Assembly (NCBI GenBank): GCA_024275995.1
Contig: JAJRYB010000046.1
Coordinates: 1-58,746 of the forward strand
Source: Planctomycetota bacterium
Lineage (GTDB): Bacteria > Planctomycetota > Phycisphaerae > SM23-33
Length of the DNA: 58,746 bases
Reading direction: 5' to 3'
In this document: positions 1 through 58,746 of the stretch, in pieces
How positions within the stretch are numbered: the first letter of the stretch is position 1
Layout of the letters: every line of letters starts with the position of its first letter
Notes under the pieces: generated by a model
Told to the model about the DNA's origin: nothing
The model's input: the letters and a program-made list of their open reading frames with translations, nothing else
Databases searched by the model: none
Made by a program: the position numbers and the translations under genes

Positions 1-722
1 GTGACGATCCACGGGCGCTCCAGATCGAGCAGTGCGACCCCCAGACGGTAAATCCGACCGTTGCACAGAGGCGTCGTTCCGTGATAGATCACCAGCCACC
101 CTTCATCCGTTCTGACCGGAGTGGCGCCGGGTCCGATCTTGCCTCTGTCCCAGTGGAATTGCCGACTTTCCATAATACATCGGGGACGCCCCCAGTGGAT
201 CAGATCGGGCGATTCCTGCAGCCAGACGTGTCCGGCGTCGTGTTGGAACGGCCTGTCCAGCCGGTAGTAAAGCCCGTCAATTTTGTCCGGGAACAGAACC
301 AGGTTGCGGTTCTCCGGCTCGGCTACACAACCCATCCGCTGGAAGGATACAAAATCCTGCGTTGCCGCTATGGCGACCTGGCAGCCGTACTTATTTTCGG
401 CAGCGTAGGTTATGTAGAACGTTGCGTCGATCTCCACAACCCGCGGGTCGTAGATTGCCTGTTCATAGTGCGCCTGCTCATCGTTTTCCGGCTGCAGAAT
501 CCTCTCCGGCCGGACGTCAAAATGCAGTCCGTCCTCGGAGTCGGCGATTCGAATGGATTGCAGGCCGGACCGCTCCTCGACCCGGAGCAGCGCCTTGTAC
601 CCATCGGCATACCTGAACACCGACGAATTGAAAACGCTGTTACACCCGCCCGGTATGTCGGCGCAATCTTCCTTGGTGAGAATCGGGTTGCCTTCGTATC
701 GTTTGAGTATGTCGTAGTCCAT
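1..722 (-). CDS. GH130 family glycoside phosphorylase/hydrolase, C-terminus cut by window edge
   Basis: The reading frame starts at the ATG at 722 and runs off the left edge, leaving about 240 residues. GH130 enzymes phosphorolyse or hydrolyse beta-mannosides and related linkages on a five-bladed beta-propeller. Visible family features are NPILT near the N-terminus, YDPRVVEIDATFYITYAA near residue 85, NRNLVLFPDKIDG, and WDRGKIGPGATPV followed by GWLVIYHG. No signal peptide is visible, so a cytoplasmic role is likely. It lies 10 bases downstream of another leftward gene, so the two are probably co-transcribed. GH43 is the main alternative, but the KIGPGATP and YHG signatures favour GH130. The exact substrate cannot be told. 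Confidence 0.82.
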   Translation of the reverse strand, partial: MDYDILKRYEGNPILTKEDCADIPGGCNSVFNSSVFRYADGYKALLRVEERSGLQSIRIADSEDGLHFDVRPERILQPENDEQAHYEQAIYDPRVVEIDATFYITYAAENKYGCQVAIAATQDFVSFQRMGCVAEPENRNLVLFPDKIDGLYYRLDRPFQHDAGHVWLQESPDLIHWGRPRCIMESRQFHWDRGKIGPGATPVRTDEGWLVIYHGTTPLCNGRIYRLGVALLDLERPWIV

Positions 723-732
723 TGCGCCCGAA

Positions 733-1743
733 TTACTCCTCGTACTGTTTGTGAAATTGCCCGGGAACCCAGTCCCATGGTCCCATGCCCTTGTTGATGA
801 TGTTTTCCATCTTGAGCACGCGATAGTGCTCGAAACCGATGCACATGAGCGCGTGTGGATCAAGTATTCCGGTCCACGATCTGTCGTCACGGCCCGGCAG
901 GCCTTCCGCGTACAACGTGGCGTCGGCAGCATGGTCCACGTCGGACATGCCGTACTCCTGCAGCGCCCTTGCAATAACTCTGGCAGCGTCCGACAGGTCA
1001 AACCGATCCAGATCCAGATCCGGGTCAAGTTGCAGGATACAACCTTCCGGGAAACCGTCGCCTTTCATCCATCCGTCGGTCCAGCATGCCGGAGGATGGA
1101 TGAACTGCTGAAAGGCGTTGTACATGGTGGCGAAGGCGAGCTTGTGCTCGATTTTTCCGGATAGTATTTCGTCATACATTATCAGGCCGGCAATGGCTGG
1201 TACTCCCGACGCCCGGCTGGGGCCGTACATGTGGATACTCTCGCCATTGTGGACAGGAAAGGACTCCTTGGGAAATACTCCGGGCCCGTCCAGGCGATAG
1301 GACATGCCGGAATTGGCCTCCCATTGCCCCTCCGAATTTTTTGTGGCGCCCCACATGTCCCACGCGAGTCCGGCTTCCAGGTCGATGATGGCGACATGGG
1401 CGTCATTTTCCGGATCAGGCTCGGCCTTTCCGGGAATCGGCACCCCATCGGCGAAATCGGGATAATGCCCGAACCAATGATCCGGGTGGAGGTGTTCAGT
1501 GCTGTACGATGCTTTACTCTTGCCCGCAATACTGGTGGTGATTCGCCGGGCAACCTTCTGCCTGGACCTGTCAGTTTCCGCTTCATAGATCGGCACCGTC
1601 CATTTGTGAACATTGATGCCGAAACCGGTGTATCTGTCGTCCTGCTGCAACAGCGAAATCAGATGATCGCTTCTGGGATCCGTTTCCACGCCGGTCTCGA
1701 TCGGCGTATTCCAGTAACTGTTATCGTCGAAAAAACGCTTCAT
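733..1743 (-). CDS. Conserved protein of unknown function upstream of GH130 gene
   Basis: This is a 336-residue protein with no signal peptide or membrane segment. I chose the ATG at 1743 because AGGAG lies 10 bases before it and the protein then opens MKRFFDDNSYWNTPIE. The open frame continues further upstream with unconvincing sequence. The central part (DAHVAIIDLEAGLAWDMWGA, then PSRASGVPAIAGLIMYDEI and IEHKLAFATMYNAFQQFIHP) resembles uncharacterised, often secreted, proteins of actinobacteria that I recall only as hypothetical. No catalytic motif is evident. Close coupling to the GH130 gene suggests a role in glycan handling, but this is inference from position only. Confidence 0.72.
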   Translation of the reverse strand: MKRFFDDNSYWNTPIETGVETDPRSDHLISLLQQDDRYTGFGINVHKWTVPIYEAETDRSRQKVARRITTSIAGKSKASYSTEHLHPDHWFGHYPDFADGVPIPGKAEPDPENDAHVAIIDLEAGLAWDMWGATKNSEGQWEANSGMSYRLDGPGVFPKESFPVHNGESIHMYGPSRASGVPAIAGLIMYDEILSGKIEHKLAFATMYNAFQQFIHPPACWTDGWMKGDGFPEGCILQLDPDLDLDRFDLSDAARVIARALQEYGMSDVDHAADATLYAEGLPGRDDRSWTGILDPHALMCIGFEHYRVLKMENIINKGMGPWDWVPGQFHKQYEE

Positions 1744-2084
1744 AATACGAGCCGCTCCTTCATCCCGATCGCCACCATCGATAAACCCGCCGCACACCCG
1801 GCACGACCTGTCCCAGGCGCCGACACTCGAACTTCCCCCTATCCTACCGTAACTTGATATCTTGTGCGTTTGATCAGGCCGTGATAGAATATTGCACATC
1901 GCAACGGGCTTTCGAATGGCGCCCGGATACGATAAGCCTGTCTCATGTTCGATATAATGTCATCGCTATTCTGAACGCACATATCGCCTGAACCTGTTAC
2001 TTTTGCCCTCTTCTTACATGATGGGATGCCAACAATAACCTCCGCTGAACGCAATCCGTTCGTCAGCAGACAGGACGCTCGCCG
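1744..2084. other. Divergent intergenic region, 341 bases
   Basis: This spacer separates the leftward gene starting at 1743 from the rightward sulfatase starting at 2085. Both promoters should lie here. A TATAAT at 1953-1958 on the plus strand is the best -10 candidate for the sulfatase, but I see no good -35 seventeen bases before it. No RNA gene or repeat was recognised. Confidence 0.4.
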
Positions 2085-3572
2085 TTGAAACCGAACATTC
2101 TGTTCATCATGGCCGACCAGCTCAGGGCAGATGCCCTGGGTTGTTACGGGAACCATTTCTGTCGGACCCCCAACGTGGACGCGCTCGCCGAGAGCGGGGT
2201 TCTTTTCGAAAACGCCTTTACGCCAAACCCGATTTGCGTCCCGGCGCGCGCAAGCATCACCACGGGCAACTATTCGCACACAGCCACCGAATGTAAGGAT
2301 AATTCCGGCCTCATACATGACGACCAGCCAAAACTCGCGGAGCATTTCGCCTCGTCCGGATACAAGACCTACGCCTGTGGGAAACTGCACTACTGCCCGT
2401 ATTCGCCTCCGGACAAACCCAGACTCGTTCACGGATTCGACGTGTGGGACTCGTCCGAGTCCGGGCGCATCCTCAGCCAGTTCGACCCGCAGGGCAGACA
2501 GACCGGTATCGAGGACTACTTCGACTACCTGGCCGAGGTCGGCTGGCGTGGATTCAGCCGGGCGCACGGAATCGGTAATAACGACGTCCGACCATGCCGC
2601 TCTCCACTGCCCGCCGAGCACAACGTGGACGCCTGGGTCGCCACCCGCACAATCGCCCGCCTCCAGGAGCACACCGCCCGACGCGCGGACAGCCCGTTCC
2701 TGATATTCTGCAGCTTCCCCAAGCCGCACTCTCCGTACGACCCGCCCGGCGAGTATGCGACAATGTACAATCCGCTCGACGTGCCTCCTCCGGTGGGCGA
2801 CGAGTCGTCGCTCGCCGACCGCAATCCCTGCATTGACATCACGCGCGTTTCACGAGCGCACGATTCGCTCAGCCCAGAGGCACGACGGGTCATCAAGGCA
2901 TACTACTACGGGCTGATCAGCTTCCAGGACGCACAGGTCGGCCGGGTTATGAATGCCCTGGAAAAGGCCGGCGTCGCGGACAACACCATCGTCGTTTACA
3001 CGGCCGATCACGGCGACCTGATGGGCGACTTCGGAACATACTTCAAGTGCTGCTTCCTTCAGGGCTCGGTGCGCGTGCCCCTGATCATCTCGGCGCCGGG
3101 CGTTTCCGGCGGCGAGCGGCGAGGGCATCTCGCCGGACTGCAGGACATCCTGCCGACTTTGGCGGAACTGGCGGGATGCCCGCTGGACCGGCAGGTTCAC
3201 GGGATTGATCTGACGAACGTTCTGCGCGATCGGAACTCCTCCACGCGAGAATTGTTTTACTCTCAGTGCTTCGATCCGCCCAGGCAGTCGGCGATGGTTA
3301 CCGACGGCAGGTGGAAATACTGCTTCGCCGAGCGCGGGCCAACAGAGGAACTCTACGACCTGCAAACGGACCCCGACGAGCTGGTGAACCTTACCGCCGG
3401 AGGTGGCGCCGACAAACTGCTCCAGCCCTGGCGGGAAAAATTGATCGCCGAAGCCCTGCGCATCGGCGACGACGGAATCGTCGGCAGTGACGGAAAGCTC
3501 GTCTCGGCTGAGTTCGACCGAACGAAAATAGCCGACCTGCCGGTAGAAGGCATGGGATGGCGATGGTACTGA
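2085..3572 (+). CDS. Type I sulfatase (formylglycine-dependent)
   Basis: A 495-residue arylsulfatase-like enzyme of the alkaline phosphatase superfamily, which removes sulfate esters from glycans. The start is TTG at 2085 (protein MKPNILFIMADQLRADALG) with AGGA about ten bases before it. The modification motif C-V-P-A-R begins at Cys51 in NPICVPARASITTG, so an FGE enzyme encoded elsewhere is needed for activity. Metal-site residues are visible in MADQLRADALG and in IVVYTADHGDLMGDFG near residue 305. The C-terminal KYCFAERGPTEELYDLQTDPDELVNL is the usual sulfatase C-subdomain. No export signal is visible at the chosen start, which is unusual for a planctomycete sulfatase, so the enzyme may act in the cytoplasm on imported oligosaccharides. 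Confidence 0.93.
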   Translation: MKPNILFIMADQLRADALGCYGNHFCRTPNVDALAESGVLFENAFTPNPICVPARASITTGNYSHTATECKDNSGLIHDDQPKLAEHFASSGYKTYACGKLHYCPYSPPDKPRLVHGFDVWDSSESGRILSQFDPQGRQTGIEDYFDYLAEVGWRGFSRAHGIGNNDVRPCRSPLPAEHNVDAWVATRTIARLQEHTARRADSPFLIFCSFPKPHSPYDPPGEYATMYNPLDVPPPVGDESSLADRNPCIDITRVSRAHDSLSPEARRVIKAYYYGLISFQDAQVGRVMNALEKAGVADNTIVVYTADHGDLMGDFGTYFKCCFLQGSVRVPLIISAPGVSGGERRGHLAGLQDILPTLAELAGCPLDRQVHGIDLTNVLRDRNSSTRELFYSQCFDPPRQSAMVTDGRWKYCFAERGPTEELYDLQTDPDELVNLTAGGGADKLLQPWREKLIAEALRIGDDGIVGSDGKLVSAEFDRTKIADLPVEGMGWRWY

Positions 3573-3676
3573 CTGGCTTGTTTGAATCGCCAATGGTGGA
3601 GACGACCTTCCTCCGCCATCCGACGCGATTGACTCCGGCGAAGGTCAAGGCTCTCCCACAGAAAAGAGGGTGTGTT

Positions 3677-5446
3677 ATGGCTTTACGCAGGCTGGATCAG
3701 GCTGGACTCAGGAAGCGAAGGCATATTAATTTCGTGCTTGCGATGGTGGTGTTGCTGGCGTTGGTTTCAGTCGGACCGACCGTGGCCCAGGCTGAAGGCG
3801 AAGGAGACTCCAAGGCGCCTGCGGCGCGCAAAACACTCCCCAACCGCTGGTTCTACGTGAACGAGTGGCTGAAGGACGACGCCTCGGTGGCACGGGTGCG
3901 GGAATTGGTCGATATCGCCGCGGCGCACGGCCTGAATGGAATGGTGTTCGCCTGCGGGATGGACGCCATCGCCGTCTGGCCCGAAGGCCGCATCGCGAAG
4001 CTCAAGCAGGTCGACGCCTACTGTCGTAAGAAAGGTATCGACCTGATCCCCCTGTTTCTCTCGGCCGGCTACGGTCACGGCGTGAGCAAGCAGGATCCGA
4101 ACCTCGTCGCGGGGCTTCCGATCAACGACGTGCTTTTCGAAGTAAAGGACGGCGTAGCTCAAGTCGTTCCGGACAGGCCCATAACGGTGGAGGACGGCGG
4201 GTTCGAGAACGCCGTAAACCACAAGGCCAAGGGCTTCTCCATGCAGGATTCCCCCGGCAGCAGCACGGTTATCGACACGCGCGTCGCCAAGGAAGGAAAG
4301 GCGTCGCTGCGGTTCAACCTGAGCAAGAGGGAACGCCTGGCCATCCGTCTCGACAAGCAGAGAAAGCACTACGTCCTGCGATTCTGGATTCGAGGAACCG
4401 GGCCGAAGAAACTGCGCCTGGACGTCTGCGTGTACGACGGTAACAAGCAGCGAAAGGTCATACCCATTCCTCTTGTGGACGGGGCCGACTGGAAGAAAAT
4501 CGAAATTTCCATCTGCACGCTGGGGATGAACACGACCGTCTTTCTCGGCTCGTGGGGGCAGGACTCCGGAAGGGTCTGGATCGACGGCGTCGAGATGTTC
4601 GAGCCGGGTCTGCTCAACGTCCTCCGCAGGTCCGGCACGCCGGTGACGGTCAAGAACAAGGAAACCGGCGAACTCTACGTGGAAGGAAAAGACTTCGAGC
4701 CGATCGCCGATCCGAACCTGGACCCGGCTGGGCGTGTCCACCCCGCCGCACCTGTAAAGATCATCCCCGCAGGACGGATCGAGGACGGAGAGAAACTCCT
4801 GGTGAGCTATTACACGCCTGTCATGCTCAGGAAGCTCCAACCGATCCTCTGCCTGTCCGAGCCTAAGGTCTACGAGATATGGCGAAAGGCAATCCGCAAG
4901 GTCAACGACGCCATCGGACCAAAAAAATGGTTTCTCGACATGGATGAGATCCGCGGCGGGGGAACCTGCCACACCTGCTGGAGCCGCAAGAAGCCCAACG
5001 GTCTTCCGGTAAGTCCCGGTGAAATGCTGGGCGAGTGCGTCACCCGCCAGGTATCCATGATCCGCGAGGTGTGCCCCAAGGCGGAAATCGCCATATGGGG
5101 CGACATGTTCGACCCGAACCACAACGCCAAGTCGTTCTACTACACCGCGCCGGGCGGATTTTCGGGCAGTTTTCAGCACGTTCCGAAGGACCTGATAATG
5201 GTCCCGTGGAACCTGAAAATCGCCGAAAAAAGCCTGAAGCATTTTTCCAGCCGGGGCTTTCGCACGCTCGGCGGAGCGTACTACGACAAGTCCAACCTGG
5301 ACGGATGCAAGGCGTGGCTGAGGTTGCTCGACAAGACGCCGAGCGCCATAGGAATCATGTACACTACCTGGTATCGCAATTATAAATTATTGGGCGCTTT
5401 CGGAGATTTGGTGAGGGGTTCACAAGCCCAAAGCGATGGGCGATAA
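3677..5446 (+). CDS. Secreted TIM-barrel glycosidase-like protein with central carbohydrate-binding insert
   Basis: This 589-residue protein starts at the ATG at 3677, preceded by AGAGGG. The same frame is open upstream into the sulfatase gene but without a credible start. Residues 1-35 form a signal peptide (basic n-region RKRRH, then VLAMVVLLALVSVGPTVAQA). The next part (YVNEWLKDDASVARVRELVDIAAAHGLNGM) looks like the start of a TIM barrel. A beta-sandwich-like insert near residues 165-300 (VEDGGFENA to VWIDGVEMFEPG) resembles a carbohydrate-binding module. The barrel seems to resume with KKWFLDMDEIRGGGTCHTCW and AIWGDMFDPNHN. The Asp-Glu pair in DMDEIR could be catalytic, by analogy with GH20-like folds. 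The family is not certain. It follows a sulfatase and may act on the same polymer. Confidence 0.72.
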   Translation: MALRRLDQAGLRKRRHINFVLAMVVLLALVSVGPTVAQAEGEGDSKAPAARKTLPNRWFYVNEWLKDDASVARVRELVDIAAAHGLNGMVFACGMDAIAVWPEGRIAKLKQVDAYCRKKGIDLIPLFLSAGYGHGVSKQDPNLVAGLPINDVLFEVKDGVAQVVPDRPITVEDGGFENAVNHKAKGFSMQDSPGSSTVIDTRVAKEGKASLRFNLSKRERLAIRLDKQRKHYVLRFWIRGTGPKKLRLDVCVYDGNKQRKVIPIPLVDGADWKKIEISICTLGMNTTVFLGSWGQDSGRVWIDGVEMFEPGLLNVLRRSGTPVTVKNKETGELYVEGKDFEPIADPNLDPAGRVHPAAPVKIIPAGRIEDGEKLLVSYYTPVMLRKLQPILCLSEPKVYEIWRKAIRKVNDAIGPKKWFLDMDEIRGGGTCHTCWSRKKPNGLPVSPGEMLGECVTRQVSMIREVCPKAEIAIWGDMFDPNHNAKSFYYTAPGGFSGSFQHVPKDLIMVPWNLKIAEKSLKHFSSRGFRTLGGAYYDKSNLDGCKAWLRLLDKTPSAIGIMYTTWYRNYKLLGAFGDLVRGSQAQSDGR

Positions 5447-5696
5447 GGGACCCCTATACAAAGTTCCTCCCGCGCAATATGTTTATAGATAGTAAGTTAC
5501 GATGAAACAAAGCCGGGACGGACCGGTATCCGCAGGCAGCGGGACATTACAAAACGGACGCCGGGTCGATGTTTGAAATAATATCAAAACTCAATCGAAC
5601 GACGATTCCACCCACTCGTGGTAGTATCCGAATCGTCGTGATCGCACGGGGCGATCGGAAATCAGGACAACATTCCTTTTCTTGGAGGCAGCAAAG

Positions 5697-6929
5697 ATGA
5701 GAAACATGAAACTTCTGGCAGTTATGGTTGCGGTACTGGGATTGGCATTTACCGTGCAAGCGGCCGACTACAAGGTCGGTGCGGGGCAGGCGTACGCCAC
5801 AGTGCAGGCGGGACTCAACGCCGCACTCGGCAACGCGAGCGGCACTCACACCGTCACCATTATGGACTCGGCGGTCTACGATGAGTACATAATGGTAAAT
5901 AGCGGCGTCGGCAGCACCGGTGTCAGTATCACCGTAGCGCCGGACGCCGGGCAAACCCCCACCATCTACGGCGCACGATTCAATGGCGGCAAAGCAAACA
6001 TTACCTTCGATGGTCTGATCGTCGACGGGAATCTGCGCACTGGTGGAAGCCGGCAGGCGTATCTGCTGTACATGCGATACGGCAAGGATGGAACCACCAA
6101 CACGTTCCGGAACCTGACCGTCAAGGGCACGGGAAGTCAAAGAAGTGGAGTCATCTACACCGTCGGCACAGGCGGTAGTTTTGTGATGGAGGGAAACACG
6201 TTCGAAGCCGACAGCGTCAGCGTACAGAGCAAAGGTATTAAAAGCGGCTATAGCTCCGGTGATAACGATGCAATGGGCAGCATCGTAATCAAGAACAATA
6301 CCTTCAGCGGCAGTGACTTATACGGTGTCGATGCCGACACGTGGAAGGCTGGGAAGGGCCCCATTACGGTCAACAACAACATCTTCAACGGCATGGCAAA
6401 CGCCGGTATCTATCGCCGGGATGCCGAGGCGTTGACGACCTTGACCATTGAGAACAACACGTTCTACAAGTGTGGCGGTCCCACCAGTTATCTGGACGGT
6501 GCGATTCTGTTCCGTGACTCCACCACGACGTTTGGCCCGACGGTTCTGGACAACCTCATCGTAGGTGATGGTGCGGCTGTGTACGAAGGTCTTAATGCCT
6601 ACACCACCGCAATTACGGACATCGACGCCGACTACAACGGTTTCTCCAACCTCTCCGACGGCGCGAACAAGGTTCTGTACGCGAGTGGTTGGAAGACTTT
6701 GGCGGAGTTGAATGCCTATGCCAGTGCGGGGAACAATATCCTCAACGACACCGACCCGTTCGTTGATGCAGCCAACGGCGACTTCCGCCTGACGGCGAGT
6801 AGTTGGGCGAACAATGCTGCTTCTGACGGCGAGTTCATCGGCGCACTGGCGCCCGTTCCCGAGCCGGCGACGATGGCGCTGCTGGCCATCGGCGGCGTGG
6901 GAGTCCTGCTGAGACGACGCCGGAGATAA
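5697..6929 (+). CDS. PEP-CTERM protein with right-handed parallel beta-helix
   Basis: The 410-residue product starts at the ATG at 5697, eight bases after GGAGG at 5684-5688. It has a signal peptide (MRNMKLLAVMVAVLGLAFTVQAA). Repeated Asn- and Thr-rich turns such as VIKNNTFSGSDLYG, VNNNIFNGMANAG and IENNTFYKCGG indicate a parallel beta-helix of the pectate-lyase type. The C-terminus VPEPATMALLAIGGVGVLLRRRRR is a classic PEP-CTERM anchor: PEP motif, hydrophobic stretch, arginine tail. It should be processed by an exosortase encoded elsewhere and delivered to the cell surface. The family includes glycan-binding and lyase-like proteins. No catalytic residues could be assigned. Confidence 0.87.
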   Translation: MRNMKLLAVMVAVLGLAFTVQAADYKVGAGQAYATVQAGLNAALGNASGTHTVTIMDSAVYDEYIMVNSGVGSTGVSITVAPDAGQTPTIYGARFNGGKANITFDGLIVDGNLRTGGSRQAYLLYMRYGKDGTTNTFRNLTVKGTGSQRSGVIYTVGTGGSFVMEGNTFEADSVSVQSKGIKSGYSSGDNDAMGSIVIKNNTFSGSDLYGVDADTWKAGKGPITVNNNIFNGMANAGIYRRDAEALTTLTIENNTFYKCGGPTSYLDGAILFRDSTTTFGPTVLDNLIVGDGAAVYEGLNAYTTAITDIDADYNGFSNLSDGANKVLYASGWKTLAELNAYASAGNNILNDTDPFVDAANGDFRLTASSWANNAASDGEFIGALAPVPEPATMALLAIGGVGVLLRRRRR

Positions 6930-7089
6930 AGAGACTCTCCTTTGTTTGATGCAAAATGGGCTTATCGAAAGCGACACCAAGCCCGATAGACGACAGGAAA
7001 GGATGCTCGCGGGCTTCACGCCCGCGGGCGTCCCGACTTTGCCGGGGCGGGTTGCCCGGCGCCGGTTGAACGGAATCAGGGAAGTGAAA

Positions 7090-7962
7090 ATGACTCAAAG
7101 GCAATTCGACCACCCAGCCCTTCGACCAGGCTCAGGACAAGCCCTTCGCCACAGGTATCTTCGGCAGGCTCAATCAGCATTCACGCTTATCGAATTGCTC
7201 GTCGTGATAGCCATCATCGCGCTTCTCCTGTCTATCCTCACGCCGAGCATTTCACAGGCGAAGCGACTCGCTGAACGGGCAGTCTGTGCGAGCAACATGC
7301 GAGGCGTCGGGATAGGGATGGCTGTCTACCAGAGCGAAAACAACGAGTATTTCGTACACACGTCCGGCCTGTGGGGCCTGCTTGAAAGGGACGATGCCGA
7401 TGTGGTGCGCCCCGGATACATCGACGCGGGAAGCCTGGTATGCCCCACCGCCAGGCGAGAGAAGCTCGTATTCGACAGCTACGAGTGGCCTGGGAACGTA
7501 GCTGTCGAATCGTCGTATTGGTACTTCTGGCAGTTCCCGTTTGCCGGCGGCAAGGCGGATACCATGTCCAATAGTGAAGCAAACGCCGAGTGGGGAGATT
7601 ATCACAATCGTCCGGCGACGAAGATCTCCGAGGTGGTTTCACCGGGAAGCGCGATCTTCGCCGCGGAGGGAGCGCACAGGCGCGAGGCCTGGCAGTTCTG
7701 GGGCAGGGTCTGCGGCTACTACGTGGGCAACCCGTACCGGGGCGGAAGCGAATGGTGCCGCCCAGGAGACGCAAGCACAAGTGAAAACGATATCTTCTGG
7801 TATCACCAGATGAATCAGAACTTTCTGCACGTCGACGGGCACGTGGAATTGAAACCCTACTCATGGGCATTTCCGCGAGATCCGGCCCTCAACCCGAACT
7901 ACGACGATGCCCGCTGGCGAATGCACTTCCAACTGCGAGAGCCGGAGGATATGCCGGAGTAA
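7090..7962 (+). CDS. Type II secretion/pilin-like protein with prepilin N-terminal methylation site
   Basis: This 290-residue protein starts at the ATG at 7090, where the local sequence GGGAAGTGAAA could serve as ribosome binding site. The segment FTLIELLVVIAIIALLLSIL (about residues 32-51) is the prepilin peptidase site and N-terminal helix. The C-terminal NFLHVDGHVEL carries the H-x-DG signature common in planctomycete pilin-like proteins. The leader is unusually long because its segment HPALRPGSGQALR is encoded by a REP-like palindromic repeat (see the repeat entry). It sits between a PEP-CTERM gene and a sulfatase, with the sulfatase start only three bases after its stop. This supports co-expression with a polysaccharide locus. 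Its function is probably surface display, but that is inferred. Confidence 0.85.
   Translation: MTQRQFDHPALRPGSGQALRHRYLRQAQSAFTLIELLVVIAIIALLLSILTPSISQAKRLAERAVCASNMRGVGIGMAVYQSENNEYFVHTSGLWGLLERDDADVVRPGYIDAGSLVCPTARREKLVFDSYEWPGNVAVESSYWYFWQFPFAGGKADTMSNSEANAEWGDYHNRPATKISEVVSPGSAIFAAEGAHRREAWQFWGRVCGYYVGNPYRGGSEWCRPGDASTSENDIFWYHQMNQNFLHVDGHVELKPYSWAFPRDPALNPNYDDARWRMHFQLREPEDMPE
7117..7152. repeat. REP-like imperfect palindrome inside the prepilin leader
   Basis: The stretch reads CCCTTCGACCAGGCTCAGG followed by acaagcccttcgcc. It matches the widespread short interspersed element of the form CCTTCGAC-AGGCTCAGG that I recall from many bacterial genomes. Its two halves are partly complementary and could form a hairpin. 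Here it is translated in frame as part of the prepilin leader peptide. Confidence 0.55.
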
Positions 7963-7965
7963 CTC

Positions 7966-9648
7966 TTGCCGTCAACCGGATCGCCCGGTTACCCTTATAC
8001 TCAGCAAGTCAGCGAAACGGCGCCGCTTGACATGCGTAGATTTGGATCTGCCCAACCGGTGGATGATTGTTTGACGGCTATACCTTACTGTGAACGGAAA
8101 GATCGAGCCATACCTTCGAACCGCCCTAACATTTTGTTGATCACTTCCGACCAGCAGCACTTCAGCACACTGGGCGCGGTGAACGATAAAATTCACACAC
8201 CCGCGCTGGACCGCCTCTGTAACGAAGGCGTCCGCTTCGATCGCGCGTACTGTCCGAACCCGACCTGCACGCCGACCCGCGCGAGCATTATCACTGGAAT
8301 GATGCCCAGCGAGCACGGAGCATGGTCGCTGGGAACGAAGCTTTTCGAGGACGTCCCCACCATCGGCGGGATGCTCGGTGCGGCTGGCTATTTTACGTCG
8401 CTTATCGGCAAGGCTCACTTCCAGCCGCTGGCAAGCAGGCCGGGAATGGAATCCATCGAGTGCGAGCCGATTCTGCACGACCTGGACTACTGGCGGAACT
8501 TCCACGGGCCCTGGTACGGATTCCAGCATGTCGAAACCGCTCGCATGCACGGCGACGAGTCACATGTCGGGCAGCACTACGCGATATGGATGGAAGAGAA
8601 AGGGCTTGCTAACTGGAGGGACTATTTCCGACCCTTCGGTCCGCGGCCCGAAGGGAAGAGCGACGATAACGATTACTGGAAGCGAGAGAACCGCGCCTGG
8701 ACGTTGAGCGAGGAGTTCCACTACACGAGGTGGACCGGAGAGCGGACGATCGCGATGCTCGAACAGGCGGCTGCGGAAGATCGGCCTTTCTTCTGCTGGT
8801 CCAGCTTCCACGACCCGCACCCGCCGTATATCGTGCCAGAACCCTGGGCGAGCATGTACGACCCGGCAGATATGGTCCCGGGGCGACTGACGCCCGGCGA
8901 GCACGAAAAAAACCCTCTCCATTTCCGTAAAACGCAAGAGGACGATGAGGACTGGTGGCGCAATGCAAGCAAGGGCGAAGCCATCCACGGCGGGCACGGC
9001 CATCTGTATCTGGAGGAGGAAAAGAAGAAAGACCTTGCCTGCTACTACGGAATGGTCAGCTTCATGGACCAGCAGATCGGACGCATTCTCGATGCGCTTG
9101 ACCGCCTTGGCCAGGCGGAAAATACGCTGGTGGTCTTCACCACCGATCACGGGCACTTCCTGGGCCAGCACGGACTTGTCACCAAGGCGATCCATCACTA
9201 CGAAGACCTGCTGAGACTTCCGTTCATCGTCCGGCATCCGGGTAAGATCCCAGCCGGCAAGGTGTCCGACGCGCTGGTCAACCTGGTCGACCTGGCGCCG
9301 ACGTTCCTGTCGACGGCGGGACTGGAAAAACCTGGAAGGATGACGGGCGTGGACCAGTCCGCTTGCTTCTGCAGCGGCGAGGCGGTGAGAAAATGGTCCA
9401 TCACCGAAAATCATCACGGCACGACTCACTTTCACATGCGGACGTATGTCAACCAACGATACAAGATTACCGTCTACCGCGACGGCGAGGACGGGGAGTT
9501 GTTCGATCTCGTCGAAGATCCAGGCGAGGTCAATAATCTGTGGCATAACCCGGATGCCGCGACGTTGAAAAGCAAGCTCATGCACGAATTCATTCAAGCC
9601 ATACTCGTGAGCGAACCTATGCGCATGCCTCGCATCGCCGGGGCCTGA
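7966..9648 (+). CDS. Type I sulfatase (formylglycine-dependent)
   Basis: The 560-residue frame starts at TTG 7966, with GGAG about six bases upstream and a three-base gap from the preceding stop, so translational coupling is plausible. The ATG at 8032 is an alternative start. Conserved parts are RPNILLITSDQQHFSTLG, the modification motif C-T-P-T-R (Cys101 from the TTG), TLVVFTTDHGHFLGQHG and the C-terminal YKITVYRDGEDGELFDLVED. These define an S1-type sulfatase of the alkaline phosphatase superfamily that hydrolyses sulfate esters on sugars. No signal peptide is clear. The last 40 codons are present a second time at 10877-10993, after the next gene. Confidence 0.92.
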   Translation: MPSTGSPGYPYTQQVSETAPLDMRRFGSAQPVDDCLTAIPYCERKDRAIPSNRPNILLITSDQQHFSTLGAVNDKIHTPALDRLCNEGVRFDRAYCPNPTCTPTRASIITGMMPSEHGAWSLGTKLFEDVPTIGGMLGAAGYFTSLIGKAHFQPLASRPGMESIECEPILHDLDYWRNFHGPWYGFQHVETARMHGDESHVGQHYAIWMEEKGLANWRDYFRPFGPRPEGKSDDNDYWKRENRAWTLSEEFHYTRWTGERTIAMLEQAAAEDRPFFCWSSFHDPHPPYIVPEPWASMYDPADMVPGRLTPGEHEKNPLHFRKTQEDDEDWWRNASKGEAIHGGHGHLYLEEEKKKDLACYYGMVSFMDQQIGRILDALDRLGQAENTLVVFTTDHGHFLGQHGLVTKAIHHYEDLLRLPFIVRHPGKIPAGKVSDALVNLVDLAPTFLSTAGLEKPGRMTGVDQSACFCSGEAVRKWSITENHHGTTHFHMRTYVNQRYKITVYRDGEDGELFDLVEDPGEVNNLWHNPDAATLKSKLMHEFIQAILVSEPMRMPRIAGA

Positions 9649-9751
9649 GGACGACGAGGATCACCGGGAAGTCCCGCTTCGATCGTGGGATCGTGGGTAC
9701 AGTTACCTTCCTGCGAGCGGTTCTCGTCCATTGGTCGTTCTCGAAGTCATC
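9532..9751. repeat. Copy 1 of a duplicated sulfatase/acetyltransferase gene junction
   Basis: Bases 9532-9689 match 10877-11034 with 9 differences in 158. Bases 9702-9751 match 11145-11194 with 1 difference in 50. Copy 1 holds the true 3' end of the sulfatase and a fragment of the acetyltransferase coding sequence. About 98 bases present in copy 2 are missing between its two blocks. The polysaccharide-lyase-like gene lies between the copies. Confidence 0.9.
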
Positions 9752-9826
9752 CTTGACGGGTCATGCCGCCACATGATACCGTGAGTCAGATCTCTATTTT
9801 CCAAAGAACCCTTAAAGAAAAACGCT

Positions 9827-10765
9827 ATGTTCAGACTGATAATTGTCGGATTAGTTCTCTTCACCGCGGTTCAGCGCACTACGGCAGGCGGGAATCAAGA
9901 AGAGCGGGGAAAGACGCCGTCGACCGCACCAGCCAAAAGCGACGCCCCGGCCAAAAGCGAAAAGGTCGTCTTCTACGACGATTTTTCTTCCGGGGACATG
10001 TCGGCTACGAACAAAGACGGCTTTTCCTGGAGCCGGAACAATCGTACCTCGGTGGTGACGATGGACGAGAAGGGCCCGCTGATCGTGTGGAACAACGGCC
10101 CGGTCCGCAACCGCCCCTCGACCAAGCGCAACTGGAAGGCACACGACGGCAAGTACGCCCTGCGGTTCCGATATCCCGCCGGTAAACCGTGGTCTGAACA
10201 GCGATTCACACTCGGCAAAGCCTATCCCGAGATATGGTTTAGATTCTGGCTGCGCGTCCCGGAAAACTATCAGCACGGGCCTAAGACTGCCAGCAACAAT
10301 AAGTTTTTCGCGCTCTGGATGGACGGCTACTCCACCAAGGGCGACGGACCTACCGTCGTATGGAACTTCTGGCGCCAGCCCGACGGCAATAGCGCTTTCA
10401 CGTTTTCCCATACCAAGGATCCCGTCGGCCTCGGCCATCACGGAAAGGCGAAGGATTTTCTGGTCTCGCCGCGCGACCGGGGGCGCTGGATGCAGATCGT
10501 GCTCTACGCAAAAATGAGCTCTTCACCCGACGTGAACGACGGTGAGGTTCGCATCTGGCGACGATGGGAGGGCAAAAAGAAATTCAAGCTTATCTCGAAA
10601 AGTATCGGCCGGGGACTCCATCCCTCCAAAGACAAGAGCAAGCCGCAAGGCTGGGCCGTCGGTTACGTCCTGGGCTGGTCCAACGCGACCTATAAAGAGG
10701 AGACAGAATGGCTGCTGGACGGGTTCACCGTGTCGAGCAAAAGCCTCCTGAATACGACGAAATAA
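9827..10765 (+). CDS. Secreted polysaccharide-lyase-like jelly-roll protein
   Basis: The 312-residue product starts at the ATG at 9827. The N-terminus MFRLIIVGLVLFTAVQRTTAG is a signal peptide and is followed by a Ser/Pro/Ala/Lys-rich linker. From residue 47 (VVFYDDFSSGDMSATN) to the end, the protein has the pattern of a concanavalin-like beta-jelly roll as in heparinase-I-type and alginate-type lyases: KYALRFRYPAGKP, EIWFRFWLRVPENYQHG, NNKFFALWMDGYSTKGDG, and late Trp-rich strands. Catalytic residues cannot be assigned, so it may be a binding or degrading protein. The gene is flanked by two copies of the sulfatase/acetyltransferase junction, which suggests that it arrived or moved here after that junction existed. 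Confidence 0.72.
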   Translation: MFRLIIVGLVLFTAVQRTTAGGNQEERGKTPSTAPAKSDAPAKSEKVVFYDDFSSGDMSATNKDGFSWSRNNRTSVVTMDEKGPLIVWNNGPVRNRPSTKRNWKAHDGKYALRFRYPAGKPWSEQRFTLGKAYPEIWFRFWLRVPENYQHGPKTASNNKFFALWMDGYSTKGDGPTVVWNFWRQPDGNSAFTFSHTKDPVGLGHHGKAKDFLVSPRDRGRWMQIVLYAKMSSSPDVNDGEVRIWRRWEGKKKFKLISKSIGRGLHPSKDKSKPQGWAVGYVLGWSNATYKEETEWLLDGFTVSSKSLLNTTK

Positions 10766-10876
10766 GACACCTTGGGACAATGTAAGATTGCATGTAGCAG
10801 ACCCGCCGATATGGAGAAGCCTGGGGATGCTGCCCGCGTTTTCTCCTGAACAAGGCGCTCCGTAGCCGCTGTCATT

Positions 10877-10993
10877 AATAATCTGTGGCATAACCCGGAT
10901 GCTGCGACGTTGAAAAGCAAGCTCATGCACGAATTCATTCAAGCCATCCTCGTGAGCGAACCCATGCGCATGGGTCGCATCGCAGGGTCCTGA
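10877..10993 (+). pseudogene. Duplicated C-terminal fragment of the sulfatase gene
   Basis: In frame this reads NNLWHNPDAATLKSKLMHEF and on to a TGA at 10991-10993, matching the C-terminus of the sulfatase that ends at 9648. There is no start codon or upstream sulfatase sequence, so it is a non-functional remnant. It belongs to copy 2 of the duplicated junction, which continues to 11194 inside the acetyltransferase gene. Confidence 0.88.
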
Positions 10994-11194
10994 GGACGAC
11001 GAGGATTATCGGGAAGTCCCGCTTCGATCGTGGGGCAGGTGCATATTGGAATCTCAGGGAGGCTTCCGGAGTCAAACGGCGGCGTTCCTTCACATCGGTG
11101 TAGAAGCACAACAACCGTCGCCGAAGTTTTCGCGAACGTACGCGGTTACCTTCCGGCGAGCGGTTCTCGTCCATTGGTCGTTCTCGAAGTCATC
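10877..11194. repeat. Copy 2 of the duplicated sulfatase/acetyltransferase junction
   Basis: The partner of 9532-9751. Copy 2 contains the intact 3' end of the acetyltransferase and only a fragment of the sulfatase, the reverse of copy 1. The unmatched part 11035-11144 includes the acetyltransferase stop at 11090. Confidence 0.88.
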
Positions 11195-11968
11195 ACGCAG
11201 CAGCAGGCAGGGATCTTCGATGATCCCCTTCCGCAGCACGCGGTGGCAGTCCTGCACCGTCATCAGGCCGACGACAGCGTTGCAGATGGTTGTGCTTTTG
11301 ATGATGCCGCTTTCGCCAAGCAGCCTGGCCGACTTGGAATCCTCCTGGTAGAAATCACGGGGACCGGCGGGCGACATGGTCACTTTTGTCCGAACCGCTG
11401 TCCCGTCGGCGCCTTTGACCAGCGCCCATCCCTCGGCCATGTATGGAAGCTTCATCCAGTCTTCCACGGCATGTACGGTAGTACTCGTACGGTTGTCCGT
11501 TCCGAACCAGCAGATATATCCGTCCCAATCGTACATTCGCCCCCACGGGCCCCGGCGGTCGAACGTGGACTGGTCCCCGGGCGCCCGGCAGAATTCCTCG
11601 GCGCGATCGCCGATAGCCGCAACGGGATGTGTAGGTTGCAGGCTGCGAACCGCGCCGTCACGTTTCCGGAAAATATTCGTAATGCTGCCGACCCGGCTGG
11701 GCGTTTCCAGCGGATCGTACACCTCGCCGGAAGGACCCAGTTTGGAGTCCTCGAATGTCTTCGTGAAAGTCGGAAAGACCACAAGTCCTTCAGGTCCAAC
11801 CGTCTCGATGAACGCGTCTATAATCGCATCCGCCCCGCAATTGGACAACTTCACAAGTTCCCTGGGCTTGGCGAGCTTGCGAAGGTCGCTGTGCACCAGG
11901 ACCACGTCGCCCTTCTTCAATCCGAGACTTTCCAGCCCTGCCCGTATGACTTCCACTGTAACTTCCAT
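11090..11968 (-). CDS. AAC(3)-family N-acetyltransferase-like protein
   Basis: A 292-residue protein starting at the ATG at 11968, ten bases after AGGG; a longer upstream frame has no credible start. The family transfers acetyl from acetyl-CoA to an amino group. Features are LKKGDVVLVHSDLRKL, PEGLVVFPTFT, SRVGSITNIFRKRDGAVRS and THPVAAIG, then FDRRGPWGRMYDWDGYICWFGTD and STTVHAVEDWMKLPY. These match the aminoglycoside 3-N-acetyltransferase fold. In this neighbourhood of sugar enzymes it more probably acetylates an amino sugar or a cell metabolite than an antibiotic. The AraC gene lies just upstream on the same strand. Part of its 3' coding sequence is duplicated at 9702-9751. Confidence 0.86.
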   Translation of the reverse strand: MEVTVEVIRAGLESLGLKKGDVVLVHSDLRKLAKPRELVKLSNCGADAIIDAFIETVGPEGLVVFPTFTKTFEDSKLGPSGEVYDPLETPSRVGSITNIFRKRDGAVRSLQPTHPVAAIGDRAEEFCRAPGDQSTFDRRGPWGRMYDWDGYICWFGTDNRTSTTVHAVEDWMKLPYMAEGWALVKGADGTAVRTKVTMSPAGPRDFYQEDSKSARLLGESGIIKSTTICNAVVGLMTVQDCHRVLRKGIIEDPCLLLRDDFENDQWTRTARRKVTAYVRENFGDGCCASTPM

Positions 11969-12051
11969 TACGCTTTTCCCTTCTGTTCCCTGGGCACAGT
12001 TCGTGCCGACAACGTGTTTTTGTCTCCAATCCGGAGTGATCGGCCGGTCCG

Positions 12052-12954
12052 TCAGGCGAGCCGCTTGTCGAGCATCAGCTGGCGATACGACGAAGGGCTG
12101 AGGTCTGTGTACCTCTTGAAGACCGTGGCGAAATACTGGCTGCTGGAGAACCCCAGTCGCATAGCGACCTCCGTCACGGACCATCGTCCTTGGGCAAGCA
12201 TTTCCATCGCCTTCTCGATGCGTCGATGGACAAAATATTCGCGCGGGGTGCGTCCCACGGCCCTTCGGAAAGACCGGTGAAACTGCGGCACGCTGAGCCC
12301 GGATACCTTGGCCATCTCGGTGACGGAAACATCCTGGTCCAGCCGCGACTCCAACCACTCGATAGCCTGCCGGGTGGACCTCGTGTATTTATACGGATGA
12401 TCGGCATCCGTATCTGCCGCGCGACGGAAATCCCGCACCAGCGAAATCAGCAATGAGTACAGGGCCATTCGCGCCAAACCGGCGCTATAGGTTGATCTGC
12501 GACGATGCTATTCGATGATCTGGCGGAAAAACCGCGACGATTCCACGGATACCGGAAACACCTGGCGATCTATTTCAGCGAATTTCCTAGCCAGTCCGGC
12601 TGTGTCTATTACGCCCGTGCGATGGTGTCTCACTTGGGCAAGAGGCAATTCGAGCCAGTAGCATTCGCAATGGGCTACAGCACTATTGGGACCGGCGCCG
12701 GAGTGATTTTGCCCCGGGAACAAGATGAGCACTTCACCGGCGTTGGTCTCGACTTCCTGCTCGTCCACGAGCGTGAGCAATTGCCCGCTCTCAACGTAGC
12801 GGATTTCGTAGGAACTGCGATGGCGATGCCGACCGCCAAAGCCTTTTGACTTTGCAAAACGAAAGTGCGCCCAACCCGATCTGGGCACCTCGTCAAGCAA
12901 CTGCTCCTGTCCCTGAAAGAGCTCGTAGCGATGTCTGCGATTAAGGGCAAGCAC
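12052..12954 (-). pseudogene. AraC-family regulator interrupted by an in-frame TAG
   Basis: The two halves lie in one frame. The first (GTG at 12954 to the TAG at 12510-12508) encodes a cupin-type sensing domain: RHRHRSSYEIRYVESGQLL, then GEVLILFPGQNHSGAGP. The second (to 12052) encodes the double helix-turn-helix: DQDVSVTEMAKVSGLSVPQF, and SVTEVAMRLGFSSSQYFATVF with LSPSSYRQ. Between them the frame reads RQIIE-stop-HRRRSTYSAG with no shift, so one codon breaks an otherwise normal protein of about 300 residues. The downstream half has an internal ATG at 12438 but no strong ribosome site. This could be a recent nonsense mutation or a sequencing error. If intact, it would probably control the adjacent acetyltransferase and carbohydrate genes. 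Confidence 0.85.
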
Positions 12955-13035
12955 CTTTATCAGATCCTGTTATCGTTACCGACCAACCCCACAATAAATT
13001 ATACTCAAAGTGCCCGCCAAATAACCGCCTCAAGG

Positions 13036-14103
13036 CTACTCTTCGTACGTCAGCAGTCTATGCACCATGATTTCAGCATATTCACTTTTAGGCAGGCCCT
13101 CATACTGGCCGAAGCCGATGCGCCATTGAGCATGTCGTCGCTTTTTCTTGCCTTTATCGAACCATGTCAGGCATCGTACCCCATCGATAATTAAAGAGTA
13201 TTTCATGCCCAACCTGCTGACTCGCACCCTGCGCCACTTTCGTGACGCCGTTGCAACTTTCGTATGTTCTGCAACAGCAACCTGTCGGAAGTCAGGAATC
13301 GTCCGAATTTCCGCTTTTCCGTCACGGCCAGGGGACAGCAAGACGGCGTAGCCCTCACGCCCTTCTTCGAAACCAATGAGGCCGCCATTCTTCCCGGCAC
13401 TACCCGGGTTGGACTGTTTACGTCGCCCGGCACCACTGCATAAAAGCAACAGCATGGGGTGGTCCCGACCCGTTTCCGATTCGGGAAGCCGCGAAAGCCA
13501 CTCGACAGTAAACGCTTCAGGAATACTTTGGTTCAACCAGTACACGAAGCTCCCGGCCGGGCTGCCGGTCCGTTTCACCACGCTCTGTTCCGGCGACAGG
13601 ACCAGTCGCCCGCGGCGCCAGGTCGCGTTGCCCCTGCCTTCCATTGTCCAGTCTGCTTGCGGCGAGGCCCCGTGCCTGCCGGACACCTGCCCGGATGAAC
13701 CTTCATACACAAGTTCCGTACCAAAACAATCCTGATGCAATCGGACAATTCTGATCGCGGTCAAAGTTGCGGCGTCCTTCACGCGATCGGCAACTGTAAC
13801 GGTAACAGGCTGTGGATGCTCCAAATCCATCACCGCCAAGGGGTTGAAACGTCCCGCATTCCTGTTATCGAACAGGTTTCGCTGGACAGTTCCGTCAACC
13901 CCGGCAGCTTTGATTCGAAAAATCGTGTTCGGCATTTCCACTTTGGATGATCCGGATTTTCGGGACCAGCGAATCTCAATTTGCCAGTGGCCTTCGCTCG
14001 GGGCCATCAGTTGCCACGAGGCGCGCCGCGCATGGAGATTCCGACGAATGGCCAAAAAAACCTCGTATATACGGCCAGGCGGTATCTTGGTTGGAGATGG
14101 CAT
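13036..14103 (-). CDS. Two-domain beta-sandwich protein, C-terminal part DUF1961-like
   Basis: A 355-residue protein from the ATG at 14103 (AGAGG about ten bases before it); an in-frame ATG at 14202 would add 33 residues. The N-terminal domain ([25 protein letters not shown]) looks like a small beta-sandwich. From about residue 145 the sequence [51 protein letters not shown] and [18 protein letters not shown] resembles DUF1961 jelly-roll proteins found with glycan-degrading enzymes. There is no signal peptide. Function is unknown; sugar binding or lysis is a reasonable guess. It is divergent from the ABC ATPase gene. Confidence 0.68.
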
Positions 14104-14270
14104 ACTTGCGAAGCCTCTACGAAACTCCTTCACTGGATAACAATGCACAGTGTAGCATTTCGCCGATGCACTGTGAACAGGCAGGGAAAAGTTCTCCGGC
14201 AACCACGCAATTTCAGGGCGGGGAGTGTAATCTGAATACTTTTTGCCGGCGTATTTTTGCCACTATGCGC

Positions 14271-14299
14271 TTGGCACAACCGGTCCTGCGGTTTATACT
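14271..14299 (+). promoter_or_regulatory. Sigma-70 promoter of the ABC ATPase gene
   Basis: TTGGCA at 14271-14276 and TATACT at 14294-14299 are separated by 17 bases. The start codon at 14334 lies 35 bases beyond the -10 box. Confidence 0.7.
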
Positions 14300-14333
14300 C
14301 GACCAATCGGATTCATGGAGAAAGGACAACCCC

Positions 14334-15467
14334 ATGGCGGAAATTTTTTTTGATAACATATGCAAGACCTTTCCCGGCGGCGTAGAAGCCGTGAAAGATT
14401 TCACGCTGACTATTCATGACAAGGAATTCATGGTCTTTGTCGGTCCGAGCGGTTGCGGCAAATCGACGACGCTTCGCATGGTCGCCGGACTTGAGGAAAT
14501 CACCGATGGGACCATCCGCATCGGGGACAAAATCGTCAATGACGTGCCACCCAAGGATCGCGATATCGCGATGGTATTCCAGAATTATGCGCTGTACCCG
14601 CACATGACGGTCTATCAGAACATGGCCTTCGCTTTGAAGCTGCGCAAGTATCCGAAACAGGAGAGAGACAAACGCGTGCACGATGCGGCGAAAATCCTCG
14701 GTATCGAGGAGTTGCTGGAGCGTCGACCCAAGGCGCTGTCAGGCGGACAGAGGCAGCGTGTAGCCGTCGGCCGGGCCATCGTGCGCCACCCGGCTGCGTT
14801 CCTGTTCGACGAGCCGCTTTCGAACCTGGACGCCAAACTCCGCGTCGAAATGCGTGCCGAACTGAAGCGGCTGCATGCAACGCTGGAGACCACGACCATC
14901 TACGTCACGCACGATCAGGAAGAGGCCATGACTCTCGGGAATCGTATAGTCGTGATGAAAGACGGCGTGATACAGCAGTGCGGAGCGCCGCTCGAGGTGT
15001 ACAACAGCCCGACTAACCGGTTCGTAGCCGGTTTCGTCGGAACGCCACCAATGAATTTCTTCGCCGGTTCTCTGACCGGCGATGACGGGGATCTCTGGTT
15101 CGATGAAGGCTCCTTCCGAATTCGCCTGGAGAAACAGCAGGCCGACCATCTGGGCTCCTGGACCGGCCGAGATATGATTTGCGGCGTTCGACCGGAGGCA
15201 ATGGGCCTTGTCGGAGACGGGCGGTTCGCAGGCCGGGACAATACGATAACTGTCCGTGTCAATGTCATTGAACCTTTCGGCGAAAGCATGGATATCTACG
15301 TCGCAACGCCGAAGCATCCGCACATCGTGGCGCGCACTGAAGCACGTTCGGACATCGAACCGGACCAGAACCTTAAACTGCACCTGGACATGTCCAGGAT
15401 ACACATCTTCGAGCCTGGAGATATGGGAGCGAATCTCAGTCGTAAGGGCGAACCGGCTGTAGTCTGA
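14334..15467 (+). CDS. Sugar ABC transporter ATP-binding protein (MsmX/UgpC type)
   Basis: A 377-residue CUT1-family ATPase that powers sugar import. The start is ATG 14334 with AGGA just upstream; the open frame before it is not coding-like. Walker [10 protein letters not shown] is at residues 37-45, the Q-loop is in [18 protein letters not shown], the signature is [15 protein letters not shown], Walker B is [13 protein letters not shown] and the switch His is in [14 protein letters not shown]. The C-terminal third is the TOBE regulatory region ([11 protein letters not shown]). It has its own promoter and converges with the long leftward operon, whose two permease genes lack an ATPase. It is therefore the likely energy-coupling subunit for that importer and perhaps for others, as MsmX-type ATPases are shared. 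Confidence 0.95.
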
Positions 15468-15508
15468 CGCAACTTGGCAGGTCGTACAAAGCCAAAGGTG
15501 ATGCGACG

Positions 15509-16291
15509 CTAGCCGCCGGATGAAAGAAGCCCAAGCGTATCGAGAATCGCGCGAGCGTTCTCGTAATAGATTTTGTCCATGCTCCGCTCGAAACCGAGCT
15601 TCGAGAGTGCGCCGGCGCTTCGCGTAAGCATTTCTTCGATATCCATACAGTCGGATCCCCACAGAATCTTCTCCGGGGGGATCGAACCGGCAATCGCGCC
15701 GGTGCACTCGAGGACCCAGAGACCCTGCCCCGGCGAGCAATCGACGTAGGTGTTCGGCGTGCGCGTCGTGAGCATGACGGACTCGAGGAAACCGTCAATA
15801 CCGCCCATATGCGCCATGATAAAGATAGTCTCCGGAAACCGTCGGATGACCTTCTCGAATCGACCGGGGTGAGAGTAATACGCAGCCGTTACCCCATATT
15901 TCGGCGCCAACCATCCGCAGTGGCTCAACACGGCCATCTTTAATTCCGCGATAGCGTCAAAGAACGGTAGAAATGTCTCGTCGTCCGGGAAATAACCAAA
16001 ATTCGGAAACAACTTCACCACACGAAAACCTTCCGCATTCCAGTGCCGAAGTTCCGTGATGGCCTTGTCGCCTTCTCTGGGGTCCAGGTATGCCCCACCG
16101 GCCAGACGATCCGGAAACTGGCGCATCGCCCGTAACACATCTTCGTTGGAGCCTTGCGGCAGGCCGAGCAGGATCGTCGCATCGATGTTGTTGGCATCCA
16201 TTACCTCGATTACGGAAGACGGAGATTGCCCATCCCATAAATGGTTATGGGCATCGATGATTCTCCTGGGGAGCATGGTTTTATCAGTCAT
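15509..16291 (-). CDS. Amidohydrolase family 2 metal-dependent hydrolase
   Basis: This 260-residue TIM-barrel protein of the Amidohydro_2 type starts at the ATG at 16291. The metal-site motif DAHNHLWDG is at residues 13-21. Further metal or catalytic candidates are SHCGW, FIMAHMGG and ILWGSDCMD near the C-terminus. Members hydrolyse lactones, decarboxylate or cleave C-C bonds in sugar-acid and aromatic metabolism. As the last gene of the uptake operon, 23 bases after the GH4 gene, a lactonase or related step on an oxidised sugar would fit the dehydrogenase upstream. That substrate is inference. Confidence 0.83.
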   Translation of the reverse strand: MTDKTMLPRRIIDAHNHLWDGQSPSSVIEVMDANNIDATILLGLPQGSNEDVLRAMRQFPDRLAGGAYLDPREGDKAITELRHWNAEGFRVVKLFPNFGYFPDDETFLPFFDAIAELKMAVLSHCGWLAPKYGVTAAYYSHPGRFEKVIRRFPETIFIMAHMGGIDGFLESVMLTTRTPNTYVDCSPGQGLWVLECTGAIAGSIPPEKILWGSDCMDIEEMLTRSAGALSKLGFERSMDKIYYENARAILDTLGLLSSGG

Positions 16292-16314
16292 TGCCGTCTC
16301 GCCCTATGGTTATT

Positions 16315-17694
16315 TCATATCTTCCAGCCGGGCAGTTTTGCGCGGGTCGCGCGCAGCATTTCGTTGAACATCTTCCAGGCAGTATCCGTCGGAAGGCTCA
16401 TCAGCGGATCGTTCAGGAACGCCTGGAAGGCCAGGTTCTTGTCCAGCTTCATCGCCGCCTCGACGATAATTTCCTGGTTCGAGATGGTCCGCGAGACAAG
16501 CGCCTCGACGCCGGCGGGAAGCCGCCCGGCGAATTCCGGTTTTACGCTGTCCAGCGTGAAGTACGCGTTCGTTTCGACTACGGCGTCCTTCGGAAGTCCC
16601 TCGATCTGCCCGACGTTCGGCAGGTTTACGTTCGTGCGCAGGTCGCCCATTCCGAGCACGGCCATTATCTGGCGGATGCCTTCTTCGTCGGAGCGGTTGA
16701 GCTTGAACGGCTTCTTGCCTGCAAGTTTCTTGCGGAACTCCTTCGGCAAGCGCGTGTATCGATCGACGCGACAGCTGTACGGAGTGCACTTGACGCCCCA
16801 GCGATGGAGGGTCCGCTCGTTCCGGAGATAGAACGGAACGAATTCGACGATGTGCCGTTCCCCCGCAGCCGGTAGTATTCCGTACCGCCGGAACAGGTCG
16901 CGAGTAACCATCCCCTTGTGGGCGAAATAATCCATCTCGGCGATTTCCTCTTCCGGGACGCCGCGAATCGGACCTCGCTTGCGAACGTCTTTGGCGTAAA
17001 GTTCCAGCAGGTCGATTCCGTCATACGTCGCCTTATCGACCCACGTGAAGTGATTGACGCCCAGCACGTTCACGCGGATATCATCACGCGCCGGCTTCTT
17101 TTCGTAGTATTCCTCGACGAGATCGGCAAGCATGCTCTGCGTGCTGAACACCTCGTGGCAGCAGCCGAACGCCTTGATCTGCGGGAACACCTTGTAGAGT
17201 GTGCGAGTGCAGACGGTCATCGGATTGGTGTAGTTGATCACCCATGCGCCGGGGCAGTATCGTTCGACAGCCTCTGCGATAACAACGTAATCAAGCACAG
17301 TCCGCAGAGATCGGCACAGACCGGCCGGTCCCACGGTATCGCCGACCGTGTGGAGGATGCCGTATTTCTTCGGTATCTCCAGATCGCTGCCCATCATTTC
17401 GATCGGTCCCGGCTGGATGCTCGCGACGACGAAGTTCGCCCCCTTCAGCGCCTCTCGCAATGTCTTCGGCACGGTGTATCGCCACTGCGACTTTGCCTGC
17501 GGCGATGCGTTGACTCGCCTGCCCCAACGCGCGTTGAGCATCGCCATCGGACGGTTCGTATCGTAAAGCGCCACCTCCCCCGTAAGATGCGGGCATATTG
17601 CCAGGTCGTTCATGAGTGTGTGCGCCCATCCACGCGACCCGCCACCGATGTATGCGATCTTGATTTTTTCTGCGTTCTTGCTCTGCCTGCTCAT
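16315..17694 (-). CDS. GH4 family NAD-dependent glycosidase, CHEV subgroup (alpha-galacturonidase-like)
   Basis: A 459-residue GH4 enzyme starting at the ATG at 17694. The N-terminal Rossmann region KIAYIGGGSRGW binds NAD(H), and GH4 enzymes cleave by transient C3 oxidation with a divalent metal. The metal/catalytic motif is C-H-E-V at about residues 179-182 (AFGCCHEVFSTQ), followed by VNVLGVNHFTWV. As I recall, GH4 subgroups differ at this motif, and CHEV marks the LplD-type alpha-galacturonidases. INYTNPM is also typical of the family. This points to an acidic sugar substrate, consistent with the Lys substitution in the neighbouring kinase. The enzyme is cytoplasmic and acts after import. 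Confidence 0.9.
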   Translation of the reverse strand: MSRQSKNAEKIKIAYIGGGSRGWAHTLMNDLAICPHLTGEVALYDTNRPMAMLNARWGRRVNASPQAKSQWRYTVPKTLREALKGANFVVASIQPGPIEMMGSDLEIPKKYGILHTVGDTVGPAGLCRSLRTVLDYVVIAEAVERYCPGAWVINYTNPMTVCTRTLYKVFPQIKAFGCCHEVFSTQSMLADLVEEYYEKKPARDDIRVNVLGVNHFTWVDKATYDGIDLLELYAKDVRKRGPIRGVPEEEIAEMDYFAHKGMVTRDLFRRYGILPAAGERHIVEFVPFYLRNERTLHRWGVKCTPYSCRVDRYTRLPKEFRKKLAGKKPFKLNRSDEEGIRQIMAVLGMGDLRTNVNLPNVGQIEGLPKDAVVETNAYFTLDSVKPEFAGRLPAGVEALVSRTISNQEIIVEAAMKLDKNLAFQAFLNDPLMSLPTDTAWKMFNEMLRATRAKLPGWKI

Positions 17695-17756
17695 CAAAGT
17701 CTCAACTTTCCGTGTATGCGATTGGTCACTCAGCCACCCGATGCAGCCGGAAAAGG

Positions 17757-20234
17757 TTAAACGTAGTCCACTTCGATAACGTGTTTCTTTCCCGCCCTGA
17801 AACGCCCGGCAGGAATGAAACTGTCAATGCGCTCACCGTCAAGCAGCACCTTCTGATCATCCCCGCGTCTCAGGTGGACATCGAGCCGGCTGTTTCGGAA
17901 CAATCGCCGGACGCGATATTCATTCCAGGCGGAAGGTGGAGCAGGACGGATATGCAGGCCGTCGAAATCCGGAAGCACACCGGCAATAGTTTCTATGGTT
18001 CGCCTGTACCAGTTAACCGACCCTGTGAAGTTACTGAACAGGTTAGCGCCGAAACCGACATGATCCGGACCGACGGCGAAGTTGGACTGCTGGTGCGGAG
18101 GCGCGGTGCTGATATCCGGAACGAGTCCGCTGGGCAGCGTTTTGTGAATCTCGTCGTACCACCGATCAGACCGTCCCGTCGCAGCGAGCGCGTAAAGGTA
18201 GAACGATTCGCCGTGGGTGTAAATGCTGCCATTTTCGAACATGCCGGGAATCTGGTCGGCAATGCGTCCGACGTCTTCCCGGCTGCGATTAGTGTAGGGC
18301 GGTTTGAGCAGGCAGTGTCCGACGGGAGTAGCCAGTTGCTCGACAGCCTTCCATACCTGCTCGGATCTTCCCGCCGCGTCGGCAACACCGGAAAACAGCG
18401 CCCAGGTGTTGACGTTCAGGTGTATCTCGCCTTCCTCGCAGGTATGCGACCCGATGGGAGCGCCGCGGTTATTGATGGCGTATATGTACCACTGGCCGTC
18501 CCATGCGTGCTCGTTGATGCGGGCGGTAAGCGTCTCGACAATGCGGTCAAATTCCTCGGCGTCAGCGGTGCGATCAAGATTCCGAGCGAGACTGCCCATC
18601 AATCGGGCCGCGTATACGCATGCGCATGACAGCCAGACGCTTACACCCTTTTCTCCGCCGATACCTGACAGCGCGTCATTCCAGTCGCCGTATCCGATAG
18701 AGCAAAGCCCGTGGTAACCGGTATTTGCGAACAGGTTTCGCACGGCCAGGCATGCATGTTCATAGACGCTGGCTTTTTCGGTCCGGCTCGGCTGGAGCGT
18801 TTCGGCGTCGAGGAACGCCACGGGCACGTCCACGAATTCCATGTCGCCCGTCTGTTTCAGGTACGTCACGAGCGTATCGGGAATCCAGACCGGGGAATCC
18901 TGATACATCCGCACGTCATGTCCGCAGCCGGGGAATCGCTCATACTGGCGGACCGCGCGACCATCGGCGAACTGGTACTGCAAGGCTACCAAAAGCTGAT
19001 CCCGAACGAACGGCCATTCGAAATCGCACACGCCCATCAGGTCCTGAAGCACGTCCCGGTATCCAACCTTATCCAACGCCGCAATAAAGCGGGCCTGATT
19101 CCGCGCCTGGTAGCGGGACCACACGTTGAAGTAGCGGTCAAGTTCAACATCGGGGGTCTGGATGGCGCTGGCGTTGACGTTTTGCTTCCACCGGCGGCCT
19201 AGCGCGTCCAGGCAGGCATCGGGACGGGAAAGAACGTCCTCGCGGACCTTGGCTAGATATTCCTTTCGCTCCGCCGGGTCAAGGGGACATTTTCCGTATG
19301 CAACTGTCCATGTCTTCTCTTGTCCCGGCGCAAGTTCGGCGCAGAATTGAGCAGCCGCCACCAGTCCGGCGAAGGGTTGGAGGCCAAGGGAGTCGAAGCA
19401 TTTTCCCCTTTGCACGGCGGCAGGGATGGGCGCCCTTCCGGTTCCACCGTCAAAGACTTCTCCCATCATGTCAAAACCGTCCATCTCCTCGGACGAGGCG
19501 AAGAAGGCGCCGCGCGGGTGCTTGTTGCTCTGATCGTGGTTGAGGAAGACCATTGCGCCGTCTTCCAGCAATCCCTCGCAAACGACGCGCGGGACGAAGT
19601 AATAAAAGGGGAAGCTATCGACGTTGACACGGATGCGAAGGAACCAGGAAAAGTTCCTGTCACAGTCGGCTGCGTTGCCGATCGTGATCCGCCAGAGTTC
19701 GAGCGGCATCTCGGCATGGACAAAGACGGACAGGCGACAGGTGAGCTTATCGCGGGCGGCGGCGATCTCAAATCGGTCCATACCCTGGCGACACTGATAG
19801 CCTTCGTACTTCTCCTCCTGGTATCCGACGACAGGAAACATCGGCCAGCTTCGCTCATCTTCGTGGATATAGAAGCCGCGGACATCCTGAGGCTCGGGGC
19901 AGGTCGGAACGTAATTCGTGTCGAGATGACTTGTCATCTTGCCGGCCATTACGCTATCGACGAAGCTGAACCCTCCGCAGTGCTGATCCCAGAACGTGCC
20001 CCACTGGCCCGTCCGTCGGTGATGCGTACTGGACATCAGATGAAGCACCGGTCTCGGTGTGTGAAGCGAGTTCACCAGCACTTGCCCGTCCACGAGAAAA
20101 CCCTCTTCGTCCCGAATATCGTTCAGGGTGCAATATCGCGTGCGAATGGCTTTCCGCTGCTGGTCATTCATGCCGGAAAGCGGATCCCGGCCGGCTCGGA
20201 GATTCTCCCTGCACTTGTGGACCATATCATCCAA
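17757..20234 (-). CDS. GH94 family glycoside phosphorylase (cellobiose/chitobiose phosphorylase-like)
   Basis: An 825-residue inverting phosphorylase that splits a beta-linked disaccharide with phosphate to give an alpha-sugar-1-phosphate. Length, the N-terminal beta-sandwich (TGQWGTFWDQHCGGFSFVDS) and the alpha/alpha barrel fit the family. The catalytic Asp lies in YGDWNDALSG near residue 560, and FENGSIYTHGESFYLYAL and SGLVPDIST follow. I kept TTG 20234 because AGGA lies nine bases upstream; an ATG at 20225 is the alternative. The sugar-1-phosphate it yields could feed the nucleotidyltransferase, and the released monosaccharide the kinase, both encoded just upstream. There is no signal peptide, so it is cytoplasmic. 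Confidence 0.92.
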   Translation of the reverse strand: MDDMVHKCRENLRAGRDPLSGMNDQQRKAIRTRYCTLNDIRDEEGFLVDGQVLVNSLHTPRPVLHLMSSTHHRRTGQWGTFWDQHCGGFSFVDSVMAGKMTSHLDTNYVPTCPEPQDVRGFYIHEDERSWPMFPVVGYQEEKYEGYQCRQGMDRFEIAAARDKLTCRLSVFVHAEMPLELWRITIGNAADCDRNFSWFLRIRVNVDSFPFYYFVPRVVCEGLLEDGAMVFLNHDQSNKHPRGAFFASSEEMDGFDMMGEVFDGGTGRAPIPAAVQRGKCFDSLGLQPFAGLVAAAQFCAELAPGQEKTWTVAYGKCPLDPAERKEYLAKVREDVLSRPDACLDALGRRWKQNVNASAIQTPDVELDRYFNVWSRYQARNQARFIAALDKVGYRDVLQDLMGVCDFEWPFVRDQLLVALQYQFADGRAVRQYERFPGCGHDVRMYQDSPVWIPDTLVTYLKQTGDMEFVDVPVAFLDAETLQPSRTEKASVYEHACLAVRNLFANTGYHGLCSIGYGDWNDALSGIGGEKGVSVWLSCACVYAARLMGSLARNLDRTADAEEFDRIVETLTARINEHAWDGQWYIYAINNRGAPIGSHTCEEGEIHLNVNTWALFSGVADAAGRSEQVWKAVEQLATPVGHCLLKPPYTNRSREDVGRIADQIPGMFENGSIYTHGESFYLYALAATGRSDRWYDEIHKTLPSGLVPDISTAPPHQQSNFAVGPDHVGFGANLFSNFTGSVNWYRRTIETIAGVLPDFDGLHIRPAPPSAWNEYRVRRLFRNSRLDVHLRRGDDQKVLLDGERIDSFIPAGRFRAGKKHVIEVDYV

Positions 20235-20270
20235 ATGTTTTTTTCCTGTCAGTTACACATGTAACGTTGC

Positions 20271-21662
20271 TCAAAGATTGATTTCGAACGCAGCAGGCCC
20301 CGGTTCGATCAGGAAGAACGCCGCCCGTTTTGCATCGTCCGGATAGGCATGTTTGTAGGCGTCGGACCACCGGTCGAGCATCTGGTCGGACCCTTCGATT
20401 CGGACCATTGCCCAGACGCTCCCACCAAAGCCCGCCCCGAATGCAGAGGCCGCAACAGCCCCGCAATCGACCGCCGAGTCCGCAAGGAAACATGTTTGGG
20501 GAACCTGATTACCGAGAAGTTTTTCGGCGCCGTCCTGGGAGCGTTCCACAAGCTTGCCGAACTCGTCGAGGTCGCCTCTCAGCAGCGCGTCGCCCGCGGC
20601 CGGAATGACCTCCTCGCTCTCCAGTACGAAATGATTGAACCGTGCAAGGAGGTCCTCGGGAGAAAATTCGTCTCCGACCCGCGCCGACAGGGCAGCGCGT
20701 ATTTTTTCCTTCATCTCTTCGATCGGGCCTGCAGCAAGCGCCGCGGCGATGTTGGGCTCGTCGCGCCCACTCGCCTGGCGCCACGCCTCGACTACTGCTC
20801 CGGCGAGCAGGGAAGCGCGATTGTATTTCCCCATCGCCTCGCCGGTCTTCTCAGCCACTACCCCGGACGACGCCACCGCAAAGGCCAGACCCGCAGGCAG
20901 CTCCATGTGCCTCTCGAAGCGGGTCGGGCAGTAGGAATACTGGCTCAGCATGCGTGGTTTGCAGCACATGATAGCCGTGTGGTCTTCGCTCCCGCCGAAC
21001 GTTCCGACTCCCTTGTCCCCCGCCAGTGTGCCGAAGCTTTGCCCGTTCTCCACCGTGCCCAGGTATCCGGCGAGGTCCTCAACGCAGTGGATATTCTCTA
21101 CATACTCGGCCCGCGCCGTCAGATCGTTGCACGCGGAAAGTGCAGTAAAACAGGCAATCATCAATGCACTGGAACTGCTCATCCCCGCTGCGGGTGGAAG
21201 GTCTGAACGAAAGACCCCGGACAGGCCGAAAATCCGTCCTGGGAAGTTTCTGGCAACTCGCCTCGCGACGGTCATCGGGTAGTTTGACCAGTGACCCACT
21301 TTGGGAGCCAGGTCGGGTGAGATGGAGAAATTGACCCGATCGTCGGCGTCCAATTCCATGATACTGACCTGTTCGTCATCGCGTGGAACGATCACGAAAC
21401 AGAAGCCCCTGTCAGCGGCTACGACCATGCTGCGACCGCCGACATAATCGGTATGCTTGCCCAGAACTTCGATACGACCGGGCACGAAGAAGGCCCTAGC
21501 CTCTGCGCTTTTCGGGTTGTCGGATGCGATCAATGCTTCTGCCGCTCGCGCAACGAACCCGGCCTTTTTCACAGCCGACATGTCGCCAAGCCCGCTATCC
21601 AGCAACGATTGTTCCACCGCATGGACGTTGGTTAAATTGTCCAGAGACACACCCGGACTCAA
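20271..21662 (-). CDS. Galactokinase-like GHMP kinase with variant sugar-binding motif
   Basis: A 463-residue GHMP kinase. TTG 21662 is preceded by GGAGG seven bases away, and its first bases overlap the stop codon of the upstream nucleotidyltransferase gene (tTGA), so translation is coupled. Motif 1 is PGRIEVLGKHTDYVGG, where true galactokinases have GRxNLIG-E-HxDY; Glu, which contacts the sugar O6, is Lys here. Motif 2 is PPAAGMSSSSAL (ATP phosphate binding) and motif 3 is AFGAGFGGSVWAMV. I recall a subfamily with GKHTDY in acidobacteria and planctomycetes annotated only as galactokinase. A C6-carboxylated or otherwise unusual sugar is a reasonable substrate, inferred from the Lys and the GH4 CHEV neighbour. 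Confidence 0.88.
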   Translation of the reverse strand: MSPGVSLDNLTNVHAVEQSLLDSGLGDMSAVKKAGFVARAAEALIASDNPKSAEARAFFVPGRIEVLGKHTDYVGGRSMVVAADRGFCFVIVPRDDEQVSIMELDADDRVNFSISPDLAPKVGHWSNYPMTVARRVARNFPGRIFGLSGVFRSDLPPAAGMSSSSALMIACFTALSACNDLTARAEYVENIHCVEDLAGYLGTVENGQSFGTLAGDKGVGTFGGSEDHTAIMCCKPRMLSQYSYCPTRFERHMELPAGLAFAVASSGVVAEKTGEAMGKYNRASLLAGAVVEAWRQASGRDEPNIAAALAAGPIEEMKEKIRAALSARVGDEFSPEDLLARFNHFVLESEEVIPAAGDALLRGDLDEFGKLVERSQDGAEKLLGNQVPQTCFLADSAVDCGAVAASAFGAGFGGSVWAMVRIEGSDQMLDRWSDAYKHAYPDDAKRAAFFLIEPGPAAFEINL

Positions 21663-22468
21663 AGGTTTACCTCCACAGAGGCGAGGGCTTTCTTGACCCC
21701 GACAATGTCCGTTCTACTTGTCAGGTCAAGAACGGGAGCACTGACGTTCACAACCGCGAATGTCTGGTCGAGATTGTCTATTGCATACTGGACGGCATCG
21801 GTCACCTCGAGTTCGCCGCGTGGCGACGGGCCGATCGACCGGCAGGCATCGTATATTTTCGGACCCATTCGCCAGCAATTCATCGAGATGCGCACAGGCT
21901 GGTCGAGAGCCTCGATGTCCTCCGGACTCGGCTTTTCGATGATGCGCACCATGTTTCCCGCCTCGTCGACGGCAATGACGGCGAACTTCGCGATCCGTTC
22001 CGGTGAGATATTACTGTCGGCGAACATCCCTTCCCGTTCGAAACCAACCAGGCCATTATCGCAGTCCAACTCCCGGAGAGCAGCCAGGCTTGAAGTAGGG
22101 TAGTAATTGTCCGAGTTTATTATCAGCACCGGCTCGCCTGCGGCGAATTCCTCTGCAGCCAGCACGGCATCGGCTGTGCCCTTAGGCTCGACCTGAATCG
22201 CAAAGGAAATGTTTACGCGCCGAGTCTCAAGATTCTCATAATAAGCGCGAAATTCGGTGTGTTCAGGGCCTATCACCAGGCACACATGCCGGTATCCCGC
22301 ATCCGCCAGTCCGCTGATAACGTAATCCAGGAACGGCCTGTCTATGGGGATCATGGCCTTTACGCCGGTGTTGGCGACGGCGATTTCGTCGGCCGACAGA
22401 TCAGCCAACCCGTCTTCCTTTCGCATTCGGGTCCCGAGTCCCCTCGCCAGTATAACTGCCTTGTCCAT
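21659..22468 (-). CDS. Sugar-1-phosphate nucleotidyltransferase
   Basis: A 269-residue NTP-transferase (RmlA/GalU-type Rossmann fold) starting at the ATG at 22468 with AAAGGA five bases before it. The nucleotide-binding loop reads LARGLGTRMR, with Arg where LAGGLGTR or LAAGLGTR is usual. The Lys of GVKAMIPIDRPFLDYVI fits the substrate phosphate site, and the metal-binding Asp is in LIINSDNYYP. KPSPEDI and GELEVTDAVQYAI complete the family pattern. It would join NTP and a sugar-1-phosphate to give an NDP-sugar. Its stop overlaps the kinase start, so kinase and transferase very probably work in sequence. Confidence 0.88.
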   Translation of the reverse strand: MDKAVILARGLGTRMRKEDGLADLSADEIAVANTGVKAMIPIDRPFLDYVISGLADAGYRHVCLVIGPEHTEFRAYYENLETRRVNISFAIQVEPKGTADAVLAAEEFAAGEPVLIINSDNYYPTSSLAALRELDCDNGLVGFEREGMFADSNISPERIAKFAVIAVDEAGNMVRIIEKPSPEDIEALDQPVRISMNCWRMGPKIYDACRSIGPSPRGELEVTDAVQYAIDNLDQTFAVVNVSAPVLDLTSRTDIVGVKKALASVEVNL

Positions 22469-22499
22469 GGTTTCCTTTCGCCGGTTATCCCGCTACCTA

Positions 22500-23747
22500 T
22501 CAGCCGACCTCGACTACTGTGCCGTCGCGCCGTGCCCGTTCAGCAGCGAATACCATAAGGTGTGATTCCAGAGTCTCATCCGGTCCGGAAAGAATCTTCG
22601 TCGGGTCATTCCCGGCGACGGCGTCAAGGAAGCTCTCCATCAGCCGAGAGTCCCCGCCGCCATGTCCGCTTGTGATTGTCGAACCCGTCGTCTTGGTGTC
22701 TATCACTTCTGTCGCCTGAGTCAAGAAGTCGAAATGCTCGATTTTGCTGCCGTCGCCTTCTATCTGTCCCCTCGTGCCGAAAATTCGCGTTTTTCGTCCT
22801 CCCACATCACTGAAAGCCGTCATGGTGAACGTCGCGCTGCGTCCGCCGTCAAACTCCATGTTCACCACCTGGTGATCGACGACATCGTTATCGCACGCGT
22901 ATACGCATCTGCCGTAAGGTCCGCTCCGCAGCGCCTCGGTAACTCCCTCTACGGTCACATCGTAAGTCAGCACGTCAACGGGCCAGCCCGTATGACCTTT
23001 CGCAAGACGTCCAAGATAGATCTTCCTGGCCGAATAAGGACAGTCCGGTTCGACGCCGCAGTCGAGGCACCTGTCGGATGCGCCTGCGGGTTGGCATTCC
23101 TTCCTGAAATGATACAACGATCCAAACGACGAGACGCGCTTGCACGGAACGCCCATGATGTACCTGAGCCAATCCAGATCATGGCAGCTCTTGGCGAGCA
23201 GCATGCTGGACGAGGTGCCCTCATTGCCCCAGTTCCCGCGAACGAAGGAGTGCGCCTGATGCCACCACCCTACCGGTTCGAGATGCTGCACGCTGACGAT
23301 CTCGCCGATTACACCGGAATCCAATAACCCCTTGAGAGTCTGCGTGTAATCGGTGTATCGCATTACGTGACAAACGGCAAACAGAACGCCGTTGTCCTTG
23401 ACGGCCTGCACGATCCGCCGGCTTGCAGCTTCATCCGGCGCCATGGGCTTCTCCAGGAGCATCGCGTAGCCCTTTTCCGCAAAAGCAACGGCTGGATCGG
23501 CATGCAAAGCATCGCAAGTGCTGATAATGACAGCGTCGGCAAATTTTTCGCGCCGTGCCGCCTGCCTCCAATCCGTAAAGACGTTCTCCGGCGCAATACC
23601 GCAACTCTTGACAAGGACGTCGCGGTATTCGTCACGCGGTTCGGCGAGTCCGACTACTTTACCAAGATCGGGGTGTTTGGTTACGAAATTCGCGTAACCG
23701 GAGCCTCGGCCACCACCACCGATCACTAACAACTTGACGGGTTCCAA
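22500..23747 (-). CDS. Gfo/Idh/MocA-family NAD(P)-dependent dehydrogenase
   Basis: A 415-residue oxidoreductase. The start is TTG 23747, seven bases after AGGAG. The Rossmann motif LVIGGGGRGSGYANF is at the N-terminus, and the EKPMA motif with the conserved Lys is near residue 100. CHDLDWLRYIMG carries the catalytic-type His-Asp pair. A cysteine group C-L-D-C-G-V-E-P-D-C sits near residue 225 and may hold zinc or stabilise a loop. Such enzymes oxidise or reduce sugar hydroxyls or inositols. Within the operon it may modify the imported sugar before or after hydrolysis. The substrate is unknown. Confidence 0.9.
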   Translation of the reverse strand: MEPVKLLVIGGGGRGSGYANFVTKHPDLGKVVGLAEPRDEYRDVLVKSCGIAPENVFTDWRQAARREKFADAVIISTCDALHADPAVAFAEKGYAMLLEKPMAPDEAASRRIVQAVKDNGVLFAVCHVMRYTDYTQTLKGLLDSGVIGEIVSVQHLEPVGWWHQAHSFVRGNWGNEGTSSSMLLAKSCHDLDWLRYIMGVPCKRVSSFGSLYHFRKECQPAGASDRCLDCGVEPDCPYSARKIYLGRLAKGHTGWPVDVLTYDVTVEGVTEALRSGPYGRCVYACDNDVVDHQVVNMEFDGGRSATFTMTAFSDVGGRKTRIFGTRGQIEGDGSKIEHFDFLTQATEVIDTKTTGSTITSGHGGGDSRLMESFLDAVAGNDPTKILSGPDETLESHLMVFAAERARRDGTVVEVG

Positions 23748-23824
23748 TCCACATCTCCTTTCAATCCACGCACGCCGGTAGCGTTAAATGATCCAGGCAA
23801 ATGTTTTGGTAAGAACGCCGGGAT

Positions 23825-25756
23825 TCACTTCTCCACCGGAACAACAATACCTCGCATGATGATCTTCTGACAAAAGGCGAAAACGAGAAATGTCGGGATC
23901 GCCGCGACAAGCAACGACGCGTAAATTACTCCCGCGCTACTGCTTTGCTGCAGGTTGTACATCCAGACCATCAGCGTCCACATTTTCCTATCCTGGCATA
24001 TCAGCAGCGCGAACATGAAATTGCTATAGGCCATGTTGAATGCACTTAATGCGATCACGGCCAGGATCGGTTTGCTCAGGCTCATCGTGATCTGCCAGAA
24101 AATCCGGACCTCGCTGGCGCCGTCGAGGGCGGCGCTCTCGTAGAGTTCCTTCGGCAGGGAATCGAAAAATCCCTTCAGCAGGAAGATCGAGTAGCCATTG
24201 GCCAAACCTGGAAGAATCAATGCCCAGAACGTATTGAGCATGTTGAATTCCCGCAGCATCAGGAACGACGGGATTTGCGTGACAACCGGAGGGAAGGACA
24301 TCGTAAGCATCAGGAACAAAAGTATCTTGTACGCTGAAGGAAGCTTGAAACGACTCAGCGCGTAGGCGGCCAGGGGATTGACCAGCAGCGCTCCGAATAC
24401 GGCCAGGACGCAATAGATAGCCGTGTTGAGCACACCCCGCCCGTGCATCACCAGGTAGTCGAAGACGGTGATGAAGTTGCGAATGACGAACTCCCACCTC
24501 AGTGCGCCCTTCTGATTCTGAAAGGCGAGAAAATGGGTGTCCCGCTGCGGCGGCATGACGTCCTCCCACTTCGTATAGGAGGTGCCCATCGCGCGGTTGA
24601 ACTTCTCGATGTCGCCGTACTTGTCCCGCAGGTGGTCCCGGAACATGAACTCTATGCCGCGGATGCGGATTTTATCGGCCGGAAGGATATACATCTCCCC
24701 GCTGGTGGGATCCTTCCATCCCTGCAGAAACGCTTCCCAGTCGGACAAAGCCAATCCGAACGACGGGGGTTCTTTAATCAGTGGTATTTGTCCGAAATTC
24801 GCATACTGCGTATGGTAATTCCGGTTGAGCTTCTCGATGTCGCCGTACTTGGCCTCGAGGAATTGCCGGTAGCGAGGGGCTGTGGAATCATCTGCACGAA
24901 TCCATAAAAGGTTCAGCAGCGTACGGGCGAATCCTTCCCAATCCCGGCGCTCGGCGTCTGTCCGACCCTCGCCTGAAGGCAGAACCCTGTCCATATGCAC
25001 CTGGTCGTAGGAGGCATATGATGTGCCGTGAGTTCGATTGTACTCGGCGATTGGCGGTTCGGTTGCATCCTGCCCGCGATATTGGGTCTTGAGATGCGTC
25101 CGATAAAAACCATCGATCGAGAAATAGAAGCGATTACCGAGAGGCTGGCGTGACTTGAACTCGCGCATGGCAGTAGCGAAGGGAGAATCAAGCTGCTTGA
25201 AACGTCGCTGCAGATAGTCCTCCCGCCTCGGGACGAACACGCTCCAACTGATGAATTCGGTTCCGAATTCCCTGTTGAGCCTGGCGATGTCGCCATCGAA
25301 TCGCCGGTTGAGTTCGGCCCGGAATTCACGCATTACCTTGGGCTGGGTCCCTCGCGACGTTGGCGAATGGACGTAACCGATGGTGTATGTGTAGTGAGAC
25401 GGTTTTGTCTCGTCGAGGAACGTGCGCCACGCCTCCACCAGCGCCGTATTGGGACGCTCCGGCAGTTCCAATGTCTCAAAGACGCCGTTATCGCCTGGAT
25501 ATGTCTGGCGCATCGCCAGCGAGGACTCGTTGAACAGGCCCTCGACGTGTTTTGCCCATAACGCCCGATCATTGGTGAGGAACTCGGGAATCAGGCGAAA
25601 CTCGGCCTTGTCCGTACCGCTCTTCGAACTGCCGGCTATCATGAGCCCGAACGGGAAGAGCATCGTTACGGAACCGGCAATCAACATCATGTAGATCGCG
25701 TAGATCAGCAGACGCGTCTTGACGCTCCGGCGACCAATTTTTGAGATAATCGCCAC
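23825..25756 (-). CDS. MalG-type ABC sugar permease with large periplasmic repeat insertion
   Basis: A 643-residue permease; MalG-type subunits are usually about 280. GTG 25756 has AAGGAG six bases upstream. TM1 is at residues 17-40. Residues 50-425 form an insertion absent from ordinary MalG proteins, predicted periplasmic because it follows TM1. It holds four related repeats of the form Y-G-D-I-x-x-L-N-x-x-x-G-T-x-Y, at about 151-172, 235-252, 302-325 and 378-400. From 440 the normal permease core resumes, with the EAA loop YESAALDGASEVRIFWQ for ATPase docking. The repeat resembles the short helix-turn element seen in GH42 enzymes (YGxIExLNxxWGT), so sugar binding or docking of the partner binding protein is possible. 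It is encoded three bases after the fused binding protein-permease gene. Confidence 0.9.
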   Translation of the reverse strand: MAIISKIGRRSVKTRLLIYAIYMMLIAGSVTMLFPFGLMIAGSSKSGTDKAEFRLIPEFLTNDRALWAKHVEGLFNESSLAMRQTYPGDNGVFETLELPERPNTALVEAWRTFLDETKPSHYTYTIGYVHSPTSRGTQPKVMREFRAELNRRFDGDIARLNREFGTEFISWSVFVPRREDYLQRRFKQLDSPFATAMREFKSRQPLGNRFYFSIDGFYRTHLKTQYRGQDATEPPIAEYNRTHGTSYASYDQVHMDRVLPSGEGRTDAERRDWEGFARTLLNLLWIRADDSTAPRYRQFLEAKYGDIEKLNRNYHTQYANFGQIPLIKEPPSFGLALSDWEAFLQGWKDPTSGEMYILPADKIRIRGIEFMFRDHLRDKYGDIEKFNRAMGTSYTKWEDVMPPQRDTHFLAFQNQKGALRWEFVIRNFITVFDYLVMHGRGVLNTAIYCVLAVFGALLVNPLAAYALSRFKLPSAYKILLFLMLTMSFPPVVTQIPSFLMLREFNMLNTFWALILPGLANGYSIFLLKGFFDSLPKELYESAALDGASEVRIFWQITMSLSKPILAVIALSAFNMAYSNFMFALLICQDRKMWTLMVWMYNLQQSSSAGVIYASLLVAAIPTFLVFAFCQKIIMRGIVVPVEK

Positions 25757-25759
25757 GAG

Positions 25760-28552
25760 CTACTCCTTGTCTCCGGTAGTACGGAATTCCAGGCGAGAGA
25801 GAATTCGCAACTGGTAAAGAGTGAAACCGATCAGCATGAACGCCAGCACCCACGCCATGGCTGTTGCCGGTCCGAACTTGAGATAGGTGAACGCCTTGTA
25901 CCAGATGTGCAACCCTGCGACCTCCGTATTGGCCCCACCACCGGTCATGACGAGGATTCGCCCCGTCGCACCGTACCATGACGCTATGAATACGCCTATG
26001 AAATTGATGAGTATCAGCGGTTTGAGGATCGGAAAGACCACAAACAGCACCTTGTCGATAAAGGTCGCACCGTCGATGTCTGCCGCCTCGTAGAGATCGT
26101 CGGGGATACCTTTCAGTGCCGCCAGATAGATCAGGCACCCGGGACCCATACCGGCCCAGACCATGGGGATAACGCATGCGATCATCGCCGTGCTCGAATC
26201 GCCCAGCCAGTAGTACGGCTCGGGGGTCACCGCGAACAATCGCGACGGCAGTTGGGACGCGCTCACCCAGAACGTCTCCGTCGATGGAAACAGGATCGGC
26301 CAGGCCATGGACACACCGGCCAGCAGCAGGATCCCCGCCGCCAGACCGCAAAACCCGCCCGCGACACGTTTCCCGTGGTACCATAACCGCCGGGCAAACA
26401 GCGCCGGGATCACAAAGAGGATTGCGCCGACAAGCAGGAACCCGATAGATGGAACGCTAAGGACGAGACGATTGAGCACGCCGAGTTCGGACGGGCTGAA
26501 GAACTGCTTCCACAGGATCATCATCACCAGGGCGGTGATCACCGCCGGCAGGTAGTAGATCGTACGGAACAACAGCTTGCCGCGCGGCACCTCGTGCAGG
26601 AAAATCGCCAGGATGATCGGAGGAAAGAACGTCAGTGACACGACCAGGAAGCTGTAGCGTATCGCGTTCCAGACCGATTGCCACCAGGCGTCATTCCAGA
26701 GCAGGTCTCCGAAGTTCTGCACCCCCACCCAGCTCGATTCCCCCAGCAGGCGATAGTCCTGGAACGCCATTACCGACCCTCGTATCAGGGGAATGTATCG
26801 CCAGAGAAGGATCGTCAACACTGCGGGCAGCAGAATCACATACGCCCATGCGTATTTGCGAAAACCCCAGAGCACCTGCTTGCCCTTTGCAACACCCGGA
26901 AGTTTGGGCGGCGTGAAAATGCGTATGATCTTGCGAAAGACCAGCGCGAATGCAATCACTATGGCGATCAGCACGGCGGTGGCCGTCCAATCCCGCAGGC
27001 GACGCTCTCCCGGTGGAATGATGCCGATCATCTCCTCGTTTGCACGGGCATTCGCCTTCTTCAGCAGTCCCTGCATGACGTCCAACCTGGCTTGGTAGTT
27101 CTCAGGCAGCGCGTCGTCCCGTGCGAGCCTCGCAGCCTCCTGCATCGGAAACGTCATCAGCTCGTATGCGAAATTGCTGTTGCGTCCGTATGGTTCGGGC
27201 TTGCCGGTCTCGATGGCTATTTCGAACGTCTTCGCCCAGCCTTTGGGCGCCAATCGCTCTATTTCGGGATATCCGAACATCCGCAGGTACTTCGGGTTGA
27301 CGAACGGCCCCATACCACCTTCGACCATTACGCCGATCTTGATTCGCGCGGCGTCCTTGCTATCGTAGAACCGCATGTATTCCCAGGCGGCGTCTCGGAC
27401 GGCCCGGTCCTTGATGTCAGAGAAGAGTCCCATCATCCGGCTGTTCAACTCTGCGCCGCGCATCCGCTTGCCATTCTTGTCCGGAGGACCAAGCGGCACC
27501 GGAACCATGCCGGTTACTTCCGGATCAATCTGCGAGAGGAGTTTTTCGTCTACATATTCGAAACGCATGGCGATCTCGCCACGAGCCCACTTGGCGCCGC
27601 CCTGGCCCTCCTTGTAGGCATAGCCGCGCCTGATCTTGCCTTCGCTGTCGATCCATTTCTCGTTGCACAGGCGAGTGTAAAATTCCAATGCGACCGCCGC
27701 CTCCCGCGAATCGAACACGGTTAGCCATTCTTCGGTCTTAGGATCGTAGGTCATCACTTCGCCACCGGCGGACCAGAGGAACGTGACCCAGTACCACGAT
27801 TCATGTTTTCCACGGGCGAATTGTATGGCGTAAAGCCCCCGCTTGGGGTCCGTCAGCTTGCGGGAGGCCTCGTAAAGATCTTTCCATGTCCATTGGGCGG
27901 TCGGTCTGGGAATGCCCGCCGCATCGAACCGGTCCTTGCGGTACACCAGCACCCGGCCTATCGCTCCTCCGTAGGGAAGAGCCCAAACGTGTTTCTTTCC
28001 ACCGGGGCCTTTGCGCCGAATCACCGGCCAGATCTTTGGATGGATGCGAAAATCCTGTTCGTCCTTCGTCATGGACGCCAGGTAGCCGTCCTCGGGTTTG
28101 TCCAGCGGGTATAGAAAACCGTTCTGTATGTAGTTGTCGGATTTCCGGAAGTTGACATACAGGACGTCAGGCGCCACGCCTCCTGCAATGGCCAACAGAT
28201 CGACCTCGACCCCCTCCACCCTGATACCCGAAAACTGGTGGAGTTCAATCTCCACCTTGTCCCAGTTGTGTTTTCCGTAGATGTCCGGGTTGGCCTTGTA
28301 CTTGGCGAGATATCTCTTGGCGAAGATCTCCGGGAATCGCCGTCTGAACTCCCTGACCCCGGCCACTTCCGATTGCGTATAAGTGTCCGTCCACGTCGGG
28401 TCCGGGAGGGTATGCAGTACCACATGGATTACTGTTGTGCCGTCCTCGCGATCTTCGATCCACCCAGCGAAAGAGGGTCCGGCGAGGCTGACAATCAGGC
28501 ATGAGGCGATCAACAGGACGTTGCGAAATAAGGAACGGGAGATATTTCTCAT
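25760..28552 (-). CDS. Solute-binding protein fused to MalF-type ABC sugar permease
   Basis: A 930-residue fusion. Residues 1-29 are a signal sequence ending SFA. About 30-505 form a family-1 sugar-binding protein (GVAPDVLYVNFRKSDNYIQNG, then ALPYGGAIGRVLVYRKDRFD). TM 521-540 leads back to the cytoplasm. The MalF core starts with TM 568-592 and ends with the EAA loop YEAADIDGATFIDKVLF near 820-837. Between the usual third and fourth core helices, residues 697-785 add two hydrophobic segments (about 702-720 and 730-752) that ordinary MalF proteins lack. Covalent attachment of the receptor guarantees one binding protein per transporter. The uncoupled ATPase at 14334-15467 is the likely partner. 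This is the first gene of the leftward operon. Confidence 0.93.
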   Translation of the reverse strand: MRNISRSLFRNVLLIASCLIVSLAGPSFAGWIEDREDGTTVIHVVLHTLPDPTWTDTYTQSEVAGVREFRRRFPEIFAKRYLAKYKANPDIYGKHNWDKVEIELHQFSGIRVEGVEVDLLAIAGGVAPDVLYVNFRKSDNYIQNGFLYPLDKPEDGYLASMTKDEQDFRIHPKIWPVIRRKGPGGKKHVWALPYGGAIGRVLVYRKDRFDAAGIPRPTAQWTWKDLYEASRKLTDPKRGLYAIQFARGKHESWYWVTFLWSAGGEVMTYDPKTEEWLTVFDSREAAVALEFYTRLCNEKWIDSEGKIRRGYAYKEGQGGAKWARGEIAMRFEYVDEKLLSQIDPEVTGMVPVPLGPPDKNGKRMRGAELNSRMMGLFSDIKDRAVRDAAWEYMRFYDSKDAARIKIGVMVEGGMGPFVNPKYLRMFGYPEIERLAPKGWAKTFEIAIETGKPEPYGRNSNFAYELMTFPMQEAARLARDDALPENYQARLDVMQGLLKKANARANEEMIGIIPPGERRLRDWTATAVLIAIVIAFALVFRKIIRIFTPPKLPGVAKGKQVLWGFRKYAWAYVILLPAVLTILLWRYIPLIRGSVMAFQDYRLLGESSWVGVQNFGDLLWNDAWWQSVWNAIRYSFLVVSLTFFPPIILAIFLHEVPRGKLLFRTIYYLPAVITALVMMILWKQFFSPSELGVLNRLVLSVPSIGFLLVGAILFVIPALFARRLWYHGKRVAGGFCGLAAGILLLAGVSMAWPILFPSTETFWVSASQLPSRLFAVTPEPYYWLGDSSTAMIACVIPMVWAGMGPGCLIYLAALKGIPDDLYEAADIDGATFIDKVLFVVFPILKPLILINFIGVFIASWYGATGRILVMTGGGANTEVAGLHIWYKAFTYLKFGPATAMAWVLAFMLIGFTLYQLRILSRLEFRTTGDKE

Positions 28553-28642
28553 CTTTATTTCAACTCGCTGTGGTGGTCAAATCGCTACCGCGTCTGCTCC
28601 GACACGCACTTCTTGAACCTCGATTCTCCAGCCGCGGGCCAT

Positions 28643-28670
28643 ATTATGCCAGACGAAAATTATCATTCAA
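28643..28670 (-). promoter_or_regulatory. Candidate sigma-70 promoter of the uptake operon
   Basis: On the minus strand TTGAAT (28670-28665) and CATAAT (28648-28643) are 16 bases apart, about 90 bases before the first start codon. Spacing is one base short and both boxes have a mismatch. Confidence 0.4.
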
Positions 28671-28840
28671 CCGGTATTGCTTTTTTTTTGAGCACAGACT
28701 GCACGCCGTTCGCCTGCAAAAAGCCAGTCGATTTCCTTCTACGAGGCAGTACCCGTTTCGGGACGCCCTGCCCGCAGGGACATCATCTACATAACGGTGA
28801 TCTCTCATACGAGTTACGCGCGTAGACGCTTATCAGGTGT

Positions 28841-28860
28841 GCATCGACAAAATGTTGTCG
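28841..28860. promoter_or_regulatory. Perfect 8-bp dyad, operator- or terminator-like
   Basis: ATCGACAA and TTGTCGAT flank AATG. It lies about 100 bases beyond the stop of the upstream gene and about 290 bases before the uptake operon. There is no following T-run, so an operator or processing hairpin is as likely as a terminator. Confidence 0.45.
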
Positions 28861-28957
28861 ATAGCCCTCGACCCACTGGTCTGCCGCGAAGCGGCCACGC
28901 CTGCTGGGCGAAGTCCCAGCCGGCGGCTAGGCTCTACTTTCTGTTTCCTGTCCGTTA

Positions 28958-31573
28958 TCAGCGGAATCGAAGTTCGCCCCACAACAGCGGGTTAATCGCG
29001 TCGTACTGCGGCGCCCACGTATAGGCCGACTCGCTCCTGACCGCCGGGTTGGCTGTGACGTTCAATCGCCAGAGATCTCTCCTTCGCGGACGGCGCCCCA
29101 GAAGGGCAAAAGGCACTGTCACCCTCACCTGCCAGCCGTCGTCGTTCCACGAGAAATCCGCCCTGACCTTCACGTCGGGCTTGCGGTCCATACTGACTGA
29201 GCGTCCTTCCGGCCAGATGATAAAACTGTGCCGCTCGCCGGTTTCGCCTGTTTCGACGTATATCCGCGTTACCCAGGAATCGTCGCCGCTGCCCCTGCAC
29301 TCCCGCCAGGCAGCCTTTCGCCGTTCGGGGTCCACTCCACGCTCCCGCACCTCCACAACCAGGGCTTTACCGGTGCGCCAGGTCTGGAAGGACAAGTCCG
29401 AAGCCCTCAGGTAGTCGATCGGCCTGAAAAAACCGATAAAATCGTACACGAAATTGTATCCGGCGCGGAAGCAGTGATCGTGCTGGAGAGGAAGGAAGGT
29501 TCCGATCGGCCTGTCCGGGCATATCGCCGCGGGAGGAACCGTCCGCGCCAGCTCGTTTTCCACGTACTGTCGCCATAATCGCACGTTTGCCGCCAGGTCC
29601 TGATGTTGCGGCGCCGCCAATGACGACAGTGATCGTTCAGCGGCCCGAGCGGACGCCCTGAGCAACTTCCTGGCGTGGGTAAGCACCCTGGCACCGTGTT
29701 CTCGGATCGGTCTGACGGTCCGTCGGATTTCGTTGTATATCCTCCGGCTTTCCGGATACTCCGCATAGGCCTTCATGGGCCAGTCAGGCCGCTCGCAAAG
29801 TTCCAGGCATTCCCGAACGGACTCGATGAGTGGAAGCGGGGACAGACGGTATCCGTAACCGGCAAACATTATGGTGGCTCGTTCCATGCTTCGGACGGTC
29901 GGGCTGTTCCTCTCGGCTACGAGAGGCGCGATACGCTCCAGTTCGGAAAGGCCCTTGCGCAAGGCCGATATCACTACAGTCTTGCTCGCGGCGAAATAGA
30001 CGCCATAGAGATGAACAGCGGCAAGTATTTCGCCTTGCACATACTTTCCCAGCGCGGCGTTGCGCTCGAGGTACGTTTCCAGTTCGTCAGCGACCTTTCT
30101 GCCGACCAGGCGACGGTAATTTCCTAAAGAGACGCGGGAAATCTCGACGTTCCTGCCGAGCATGTCTGCGAGCTTTTTGGGGTTGCGCCGGGCGATGGGC
30201 TTGGAGGGGTCTACGTAGTCGATGATATATTGCAGGAAGTTGTCGGGGGCGATTTGCGTATCCATGGTCTTGCCCAGCCATGCCTTGCCGTACGGCGAGG
30301 TCCAGACAGGTCCGCCGGCCTGGTCGTTCAACTCGGTGGCAGGGAAGAACATGAACGGCTCCTGGATGTGCGAGAACCGTCCTGGGTTGAGATATCCTTC
30401 AAAAGCCGAACTGTGACAGAACTGTTGATAGATCAGCAGGATCAACTGGCTGGACGCTTTCACGGTCTCCCGCAGCGTGGCGCCGGCATTGGGTGAAACG
30501 CCGGTCCTGCAGGCCAGCAGTTCGCCCTGCCGGGTCCCGGTGAGTTTTCGACCGACGAAGAAGTCACTGACCGCTTGAAGGTGTAGAAAGTTGTACCTCG
30601 CCAATGACCGCTCGTTTTTCGGAAAGACTCCCTTGGCGCGCATTTCATGCGAGAAGAACTCGTAGGCCGAGTGAAACGCAATGGAGTCCGCCCCCTTGCT
30701 TTCCGCATCCCTCAGGAACTCCTGAATGAATTCGTAATCCCCCCAGAGTTGCTCGCAAAGATTCGTGCCGCAATTGTGGCAGGGGCCGATAAGGAACATG
30801 AACTCCACGTTCCCCAGCGCCTTTTTCCATTCGGCGACCCTGCTGTCAGCCACAGGCAGGTAGTACGCGTCGTTTGTGTCCGCGATCTTGTGCGCAAGGA
30901 TCGCCCTGCCCTTGTAGGAGTCGAGGAGTTTCCGCATGTCTTGCACCGAGTTGAAATTCCACAGCCGATAGACGGCAACGGGCTTTCGCTTCATGCGGTT
31001 GAACTCAACCATCGCCGTTTTCATTACATGCTCGCCTGCGTTCGGGGCGCTTTCGAAATTGAAGTACAACCCGTCGAGGTCCGGAAGCTGGCGGAATATC
31101 TCCCGGTAGCAGTACCTGCAATAGCGATCGACGGCGGGATGAGTGATATCGCTCAACCTTCCGGTTGTAGGGATTCCGTAGGCCTTGGCCAGCGATTCGG
31201 TGAAGTGGGCGACATAGTGCTGCATGAACGTAGTCAGCCCGTAACTACGGGCAATTTCAAGCCCGCGGCAAAGCGATTTACGCACGGACTTTCTATGCGA
31301 GGCCGGCACGGAAACCGCCTGCGGAAAGTCTTTGTAGTCCAGGATGAACTCGAAGGGATGATAGGCGTCAGGGTAGAGCACCAAGCCATTGAAGCCGTGG
31401 CGGACCACCTGGCGGCAGAGCGCTTCCCACATCCGGTCGGTATAGTGCGCAACGTTCCTGCGATCCGCGTGCCTGATCTTGACTTCGTGCTTGTACAGAC
31501 GTGTCTTAAACCGCATGTGCTGCGTGCCGGAGGCCTTGCCGAATGAATGCTCACTGGGATTGTTGCACGACAT
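28958..31573 (-). CDS. Large TIM-barrel glycosidase-like protein with C-terminal CBM9-like domain
   Basis: An 871-residue protein, started at ATG 31573 (MSCNNPSEHS) because AGGA lies six bases before it. No signal peptide is visible. Residues 35-330 look like a TIM barrel (VRHGFNGLVLYPDAYHPFEFI, then LDGLYFNFESAPNAGEH with an acidic cluster, and AVYRLWNFNSVQDMRKLL), of a kind related to alpha-glucuronidase or GH20-like barrels, though no family is certain. A long helical middle follows. The last 170 residues (ALVVEVRERG, TRIYVETGETGERHSF, LWRLNVTANPAVRSESAYTW, LLWGELRF) match the beta-sandwich of CBM9-like modules. C-H-N-C-G-T-N-L-C near 270 might bind a metal. Same strand as the GH43 gene upstream; role in glycan breakdown is inferred. 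Confidence 0.68.
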   Translation of the reverse strand: MSCNNPSEHSFGKASGTQHMRFKTRLYKHEVKIRHADRRNVAHYTDRMWEALCRQVVRHGFNGLVLYPDAYHPFEFILDYKDFPQAVSVPASHRKSVRKSLCRGLEIARSYGLTTFMQHYVAHFTESLAKAYGIPTTGRLSDITHPAVDRYCRYCYREIFRQLPDLDGLYFNFESAPNAGEHVMKTAMVEFNRMKRKPVAVYRLWNFNSVQDMRKLLDSYKGRAILAHKIADTNDAYYLPVADSRVAEWKKALGNVEFMFLIGPCHNCGTNLCEQLWGDYEFIQEFLRDAESKGADSIAFHSAYEFFSHEMRAKGVFPKNERSLARYNFLHLQAVSDFFVGRKLTGTRQGELLACRTGVSPNAGATLRETVKASSQLILLIYQQFCHSSAFEGYLNPGRFSHIQEPFMFFPATELNDQAGGPVWTSPYGKAWLGKTMDTQIAPDNFLQYIIDYVDPSKPIARRNPKKLADMLGRNVEISRVSLGNYRRLVGRKVADELETYLERNAALGKYVQGEILAAVHLYGVYFAASKTVVISALRKGLSELERIAPLVAERNSPTVRSMERATIMFAGYGYRLSPLPLIESVRECLELCERPDWPMKAYAEYPESRRIYNEIRRTVRPIREHGARVLTHARKLLRASARAAERSLSSLAAPQHQDLAANVRLWRQYVENELARTVPPAAICPDRPIGTFLPLQHDHCFRAGYNFVYDFIGFFRPIDYLRASDLSFQTWRTGKALVVEVRERGVDPERRKAAWRECRGSGDDSWVTRIYVETGETGERHSFIIWPEGRSVSMDRKPDVKVRADFSWNDDGWQVRVTVPFALLGRRPRRRDLWRLNVTANPAVRSESAYTWAPQYDAINPLLWGELRFR

Positions 31574-31733
31574 GCCATTTCCTCGAGTAACCGCCGCTCT
31601 CTCGCAAACCCACGTCCGGCGGGGCAATAAGTATATTGTGTCTGGCGCAAATAGCGTTCGATATCGGAATGACAAAATCCCGAACACCGGAGAACTTCGA
31701 AGCGCCGCAATTATTTTACTCAACGGCGCCCAG

Positions 31734-31749
31734 GCGCGTAATTACGCGC
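31734..31749. repeat. Perfect 16-bp palindrome downstream of GH43 gene
   Basis: GCGCGTAATTACGCGC reads the same on both strands and lies 36 bases after the GH43 stop codon. It may form a short hairpin or bind a dimeric protein. There is no T-run directly after it. Confidence 0.5.
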
Positions 31750-31785
31750 TTTCAGCGCGCACTGTGCGGGCGAATACAACGGCCG

Positions 31786-33105
31786 TCACTTGCTCTTGGG
31801 CGGCGGCTTCCAGTGAAGGACCGGTTTGCGAAACACGGTGAACGGGGGCTTACCGGGATCGGCGTTCGGGGCCGGGTTGGCGGGGATGGGTTCGGAAGTC
31901 CGCACGAATCGCATGCGTGCGACGGTACTGGTCCGCATTCCCTGCCTGTACGCCCTGGCCTTGACGATTGCCGTGCCGGTTATCGGGAACGGGTGGGTGT
32001 ACAGCGGGGAGAATTCATCGGGGTCCGTTCCGTCCGTGGTGTAGCGAATCCGTGCGCCTTTGGTACGGGATGTCAGCGATACGTCCACCTGTCCGTTGAA
32101 GACCGCGCCTCTCGGATGGATGTCGGGGCTCCATACCAGCGACGGGTCACACACGGGCGCCGAGTTGGTCACGCCCCGGGTCGGAGTTCCTCCGAAGACG
32201 CCTTTGGCGTTGAAGGCGACCGGGTCGAGGCAGATGTCACGGGCCCATCCCTCGCTGGCGCCCGTCTTCTGGTGGTACAGGTGCCACAGGGCGCCGGTCC
32301 TGTCGCGGATGACCGACCCGTGCCCGGGACCATAGATGGACGGCAGGTTCTGGAAGACCGGGTTTCGCTTGTACTTGGTGAACGGTCCGATCGGCGTTGG
32401 CGCCGTGGCATATCCCACGGCGTAATCGACCGATTGGGCGTTGCTGCCGGAGTACAGCAGGTAGTATATCCCATCCCGCTTGATCATCCAGGGCCCCTCG
32501 TTGATCGGAAAACTGTGCCGCTCCCAGTCCTGGCTGATCTCGAAGCATTTGGTCACCGGGCCGCCTGTTTCGGTAGGGCTGAGCATTGGCACACAGTACA
32601 TCGTGAACGATGGCGTATGCGTGAAGTAGAGGTACAGGCGCCCGTCGTCGTCGCGGAACATGTGGGCGTCGATCCCCGGAATAGCCAGGTAACCGAGGTT
32701 CCTGAACATCGCATCCGGCCGATCGGCTACGGCTACGCCGATCTTGTAGCGGCGCGTGTAGTACATGTAAAACTTGCCGTCTTCGGGATGATGATAGACC
32801 TCCGGCGCCCAGACGCCCTTGAACTCGTCGCCCAGCACCTGAGGCCCCTTCGTCCAGCGCACCAGGTCGGTCGAGGTGAATACGTTCAACCCGCGGTTCG
32901 TCGAGTAGAAGTAGTACTTGCCATCGTGATAGATGGCGGCAGGGTCCGCCCCGCCGCCCTGCTCGATGCCCAGGATCGGGTTTTTGTAGGTGGACATGGA
33001 CGACTCCCACTTCGGAGAACACGAGACACATGCCGTCGCCAGCACCAGTAACATCGCTACACACCAGGGACCGACAGCCCGGCGCGATTCGTCAAATGCG
33101 CGCAT
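31786..33105 (-). CDS. GH43 family glycosidase lipoprotein with C-terminal beta-sandwich
   Basis: A 439-residue protein starting at ATG 33105 with AAGGAG seven bases upstream. The N-terminus (GPWCVAMLLVLATACVSC) is a signal with a probable lipobox Cys. The five-bladed propeller shows the GH43 triad: Asp in GGGADPAAIYHDGKYYFY, Asp in GIDAHMFRDDDGRLYLYF and Glu in INEGPWMIKRDGIYYLLYS. GPGHGSVIRDRTGALWHLYH is also typical. The last part (FNGQVDVSLTSRTKGARIRY and TTDGTDPDE) is a chitobiase/beta-hexosaminidase C-terminal-type domain. Family members cleave arabinan, xylan or galactan side chains in the periplasm or at the outer membrane, so this enzyme could supply substrate for the importer downstream. 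Confidence 0.92.
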   Translation of the reverse strand: MRAFDESRRAVGPWCVAMLLVLATACVSCSPKWESSMSTYKNPILGIEQGGGADPAAIYHDGKYYFYSTNRGLNVFTSTDLVRWTKGPQVLGDEFKGVWAPEVYHHPEDGKFYMYYTRRYKIGVAVADRPDAMFRNLGYLAIPGIDAHMFRDDDGRLYLYFTHTPSFTMYCVPMLSPTETGGPVTKCFEISQDWERHSFPINEGPWMIKRDGIYYLLYSGSNAQSVDYAVGYATAPTPIGPFTKYKRNPVFQNLPSIYGPGHGSVIRDRTGALWHLYHQKTGASEGWARDICLDPVAFNAKGVFGGTPTRGVTNSAPVCDPSLVWSPDIHPRGAVFNGQVDVSLTSRTKGARIRYTTDGTDPDEFSPLYTHPFPITGTAIVKARAYRQGMRTSTVARMRFVRTSEPIPANPAPNADPGKPPFTVFRKPVLHWKPPPKSK

Positions 33106-33475
33106 TCGGAACTCCTTTTAGAGCCTAGCCGAGAACAAAACCGCCATGCTCCGGACGATTATATATTTTACAACCCGACCGGAAATAATTGTTTCGCTTT
33201 CAGCATAAAGGGCGATATCGTCGGTTGGCTCGATCCGAAACTCCCCGCCTGTGCGAGCGGGGACACCTCGGCCGCCTGTAAGGAAAAACGCAAGTATGAT
33301 CGCGTTCTTGGCGAAATCGACACCTGCGGCGCCGGCATGTTTCCGGAGGCAGGGCAGAAGCTTCCAATATACGGCCCCCGTCCCCGGAACCCGGGCGAAC
33401 CAACGTGGTTGCCCTGATGCTGAGATGGCAGTACATTGACCGGCCTGGCGTAGAAAGGTCGGAGACGGCGCGATC
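33106..33475. other. Divergent intergenic region, 370 bases
   Basis: This lies between the leftward GH43 gene and the rightward response-regulator operon. On the minus strand TATAAT (33166-33161) is a possible -10 for GH43, without a clear -35. A CCCCGC/GCGGGG hairpin lies at about 33243-33262. No gene is supported. Confidence 0.4.
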
Positions 33476-34150
33476 ATGCGAATTCTGATTGTTGAAGACG
33501 AAGAAAAGCTTGCCGGGAATGTGGCGAAAGTATTGCGACAGCTTCTTGATGCTGCCGTGGATATATCCATCGACGGGCGGGATGGCTGCCACATGGCGAT
33601 CTCCGAGCCGTATGACGCCGTTATTCTCGATCTGATGCTTCCTAAAATGGATGGGCTGAGTGTACTGCACGAGCTTCGGAAGCAGGATGTTTTCACGCCG
33701 GTCCTGATCCTGACAGCAAAAAACGGTACGGAGAATGTGATCGCGGGGTTGAATGCCGGGAGCGACGATTATCTCACAAAACCCTTCGAGATGGCTGAAT
33801 TGGTGGCCAGGGTTCAGGCCCTGGTGCGGCGTTCGTACAATCGGCCGACGCCGGACATCCGTGTCGGCGAGCTGACGATTGATCTCAATACTCGCGAAGC
33901 GCGCGCCCGCGAGCACGTCATGCAACTGCGCCCTTTGGAATTTGCACTCCTGGAGTACCTTTCTCTTCGAGTCGGAACAACGGTTTCCAAGACGGACATC
34001 CTTGAGCACCTGTATGATTTCAACGCGGAGACCTTCTCCAATGTCGTGGAGGTCTATATTTCACGGCTGCGAAAAGAACTCAGGCGATTGAAAAAACCAT
34101 GCCGCATCCATACCGTCCGCGGCATGGGATACCGTCTGGAGCCGGCCTGA
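33476..34150 (+). CDS. OmpR-family response regulator
   Basis: A 224-residue regulator. The receiver domain (residues 1-115) has the acidic pocket VEDEE, the phosphoacceptor Asp52 in VILDLMLPKMDG, Thr in LILTAK and the Lys in DYLTKPFE. The C-terminal winged helix (about 128-222) shows LRPLEFALLEYLS and VYISRLRKEL with HTVRGMGYRL. It is the first gene of the operon, and its stop overlaps the kinase start by one base (TGATG). Its targets probably include the operon itself, but I found no direct repeat that proves this. Confidence 0.96.
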   Translation: MRILIVEDEEKLAGNVAKVLRQLLDAAVDISIDGRDGCHMAISEPYDAVILDLMLPKMDGLSVLHELRKQDVFTPVLILTAKNGTENVIAGLNAGSDDYLTKPFEMAELVARVQALVRRSYNRPTPDIRVGELTIDLNTREARAREHVMQLRPLEFALLEYLSLRVGTTVSKTDILEHLYDFNAETFSNVVEVYISRLRKELRRLKKPCRIHTVRGMGYRLEPA

Positions 34151-35568
34151 TGAGCATCTCCCTACGAACACGCGTCGTGACTACGGTGGTCCTTCTGATC
34201 GCCCTGGTGGTCCTCGTTACGCTGGCTGTGGCGTACCGCGAGATGGTTGAAGCGATGTACTACGCCATTGACCAAATCGTCCTGCGAGATGCCAAGGTCG
34301 TGCGAACCGAGTTGCTGGCTGGCAACGCCGACACACGAAACGACACACAGAGGTTATCCGAAATCACGAAGGTCCTGTCCGGGACGGATCGGATTCATTC
34401 TCCATTGTATCGCATCTGGATCGAGGGGGAATCGAACGATCTCCTGGCGAGTGACTCGCCTTCCACAGGTCGATACCGTGCCTTGGCGGATGTTCCGCTT
34501 CCGAGCCTTGCCGAGGAGAAGAAGCATCAGATCACCACGATTACCGCCGAAGGCCGAGAGTATCGAGCCTTGGCCATGTTCGTTACCTTCCCCGACTCGA
34601 CGCAGATCGTCAACGCGGTGATCGCTACGCCATGCGATTACGCCCTTCATGAGATTGAAGAATTCCGGCGTTTCATGTTAATTCTCGGGGGGATTGTGAT
34701 CGTGGTTGCCGGAGCGGTCGCCGCTCTGCTCGTTCTTGGCGCGATGCGCCCCGTCGGCGCGTTGGCTGACCGGCTGCGCAAAATTACGCACCAGAATCTG
34801 TCGGACTCGTCGATTGACTACACGTCAATCCCCTCCGACCTTCGCCCCTTCGCCGAGTCGGTGAGCACCATGTTGGATCGGCTTGGTGAGGCATTCGAGC
34901 AACAGAAGCGATTCACAGCCGACGCCGCTCACGAACTTCGAAGTCCGCTGGCCGTGGCCAAGAGCACCATTCAGGCCACACTATCGATGCCCGCCGGCGA
35001 GCGCGACTACCTCGATATGGCAAGGTCGGAACTGGAGGACCTCCTTCGGATGGAGCATCTGATAGAGCAATTACTGGTGCTGGCTCGCCTGGAGGAGGAA
35101 ACGTCCACACCCAAGGACAATATTGAGTTACAAGACCTGTTGGACGAATCGGTCGCCCCCTTCAAGGAATCCTCACGAGGAATTTCTGTCGTTCTCGACG
35201 AACCGGTCCCACAAGTTCTCGTCCAGGGATACCGTGATGAGTTACTTCGCCTACTGTTCAACCTTATCGACAATGCTGTCCGGCACGGTCCAATCGACGG
35301 AATCGTAACCGTCGGGGCAGAGCTTTGCGGCGACCAGTGCGTTCGGATAACCGTACACGATGAAGGAGGGAACATCCCTCCGGAAGCAATCCCCCACCTG
35401 GCCGAGCGTTTCTATCGCGCGGACGCATCGAGAACACGGGCCACAGGAGGAGCCGGACTGGGGCTTGCTATCGCAGCGGAGATTGTCCAACGACACGGAG
35501 GACGCATCGAGATTCAATCCTCGCCCGAAGATGGGACGCTCATAACCGTCACCCTGGCAATTTGCTAG
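34150..35568 (+). CDS. Sensor histidine kinase partner of the OmpR-type regulator
   Basis: A 472-residue membrane kinase, start ATG 34150 overlapping the regulator stop. TM1 is at 10-28, a periplasmic sensor domain of about 145 residues follows, and TM2 is at 175-197. Then come a HAMP linker, the phosphorylated His261 in DAAHELRSPLAVAKST, the N-box LLFNLIDNAVRHG and the G-boxes GGAGLGLAIAAEIVQRHGG. The layout is that of PmrB/CusS/QseC-type sensors. The sensor domain has no recognised ligand motif. Tight coupling to a sugar-transferase and lipid-modifying genes suggests that it senses envelope stress. Confidence 0.95.
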   Translation: MSISLRTRVVTTVVLLIALVVLVTLAVAYREMVEAMYYAIDQIVLRDAKVVRTELLAGNADTRNDTQRLSEITKVLSGTDRIHSPLYRIWIEGESNDLLASDSPSTGRYRALADVPLPSLAEEKKHQITTITAEGREYRALAMFVTFPDSTQIVNAVIATPCDYALHEIEEFRRFMLILGGIVIVVAGAVAALLVLGAMRPVGALADRLRKITHQNLSDSSIDYTSIPSDLRPFAESVSTMLDRLGEAFEQQKRFTADAAHELRSPLAVAKSTIQATLSMPAGERDYLDMARSELEDLLRMEHLIEQLLVLARLEEETSTPKDNIELQDLLDESVAPFKESSRGISVVLDEPVPQVLVQGYRDELLRLLFNLIDNAVRHGPIDGIVTVGAELCGDQCVRITVHDEGGNIPPEAIPHLAERFYRADASRTRATGGAGLGLAIAAEIVQRHGGRIEIQSSPEDGTLITVTLAIC

Positions 35569-35655
35569 CTCGTTTCCCATCCATCATTTCCGGATAATTT
35601 CACATTTCTTGCCTGACTTCAGGTTGCTGCAAGGTTCGGTCGGTATCTTTCGGCC

Positions 35656-38340
35656 ATGGAACAGGGGTTCTTGCAGACCGATACGGATATCGCCCTGCCC
35701 TGCGCTCGGAGTTTCCGCGACGCAGGTACAGAGTCCCCTTCCATCACAGTCATTGTCCCAACACTCAATGAGCGTGAGAATATCGCGAAACTCATACCGC
35801 GAATCGACTCATCGCTGAGGGCTGCGGGGCTTGATGCGGAGATTCTGGTTGTTGACGGCGGGTCAACCGATGGGACACCTCCGGCAGTCAAAACGCCAGG
35901 CGACAATCTTCCCGTACGCCTGCTCGAAACGCGGGGAAGGGGCGGGCTTGCAGGCGATGTAATCCGAGCGGCGAGGGTAGCCAGAGGGCAATTCGTAGCC
36001 GTCATGGACGCGGACCTCAGCCATCCGCCGGAGAAACTCCCTGACCTTCTTCGTCCGCTTCTTCGCGATCACTGCGACATGACCATCGGCAGCCGGTATG
36101 CGCCTGGAGGAAACACCCCCGACTGGCCATGGATTCGCCGGTTAGCGTCACGGTGTGGTTCACTTCTGGCTTTGCCCTTTGTGAACGTCGAGGATCCCAT
36201 GTCCGGGTTCTTCGCCATTCGTAGAGACAAACTGATTGAACTCGGGCAGCAGGCCAAAGGGTTCAAGATCGGCCTGGAGGTACTCGCCCGGGGCGGCGAT
36301 TCTCTTCGCGTTCAGGAAATCCCCATCGAGTTTCGCGATCGCCGGGCGGGACAAACGAAGTTTGGCCGCAAGCAGGTGTTTGAGTATCTACAGCAACTGG
36401 GACGATTGTCCGGAGGAAGGCCTTCGGCCGGCTCCACTGTCCGCTGGGCGATGGTCGGGTTGCTTGGAATGGGTCTGGATATCGGACTCTTCACGATGTT
36501 GCAGTATCTTGGTTTCAAGATTCTCCTGTCGCACTCCATCAGTTTTCTTGCAGCGACCATCTTGAATTTTCTTCTCAACTGGAAGTGGGCGTTTCGACCT
36601 ACTGACAACACGCCCAGTTACATCGGCTATCTGGTGGTCTGCGTTCTGGCGTATATCCTGCGGGCGGGTATGATCGCCCAGATGGTCGAAGTGCAGCACT
36701 GGTCTCCGCAGATCGCACTGATTGCGGGCATCGTATCCGGCGCTCTTGTGAATTACGTGGGTTCGGCATGGTTTATATTCCGGCGGGCGGATGAAATAGC
36801 TTCTCGCGCCATTAATTGGCGTGTGCTTGCGACGGCAGTCGTGGCATATTCCGTCGTGATACGCCTTTTGTACGGCGGCCTGATGAACCTCATCCCGGAG
36901 GAAGCCTACTACTGGAATTACGCTCAACACCTGGACTACGGATACCTGGATCACCCGCCCATGGTGGCGTGGATGATCTGGCTGTCAACATCGCTGTTTG
37001 GGAATTCCGAATTGGCCGTTCGCCTCCCAAGCATGCTCTGCTGGATTGGAACGTCGTACTTTATCTGGAAATCCACACGCATGCTTTTCAACAAGACGAG
37101 CGCCTTCGTCGCGGTGGCCTTGATGGCGTGCCTGCCGGCGTTCTTATTGACGGGACTGCTGAGCACGCCTGACGCCTTCCTCTTCGTATTCTGGGCGGGT
37201 TGTCTTTACTTCATCCAGTGCGCCGTTCTCCTGAATCGCAAGAGGGCGTGGTATGCAGCCGCCCTGTTCGCCGGATTGGGCTTGCTGAGTAAATACACGA
37301 TGGGGCTTTTCGGACTTGCCGTAATCGCCTTCATGCTCATCGACCGGCGATCGAGAAAGTGGTGGCGACGGCCCGAACCTTACCTGGCCCTCGGAATCGC
37401 TTTTGTCATCTTTTCCCCCGTCATTCTCTGGAACGCCCGGAATAATTGGGTGTCCTTCCTGTTCCAATCCGCCCGCCGACTCTCGCTCAAGACTGAGTTC
37501 GGCCTGTTCGATCTGCTCGGGGCGGCAGTTGTTCTCGTAACCCCCATGGGCCTGATCGGGGGAATCAAAGCGATACTGCCCCGGCGATGGGGAGGCGTTG
37601 TTGTGCGCGGGCACAACTTCTCCATACGCGCCAAACGATTGTCCGCGTTCCTGACCCTAATGCCACTGGCAGTGTTCGTCGCGTTCAGCCTGCGCTACTC
37701 GCCGAAGCTGAACTGGATCGGGGTGGCCTTCCTGGCAGCAGTACCTTTTCTTGCGAACGATATGTGTTCATGGAATCCACGGTCCCATCCTCTCACGCAA
37801 TGGGGTCGCAAAGCGTGGCCTTCGACGCTGGTGGGGCTGCTGCTGCTCTTCGGGTTCCTGGGCTTTTACTCGATCTCGGGATTTCCGGGAATCGCTCCCG
37901 TCAATAAATTGAACGTATACAGCCCCTCCGCATGGAACGGACTGAGCAGATCGGTGGAAAATATCCGCGAGAGGACCTCTCGACAGGCTGGAATTCCGGC
38001 AATAGTGGTGGGAATGGACAAGTACTTCATCAGCAGCGAGCTGGCTTTTTATCACGGCGCGGGCCTGGTGGACGGAACTCCTCGCGTGGCCGGCAGAGGG
38101 CTGTTCCCAAAGAACTTCGCGGGAGATCGCGGGTTGATGTGGAACTTTTGGGTTCCGCGAGAGAGACTCCTTGGCCGACCTGTTGTGCTGGTGTCCTTCG
38201 ATCGCGGCAGCTTGGAGGGGCCGTGGCTTATGGACCATTTTGAGCGCCTCTCCCCCGTCCAGCGACAAGGCGTCAGCAAGAACGGGAGACTTATAACGGC
38301 GTTCTACTGGAGAGCGGGCTATGGTTATCGCGACCGATAG
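35656..38340 (+). CDS. GT2 polyprenyl-phosphate sugar synthase-GtrA-PMT (ArnT-like) fusion
   Basis: An 894-residue membrane protein with three joined modules. About 28-250 is a DPM1-like GT2 domain (VIVPTLNERENIAKLI, VVDGGSTDGT, DxD-type site in MDADLSHPPEKL, DPMSGFFAIRR) that makes a lipid-phosphate sugar. About 255-375 is a GtrA-type four-helix flippase-like domain (WAMVGLLGMGLDIGLF, FLLNWKWAF). From about 385 is a PMT_2/GT83-type transferase (EEAYYWNYAQHLDYGYLDHPPM with the conserved acidic residues). One protein could therefore make, flip and transfer a sugar to a periplasmic acceptor such as lipid A. It lies between the two-component system and a phosphatase gene, which it overlaps by 20 bases. 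Confidence 0.92.
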   Translation: MEQGFLQTDTDIALPCARSFRDAGTESPSITVIVPTLNERENIAKLIPRIDSSLRAAGLDAEILVVDGGSTDGTPPAVKTPGDNLPVRLLETRGRGGLAGDVIRAARVARGQFVAVMDADLSHPPEKLPDLLRPLLRDHCDMTIGSRYAPGGNTPDWPWIRRLASRCGSLLALPFVNVEDPMSGFFAIRRDKLIELGQQAKGFKIGLEVLARGGDSLRVQEIPIEFRDRRAGQTKFGRKQVFEYLQQLGRLSGGRPSAGSTVRWAMVGLLGMGLDIGLFTMLQYLGFKILLSHSISFLAATILNFLLNWKWAFRPTDNTPSYIGYLVVCVLAYILRAGMIAQMVEVQHWSPQIALIAGIVSGALVNYVGSAWFIFRRADEIASRAINWRVLATAVVAYSVVIRLLYGGLMNLIPEEAYYWNYAQHLDYGYLDHPPMVAWMIWLSTSLFGNSELAVRLPSMLCWIGTSYFIWKSTRMLFNKTSAFVAVALMACLPAFLLTGLLSTPDAFLFVFWAGCLYFIQCAVLLNRKRAWYAAALFAGLGLLSKYTMGLFGLAVIAFMLIDRRSRKWWRRPEPYLALGIAFVIFSPVILWNARNNWVSFLFQSARRLSLKTEFGLFDLLGAAVVLVTPMGLIGGIKAILPRRWGGVVVRGHNFSIRAKRLSAFLTLMPLAVFVAFSLRYSPKLNWIGVAFLAAVPFLANDMCSWNPRSHPLTQWGRKAWPSTLVGLLLLFGFLGFYSISGFPGIAPVNKLNVYSPSAWNGLSRSVENIRERTSRQAGIPAIVVGMDKYFISSELAFYHGAGLVDGTPRVAGRGLFPKNFAGDRGLMWNFWVPRERLLGRPVVLVSFDRGSLEGPWLMDHFERLSPVQRQGVSKNGRLITAFYWRAGYGYRDR

Positions 38341-38995
38341 GACAATTGGTTCCACTGCGTCTGTACGTGGCCGCCTCCTTGCGATCATGCAATTCGCCTC
38401 GGCTGTGTTGCTGTCGCTGACCATCGGATGCCGGAAACCATCGCAAATGGCGACCCGGGGGAGCGAGTCCCCGAAGACCCCTGACACGCACTTGCCTGGC
38501 GTGCCCAATTTCAGCAAGGTCTGTGATGGTCTCTATCGTGGCGGCCAGCCCACGGAAGCCGGTTACCAGGCACTCAAAGACATGAAAATTCGCACCATAG
38601 TTACGCTGAGACTGCTGGGACGATCTTCCGATAAACTCAAGCGGGGCGGGTTCCGTACCTACCACATATCTTTCAAACACATCCATCCCGAAACCGAGGA
38701 TGTGCTGAAATTTCTATCAATAGCAACGAATCCCGATAATCGCCCCGTCTTCGTTCACTGTCGCGAAGGGGTGGACAGAACCGGAATGATGGTCGCCGTC
38801 TACCGGATGGTGGTGCAGGATTGGCCCAAGGCCAAGGCTGTTAAGGAAATGAAGCGGATGGGATTCAACGAATGGAACGTGCCAATCGAACGCTATCTCT
38901 CGAATGTGGACGTAGAGAGACTGAAGCGGGAACTGGCCAGGCGCGCTGCGAATGACCGACCTGCAATTACACACCGCAAAAGGATTCCATCATGA
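38321..38995 (+). CDS. Dual-specificity/tyrosine-phosphatase-like protein, exported
   Basis: A 224-residue protein, start ATG 38321 with GGAG eight bases before it and overlapping the previous gene. A hydrophobic segment (AIMQFASAVLLSLTIGC) followed by Cys37 suggests a lipoprotein or membrane-anchored form. The CX5R active site is HCREGVDRTG with Cys147 and Arg153, and LYRGGQPTEAGYQALKDM is typical of the DSP-like group that includes DUF442-type enzymes. It may dephosphorylate a lipid or sugar phosphate in the periplasm rather than a protein. This fits its place between a lipid glycosylation gene and a methyltransferase gene, but it is inferred. Confidence 0.9.
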   Translation: MVIATDRTIGSTASVRGRLLAIMQFASAVLLSLTIGCRKPSQMATRGSESPKTPDTHLPGVPNFSKVCDGLYRGGQPTEAGYQALKDMKIRTIVTLRLLGRSSDKLKRGGFRTYHISFKHIHPETEDVLKFLSIATNPDNRPVFVHCREGVDRTGMMVAVYRMVVQDWPKAKAVKEMKRMGFNEWNVPIERYLSNVDVERLKRELARRAANDRPAITHRKRIPS

Positions 38996-39756
38996 CATTA
39001 CGTCAACGATGCGTCAGCATCGGACACTTCCTGTTCCGGTTTCGAAGTTTCCTGCCGTTGGCAATGTTTATCAGTCTGACAGGCCTGTTCTGGGAGACCA
39101 TTCCCAGGAACACAACCTACTCGGCCTATCTTTGGCGAGCGATCGCCGGCGGCGTGACCTTGGCGGGCGTTATCCTCAGATGCGCCACAATCGGGCGGGT
39201 TCCGCGAGGGACATCCGGACGGAACACAAAGCGGCAAAAGGCAACCGTCCTGAATACCACGGGGATATATTCCATCGTCAGAAACCCGCTGTACCTCGGA
39301 AACGCGATGGTATGGCTCGGCATCACATTATTGCTCGAAAATCTCCTGTTGACGGCGATATTCGGGACGGGGCTTTTGATTTACTATCTTTTCATCGTAT
39401 GTGCGGAACAAGAGTATTTGTCTGAGCAGTTCGGCCGGCAGTATGCCTCGTATGCCATGCGCACCCCCGCACTCATCCCCCGATTGCGCGGATGGGTTCC
39501 CGCGGATCGTCCCTTCTCCTGGCGCATGGTGCTCCGGCGAGAACACGACAGTATCTTCAGCGCAGCTACGGGAATCGTGTTTGTCTTTCAGTGCATGGAC
39601 TTTCGGACCCATTCGGAACATCCCACGCTGCGGCGCGAATGGCTGATTCCCTGGTTGGTGATCGCATGTCTTTGGATTACCCTGAAAGTGCTGAAGAAAC
39701 GGACCAGCCTGCTTCATGTGCCGCGAGAGGTTTCAACAAAACAACCGGCCGGGTGA
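38992..39756 (+). CDS. ICMT/PEMT-like membrane methyltransferase
   Basis: A 254-residue polytopic protein whose ATGA start overlaps the phosphatase stop. Hydrophobic segments are at about 20-36, 45-65, 95-135 and 215-232. The SAM-site pattern of the isoprenylcysteine methyltransferase family is visible as GIYSIVRNPLYLGNAMVWLG, then CAEQEYLSEQFGRQYASYAMRTP. Bacterial members methylate lipids; LmtA of Leptospira, as I recall, methylates the lipid A 1-phosphate and belongs to this group. With an ArnT-like fusion and a phosphatase in the same operon, masking of envelope phosphate groups is a coherent role. Confidence 0.87.
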   Translation: MTLRQRCVSIGHFLFRFRSFLPLAMFISLTGLFWETIPRNTTYSAYLWRAIAGGVTLAGVILRCATIGRVPRGTSGRNTKRQKATVLNTTGIYSIVRNPLYLGNAMVWLGITLLLENLLLTAIFGTGLLIYYLFIVCAEQEYLSEQFGRQYASYAMRTPALIPRLRGWVPADRPFSWRMVLRREHDSIFSAATGIVFVFQCMDFRTHSEHPTLRREWLIPWLVIACLWITLKVLKKRTSLLHVPREVSTKQPAG

Positions 39757-39796
39757 ACTCTGTCGCGCACTCTTTCATGTTTCCCGGCCCTCTCTG

Positions 39797-40375
39797 TCAG
39801 TAAGCCAACATCACGAGCGTCGCGTGAAGCGCCCCGGCGCACAGCGTGCAGATGCCGGCGGTCTTGTGCATCTTCATAATGAGCCTGCCCCTGAAGCGCT
39901 TCGCTCGTCGAAGCAGGGCAAGGCACACGGTAAGCGCCACCAGCGAAAGGGTCAGTATCCCCGTAGGTTCGACAAAACTCGCCAGCGACAACCCCTCGCC
40001 GCCGTGCTCGTGGGCGGCGCGGCCTGAACCTTCCAGCGTCTCGGCAAACTGTGGAAGGCGAGGCAGGTATTTCTCCGGGTTCTCCAGGAACGACGACTTG
40101 CATTGCAGGCAGCAGAAGAACACACGCTTGCCTTTGTAATCGACGTGGATATTCGGGTCTATCTTCTTCCCGATCATCACCGGACATTCCGTCTGCACGG
40201 GTCCGGAAGCAGCAGGTTCTCCTGCAGGTAAATGGGATTCTTCTCCGTCGGCGGAGCAAACCCCGACTACTACCAACAGAACCAGTGTTCCGAGAACAAT
40301 TCGCGCCGACGGCAGAGAACAGGCGGCTCAGGCGGCTTTCGTTCCGACAATCGATCTTGTTACGTTTCGCTTCAT
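39797..40375 (-). CDS. YHS-domain membrane protein, with in-frame TGA at codon 16
   Basis: From the ATG at 40375, which has an excellent AGGGG about seven bases upstream, the frame reads MKRNVTRSIVGTKAA, then TGA (40330-40328), then AACSLPSARIVLGTLVLLVVVGVCSADGEE. This is a normal signal peptide interrupted by one stop. Translation could instead begin at TTG 40276, giving 159 residues with a shortened signal. The mature part has a YHS-type metal-binding module (TECPVMIGKKIDPNIHVDYK, then FFCCLQCKSSFLENPEKYL) and two C-terminal hydrophobic segments. YHS modules bind copper or other soft metals. The stop lies in a 9-bp tandem duplication, so it may be recent. Confidence 0.72.
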
Positions 40376-40435
40376 GGTTCGTCCCCTAAATGAGATAACA
40401 TGTTCCAGCACTTTTCCTCAACGCATGGGAGCGTC

Positions 40436-41530
40436 TCAGGGTTCCCTGATGGGTGTAGTTTCTTTCATCTCTGACAGGTGCGACGTGTCATCATCGACCA
40501 GAGGACCGCGGGGTGAAAAGAACCCCGCTCCCGCCCTTGCGGCGAGTATCGCGCCGACGGCTACGTGAACCGCGTCCCAGAAACGCAGGCACAAAAGGAA
40601 GGCGGCACAGCGGGGCTGGGATATCGCGATACCCGCCACCGCCAGTATTCCGAACATCCCGGCGTCCAGCGTTCCGACGCCGCTTGGGGTAAGCTGGACC
40701 GCCAGCAGGACCTGGCAGGTCATGAAGATCAGGCTCAGCTCCGCCACGTTCAGACCGATTCGCCAGCCCAGGTAGAAAAACGCGAGCGGCTTCAGGAAGA
40801 TAACAATATGCCCCAGCATGTACATGCAGAAGGCCGGGACGACCGCCGAACCCTCCTCGCGGAATACCTGCGAGACCTGGCGCTCCACCCGAAGGGTCCG
40901 AATACGCAGGTTCCGGAAAAAGTGCGGGAACAGCTTCGTTTTCGACAGCAGCCTGACCAGCCCCGTAAGTGGCGCCCACGTCCGCCACAGCGAAACCCAC
41001 AGCACGATCGACAGGCTGAGCGCAACCGTTGCTACGACTACTTCGGTGATTCCCAGCGCCAGGTTCGCCGGTTGGAACAGGACATCGCGAAAAGCGATCG
41101 CGGCCGCGATCGCAACGATGCCGAGGAACAGCAGAAAGCTGAGCGCTTCGAGGCATTTTCCCAGCAGTACGGTTCCCGCGATTTTCTGGTATCCGAGTCC
41201 GGTTTTGCGCCCGGCGTAGATCACCTTGACCGGTTCGCCGCCGAGGTACGTCGAGGGAGTAAGGATGTTGCCCGCCTGGCCGACGACAGTCGCCTTGATC
41301 AGAACGCTCATCGGCATCCGGCAGCCCGCCGCTCGCGCCAGTATGCTCCACGCAAGAGCCTGGAGCACCGCCAGCAGAGCGACGACGAATCCGATCAGGA
41401 GGAACGCGAGGAGTCCCGTCTCCAGGACGGCGTTTAGCGTTTCGTCGAAACCGACGTACCAGATCACCCCCGCCAGAAGGACGACGGAAGCTATTGCGCT
41501 GATCGCAAGTTTTGTCGCGCGTGTGATCAT
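40436..41530 (-). CDS. Lysylphosphatidylglycerol synthase TM-region/UPF0104 family flippase
   Basis: A 364-residue polytopic protein, start ATG 41530 with AGGA upstream. It has about seven to eight hydrophobic helices. Family signatures are GQAGNILTPSTYLGGEPVKVIYAGRKTG (here written in two parts in the protein, near residues 78-105), GTVLLGKCLEAL and LTPSGVGTLDAGMFG near residue 300. This family is the flippase half of MprF and also occurs alone beside lipid and glycan synthesis genes. It is divergent from the CerR-like gene 151 bases away and may move a sphingolipid or glycolipid across the inner membrane. That substrate is inference. Confidence 0.86.
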   Translation of the reverse strand: MITRATKLAISAIASVVLLAGVIWYVGFDETLNAVLETGLLAFLLIGFVVALLAVLQALAWSILARAAGCRMPMSVLIKATVVGQAGNILTPSTYLGGEPVKVIYAGRKTGLGYQKIAGTVLLGKCLEALSFLLFLGIVAIAAAIAFRDVLFQPANLALGITEVVVATVALSLSIVLWVSLWRTWAPLTGLVRLLSKTKLFPHFFRNLRIRTLRVERQVSQVFREEGSAVVPAFCMYMLGHIVIFLKPLAFFYLGWRIGLNVAELSLIFMTCQVLLAVQLTPSGVGTLDAGMFGILAVAGIAISQPRCAAFLLCLRFWDAVHVAVGAILAARAGAGFFSPRGPLVDDDTSHLSEMKETTPIREP

Positions 41531-41681
41531 CCGTCCTGTTCCAGTCCCGAAAGGCTGCGACCTGCAGTGAAGGTAAGGCCTGATCGCATTAGAGTCAACA
41601 GGCCCCGACCTGAGTGAACTGGCAAAGAAGGCTGTTGGATTGTAGTATCGCTCCGTCACGAACGATAGAGGGTCAAAAAGG

Positions 41682-42662
41682 ATGAGAGCGCTGGTAACCG
41701 GAGCGACGGGATTCGTCGGCAGCCATCTCGCAGCCCGCCTGCTGGACGAAGGGTTTTCCGTGCGCTGCCTCGTGCGCCCCACAAGCAGCCTGGCGAACCT
41801 GGAAGGTCTGGACGTGGAGACTTCCGTCGGCTCGCTGGAAGAAGGCGATACGCTCCCTGCCGCCCTTTGCGACGTGGACTACGTGTTTCACGCAGCCGCT
41901 CTCACGCGGGCGCGAACGCGAGAGGAATACTTCGCCGTGAACGCCGATGGGACCGGCAGGCTTATCGAAGCGTCCTTGCGCTGCAAATCGAGACCGCGCC
42001 GGTTCGTTTACGTCAGTTCCCTGGCAGCAGTGGGGCCGAACCCCGCCGAAAAGCCTCTGGACGAGACTGCCGCTCCGCACCCCATCGACTGGTACGGGCA
42101 AAGCAAGCTCGCCGGAGAGCGGATCGTCCTGGAAAAAAGCGACGAGCTGGACGTGACGATCGTCCGCCCGCCCGCGGTGTACGGGCCTGGCGATACGAAC
42201 TTCCTGCCGCTATTGCGAACCGCGCGGAAGTATCGCTTCGTCCCCATCATCGGGAAACCGTCCAAGCAGGTGAGCTTCGTGTACGCCGCCGACCTTGCCG
42301 AGGGGATCTTCCTGGCGGCGTCCAGCCCCGGCGCAGCCGGGCAAACGTACTTCGTCGGAAGCTCGACACACGAAATGCGACAGGTCGTCGAGGCGGTTTC
42401 ACTCGCCCTCGGCATGCGTCTGAGAGCACTTCCCATCCCCACGCTGCTGGCGAAACTTGCGGGTGAACTCGGCGAGATCAAGTGGACCCTTACCGGCAGG
42501 TCTCAGATTATCTCAAGGCGGAAGGTGCGCGACCTGCTCCAGGACCGCTGGACGTGCTCGTGGAAAAAGGCGATCGACGAACTTGGATACAGGCCCGGCT
42601 ATACACTCGCGGAGGGTATGAAACAGACGGCCCAATGGTACATCCGCCACGGATGGATGTAG
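41682..42662 (+). CDS. NAD(P)-dependent epimerase/reductase, CerR-like
   Basis: A 326-residue extended short-chain dehydrogenase. The Rossmann motif TGATGFVGSH is at residues 6-15, the catalytic Ser/Tyr/Lys set is in YVSSLAAVG, Tyr138 and Lys142 (WYGQSKLAGE), and RPPAVYGPGD follows. Alone this family is ambiguous (sugar epimerase or 3-beta-HSD-like reductase). Beside a serine-palmitoyltransferase-like gene and a BcerS-like gene it fits CerR, which in Caulobacter reduces the keto group of the ceramide precursor. ATG 41682 is preceded by a short AAAAAGG. Confidence 0.85.
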   Translation: MRALVTGATGFVGSHLAARLLDEGFSVRCLVRPTSSLANLEGLDVETSVGSLEEGDTLPAALCDVDYVFHAAALTRARTREEYFAVNADGTGRLIEASLRCKSRPRRFVYVSSLAAVGPNPAEKPLDETAAPHPIDWYGQSKLAGERIVLEKSDELDVTIVRPPAVYGPGDTNFLPLLRTARKYRFVPIIGKPSKQVSFVYAADLAEGIFLAASSPGAAGQTYFVGSSTHEMRQVVEAVSLALGMRLRALPIPTLLAKLAGELGEIKWTLTGRSQIISRRKVRDLLQDRWTCSWKKAIDELGYRPGYTLAEGMKQTAQWYIRHGWM

Positions 42663-42667
42663 GATCG

Positions 42668-44197
42668 TCAAGCGGAAAGCTTTTTGGAAATTTCCTGGAG
42701 TTCTTCAAACATTTCATCCGACCGCGCCACTCGCGGGACCTTGTTCTGCCCGCCGAGCTTGCCCTTGAGCTTCATCCACGTATAGAAAGTCCGCGGGGTT
42801 GCGCGAATAAGTATCGGCAGTTCGAGCCCGAAATCGCCCGCGCGGTGCGTGTCGTAGTCTTCGTTGACGGCGCGGATGCTTTCGTCCAGCGCCTCGACGA
42901 AGGCTGCGTCGCTGCGCGGCGTCCTGTCGAACTCCACGAGCCAGCGATGCGCCGGTCTCGGATGAGACGGGCTGGGGAATCGCGGGCAGATCGTGTAGTC
43001 CGCAACGATCGCCGAGGTCTTCTCGCACGCAGCGGCGACGGCGTTTTCGATCATCTCGCCCGTCACGTGCTCGCCGAAGGCGCTCAGGTCGACCCGCGTC
43101 CTGCCGACAAAAACAATGCTCGGCGGCGAGAGGCTCTCGAAACGTACAAGATCGCCCAGGGGGTAGGACCATATCCCGCCGTTGGTGCTTACGATCAGTG
43201 CGTAATCGCGCCCGGTTTCGACTTCGCCGATATGCAGACGCGGCGGATTTTCCGCACCGGCGCGATCTGCGGGGACGAACTCGTAGAAGACGCCGTTATC
43301 CAGGATCATCCGCATCGGGCCGCCGGGCTCGGCCTGAATGGCTGTCATTCCCGCCTCGCTCGACGAGTAGGTGTCCACGTAATGGACATCCCGTCCGAGA
43401 TACTCCTCGAACGCGCGACGATACGGCCCGAACGCCATCCCGTAGGAGACGAAGTGCGAAAGTTGCGGCCAAAGTTCGCCGATCGTCCCGGCCGGCAGGG
43501 ACCGCTGCTCGGCGGCATGGAGCATTTGCTTGAACAGAAGCGCCGCCCACGACGGGCACGCGCTCAGAACGCAAACGTTCGCCGTCAGGTAGCGATCGAC
43601 AACCCGTGCGATTTTCTCCTCCCAGTTGGATATCACGGCGATATCGGGCTGGGGAAGTGACCGCCGGCGCGCGTAGAACGGCATGTGCAGCGCGACGATC
43701 GCGGATGCGTCTCCGGTGAAGCTTTGTCCCTGCCGTTTCAGCGTTGTGCATCCGCCAAGGTAGAGGAACTTCCCGGCTGCGAGGTTCCTTACGCCGCCCC
43801 GGGCGGCGAGAAACGCCACCAGAAGCGCCCCGGACCGCATGTTCGAGCGGATGGCGTCGCGAGTGACGGGGAGGTATTTGTTACCGGCGGTGGTCCCGGA
43901 GGACATCGCGAAATACCTCACGTGTCCCGGCCAGGTTACGTCGCACGCGCCCTCGAAAGCCTTGTGCCACATCTTCGCCGAGGCCTCGTAATCCGTAACC
44001 GGTACGACTTTTCGGAACTGTTCGGGCGTGCGGATATCGCGATAACCATACCGGCGCCCCCACTGGGTTCGTGACGCGCGACGGATCAGATCCTGAAACG
44101 TCGCCGTCTGGCACGCCGCAGGATTCAACGACGCCTTGTCGAATTTGCCCAGCCGACGCCTGCTCAACAGCGACAAGGTTCCGGAAATGATTCCCAT
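42668..44197 (-). CDS. GH3 auxin-responsive-type acyl-adenylating enzyme
   Basis: A 509-residue enzyme of the GH3 (Gretchen Hagen 3) branch of the adenylate-forming superfamily, not glycoside hydrolase family 3. ATG 44197 has GAGG five bases before it. Features are the phosphate loop FAMSSGTTAGNKYLPVT, the adenine/acyl region YVDTYSSSEAGMTAIQ, PLGDLVRF, and VFVGRTRVDLSAFGEHVT. The C-terminal Lys-rich tail is KLKGKLGGQNKVPRV. Such enzymes activate a carboxylic acid as acyl-AMP and pass it to an amine or thiol. In this ceramide-type cluster it could activate a fatty acid for the synthase or the acyltransferase, standing in for the AasR-type acyl-ACP synthetase of Caulobacter. Confidence 0.88.
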   Translation of the reverse strand: MGIISGTLSLLSRRRLGKFDKASLNPAACQTATFQDLIRRASRTQWGRRYGYRDIRTPEQFRKVVPVTDYEASAKMWHKAFEGACDVTWPGHVRYFAMSSGTTAGNKYLPVTRDAIRSNMRSGALLVAFLAARGGVRNLAAGKFLYLGGCTTLKRQGQSFTGDASAIVALHMPFYARRRSLPQPDIAVISNWEEKIARVVDRYLTANVCVLSACPSWAALLFKQMLHAAEQRSLPAGTIGELWPQLSHFVSYGMAFGPYRRAFEEYLGRDVHYVDTYSSSEAGMTAIQAEPGGPMRMILDNGVFYEFVPADRAGAENPPRLHIGEVETGRDYALIVSTNGGIWSYPLGDLVRFESLSPPSIVFVGRTRVDLSAFGEHVTGEMIENAVAAACEKTSAIVADYTICPRFPSPSHPRPAHRWLVEFDRTPRSDAAFVEALDESIRAVNEDYDTHRAGDFGLELPILIRATPRTFYTWMKLKGKLGGQNKVPRVARSDEMFEELQEISKKLSA

Positions 44198-44392
44198 AAG
44201 GTCCTCGCAGTCCAAACACGCGGAATGAATCCGTCCCCTGCCGGGGCGTGCGAGGATAGCAGATTTCCAGCTTGCCTTTCACGGGAAAACATTTTCTACT
44301 TCGTAGTTGCCGAATACGGGTTTCGGGATCATCGTCAAATCGGGTGCGGCGAAATCGCACTCACCGCCTGGCAGCGCAGGGAAAGGGCATAG

Positions 44393-45625
44393 ATGGCGGA
44401 CATTTTCGACAAGTGCGTAAAGTTCATGCGGGAATCTCCCATCGTCAAGGGGCAGGATCGAATAGCCGCCAAGAGAGTCATGTATCGCCCCTCTCCGCTC
44501 AACAACGCCGGACCGTGGATCGACATCGACGGCAGGAGGGTTCTCCAGTTCAGCACGAACGATTATCTCGGCCTGGCGAACAACCCGAAGATTCGCGACG
44601 TAGCGGCGAAAATCGTAAGCAAATACGGGGTAAGCGCGCCAATGGGCGCCAGGTCCCTGACCGGAACCATCGAACTTCACACCGAGTTGGAACGCCAGTT
44701 TGCGGATTTCAAACGCACCGAAGACGCCCTTGTCTTCAGCAACGGCGCGTACGCCACGATGGGCGCCGTGGCGGCCCTTGCAGGTCCCAGGGACCTGATC
44801 GTTCTCGATCGCTACGCGCATGCGAGCTTGCTGTGCGGGGCGAGGATTTCCGGTGCGCGCATCAGGTTCTTCCGCCACAACGACGTGGAAGACCTGGAGG
44901 CGATCCTCATGGAAGCGCCTCGCAGCCAGCCCCGAATGGTCGTCGTAGACGGCGTTTATTCGATGCAGGGCGATATCGCCCCACTGCCGGAACTGTGCGA
45001 TCTGTGCGAGAAACACGGCGCCCGCCTTATCGTCGACGACGCGCACGGAACTGGTGTCTGTGGCGAGAACGGACGCGGAACGGCTGAGATGCTCGGCGTC
45101 GAGGAGCGGGTCGACCTGCACCTGGGGACGTGCAGCAAGGCGCTGGCAACGATCGGCGGGTTCGCCGCGGGCGCCGCCGATGTTATAGAATATCTGCAAT
45201 TCTGCGCGCCGACGATGCTCTTCACCAAGGCGATGCCCGCGTGCGTAGCCGCCGCGACACTGGAGGCCCTGAAGATCCTGCGCGGGGCGCACGATTTGCG
45301 GAAGACCCTCTGGCGCAACAAGGAACTGCTCCAGGGCGAACTGAGAAAGAGGGGTTTCGACATCGGTGAAACATGCACGCCGATCACACCGATCCGCGGG
45401 AACGGCTCCGACGCCGTCCACATGAGCGCCGACCTTTACAACGAGCACAATGTCTGGGCCAGCGCCGTTCTATATCCAGCCGTCCCGATCGGCACGTCCA
45501 CACTGCGGGTTATACCCACAGCCGCCCACGCGCCGGAAGATATAGACTACTTCCTCGACGCCCTCTCGGACATCAGGAACAACAACTCCAACGCTTCCGG
45601 AGAGAAGGTCGCCCCGGCGTCATGA
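44393..45625 (+). CDS. Alpha-oxoamine synthase, probable serine palmitoyltransferase
   Basis: A 410-residue PLP enzyme of fold type I, start ATG 44393 with AGGG six bases upstream. It has NDYLGLANNPKI, GTIELHTELERQFADF, VVVDGVYSMQGDIAPL, IVDDAHGTGVCG and the PLP Lys249 in LGTCSKALATIGG. These fit the KBL/BioF/SPT group that condenses an amino acid with an acyl thioester. SPT, KBL and BioF cannot be separated by motif alone. The next gene overlaps it by four bases and encodes a BcerS-like acyltransferase, which favours SPT, the first step of sphingolipid synthesis (serine plus acyl-CoA/ACP to 3-ketosphinganine). Confidence 0.9.
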   Translation: MADIFDKCVKFMRESPIVKGQDRIAAKRVMYRPSPLNNAGPWIDIDGRRVLQFSTNDYLGLANNPKIRDVAAKIVSKYGVSAPMGARSLTGTIELHTELERQFADFKRTEDALVFSNGAYATMGAVAALAGPRDLIVLDRYAHASLLCGARISGARIRFFRHNDVEDLEAILMEAPRSQPRMVVVDGVYSMQGDIAPLPELCDLCEKHGARLIVDDAHGTGVCGENGRGTAEMLGVEERVDLHLGTCSKALATIGGFAAGAADVIEYLQFCAPTMLFTKAMPACVAAATLEALKILRGAHDLRKTLWRNKELLQGELRKRGFDIGETCTPITPIRGNGSDAVHMSADLYNEHNVWASAVLYPAVPIGTSTLRVIPTAAHAPEDIDYFLDALSDIRNNNSNASGEKVAPAS

Positions 45626-46767
45626 GCGCAGAGCTGACAATCCGCCGGGCAAGCGACGCGCGATCGAGAAAGAAATTCCTCAAGCTGCCGTTTCAGCTTT
45701 ACCGGTTCGACGAGAACTGGGTCCCCCCGCTTATGCGGGCACAGGCGAAGATCTTCGCGCAGAAGACCGCGTTCTTCGAGAACGCCGATATGTGCCTGTT
45801 CCTCGCGGAGCGATCCGGCAGGTGCGTCGGACGAATCGCAGCCATCCATAACAAGGCGCACAACGCCCATTGCGGGGACAAGACGGGTTTCTTCGGCTTC
45901 TTCGAGTGCGACGTCATAGACGGCGAAGCGGCCCGCCTGCTTTTCGACGCAGCGCAAAGCTGGCTGGCTGAAAGAGGCCTGCAAACTATCCGCGGACCGG
46001 TCAACCCGTCGATGAACGCCGAGTGTGGACTGCTTATCGACGGGTTTGACAGCCCGCCGATGGCGCTGATGCCATACAACCCGCCGGAATATCCCGGATT
46101 GTTCGAATCGGCCGGGCTGGGCAAGTGCAAGGACCTCTACGCGTACCTGATCGAGGCGCACAAACTCCTTCCCGGAACCGACGCCTACGAGCGGCTGGAG
46201 AGGCTTGGGCGCGTCCTGCGCCGCCGTCACCCGGAGGTGTCTCTGCGCCCGCTGGACGTGCGACGGTGGAAGGACGAAATTCGCCGGATCATGGGCATCT
46301 TCGAGGAAGCCCGAAGGGACAATTGGGGATACGTGCCCATCACCGAGAACGAGCTGCTGGAGACGGCTTCGGAATTGAAGATGGTGCTGGACCCGGAAAT
46401 CGTGATCCTTGCCGAGGTCGACGGCCAGGGCGCCGGCGCCTCGCTTGCGATACCGAACGTCAATCGCGGCCTGTCCGCCGCGAAAGGTAAGCTGCTGCCG
46501 CTGGGATTCCTGCGATTCTTCAGGGCGATGAAAAAGACCCGCGAGATACGGATATTCGGAATCGCCGCGCTGAGCAGGTTCCGCCACCAGGGCATCGCCG
46601 CCCTGCTGCTGCTGGAGACCATCCTTCGTGGAATGGCCAGGGGATATGTAACCGGAGAGGCCTCCTGGGTGCTGGAAGATAATTACATGTCCAACCGGAC
46701 CATCCGCAACGCGCTCAATCCCATCCATTACAAGACCTACCGCATCTACGAAAAGCCGATTGATTGA
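45622..46767 (+). CDS. GNAT acyltransferase, BcerS (bacterial ceramide synthase)-like
   Basis: A 381-residue protein, start ATG 45622 inside ATGA shared with the upstream stop; the longer open frame before it is the shadow of the upstream gene. The N-terminal half (FLKLPFQLYRFDENWVPPL, CLFLAERSGRCVGRIAAIHN and GFFGFFECDVIDGEAARLLF, then GPVNPSMNAECGLLIDGFD and MPYNPPEYPGLFESAG) matches the family I know as BcerS-like/YghO, with two degenerate GNAT domains. In Caulobacter the BcerS member N-acylates the sphingoid base. The second half keeps a GNAT-like end (GIAALSRFRHQGIAALLLLE). Direct coupling with the synthase gene strongly supports a ceramide role. Cytoplasmic, perhaps membrane-associated. 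Confidence 0.88.
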   Translation: MSAELTIRRASDARSRKKFLKLPFQLYRFDENWVPPLMRAQAKIFAQKTAFFENADMCLFLAERSGRCVGRIAAIHNKAHNAHCGDKTGFFGFFECDVIDGEAARLLFDAAQSWLAERGLQTIRGPVNPSMNAECGLLIDGFDSPPMALMPYNPPEYPGLFESAGLGKCKDLYAYLIEAHKLLPGTDAYERLERLGRVLRRRHPEVSLRPLDVRRWKDEIRRIMGIFEEARRDNWGYVPITENELLETASELKMVLDPEIVILAEVDGQGAGASLAIPNVNRGLSAAKGKLLPLGFLRFFRAMKKTREIRIFGIAALSRFRHQGIAALLLLETILRGMARGYVTGEASWVLEDNYMSNRTIRNALNPIHYKTYRIYEKPID

Positions 46768-46781
46768 GTTCCAATCGCCCT

Positions 46782-47462
46782 TCAGTTTCCTTTTCGGTGG
46801 AGGAACTTTGACGCCTTGCGCAGGTCAGATCGCCCGGCGACGAGGAACACGCGATCGCCGCCGAGGACTTTCGCCGAGCCGCGCGGGATGACAAACTCCT
46901 GGGTGTCCGGACGGTAAATGCCCGTGATGACGCATTCGGATGGAAAGGCGTCGCTGGCGGCGATTCGGCTGACCGTCATTCCGGCGACGGATGAGTCTTC
47001 CGGAACGCTGTCCACGACGATGGACGCCCTGCCCTTTCCGAACGTGGCGATCTGCCGGAGGTTCGGTTCTTCGATCTCCAGCATGAGCTGGCTCACGAAC
47101 ACGTCGACGATTCGGATCGTCGCGGTCACGCCGGCGGTTCGGTAAGCGCCTTCGTAGCGGGGGTCCCGCATGCGTGCGATCAGGCGCGGAACGCCGAGAC
47201 TTTTCGCCAGAAGCGAGAAGGCGAGGTTGTCCGCGTCGGCTCGCATGGTGGCGATGGCGACGTCGGCGCGCGACATCTGGGCGTCTTCCAGTATCTCGAT
47301 GTTGGTGGCGCTGCCGTGGTAGACCTGCACCCCGATGCGCGACGCCAGGCGATCGCAAACCTCGGAATCCTGGTCCACGACGACCACGTCGTGATGCGCC
47401 TCGATCAACCGTTCGGCCAGACCGCTTCCGACCAGGCCCGCACCTGCTATGACTACGTACAT
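46782..47462 (-). CDS. trkA: TrkA-type potassium uptake regulatory protein
   Basis: A 226-residue peripheral subunit, start ATG 47462 with GGAGG seven bases before it; a longer frame upstream overlaps trkH and is not coding. The Rossmann RCK-N domain shows MYVVIAGAGLVGSGLAERL, VVVDQDSEVCDRLA and DVAIATMRADADNLAFSLLAK. The RCK-C domain covers about 135-220 (AGMTVSRIAASDAFPSECVI, IPRGSAKVLGGDRVFLVAG). The length is that of single-unit TrkA/KtrA proteins, not the 450-residue E. coli form. It gates TrkH in response to nucleotides. It is the second gene of the trkH-trkA pair, five bases after trkH. Confidence 0.95.
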   Translation of the reverse strand: MYVVIAGAGLVGSGLAERLIEAHHDVVVVDQDSEVCDRLASRIGVQVYHGSATNIEILEDAQMSRADVAIATMRADADNLAFSLLAKSLGVPRLIARMRDPRYEGAYRTAGVTATIRIVDVFVSQLMLEIEEPNLRQIATFGKGRASIVVDSVPEDSSVAGMTVSRIAASDAFPSECVITGIYRPDTQEFVIPRGSAKVLGGDRVFLVAGRSDLRKASKFLHRKGN

Positions 47463-47467
47463 GTTCG

Positions 47468-48973
47468 CTACCTCCATGTCCTGGGGCTGAAAAGCAGCAG
47501 CAGCGGAAGTATTTCCAACCTGCCTGCCAACATTCCCAGAATGTAAACGATTTTGACGGCCCAATGGAGATCGACCATCGTGGACGCCGGTATGTAACAC
47601 GGACCGATATTGCCCACCGCGGAGAACATTCCGCTCGCCGAGGCCAGCGTTCCGTAATTTGACAGAAGCGCCGTCACCAATGCGCCGAATACTATCAGCA
47701 TAATCCATCCGAACATCAGCGCGGCGATTCGCCGCAGTTCCTCGTCGTCGATCGATTCTCCGTCCACGATAATCGGCTGCACCGCCGACGGTCCGGAAAC
47801 CAGCCGGCGTATCTGTCGAACGAACATCTTATACAACACCCCGACCCGCAGCATTTTCAATCCGCCGCTGGTCGATCCGACGCACCCGCCGATGACCATC
47901 AGCACGAGGAAGACCTGTTTCGCCGCGGCGGGAAAAATCGGCGAGCCGATGTCTTCCGTCACGAAGCCCGTCGTGGTGGCGATGCTTACTACATGGAACA
48001 GGCTCGATCGAATTATTTCGTGCGCGGCGCCCCATCCTCCCTCGCCCAGGCCGAATCGCAGGAAGCGGCTGGCGGCGACAATCACGACCGCCCCCGCCAG
48101 CAGGCCCCACCACAGCCGCATCTCCAGGCTGTCCCACAGCGACCGGAGGTTACCCGTGAGAAGGCGATAGTGAACGAAGAAATTAATGCCTCCCAGCAGC
48201 ATCGCCACGATGATCGTATATTCGATCAGCACGTAGTTGGGGTACGCCGCCTGGCGGAAAAAAGCGATGCTGGCATCGTGCGGCGAGTACCCGCCTGTGG
48301 AAATAGACGCCATGGCGTGAAGAAAAGCGTCCATCGGCGTCATCCCCGCCAGCAGCAACGCTACGCCTGTCAGAACGGTGAACGTGGCGTAGATCAGCCA
48401 GAGGATTCTCAACGTCCGAAACAGGCTCGGCGCCGGTCTGCGTGAGAATACCTTGTGGCTTTCCGCACCGAAGAGCCTGTGCGCGGATCGACCGATATAG
48501 AGCACCGCCAGGAAGAACGTCAGGATTCCCAGCCCGCCCAGCCATTGGGTAAACGTCCGCCAGAACAGGATACTGACCGGCATGCGGTCCAGGCCGACGA
48601 GCATGGTTATACCGGTGGTAGTGAAACCGCTCATCGTCTCGAAGTAGGCGTCCAGGTATCCGATATCGAGCGCGAGACAAAACGGAACGGCTCCGATAGC
48701 GGTGATGACGATCCACCCCAGGGCGCAGAGGATCATCGCCCGTCGCGAGTCCAGAGGCGCCGCCCGGAACCTAGCCGTGAAGATCACCCCTATCGCCAGC
48801 GCCGCTACCGCCGGAACCCAGAAGACCCATGCCGCTACTTTCGCCCTGCCCTCTTCGGCGAAGATTTCTCTCGCCGCCAGAGGAAGCAGCATCAGCACGC
48901 CGAACACACAGACCAGCAGCCCCAGATAACCGAGAACCGGCTGAAAATATTTCCAACGATCTCGCATCGTCAT
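47468..48973 (-). CDS. trkH: TrkH-type potassium uptake transmembrane protein
   Basis: A 501-residue channel subunit with the four pore-loop repeats of the SKT superfamily: SGFTTTGITML, ASISTGGYS, IATTTGFVTED and AVGNIGPCY, each with the selectivity Gly. About ten hydrophobic helices are visible. Gly in each filter favours potassium. ATG 48973 was used; a second in-frame ATG lies six bases on. It is followed at once by trkA, its nucleotide-binding regulator, and is divergent from the FecR-domain gene. Confidence 0.96.
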   Translation of the reverse strand: MTMRDRWKYFQPVLGYLGLLVCVFGVLMLLPLAAREIFAEEGRAKVAAWVFWVPAVAALAIGVIFTARFRAAPLDSRRAMILCALGWIVITAIGAVPFCLALDIGYLDAYFETMSGFTTTGITMLVGLDRMPVSILFWRTFTQWLGGLGILTFFLAVLYIGRSAHRLFGAESHKVFSRRPAPSLFRTLRILWLIYATFTVLTGVALLLAGMTPMDAFLHAMASISTGGYSPHDASIAFFRQAAYPNYVLIEYTIIVAMLLGGINFFVHYRLLTGNLRSLWDSLEMRLWWGLLAGAVVIVAASRFLRFGLGEGGWGAAHEIIRSSLFHVVSIATTTGFVTEDIGSPIFPAAAKQVFLVLMVIGGCVGSTSGGLKMLRVGVLYKMFVRQIRRLVSGPSAVQPIIVDGESIDDEELRRIAALMFGWIMLIVFGALVTALLSNYGTLASASGMFSAVGNIGPCYIPASTMVDLHWAVKIVYILGMLAGRLEILPLLLLFSPRTWR

Positions 48974-49185
48974 TCCGTTTCAGGCGAGAGCGTAACAAAC
49001 GCATCGACACAATCGACAGAAAGATATGTGCTCCGCCTTTCCGTAGCGGGTGGTTCTGGACTATAATAAACAGTCGAGACCTCCGCGAGTGCAAAAACAA
49101 CTCTCAACTCGCGTGGGTCCGTCTGTCGCCTGGACGCGGCTGTGCCAGACGATGTGGAAGATTACTGTCGCAGGGAGAACGGACG

Positions 49186-50010
49186 ATGAGAAAATTCGCT
49201 ACATGCGCCGTAATGATATCGCTGTTCCTTTCCGCCGGGTTGAGTTCGGTGGCAGCCGACGCCCCGGAACCAACGGATGCGACCACCCCCGCCGCGGCAG
49301 CGCCTCTCCGCCAGGTAGACCTGATGGTCACCGTTCTGAGCGTCTCGGGCAGGGCGCATAAAAGTGTAATCGAAGGCGACAGGGCTCGCTGGGTGTCACT
49401 CAAGGCCGGCGAAAAACTCCCCGCCCAGACGGTTATCCGTACCGGGTTCCGATCCCGGGTTGTCCTGCAATTCGCCGATCGCGGCGAGATGACCATCAAC
49501 AACGCCACGAAGATGGGTATCGGCGAGTTCCGCAAACAGGGCAACCGGGTCAAGACCCGACTTGGCCTGAAATACGGAACCGTCCGCGCGTCGGTGGATT
49601 CCAGCCGCGGACCCAACGACTGGCAGGTGTCCACGCCCACCGCCACACTCAGCGTTCGCGGATCGGAGTCGCTGCTCGGTTGGCTGGTCGACGTCGGCAC
49701 GAATCTCCAGGCCCTCAAGGGTAACTGGAAATTTCTCGCCGGGCTTGACGTGATTCACGTAGTCCAGGGCGGCGAATCCACCGACGGGAACATGGCCAAG
49801 TACTACGAGCTTTTGAAGAAGTTGCGAGAGCTGCAACTGCTGGACACCTTCGGGTTAAGCGGCGCGGAACGCGATCGCACGCAATTCTTCGGAAGCGGAC
49901 GCGGGCTCTCGACGTTCGGTACGGGTGGAACTACCGGGCCGCGCACCGGCGGCGGCACGTCGAACGACTATTCCGGAAACGACGGCGGTCGCGACGAAGG
50001 CAGCCCGTAA
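49186..50010 (+). CDS. Exported FecR-domain protein
   Basis: A 274-residue protein, start ATG 49186 after AGGGAG. A signal peptide (RKFATCAVMISLFLSAGLSSVAADA) is followed by a FecR-like beta domain at about 48-165 (VTVLSVSGRAHKSV, GEKLPAQTVIRTGFRSRVVLQF, YGTVRASVDSSRGPNDWQVSTP, TATLSVRGSE). The last 60 residues are Gly/Thr/Ser/Arg-rich and disordered. No transmembrane anchor or cytoplasmic sigma-binding part is present, so it is not a classical FecR anti-sigma factor. Planctomycetes carry many such exported FecR proteins of unknown role, perhaps surface polysaccharide binding. Confidence 0.86.
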   Translation: MRKFATCAVMISLFLSAGLSSVAADAPEPTDATTPAAAAPLRQVDLMVTVLSVSGRAHKSVIEGDRARWVSLKAGEKLPAQTVIRTGFRSRVVLQFADRGEMTINNATKMGIGEFRKQGNRVKTRLGLKYGTVRASVDSSRGPNDWQVSTPTATLSVRGSESLLGWLVDVGTNLQALKGNWKFLAGLDVIHVVQGGESTDGNMAKYYELLKKLRELQLLDTFGLSGAERDRTQFFGSGRGLSTFGTGGTTGPRTGGGTSNDYSGNDGGRDEGSP

Positions 50011-50019
50011 GACGCACCG

Positions 50020-51027
50020 CTACTTCTTCCGCCTTCTGCGGCGTAACATCATCGCGCCGCATACGGCAAGTAGCGAGATCGACGCGGGCTCCGGGATGGG
50101 GGTGGTCAGAAGCAGGGTTACGTCGTAGATGTCGCCCTCCTCCATGTACGCCGGCGAGATCATCAGGCTTACCTCGTTGCCTCCGGGCGACAGGCCCATC
50201 TCCAGCAGAAACTCGTATGGGAAAATCGGGTCGGCGCCGACGGCGTCGTCGAATTCGCCGTCCCCGTCCAGGTCCCAACTGTAGTACGTCGTCACTCCGT
50301 ACCCCGCCAGAAAAGATGCGTCGAGGCTGATGTTATCGTTCTCGTCGACCATGACCATGCTCAGGAATGGGCTCATGAAGTAAAGCTCGAACGCATCGAA
50401 GACATGGACCTGAACGTTCGCGCCGATCGCCTCTTCGGCCGGGCCTGCGTCTCCAATGAAGATGTACATCTCCTGGTACTGCGACGTCGTGAACAGCGGG
50501 AAGCCCGCCGTAAAGCTGCCACCGTCGCCTACCGTAGCCCATCCGTTGCAGACGTCCACGCCGAACCCGGGCCCGGCCGTATAGGAAGCGTCCAACCGGC
50601 GAGGCGTCGCCGTGGCGAAGTCTATGCCTGCCTCCGCGTTCAATCCGAACAACGGGCCGGGGTGCAGCTCGGTGGGCTGGTAGGGGCTGGTCGCGGCATT
50701 GGCGACGATGCCCGGCGTCACGTAGGTGGACCCGTCCAGACGCGGGAAAACACGATCGTACGCGGTCGCCAGGTCGCCGTCCGCGTCGAAGAAGATGAAG
50801 TCAAGATCGAACCCGGAAAATACGCCCGTCGATCCGCGAAGCGACATGTTGTCCGTAACGTCCACGCTGAGAATGCTGCCGATGCCCGGAAAGGTAACGT
50901 CGCTGCGGTAGACGGAAGTCTGGCCGACCTGCCCGTAGAATTGCATGTCCATGTCGACCGTCTCGCCGACGGCAAACGACGTAAAGACACCCAGCCAGAC
51001 AAGCGTGAGCAGCACTTGCTTTTTCAC
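50020..51027 (-). CDS. PEP-CTERM surface protein
   Basis: A 335-residue protein starting with GTG 51027; GGAGGAG lies eight to ten bases upstream. The signal peptide is MKKQVLLTLVWLGVFTSFAVG. The C-terminus IPEPASISLLAVCGAMMLRRRRRKK is a full PEP-CTERM sorting signal. The body is rich in Asp, Gly and aromatic residues, including WDLDGDGEFDDAVGADP, which looks like a calcium-binding dockerin-like loop. No enzyme motif is seen. It converges with the FecR-domain gene, ten bases apart. Confidence 0.87.
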   Translation of the reverse strand: MKKQVLLTLVWLGVFTSFAVGETVDMDMQFYGQVGQTSVYRSDVTFPGIGSILSVDVTDNMSLRGSTGVFSGFDLDFIFFDADGDLATAYDRVFPRLDGSTYVTPGIVANAATSPYQPTELHPGPLFGLNAEAGIDFATATPRRLDASYTAGPGFGVDVCNGWATVGDGGSFTAGFPLFTTSQYQEMYIFIGDAGPAEEAIGANVQVHVFDAFELYFMSPFLSMVMVDENDNISLDASFLAGYGVTTYYSWDLDGDGEFDDAVGADPIFPYEFLLEMGLSPGGNEVSLMISPAYMEEGDIYDVTLLLTTPIPEPASISLLAVCGAMMLRRRRRKK

Positions 51028-51433
51028 GGTACACTCCTCCGGAGGTCGGACCCTGCGCGCTGCCGGAGCGATTCATCTCAAATATTGAACGAGCATGGCA
51101 TGCGAGCAGAGCAGCAACCGCCAAATTATACCCAACTTTTAGATAGAGCTAAAATCCGTATGAGCCTGACAGGGCCTCCGTCCCCTGAGGCCTGAATGAT
51201 AGCAGACTATCGACGTATGTCAAGCATTTCTGCAAACTTCCCGCGACGGGCGCAAGTGGCAAGAAGGCAAAAACGTACCCGTCTTTGCCCTTGGAGCTAC
51301 GCCATGACAAGACGCCGTGACAAGACGGCGATGAAAGCGTTCGAGGTCGCAGATTTGCAACCCGCCTGCCGGTGGACAGGTCTGTGGGCTGTGGTATTTC
51401 TCCGCGATATCACCAGCACGCCTTAACTTTCCC

Positions 51434-51453
51434 GCGTGCAACAAGTTGCACGC
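51434..51453. promoter_or_regulatory. Perfect 9-bp dyad, operator-like
   Basis: GCGTGCAACAAGTTGCACGC has 9-base arms around a central AA. It looks like a dimer-binding site or a stable hairpin. No gene starts within 400 bases, so its target is unclear. Confidence 0.45.
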
Positions 51454-51843
51454 CCTACCGTTACGCGACTCGGATTTCAAAAAGTGCCCGTTTTGCGCGC
51501 TCGAAAAGTCCAGCGGACCCTCAAAACGACACGAAAAATATTTTTTTATATTCCCCGCCCGAATAAAGACTTGCACACATCACTTTTCGAAAAATTACCT
51601 GTTCGGGTAGCACAAACGTGGGTATTCGCCCAAGTATGGAGGGCACGCATTACGCGCGCCCGATGTTATTTGAAAACAGAATCAGGTTAAAAACAACTAC
51701 TGCGGAACGGCAAGCCTATTGTGAGCGACGCGCAACCTTCGAGTATTAAGGATGTTACGTCTTTCCGGACCCTGATTCCAGGTCCTCAAACCCCGTTTTT
51801 TTCGTCCCTGGTTGTTCCTGGTTGTCCCGGGATTTGCGTACTT

Positions 51844-51893
51844 GTGCGGACTTGTACGAAACGGTACGCTTTGGTACGGACTCGTACGTTTCG
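51844..51893. repeat. Degenerate decamer tandem array (GTACG-N5)
   Basis: GTAC occurs at 51854, 51864, 51874 and 51884, exactly 10 bases apart, each followed by G, and a GTGCG unit precedes them at 51844. This puts one unit on each helical turn. The array ends about 57 bases from the 3' end of the tRNA-Arg gene. Confidence 0.6.
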
Positions 51894-51949
51894 GCCCGCT
51901 GCGGCGTCTTGTCACGCCGTAGCCCTGCGTAACAGGGGCTTAGAGGAAA

Positions 51950-52023
<74 letters not shown>

Positions 52024-52464
52024 AATTGCTTCCATAAGTTATAAGTTGCCGCGATCAATATCGGAGGGACACATCTTACACAATGCGCCGGGCTAGAGCA
52101 ATTCACTCTTGATCTGTCACATGGCTTCTGTTTGCGGCGTCGGCCGACTGCGTCCGGCTGCATCGGAAACCCAACGGGGTTGCCTGCTTCGCTGTCCTTG
52201 CCGGCCTCGTCCTCACCGACGAATCCATACGACATCTCAATCGTTCGTTGCCCAGTACACGCGAAACAATCGCTTCAGAATCAAAACGGAGCGGATCGCG
52301 ATTGCAAGGTGCGCCGCCAGCCAATCCTGCCACCGCCCCAATCCCTGCGGTAATGCCGCCAATGAGCGGGGACGGCTTCGTGAGAAACCGTCCCCGACCC
52401 AGGAAAGGGAGCACCAGATGCTCCACAATTGTGCTTTCGCCCACCATCGGGGCGCGGCTGCGAG
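52024..52464. other. Gene-free region between tRNA-Arg and glnA, 441 bases
   Basis: I support no gene here; the open frames on both strands lack ribosome sites and have mixed composition. A strong hairpin (GGGGACGG at 52368-52375 paired with CCGTCCCC at 52388-52395) lies 70 bases beyond the glnA stop. No T-run follows on the glnA strand, so it may protect the 3' end of the mRNA rather than terminate. Confidence 0.45.
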
Positions 52465-53877
52465 TCAACTGTCGTAGTACATATGGAACTCGTAGGGATG
52501 CGGTCGAAGCGCCATTTCGTCGAGTTCCTCGGTGCGTTTCCAGTTCACCCACGCCTCGACCAGGTCGTCCGTGAACACATCGCCCGCCGTCAGGAAGGCG
52601 TGATCCGCTTCGAGAGCATCGATGGCCTCTTCCAGCGAACCGGGCGTATGCGGGAACTTCGCCAGTGATTCGGCGTCCAGGTCGTAGATGTCCACGTCCA
52701 GCGGTTTGCCCGGATCGATCTTGTTCTGGATGCCGTCCAGTGCAGCCATCAGCATCGCGGTCCAGGCAAGGTACCCGTTTGCGGTCGGGTCCGGGCAGCG
52801 GAACTCGAGCCGCTTTGCCTTGGGGCTCATCGAGTACATGGGGATTCGCACAGCCGCCGAGCGGTTGCGGGCACTCATCACCAGGTTCACCGGCGCCTCG
52901 AAACCGGGTACGAGACGGCGATAGCTGTTGGTCGTCGGCGCGGCGAACGCCAGAAGCGCCGAGGCGTGCTTGAGTATGCCCCCTATGGCGTGCAGCGCAA
53001 GGTCGCTCAGACCGGCGTAACCCTCGCCGGCCATGAGTGTCTCGCCGTCCTTCCACAACGACAGGTGCGAATGCATTCCACTACCGTTATCGTCGAAGAC
53101 CGGCTTGGGCATGAACGTCACCGTCTTGCCGTGGCGCTTCGCGATGTTCTTGATGACGTACTTGAACCACATGAACTGGTCCGACATCGTCAGGAGGTCC
53201 TTGAACTCCATGTCGATTTCACTCTGACCTGCCGTGGCGACCTCGTGGTGATGCGCCTCGATGACGATCCCAAGCTTCATCAGCTCGTAGGTCATCTCGC
53301 CGCGCAGGTCGTGGTACGTGTCGGTCGGGCTGACCGGGAAGTACCCGCCCTTGTAGCTGGGCTTGTAACCGAGGTTCGGTTCTTCGAACCGCGCGGTGTT
53401 CCACGTGCCCTCGACCGAGTCGATCTGGTAGTAACCGGTGTGCTCGTTCTGCTCGTAACGGACCTCGTCGAAGATAAAGAACTCCGGCTCGGGACCTATG
53501 AAGCACGTGTCGGCGATACCGGTGGACTTCATGTATGCGACGCCTTTGCGCGCCACGTGCCGCGGATCGCGAGTGTACTCTTCCTTCGTTATCGGATCGA
53601 TAATGTTTGCCAGTACGCTGACAGTGGGCTTGGCGAAAAACGGATCTATCTTCGCGGTCGTCGGATCCGGAATCGCCAGCATGTCGGACGTGTGGATGTC
53701 CTTCCAGCCGCGTATGCTCGAACCGTCGAAACCCACGCCGTCGGAGAAAGTGGACTCGTCCCACGTCTCGGTGGGATACGAACAATGCTGCCATGTGCCA
53801 AGAAGATCGACGAACTTCAGGTCCACCATCTTCGCATCGTTTTTTCTGGCAAAATCAAAGAAATCCTTCGGGGTCAT
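52465..53877 (-). CDS. glnA: Glutamine synthetase type I
   Basis: A 470-residue GSI enzyme that makes glutamine from glutamate, ammonium and ATP. ATG 53877 has AGGA eight bases upstream. Conserved parts are [39 protein letters not shown], the flap-type [13 protein letters not shown] and [16 protein letters not shown]. Tyr398 in DIYDLDAES corresponds to the adenylylated Tyr397 of E. coli, so GSI-beta-type control by adenylylation is possible. A sigma-54 promoter at 54009-54025 with twin upstream dyads points to induction by nitrogen limitation. It lies next to glnB and amt. Confidence 0.97.
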
Positions 53878-54008
53878 CGTGACGTTCCTTTCCTGGGTAT
53901 CAATCGACCCGCTGATCGTTCCTGCCTGTCATCCTCCGGCTCTGCGAACGGTCTCGAATGACCGCCTCCGCAGACACACGGATAGCCAGGCTCCACAACC
54001 GGCCCATA

Positions 54009-54025
54009 GGGCACAAACCGTGCCA
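54009..54025 (-). promoter_or_regulatory. Sigma-54 promoter of glnA
   Basis: On the minus strand TGGCACG (54025-54019), four bases and GTGCC match the consensus TGGCACG-N4-TTGCW with GG and GC ten bases apart. Transcription would start near 54000, about 120 bases before glnA. The site is also an imperfect palindrome. Confidence 0.72.
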
Positions 54026-54105
54026 AAAGCGGCGCAGAAATGTAACATCCTGCGCTTCAAACTCTTACGCATCTACCAAAAAGGTCCTTTCGGTGAGCAT
54101 TCGCG

Positions 54106-54146
54106 ACATTTTTGTATTTATTGTGAAAAATACAAGACAAATATGT
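54106..54146. promoter_or_regulatory. Twin ACA-N4-TGT dyads upstream of glnA (putative enhancer)
   Basis: ACATTTTTGT at 54106-54115 and ACAAATATGT at 54137-54146 are both ACA-N4-TGT dyads, with centres 31 bases apart. The centres lie 85.5 and 116.5 bases from the -24 end of the glnA promoter. A perfect TTGTATTT-N8-AAATACAA dyad (54112-54135) lies between and partly within them. The layout fits an enhancer for a sigma-54 activator. Confidence 0.55.
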
Positions 54147-54170
54147 TACTTTTCGGCCAAGGATGGGGCA

Positions 54171-54512
54171 TTACCCTATCGCTGCGCTGCCCTCTTCGCC
54201 TGTGCGGATACGGACGCACCGTTCCAGGGGGAGCACCAGTATCTTCCCGTCGCCGATCTTTCCGGTGCGGGCACCGGCGATTATCGCGTCTATCGTAGGC
54301 TGGACGAAAGCTTCGTTCAGCGCTATTTCCAGGCGAACCTTTTTCAGGAGGTTCACCTCGATATCCACGCCACGGTAGGTTTCATGGTAGCCCATTTGCT
54401 GGCCGCAACCAAGGGCATTGGTTACGGAAAGTTTGTAGACCCCCGCCGCGTAGAGCGATTGTTTGACGTCGCTGAGTTTCTCCGGCTGGATGTATGCAAT
54501 GATAAGTCGCAT
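54171..54512 (-). CDS. glnB: PII nitrogen regulatory protein
   Basis: A 113-residue PII protein. I chose ATG 54512 because GAGG lies seven bases before it; a GTG six bases earlier is possible. The T-loop [14 protein letters not shown] carries Tyr46, equivalent to the uridylylated Tyr51 of GlnB/GlnK. The C-terminal [25 protein letters not shown] binds ATP and 2-oxoglutarate in the family. It follows amt by nine bases, the usual amt-glnK linkage, so it probably plugs the Amt channel when ammonium is plentiful and reports nitrogen status to glnA control. Confidence 0.95.
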
Positions 54513-54521
54513 GTTCACACC

Positions 54522-55910
54522 TCATTCCGTGGTGAATATCTGGAAGCCCGCGTAGGACTCCATACCGTGTTCTCCGATGTCAAGCCCGCGCAGTTCTTCC
54601 TCGCGTGGGACCCGCAACCCTATGGTATGCCTGATGGTAAGGAACACCGTTCCCATGGCCAGCAGCACGAAAGCCGCCACCGCCAGCGCTCCGGTTGCCT
54701 GGATCGCCAGTTGTCCAAAACCACCACCGTAGAAAATCCCCTTGCTCATGTTTCCCTGCAACAGCTCCGGCGAGGCGAACAGTCCGACGGCCAGCGTTCC
54801 CCACAGACCGTTGAGTCCGTGGACCGGCACTGCCCCGACGGGATCGTCGATGCGCAACCGGTCGAGCAGCAGCGTACCGAGCACGACGATTATACCTCCG
54901 AAGCCACCTATGGCGATCGCCGCCCATGGTTCGATGAACGCGCACGGCGCGGTAACGGCGACCAGTCCCGCAAGGCATCCGTTCATCGGCATGGACAGGT
55001 CCGGTTTACCGGAGCACAGCCAGATCGTCACCATTGCGGCGATCGCGCCGGCGGCTGCGGAAAGATTGGTGTTCATGGCTACGCGGGAGGCGAGGGAACC
55101 TCCGTCGGTGGAAACGCCGAGCGTACTTCCCGGATTGAAACCGAACCATCCGAACCAGAGTATGAATACTCCCAGGCTCGCCAGCGGGATATTGTGTCCG
55201 GGAATCGCCCTCACTTTCGTTTCTCCCCGTCCGTTGCGGATGTACTTTCCGATGCGTGGCCCGAGAATGATCGTTCCGATCAGCGCCGCCCATCCTCCGG
55301 TGGAATGGACGACGGTGGAACCGGCGAAATCGGCGAAACCCGACTTGCCGATATCCAGCCATCCACCGCCCCATATCCAGTGCCCGACGATCGGATAGAC
55401 CAGTCCGCTGATTACGATCGTATACAAGAGGTAGGCGGGGAACTTCATTCGTCCGGCCATGCCCCCGGCGACGATCGTCGCCGCCGCTCCGCAGAACGCC
55501 GCCTGGAACAGCCAGAACGCCCAGATCGGAACGCCGGAGGGGTTCACCGCGCCCTGGGATAAACCAAAACCGGTCCATCCGATGAAACCGTTCCCCTCGC
55601 CGAACATAAACGCGTACCCGATCAGAAAGAACATGATGCTGGCCGTGCAATAATCGAGGAAGTTCTTCGTGAGGATATTGCAGGTGTTCTTGGCGCGGAT
55701 GAAGCCCGCCTCGACCATTCCGAAGCCCGCCTGCATGAAGAACACCAGGAACGCCGCGATGAGCACCCATACGGCGTCCAGACCGATGGAAACCTTCGAG
55801 CTACCGTCATCCGCAGCCGCCGCGGAGACCACCAAAAGCACCGCGCCCAATGCCGCCAGAAACGCCACACCGCCGCCCATCCTCGCCCTGCGGGGTTCTC
55901 CCGTATTCAC
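54522..55910 (-). CDS. amt: Ammonium transporter (Amt)
   Basis: A 462-residue Amt/Rh channel from GTG 55910, which has AAGGG eight bases upstream and gives an N-terminus with three Arg before the signal-like helix; ATG 55880 (452 residues) is the alternative. Features are FLVFFMQAGFGMVEAGFIRAKN, DYCTASIMFFLIGYAFMFG, GSTVVHSTGGWAALIG with the conserved Asp/His region, LGVFILWFGWFGFNPGST, and PVHGLNGLWGTLAVGLF with the second pore His. Eleven membrane segments are expected. It is encoded between the TorF-like porin and glnB and is probably driven by the sigma-54 promoter at 57083-57098. Confidence 0.96.
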   Translation of the reverse strand: MNTGEPRRARMGGGVAFLAALGAVLLVVSAAAADDGSSKVSIGLDAVWVLIAAFLVFFMQAGFGMVEAGFIRAKNTCNILTKNFLDYCTASIMFFLIGYAFMFGEGNGFIGWTGFGLSQGAVNPSGVPIWAFWLFQAAFCGAAATIVAGGMAGRMKFPAYLLYTIVISGLVYPIVGHWIWGGGWLDIGKSGFADFAGSTVVHSTGGWAALIGTIILGPRIGKYIRNGRGETKVRAIPGHNIPLASLGVFILWFGWFGFNPGSTLGVSTDGGSLASRVAMNTNLSAAAGAIAAMVTIWLCSGKPDLSMPMNGCLAGLVAVTAPCAFIEPWAAIAIGGFGGIIVVLGTLLLDRLRIDDPVGAVPVHGLNGLWGTLAVGLFASPELLQGNMSKGIFYGGGFGQLAIQATGALAVAAFVLLAMGTVFLTIRHTIGLRVPREEELRGLDIGEHGMESYAGFQIFTTE

Positions 55911-55966
55911 GATATTGCCCTTTCCGATACTGTTATCATGGTAATTTCCGATATTCTCCGGCGCGA

Positions 55967-57013
55967 CTACCATTCGTAGCCGACCTTCACCCCGCCGAAG
56001 AACTCGTCCTGCACGGCGGCGTTATCGTCGTGAAAAGACTGGCTGAAATTAAGAAAGCCCGTCAGGCTCAACGATCCGTACCGCGGGGGAATCCCAAAAA
56101 CGCCGTTCAGGTCCAGCGTCGCCTCCAACCCGTACAGCAGGTTCGCCAGGCGTGTGCCGGTGGCGTTCGCGCTGCCAAACCCCGCCTTATCGTAGTACCG
56201 ATGATCGATCCCCAGCACCAGCGACGGCGTAAACGACAGATCCTTCAGGATCGGCGCCTTGTCCAGGCCGAAATCCGACAGGGCGAACTCGTGACCGATG
56301 CCGATTTCGATCCAACCGGCCCGCACGTCGTCCACATCGAGATAGTAGCTGACGTACGGGTTGAGAACCGCTTCGCCGAAGATGGCGGTATCGTCGAAAT
56401 TCAACGTCAGATACACTTCGTGCGTCCACTGTGCGTCGCCCTCGAGGAACGGGAACTGATAGGCTATCCACCCGATCTCGACGTCCAGCGGAACGGCGGG
56501 GATCTCGTGTGCCCAGTACAGGGTGTAGTCCACTTCCTGGAGATGATGCCTCCCCCCTCCAAAGGCGGCGTCATTCTGCCCGGCGTACCACTCGAACCAG
56601 AACGAGGCGCCCAGTGTCCCGACGGGCAGGCCCGTCAATTTTTCCAGGTCCGCCGAGATGCTGACACCCACCTGGTGGTTGAGCTTTTCCCTGCCTTCGC
56701 CTGCGTACTCGCTGAGATTTATTCCGCGCCAAACGTAATCGCTTACCAATGTGTAATCGATACCGAACGTGAACGCCTTCAGGATGCCGGGCTTTTCCCA
56801 GCCGACGGGTTTGGATTCAGGGAGTTCCCGGCTCGCCTGGCGGGTTCCTTCCTCCACCACAGACAGCCAGGTCGGTTGAGCGGTCTGACCGGCGGGAGTG
56901 CCCGCCGATGCTACCGGGACAACGTCGGAAAGAAGGACAATCGCAAGAACCGCGACAAGGCCCGGCGCCGCCACGGGCCCAAACCAGCATGCGCCACGAA
57001 ATTCAACTTTCAT
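55967..57013 (-). CDS. TorF-family outer membrane beta-barrel (putative porin)
   Basis: A 348-residue protein from ATG 57013; in-frame ATGs at 57031 and 57046 would lengthen the N-terminus. A long signal region (about 1-39, ending VVPVASAG) precedes a barrel with alternating strands. The signature FGIDYTLVSDYVWRGINLSEYAG is that of the TorF/Gcw_chp family, and the protein ends with an aromatic residue (GGVKVGYEW), as outer membrane barrels do. As first gene of the porin-amt-glnB operon it may ease ammonium entry across the outer membrane. That role is inferred from the operon and its nitrogen-type promoter. Confidence 0.85.
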   Translation of the reverse strand: MKVEFRGACWFGPVAAPGLVAVLAIVLLSDVVPVASAGTPAGQTAQPTWLSVVEEGTRQASRELPESKPVGWEKPGILKAFTFGIDYTLVSDYVWRGINLSEYAGEGREKLNHQVGVSISADLEKLTGLPVGTLGASFWFEWYAGQNDAAFGGGRHHLQEVDYTLYWAHEIPAVPLDVEIGWIAYQFPFLEGDAQWTHEVYLTLNFDDTAIFGEAVLNPYVSYYLDVDDVRAGWIEIGIGHEFALSDFGLDKAPILKDLSFTPSLVLGIDHRYYDKAGFGSANATGTRLANLLYGLEATLDLNGVFGIPPRYGSLSLTGFLNFSQSFHDDNAAVQDEFFGGVKVGYEW

Positions 57014-57082
57014 ATCGCTTCTCAATTCCATGCCTTTCAACTTCATGCAAATCGGGAACCACCCGGAAACGAAGCACACTAT

Positions 57083-57098
57083 CGCAACCAGCGTACCA
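57083..57098 (-). promoter_or_regulatory. Sigma-54 promoter of the porin-amt-glnB operon
   Basis: On the minus strand TGGTACG (57098-57092), CTGG and TTGCG match TGGYACR-N4-TTGC with GG and GC ten bases apart. Transcription would start near 57071, about 58 bases before the chosen porin start. Confidence 0.75.
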
Positions 57099-57178
57099 AA
57101 GCCCCTCAATACTCATATCTCACGGTACATACGTCTGTTATGTCCATATCCCGCGAGTGCCCGACAGGATGCCGCATA

Positions 57179-57218
57179 ACATTTTTGTTATTATTTGACA
57201 TGCACAGTACATATTTGT
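57179..57218. promoter_or_regulatory. Twin ACA-N4-TGT dyads between porin operon and activator gene
   Basis: ACATTTTTGT at 57179-57188 (inside the longer dyad ATAACA-TTTT-TGTTAT) and ACATATTTGT at 57209-57218 have centres 30 bases apart. The centres lie 85.5 and 115.5 bases from the -24 end of the porin promoter, almost as at glnA. The second dyad sits between the -35 and -10 boxes of the activator's own promoter. Confidence 0.55.
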
Positions 57219-57224
57219 TATATT
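57195..57224 (+). promoter_or_regulatory. Sigma-70 promoter of the NifA-type activator gene
   Basis: TTGACA at 57195-57200 and TATATT at 57219-57224 are 18 bases apart. The ATG at 57262 follows after about 37 bases, with GGAG at 57249-57252. Confidence 0.65.
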
Positions 57225-57261
57225 CCAGCCTCGTTAATATGGCACATTGGAGATTTCGATC

Positions 57262-58746
57262 ATGGCGGACGAAACGAACGATCGGCCTGAAAATGGACAT
57301 CCCGGAAAGCACGTTCGCGAGTTGGAGTCTCTCTACTCGATCAGCCGGATGCTCGCATCGCCCTCCAACCAGAAGCAGATGCTCGCCGAGGTTCTGGACA
57401 TTCTCGACAGCGAGCTGGGGATTACCCGCGGGACGATCCTGCTTCTTTCCCCGGACGGTAGTGAACTGGTTGCGGAGGTGGCGCACAATCTTTCCGAGCG
57501 CGATCGTCGGGCAGTGCGATACCAGATGGGCGAAGGTATTACGGGGCGGGTCGTTCAGACTGGAAAGCCCGCGATCGTTCCGAAGGTTTCCCAGGAGCCG
57601 AAGTTCCTGAACCGCCACCCCAGGGGCAGGCAGTTAACAAGGGAAGAGTCCAGCTTTTTATGCGTACCGATCGCCATCGGAAACGAGGTGGTCGGAGCGT
57701 TGTCGGCCGACAAGGTATTCGACGCAAACGCCGCCCTCGACGAAGATTTGCGTGTTCTGACGATCATCGCCGGGATGATCGCCAACGACGTTCGTGCGCG
57801 GCGCATGCTGGCGGCAGAGCGCCACGCGCTGGAGGAGGAGAACCTGCGCCTTCGCAACCAGTTGGAGGACCGTTTCCGTCCGGAGAACATCATCGGAAAT
57901 TCCGGCGCGATGCGCGAGGTGTACGCCACGATTCACCAGGTAGCATCGAGCGATACGACGGTGCTTATCCGCGGGGAATCCGGAACGGGCAAGGAGATGG
58001 TCGCACACGCGATTCACTATTCCAGCCATCGCGCCAAGGGTCCGTTCGTGAAGGTCAACTGCGCCGCCCTTAACGAGAACCTGCTGGAGAGCGAGTTATT
58101 CGGCCACGAGAAGGGCGCCTTTACCGGCGCGATTCAGGCCCGGGAGGGACGCATCGAGGAATCGGAGGGTGGAACGCTGTTCCTGGACGAGATCGGCGAT
58201 TTTTCGCCGGTTACGCAGGTCAAGCTTCTGCGCGTGCTGCAGGAGCGGCAGTTCGAGCGCGTCGGAAGCAACAGGACGCAAAAAGCGAACATCCGGATAA
58301 TCGTTGCGACCAATCGCGACCTGGAAAAAGCGGTTGAGAACGGCTCGTTCCGACAGGATCTTTATTACCGGGTGAACGTCTTTCCGATCATCCTTCCTCC
58401 GCTGCGCCGCAGGAAGGACGATATTCTCCTTCTGGCGGATTATTTCGTCGAGCGATACTCGAAGATCATGGACAAGGACGTGCGGCGCATCTCGACGCCG
58501 GCGATCAACATGATGGTCGCCTACCACTGGCCCGGAAACGTCCGCGAGTTGGAGAACTGCATCGAGCGGGCGGTGCTGCTGAGCACCGACGGGGTAATAC
58601 ACGCGCACCATCTTCCGCCGACACTCCAGACCTCCGACGCTTCCGACACCGTCGGCGAGGGATCGTTGCAGGAGAGGGCGGATTTGTTCGAACGCGACCT
58701 GATCGTAGACGCGCTGAAACGCACGGATGGGAACATAGCCGCAGCA
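57262..58746 (+). CDS. NifA-type sigma-54-dependent activator, C-terminus cut by window edge
   Basis: The first 495 residues of an enhancer-binding protein. A GAF sensor domain covers about 20-180 ([40 protein letters not shown] and [20 protein letters not shown]). The AAA+ domain starts at about 206. Walker A is GESGTGKE (238-245), and GAFTGA (285-290) contacts sigma-54. Walker B is [11 protein letters not shown], followed by [11 protein letters not shown], and [20 protein letters not shown] completes the domain. The frame leaves the window just as the Fis-type helix-turn-helix begins ([20 protein letters not shown]). Architecture is that of NifA/NorR-like proteins. It is divergent from the porin-amt-glnB operon and is the natural candidate to drive that operon and glnA. 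Confidence 0.94.

Follow-up and report, generated by a model that had tools for sequence, protein, structure and literature searches.

Genes and topology of the transporter locus

The window, by which we mean the whole 58,746-nucleotide stretch of planctomycete DNA that was analysed, encodes on its reverse strand a MalG-type ABC permease of 643 aa with a giant TM1-TM2 loop (23825 to 25756; ORF, Pfam and NCBIfam evidence). An earlier note made from the sequence had given its coordinates, strand and domain order correctly. The ORF starts with a GTG at 25756, and the stop of the upstream gene lies 3 nt earlier. BPD_transp_1 matches its membrane domain at residues 469 to 636 (Pfam, E 6e-12; 46.1 bits, over a gathering cut-off of 26.4), and the NCBIfam models for UgpE and MalG align with the C-terminal 200 residues, both below their equivalog cut-offs (82.6 against 297 bits and 71.3 against 261 bits, respectively). 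By sequence, the permease is a superfamily relative of the E. coli-type MalG and UgpE, not an equivalog; the solved proteins nearest to it are MalG, AlgM2 and SugB. A phage origin was also considered and rejected, the sole PHROG matches being two families of unknown function, both on the membrane domain.

TM1 (residues 14 to 43 approximately; 25628 to 25717, reverse strand) is evident from hydropathy and as a predicted helix at residues 12 to 42, and basic residues on its N-terminal side point to an N-in orientation. After it, neither hydropathy nor the predicted model places another TM helix before residue 440 or so. The hydrophilic loop between, which holds the repeat array, covers residues 44 to 437 approximately, some 390 residues in all (24446 to 25627, reverse strand). 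It is followed by the MalG membrane domain with TM2 to TM6 (residues ~440 to 643; 23828 to 24439, reverse strand), delimited by Pfam, alignment and model. The EAA coupling loop of this domain, ELYESAALDGASE, at about residues 537 to 549, is intact, and the motif, with its conserved glycine for ATPase coupling, is near-invariant across the homologue alignment A1. The topology predicts a periplasmic TM1-TM2 loop, because only then does the EAA loop land in the cytoplasm, and the basic N terminus agrees.

The gene directly upstream (25760 to 28552, reverse strand) encodes a partner of 930 aa that, by Pfam and hydropathy, combines in one chain a signal peptide, an SBP_bac_1 domain (residues 119 to 401, E 9.5e-22), a linking TM (~519 to 549) and a MalF-type domain with BPD_transp_1 at 685 to 913. 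In alignment A4 this partner also has two extra hydrophobic helices, at residues ~690 to 758, within the periplasmic part that precedes the EAA half; a similar two-helix insert of ~57 aa occupies the corresponding place of MalG in nine other loci (L040, L041, L042, L013, L043, L044, L045, L046 and L050), and L045 apparently has it in both MalF and MalG. A MalK-type ABC ATPase with ABC_tran, OB_MalK and TOBE_2 domains (Pfam) lies on the forward strand at 13947 to 15467 and is the sole OB_MalK match found in the window's genome. Both genetic partners of the permease are present, SBP-MalF adjoining it and MalK in the same window.

Genes for a Gfo/Idh/MocA oxidoreductase, a nucleotidyltransferase, a galactokinase-like GHMP kinase, a GH94 phosphorylase, a GH4 enzyme and an amidohydrolase (Pfam) lie downstream of the permease on the same strand, at 15509 to 23747, and the short gaps between the ORFs suggest one operon. 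The glycan-degrading genes of the window comprise GH94, GH4, GH43 and a sulfatase; in other loci the transporter adjoins GH95, GH29 or PL8 genes. The sampled loci showed no third gene conserved next to the transporter, and the remaining genes of the window's operon seldom appear in homologous loci. A 921-aa protein with no confident Pfam or NCBIfam match is encoded immediately upstream of the transporter genes (28958 to 31723, reverse strand). Farther away, at 5682 to 6929 on the forward strand, a DUF5123 protein with a PEP-CTERM sorting signal is encoded near the sulfatase (7966 to 9648), and in locus L126 a protein kinase fused to an FGE-sulfatase-type domain is encoded near the transporter, at 12698 to 15283.

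The repeat array and its kinship to GH42 glycosidases

The earlier note had described the first periplasmic loop as holding four repeats of the pattern YGDI-x2-LN-x3-GT-x-Y. In its literal form this motif has no occurrence in the permease; as a consensus it stands, since it can be placed four times (residues 154, 233, 304 and 380) when up to four of its nine fixed positions may differ, and shuffled versions of the loop (n = 2000) gave 0.016 occurrences on average and never more than one at the same tolerance. The repeats are accordingly real, and profile-profile comparison raises their number to five. A cross-homologue profile places the units at residues 65 to 115, 138 to 201, 213 to 278, 292 to 345 and 368 to 409, each with E of 2e-6 or below; the 60-position unit model was trained on this family, and its E-values are not independent.

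R2 (residues 134 to 211; 25124 to 25357), R3 (212 to 288; 24893 to 25123), R4 (289 to 365; 24662 to 24892) and R5 (366 to 424; 24485 to 24661), all on the reverse strand, are supported by pairwise alignment, hhalign, the unit HMM and the predicted fold, R5 additionally by Pfam. The most N-terminal unit, R1 (58 to 128; 25373 to 25585, reverse strand), is a divergent copy that the earlier note missed and pairwise alignment did not detect; it is recognized by the unit HMM (E 2e-6), by hhalign (probabilities of 96.5 to 97.0 against R2 to R5) and in the predicted fold. With segment profiles built over 42 homologues (alignment A3), all ten repeat-to-repeat pairs reached hhalign probabilities of 96.5 to 99.1, whereas control blocks (three from membrane domains and four from SBPs, with R1, R2, R4 and R5 as queries) scored at most 2.3. 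These comparisons show that the five segments are homologous to each other.

AlphaFold2 predicted the full permease from 17 aligned sequences with a pLDDT of 78.6 overall and mostly 80 to 95 in the loop; modelled alone, as the earlier note had suggested, loop residues 46 to 433 reached a pLDDT of 94.1 and a pTM of 0.91 (42 aligned sequences). The segment is therefore confidently predicted to be folded, and its topology is periplasmic, not cytoplasmic. Each predicted unit runs from helix A through helix B, a short 3/10-like turn and helix C to a three-residue strand. The complete array had no PDB match when the loop alone was searched with Foldseek (best E 0.33, TM 0.12), and the leading partial matches were mostly glycosidase barrels, for example GH50, GH14 and a GH42 carrageenase. 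A search of BFVD with the loop structure gave no match.

The earlier comparison of the unit to a helix-turn element of GH42 glycosidases proved well founded. Glyco_hydro_42 (PF02449) matches two stretches of the permease (whole-protein E 3e-10), best at residues 371 to 422 within R5, and the loop's sequence profile matches the GH42 beta-galactosidases 9ta3 (E 1.5e-8) and 1kwg (E 3.5e-6, residues 154 to 265) in the PDB. The match to 1kwg starts after the acid/base of that enzyme, which we take to be Glu141, and the best Pfam match spans just profile positions ~153 to 206 of 376, so that a complete TIM barrel with catalytic glutamates is not found. Beta-galactosidase-like ORFs of related genomes usually have one copy of the unit, which, where readable, follows an Asn-Glu motif (L080, L105 and L082), the usual acid/base signature of such enzymes. 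No such motif precedes R2 to R5, and the loop's sole one, at residue 76, sits inside R1; the array is therefore a re-use of a non-catalytic element. The repeat unit is, on these profile matches, homologous to a non-catalytic helix-turn-helix segment located after the acid/base of GH42 beta-galactosidases. A catalytic GH42 domain in the loop is ruled out, as the permease shares with the enzymes nothing but the stretch beyond the acid/base and lacks the catalytic residues. For annotation this means that "beta-galactosidase" matches in these permeases are not enzymes. The segment is also not a common annotated domain: no curated family covers the loop, and Pfam gives only GH42 fragments. Tandem units occur as well in a presumed secreted protein of 1024 aa (L078), which has two to three of them and no permease attached.

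The array family and other long MalG loops

Homologues with three to eight units, about 50 in number, were found across the sampled class and phylum (49 other full-length ones counted by the unit model), with seven units in L128, L129 and L138, eight in L145, and loops of 340 to 895 residues. The loop profile A2 scored above 100 bits in 25 of 298 class genomes and in 22 of 392 phylum genomes, three being common to both sets, and the named relatives that carry the array include an uncultured Lentisphaeria bin, a Phycisphaeraceae bacterium and two Candidatus Zipacnadia bins. The array is thus a family trait, spread over a phylum rich in glycan degraders. Within the window's genome there is a single permease of this kind, the other MalG-like matches being ordinary; ordinary MalG proteins lack such a loop, as the earlier note had said. 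Mean identity among the homologues is 23% in the loop and 59% in the membrane domain.

SBP-MalF lies directly upstream in every homologous locus that includes upstream DNA and is fused in nearly all, the junction of the window's partner recurring in the homologues. With the junction profile A5 in the class, the family mostly scored above 300 bits and its weakest split fragment 133, against less than 94 for other MalF proteins. In L114, L120, L122 and L132 two neighbouring ORFs encode the partner, and some of these splits may be frameshifts; in L120 and L132 the split is possibly either the unfused state of the partner or a frameshift, and in L132 the break lies about where the linking TM ends. 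A single-chain SBP-MalF-MalG fusion, seemingly present as a 1481-aa frame in L037, was rejected: the genes are out of frame with each other, and the length arises from reading stop to stop. An extreme member is G046 (L039 and L047): its partner ORF spans 1497 aa and includes a greatly enlarged SBP part, and its MalG, apparently split across two contigs, has an exceptionally long loop.

More distant SBP-MalF fusions in the class often pair with a MalG carrying a loop of 260 to 331 aa (L192, L193, L198, L201, L213, L222 and L240). These loops look unrelated in sequence to the GH42-type array, and Pfam gave no match in the six of them that were scanned; the L198 loop looks like several beta-rich repeats of ~60 aa. 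Outside the repeat family, loops of at least 300 aa accompany 6 of 13 SBP-MalF fusions versus 0 of 34 unfused MalF proteins (Fisher p 1.6e-4), and loops of at least 200 aa 7 of 13 versus 3 to 5 of 34 (p 0.002 to 0.01), these counts coming from a hydropathy script on a convenience sample of loci and the statistics ignoring phylogeny. The recurrence of unrelated long loops beside other SBP-MalF fusions suggests that systems with a tethered SBP have a need in common. A tethered SBP can do without a large loop, because the fusions of L199, L200, L214, L227, L239 and L241 have a short-loop MalG. A second long-loop class, based on MalG frames of 560 to 790 aa (L016, L019, L020, L023 and L032), was mostly not upheld: translations of the L016 and L032 frames show out-of-frame extensions, not long loops, and the script found loops of only 64 and 32 aa in L019 and L020 (the same as L205 and L206). 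The L023 locus (L213) has a MalG loop of ~325 aa beside an SBP-MalF fusion.

Possible role of the array and comparison with known systems

We tentatively favor a reading in which the array forms a rigid arm in the periplasm that receives the MalF-tethered SBP, or sets its position, in a CUT1-type oligosaccharide importer. The TM1-TM2 loop of MalG would have grown into this arm from five tandem helix-turn-helix units of a kind that occurs once in GH42 glycosidases. In the other half of the system the SBP is joined through an extra TM helix to MalF. Placed next to the translocator entrance, the arm would form a cradle or wall without catalytic activity, keeping the tethered SBP and the oligosaccharide bound to it in place and correctly turned for delivery. 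Its role would resemble that of the P2 loop of E. coli MalF, though on the opposite subunit, and ATP would come from the MalK of the window.

The divergence of the loop follows that of the partner SBP (mirror-tree rho 0.76) more closely than that of its own membrane domain (0.65), and the loop-SBP partial correlation given both membrane domains is 0.58, against 0.16 and 0.29 for the alternatives. Together with the constant pairing with SBP-MalF, this correlated divergence lends modest support to a docking or orienting arm for the tethered SBP. The correlation may instead stem from a shared fast rate and ancestry rather than from contact. Loop length and SBP length are not correlated (rho 0.16, p 0.35), and the low identity of the loop relative to the membrane domain argues against a precise universal loop interface. 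A broader proposal, which we regard as speculative and rather improbable, is that SBP-tethered importers throughout the phylum repeatedly evolved large, unrelated periplasmic arms on MalG, the GH42-type helical array here and other loops of ~260 to 330 aa elsewhere. A captive SBP would dock on such an arm as its fixed partner, and this would take the place of the MalFGK2 model's cycle with a freely diffusing binding protein.

The repeated GH42-type units might instead weakly bind long glycan chains and feed them to the SBP, a possibility that we consider less likely but still a serious one, the strongest of the competing explanations. The unit is common to carbohydrate-active enzymes, the genes beside the transporter degrade glycans in the window and elsewhere, repeat number varies as in binding arrays, and the aromatic content of the loop is fair (F 7.1%, Y 4.7%, W 2.4%). 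However, the part of the enzyme that is shared begins beyond the acid/base and brings no catalytic residues, no ligand site was located in the array, and the conserved positions of the unit look like packing motifs. Less likely again is a mechanical spacer or anchor that would tie the importer to some other partner in the periplasm, the peptidoglycan or the outer membrane, such as a porin or a surface hydrolase, and not to its own SBP. A long, confidently predicted array of variable length, in loops of up to 895 aa, whose sequence diverges fast would suit such a function in the enlarged periplasm of the planctomycete cell plan, but a third gene conserved beside the transporter is missing from the sampled loci. 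Least probable of all, the array could be a selectively weak passenger without a specific role at a tolerant insertion site, as unrelated loops of 200 to 330 aa at the same MalG site elsewhere, the ~500-residue loop there in Thermotogales (PMC2246101) and the low conservation of the loop, the least conserved part of the protein, might suggest, but its retention in ~50 homologues of many families, as well as in Zipacnadia and a Lentisphaeria bin, with open frames, a high-confidence fold and preserved unit signatures, speaks against this.

Returning to the reading as an SBP-positioning arm, the window's importer can be set beside established systems. The textbook picture of SBP-dependent transport comes from CUT1 importers, in which the SBP is free and MalF carries a docking loop. 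The importer of the window has its SBP attached to one subunit and, on the other, an arm of repeats whose unit also occurs in glycosidases, and this widespread planctomycete family seems to be an all-in-one importer of an unusual kind. The earlier suggestion of a new importer design was too strong, as both a giant MalG loop and SBP-translocator fusions have been published; nothing in the open literature searched describes the repeat family or a MalG with GH42 units, and the repeat content, pairing and distribution appear undescribed.

The general design of a MalG with a giant TM1-TM2 loop was reported in 2008 for MalG1 and MalG2 of Thermotogales, which have a hydrophilic region of ~500 residues between TM1 and TM2 that is reported to resemble no known protein (Noll et al. 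2008, PMC2246101). The likeness to the window's permease lies in the size and place of this region; MalE and MalF are separate there, whereas the window's SBP is fused to MalF. The GH42 beta-galactosidases (PF02449; 1kwg, 9ta3) share with each repeat a segment of ~55 residues, at profile positions ~147 to 210; the window's array lacks their TIM barrel and catalytic residues and holds five tandem copies inside a membrane permease. OpuA and GlnPQ, which belong to other importer families, likewise have a binding domain covalently tied to the translocator, but in the window the SBP is of the SBP_bac_1 type and precedes the MalF-type part of its chain, and the array is on the other subunit. Fusions of SBPs to translocators were already known (PMC8276074). 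Finally, E. coli MalFGK2-MalE shares the CUT1 architecture, the EAA loop, a MalK-type ATPase and an enlarged periplasmic loop near the binding protein, but its large loop, of about 180 aa, lies between TM3 and TM4 of MalF (PMC2246101) and its MalE is free, whereas the window's importer carries about 390 aa between TM1 and TM2 of MalG and has its SBP fused to MalF.
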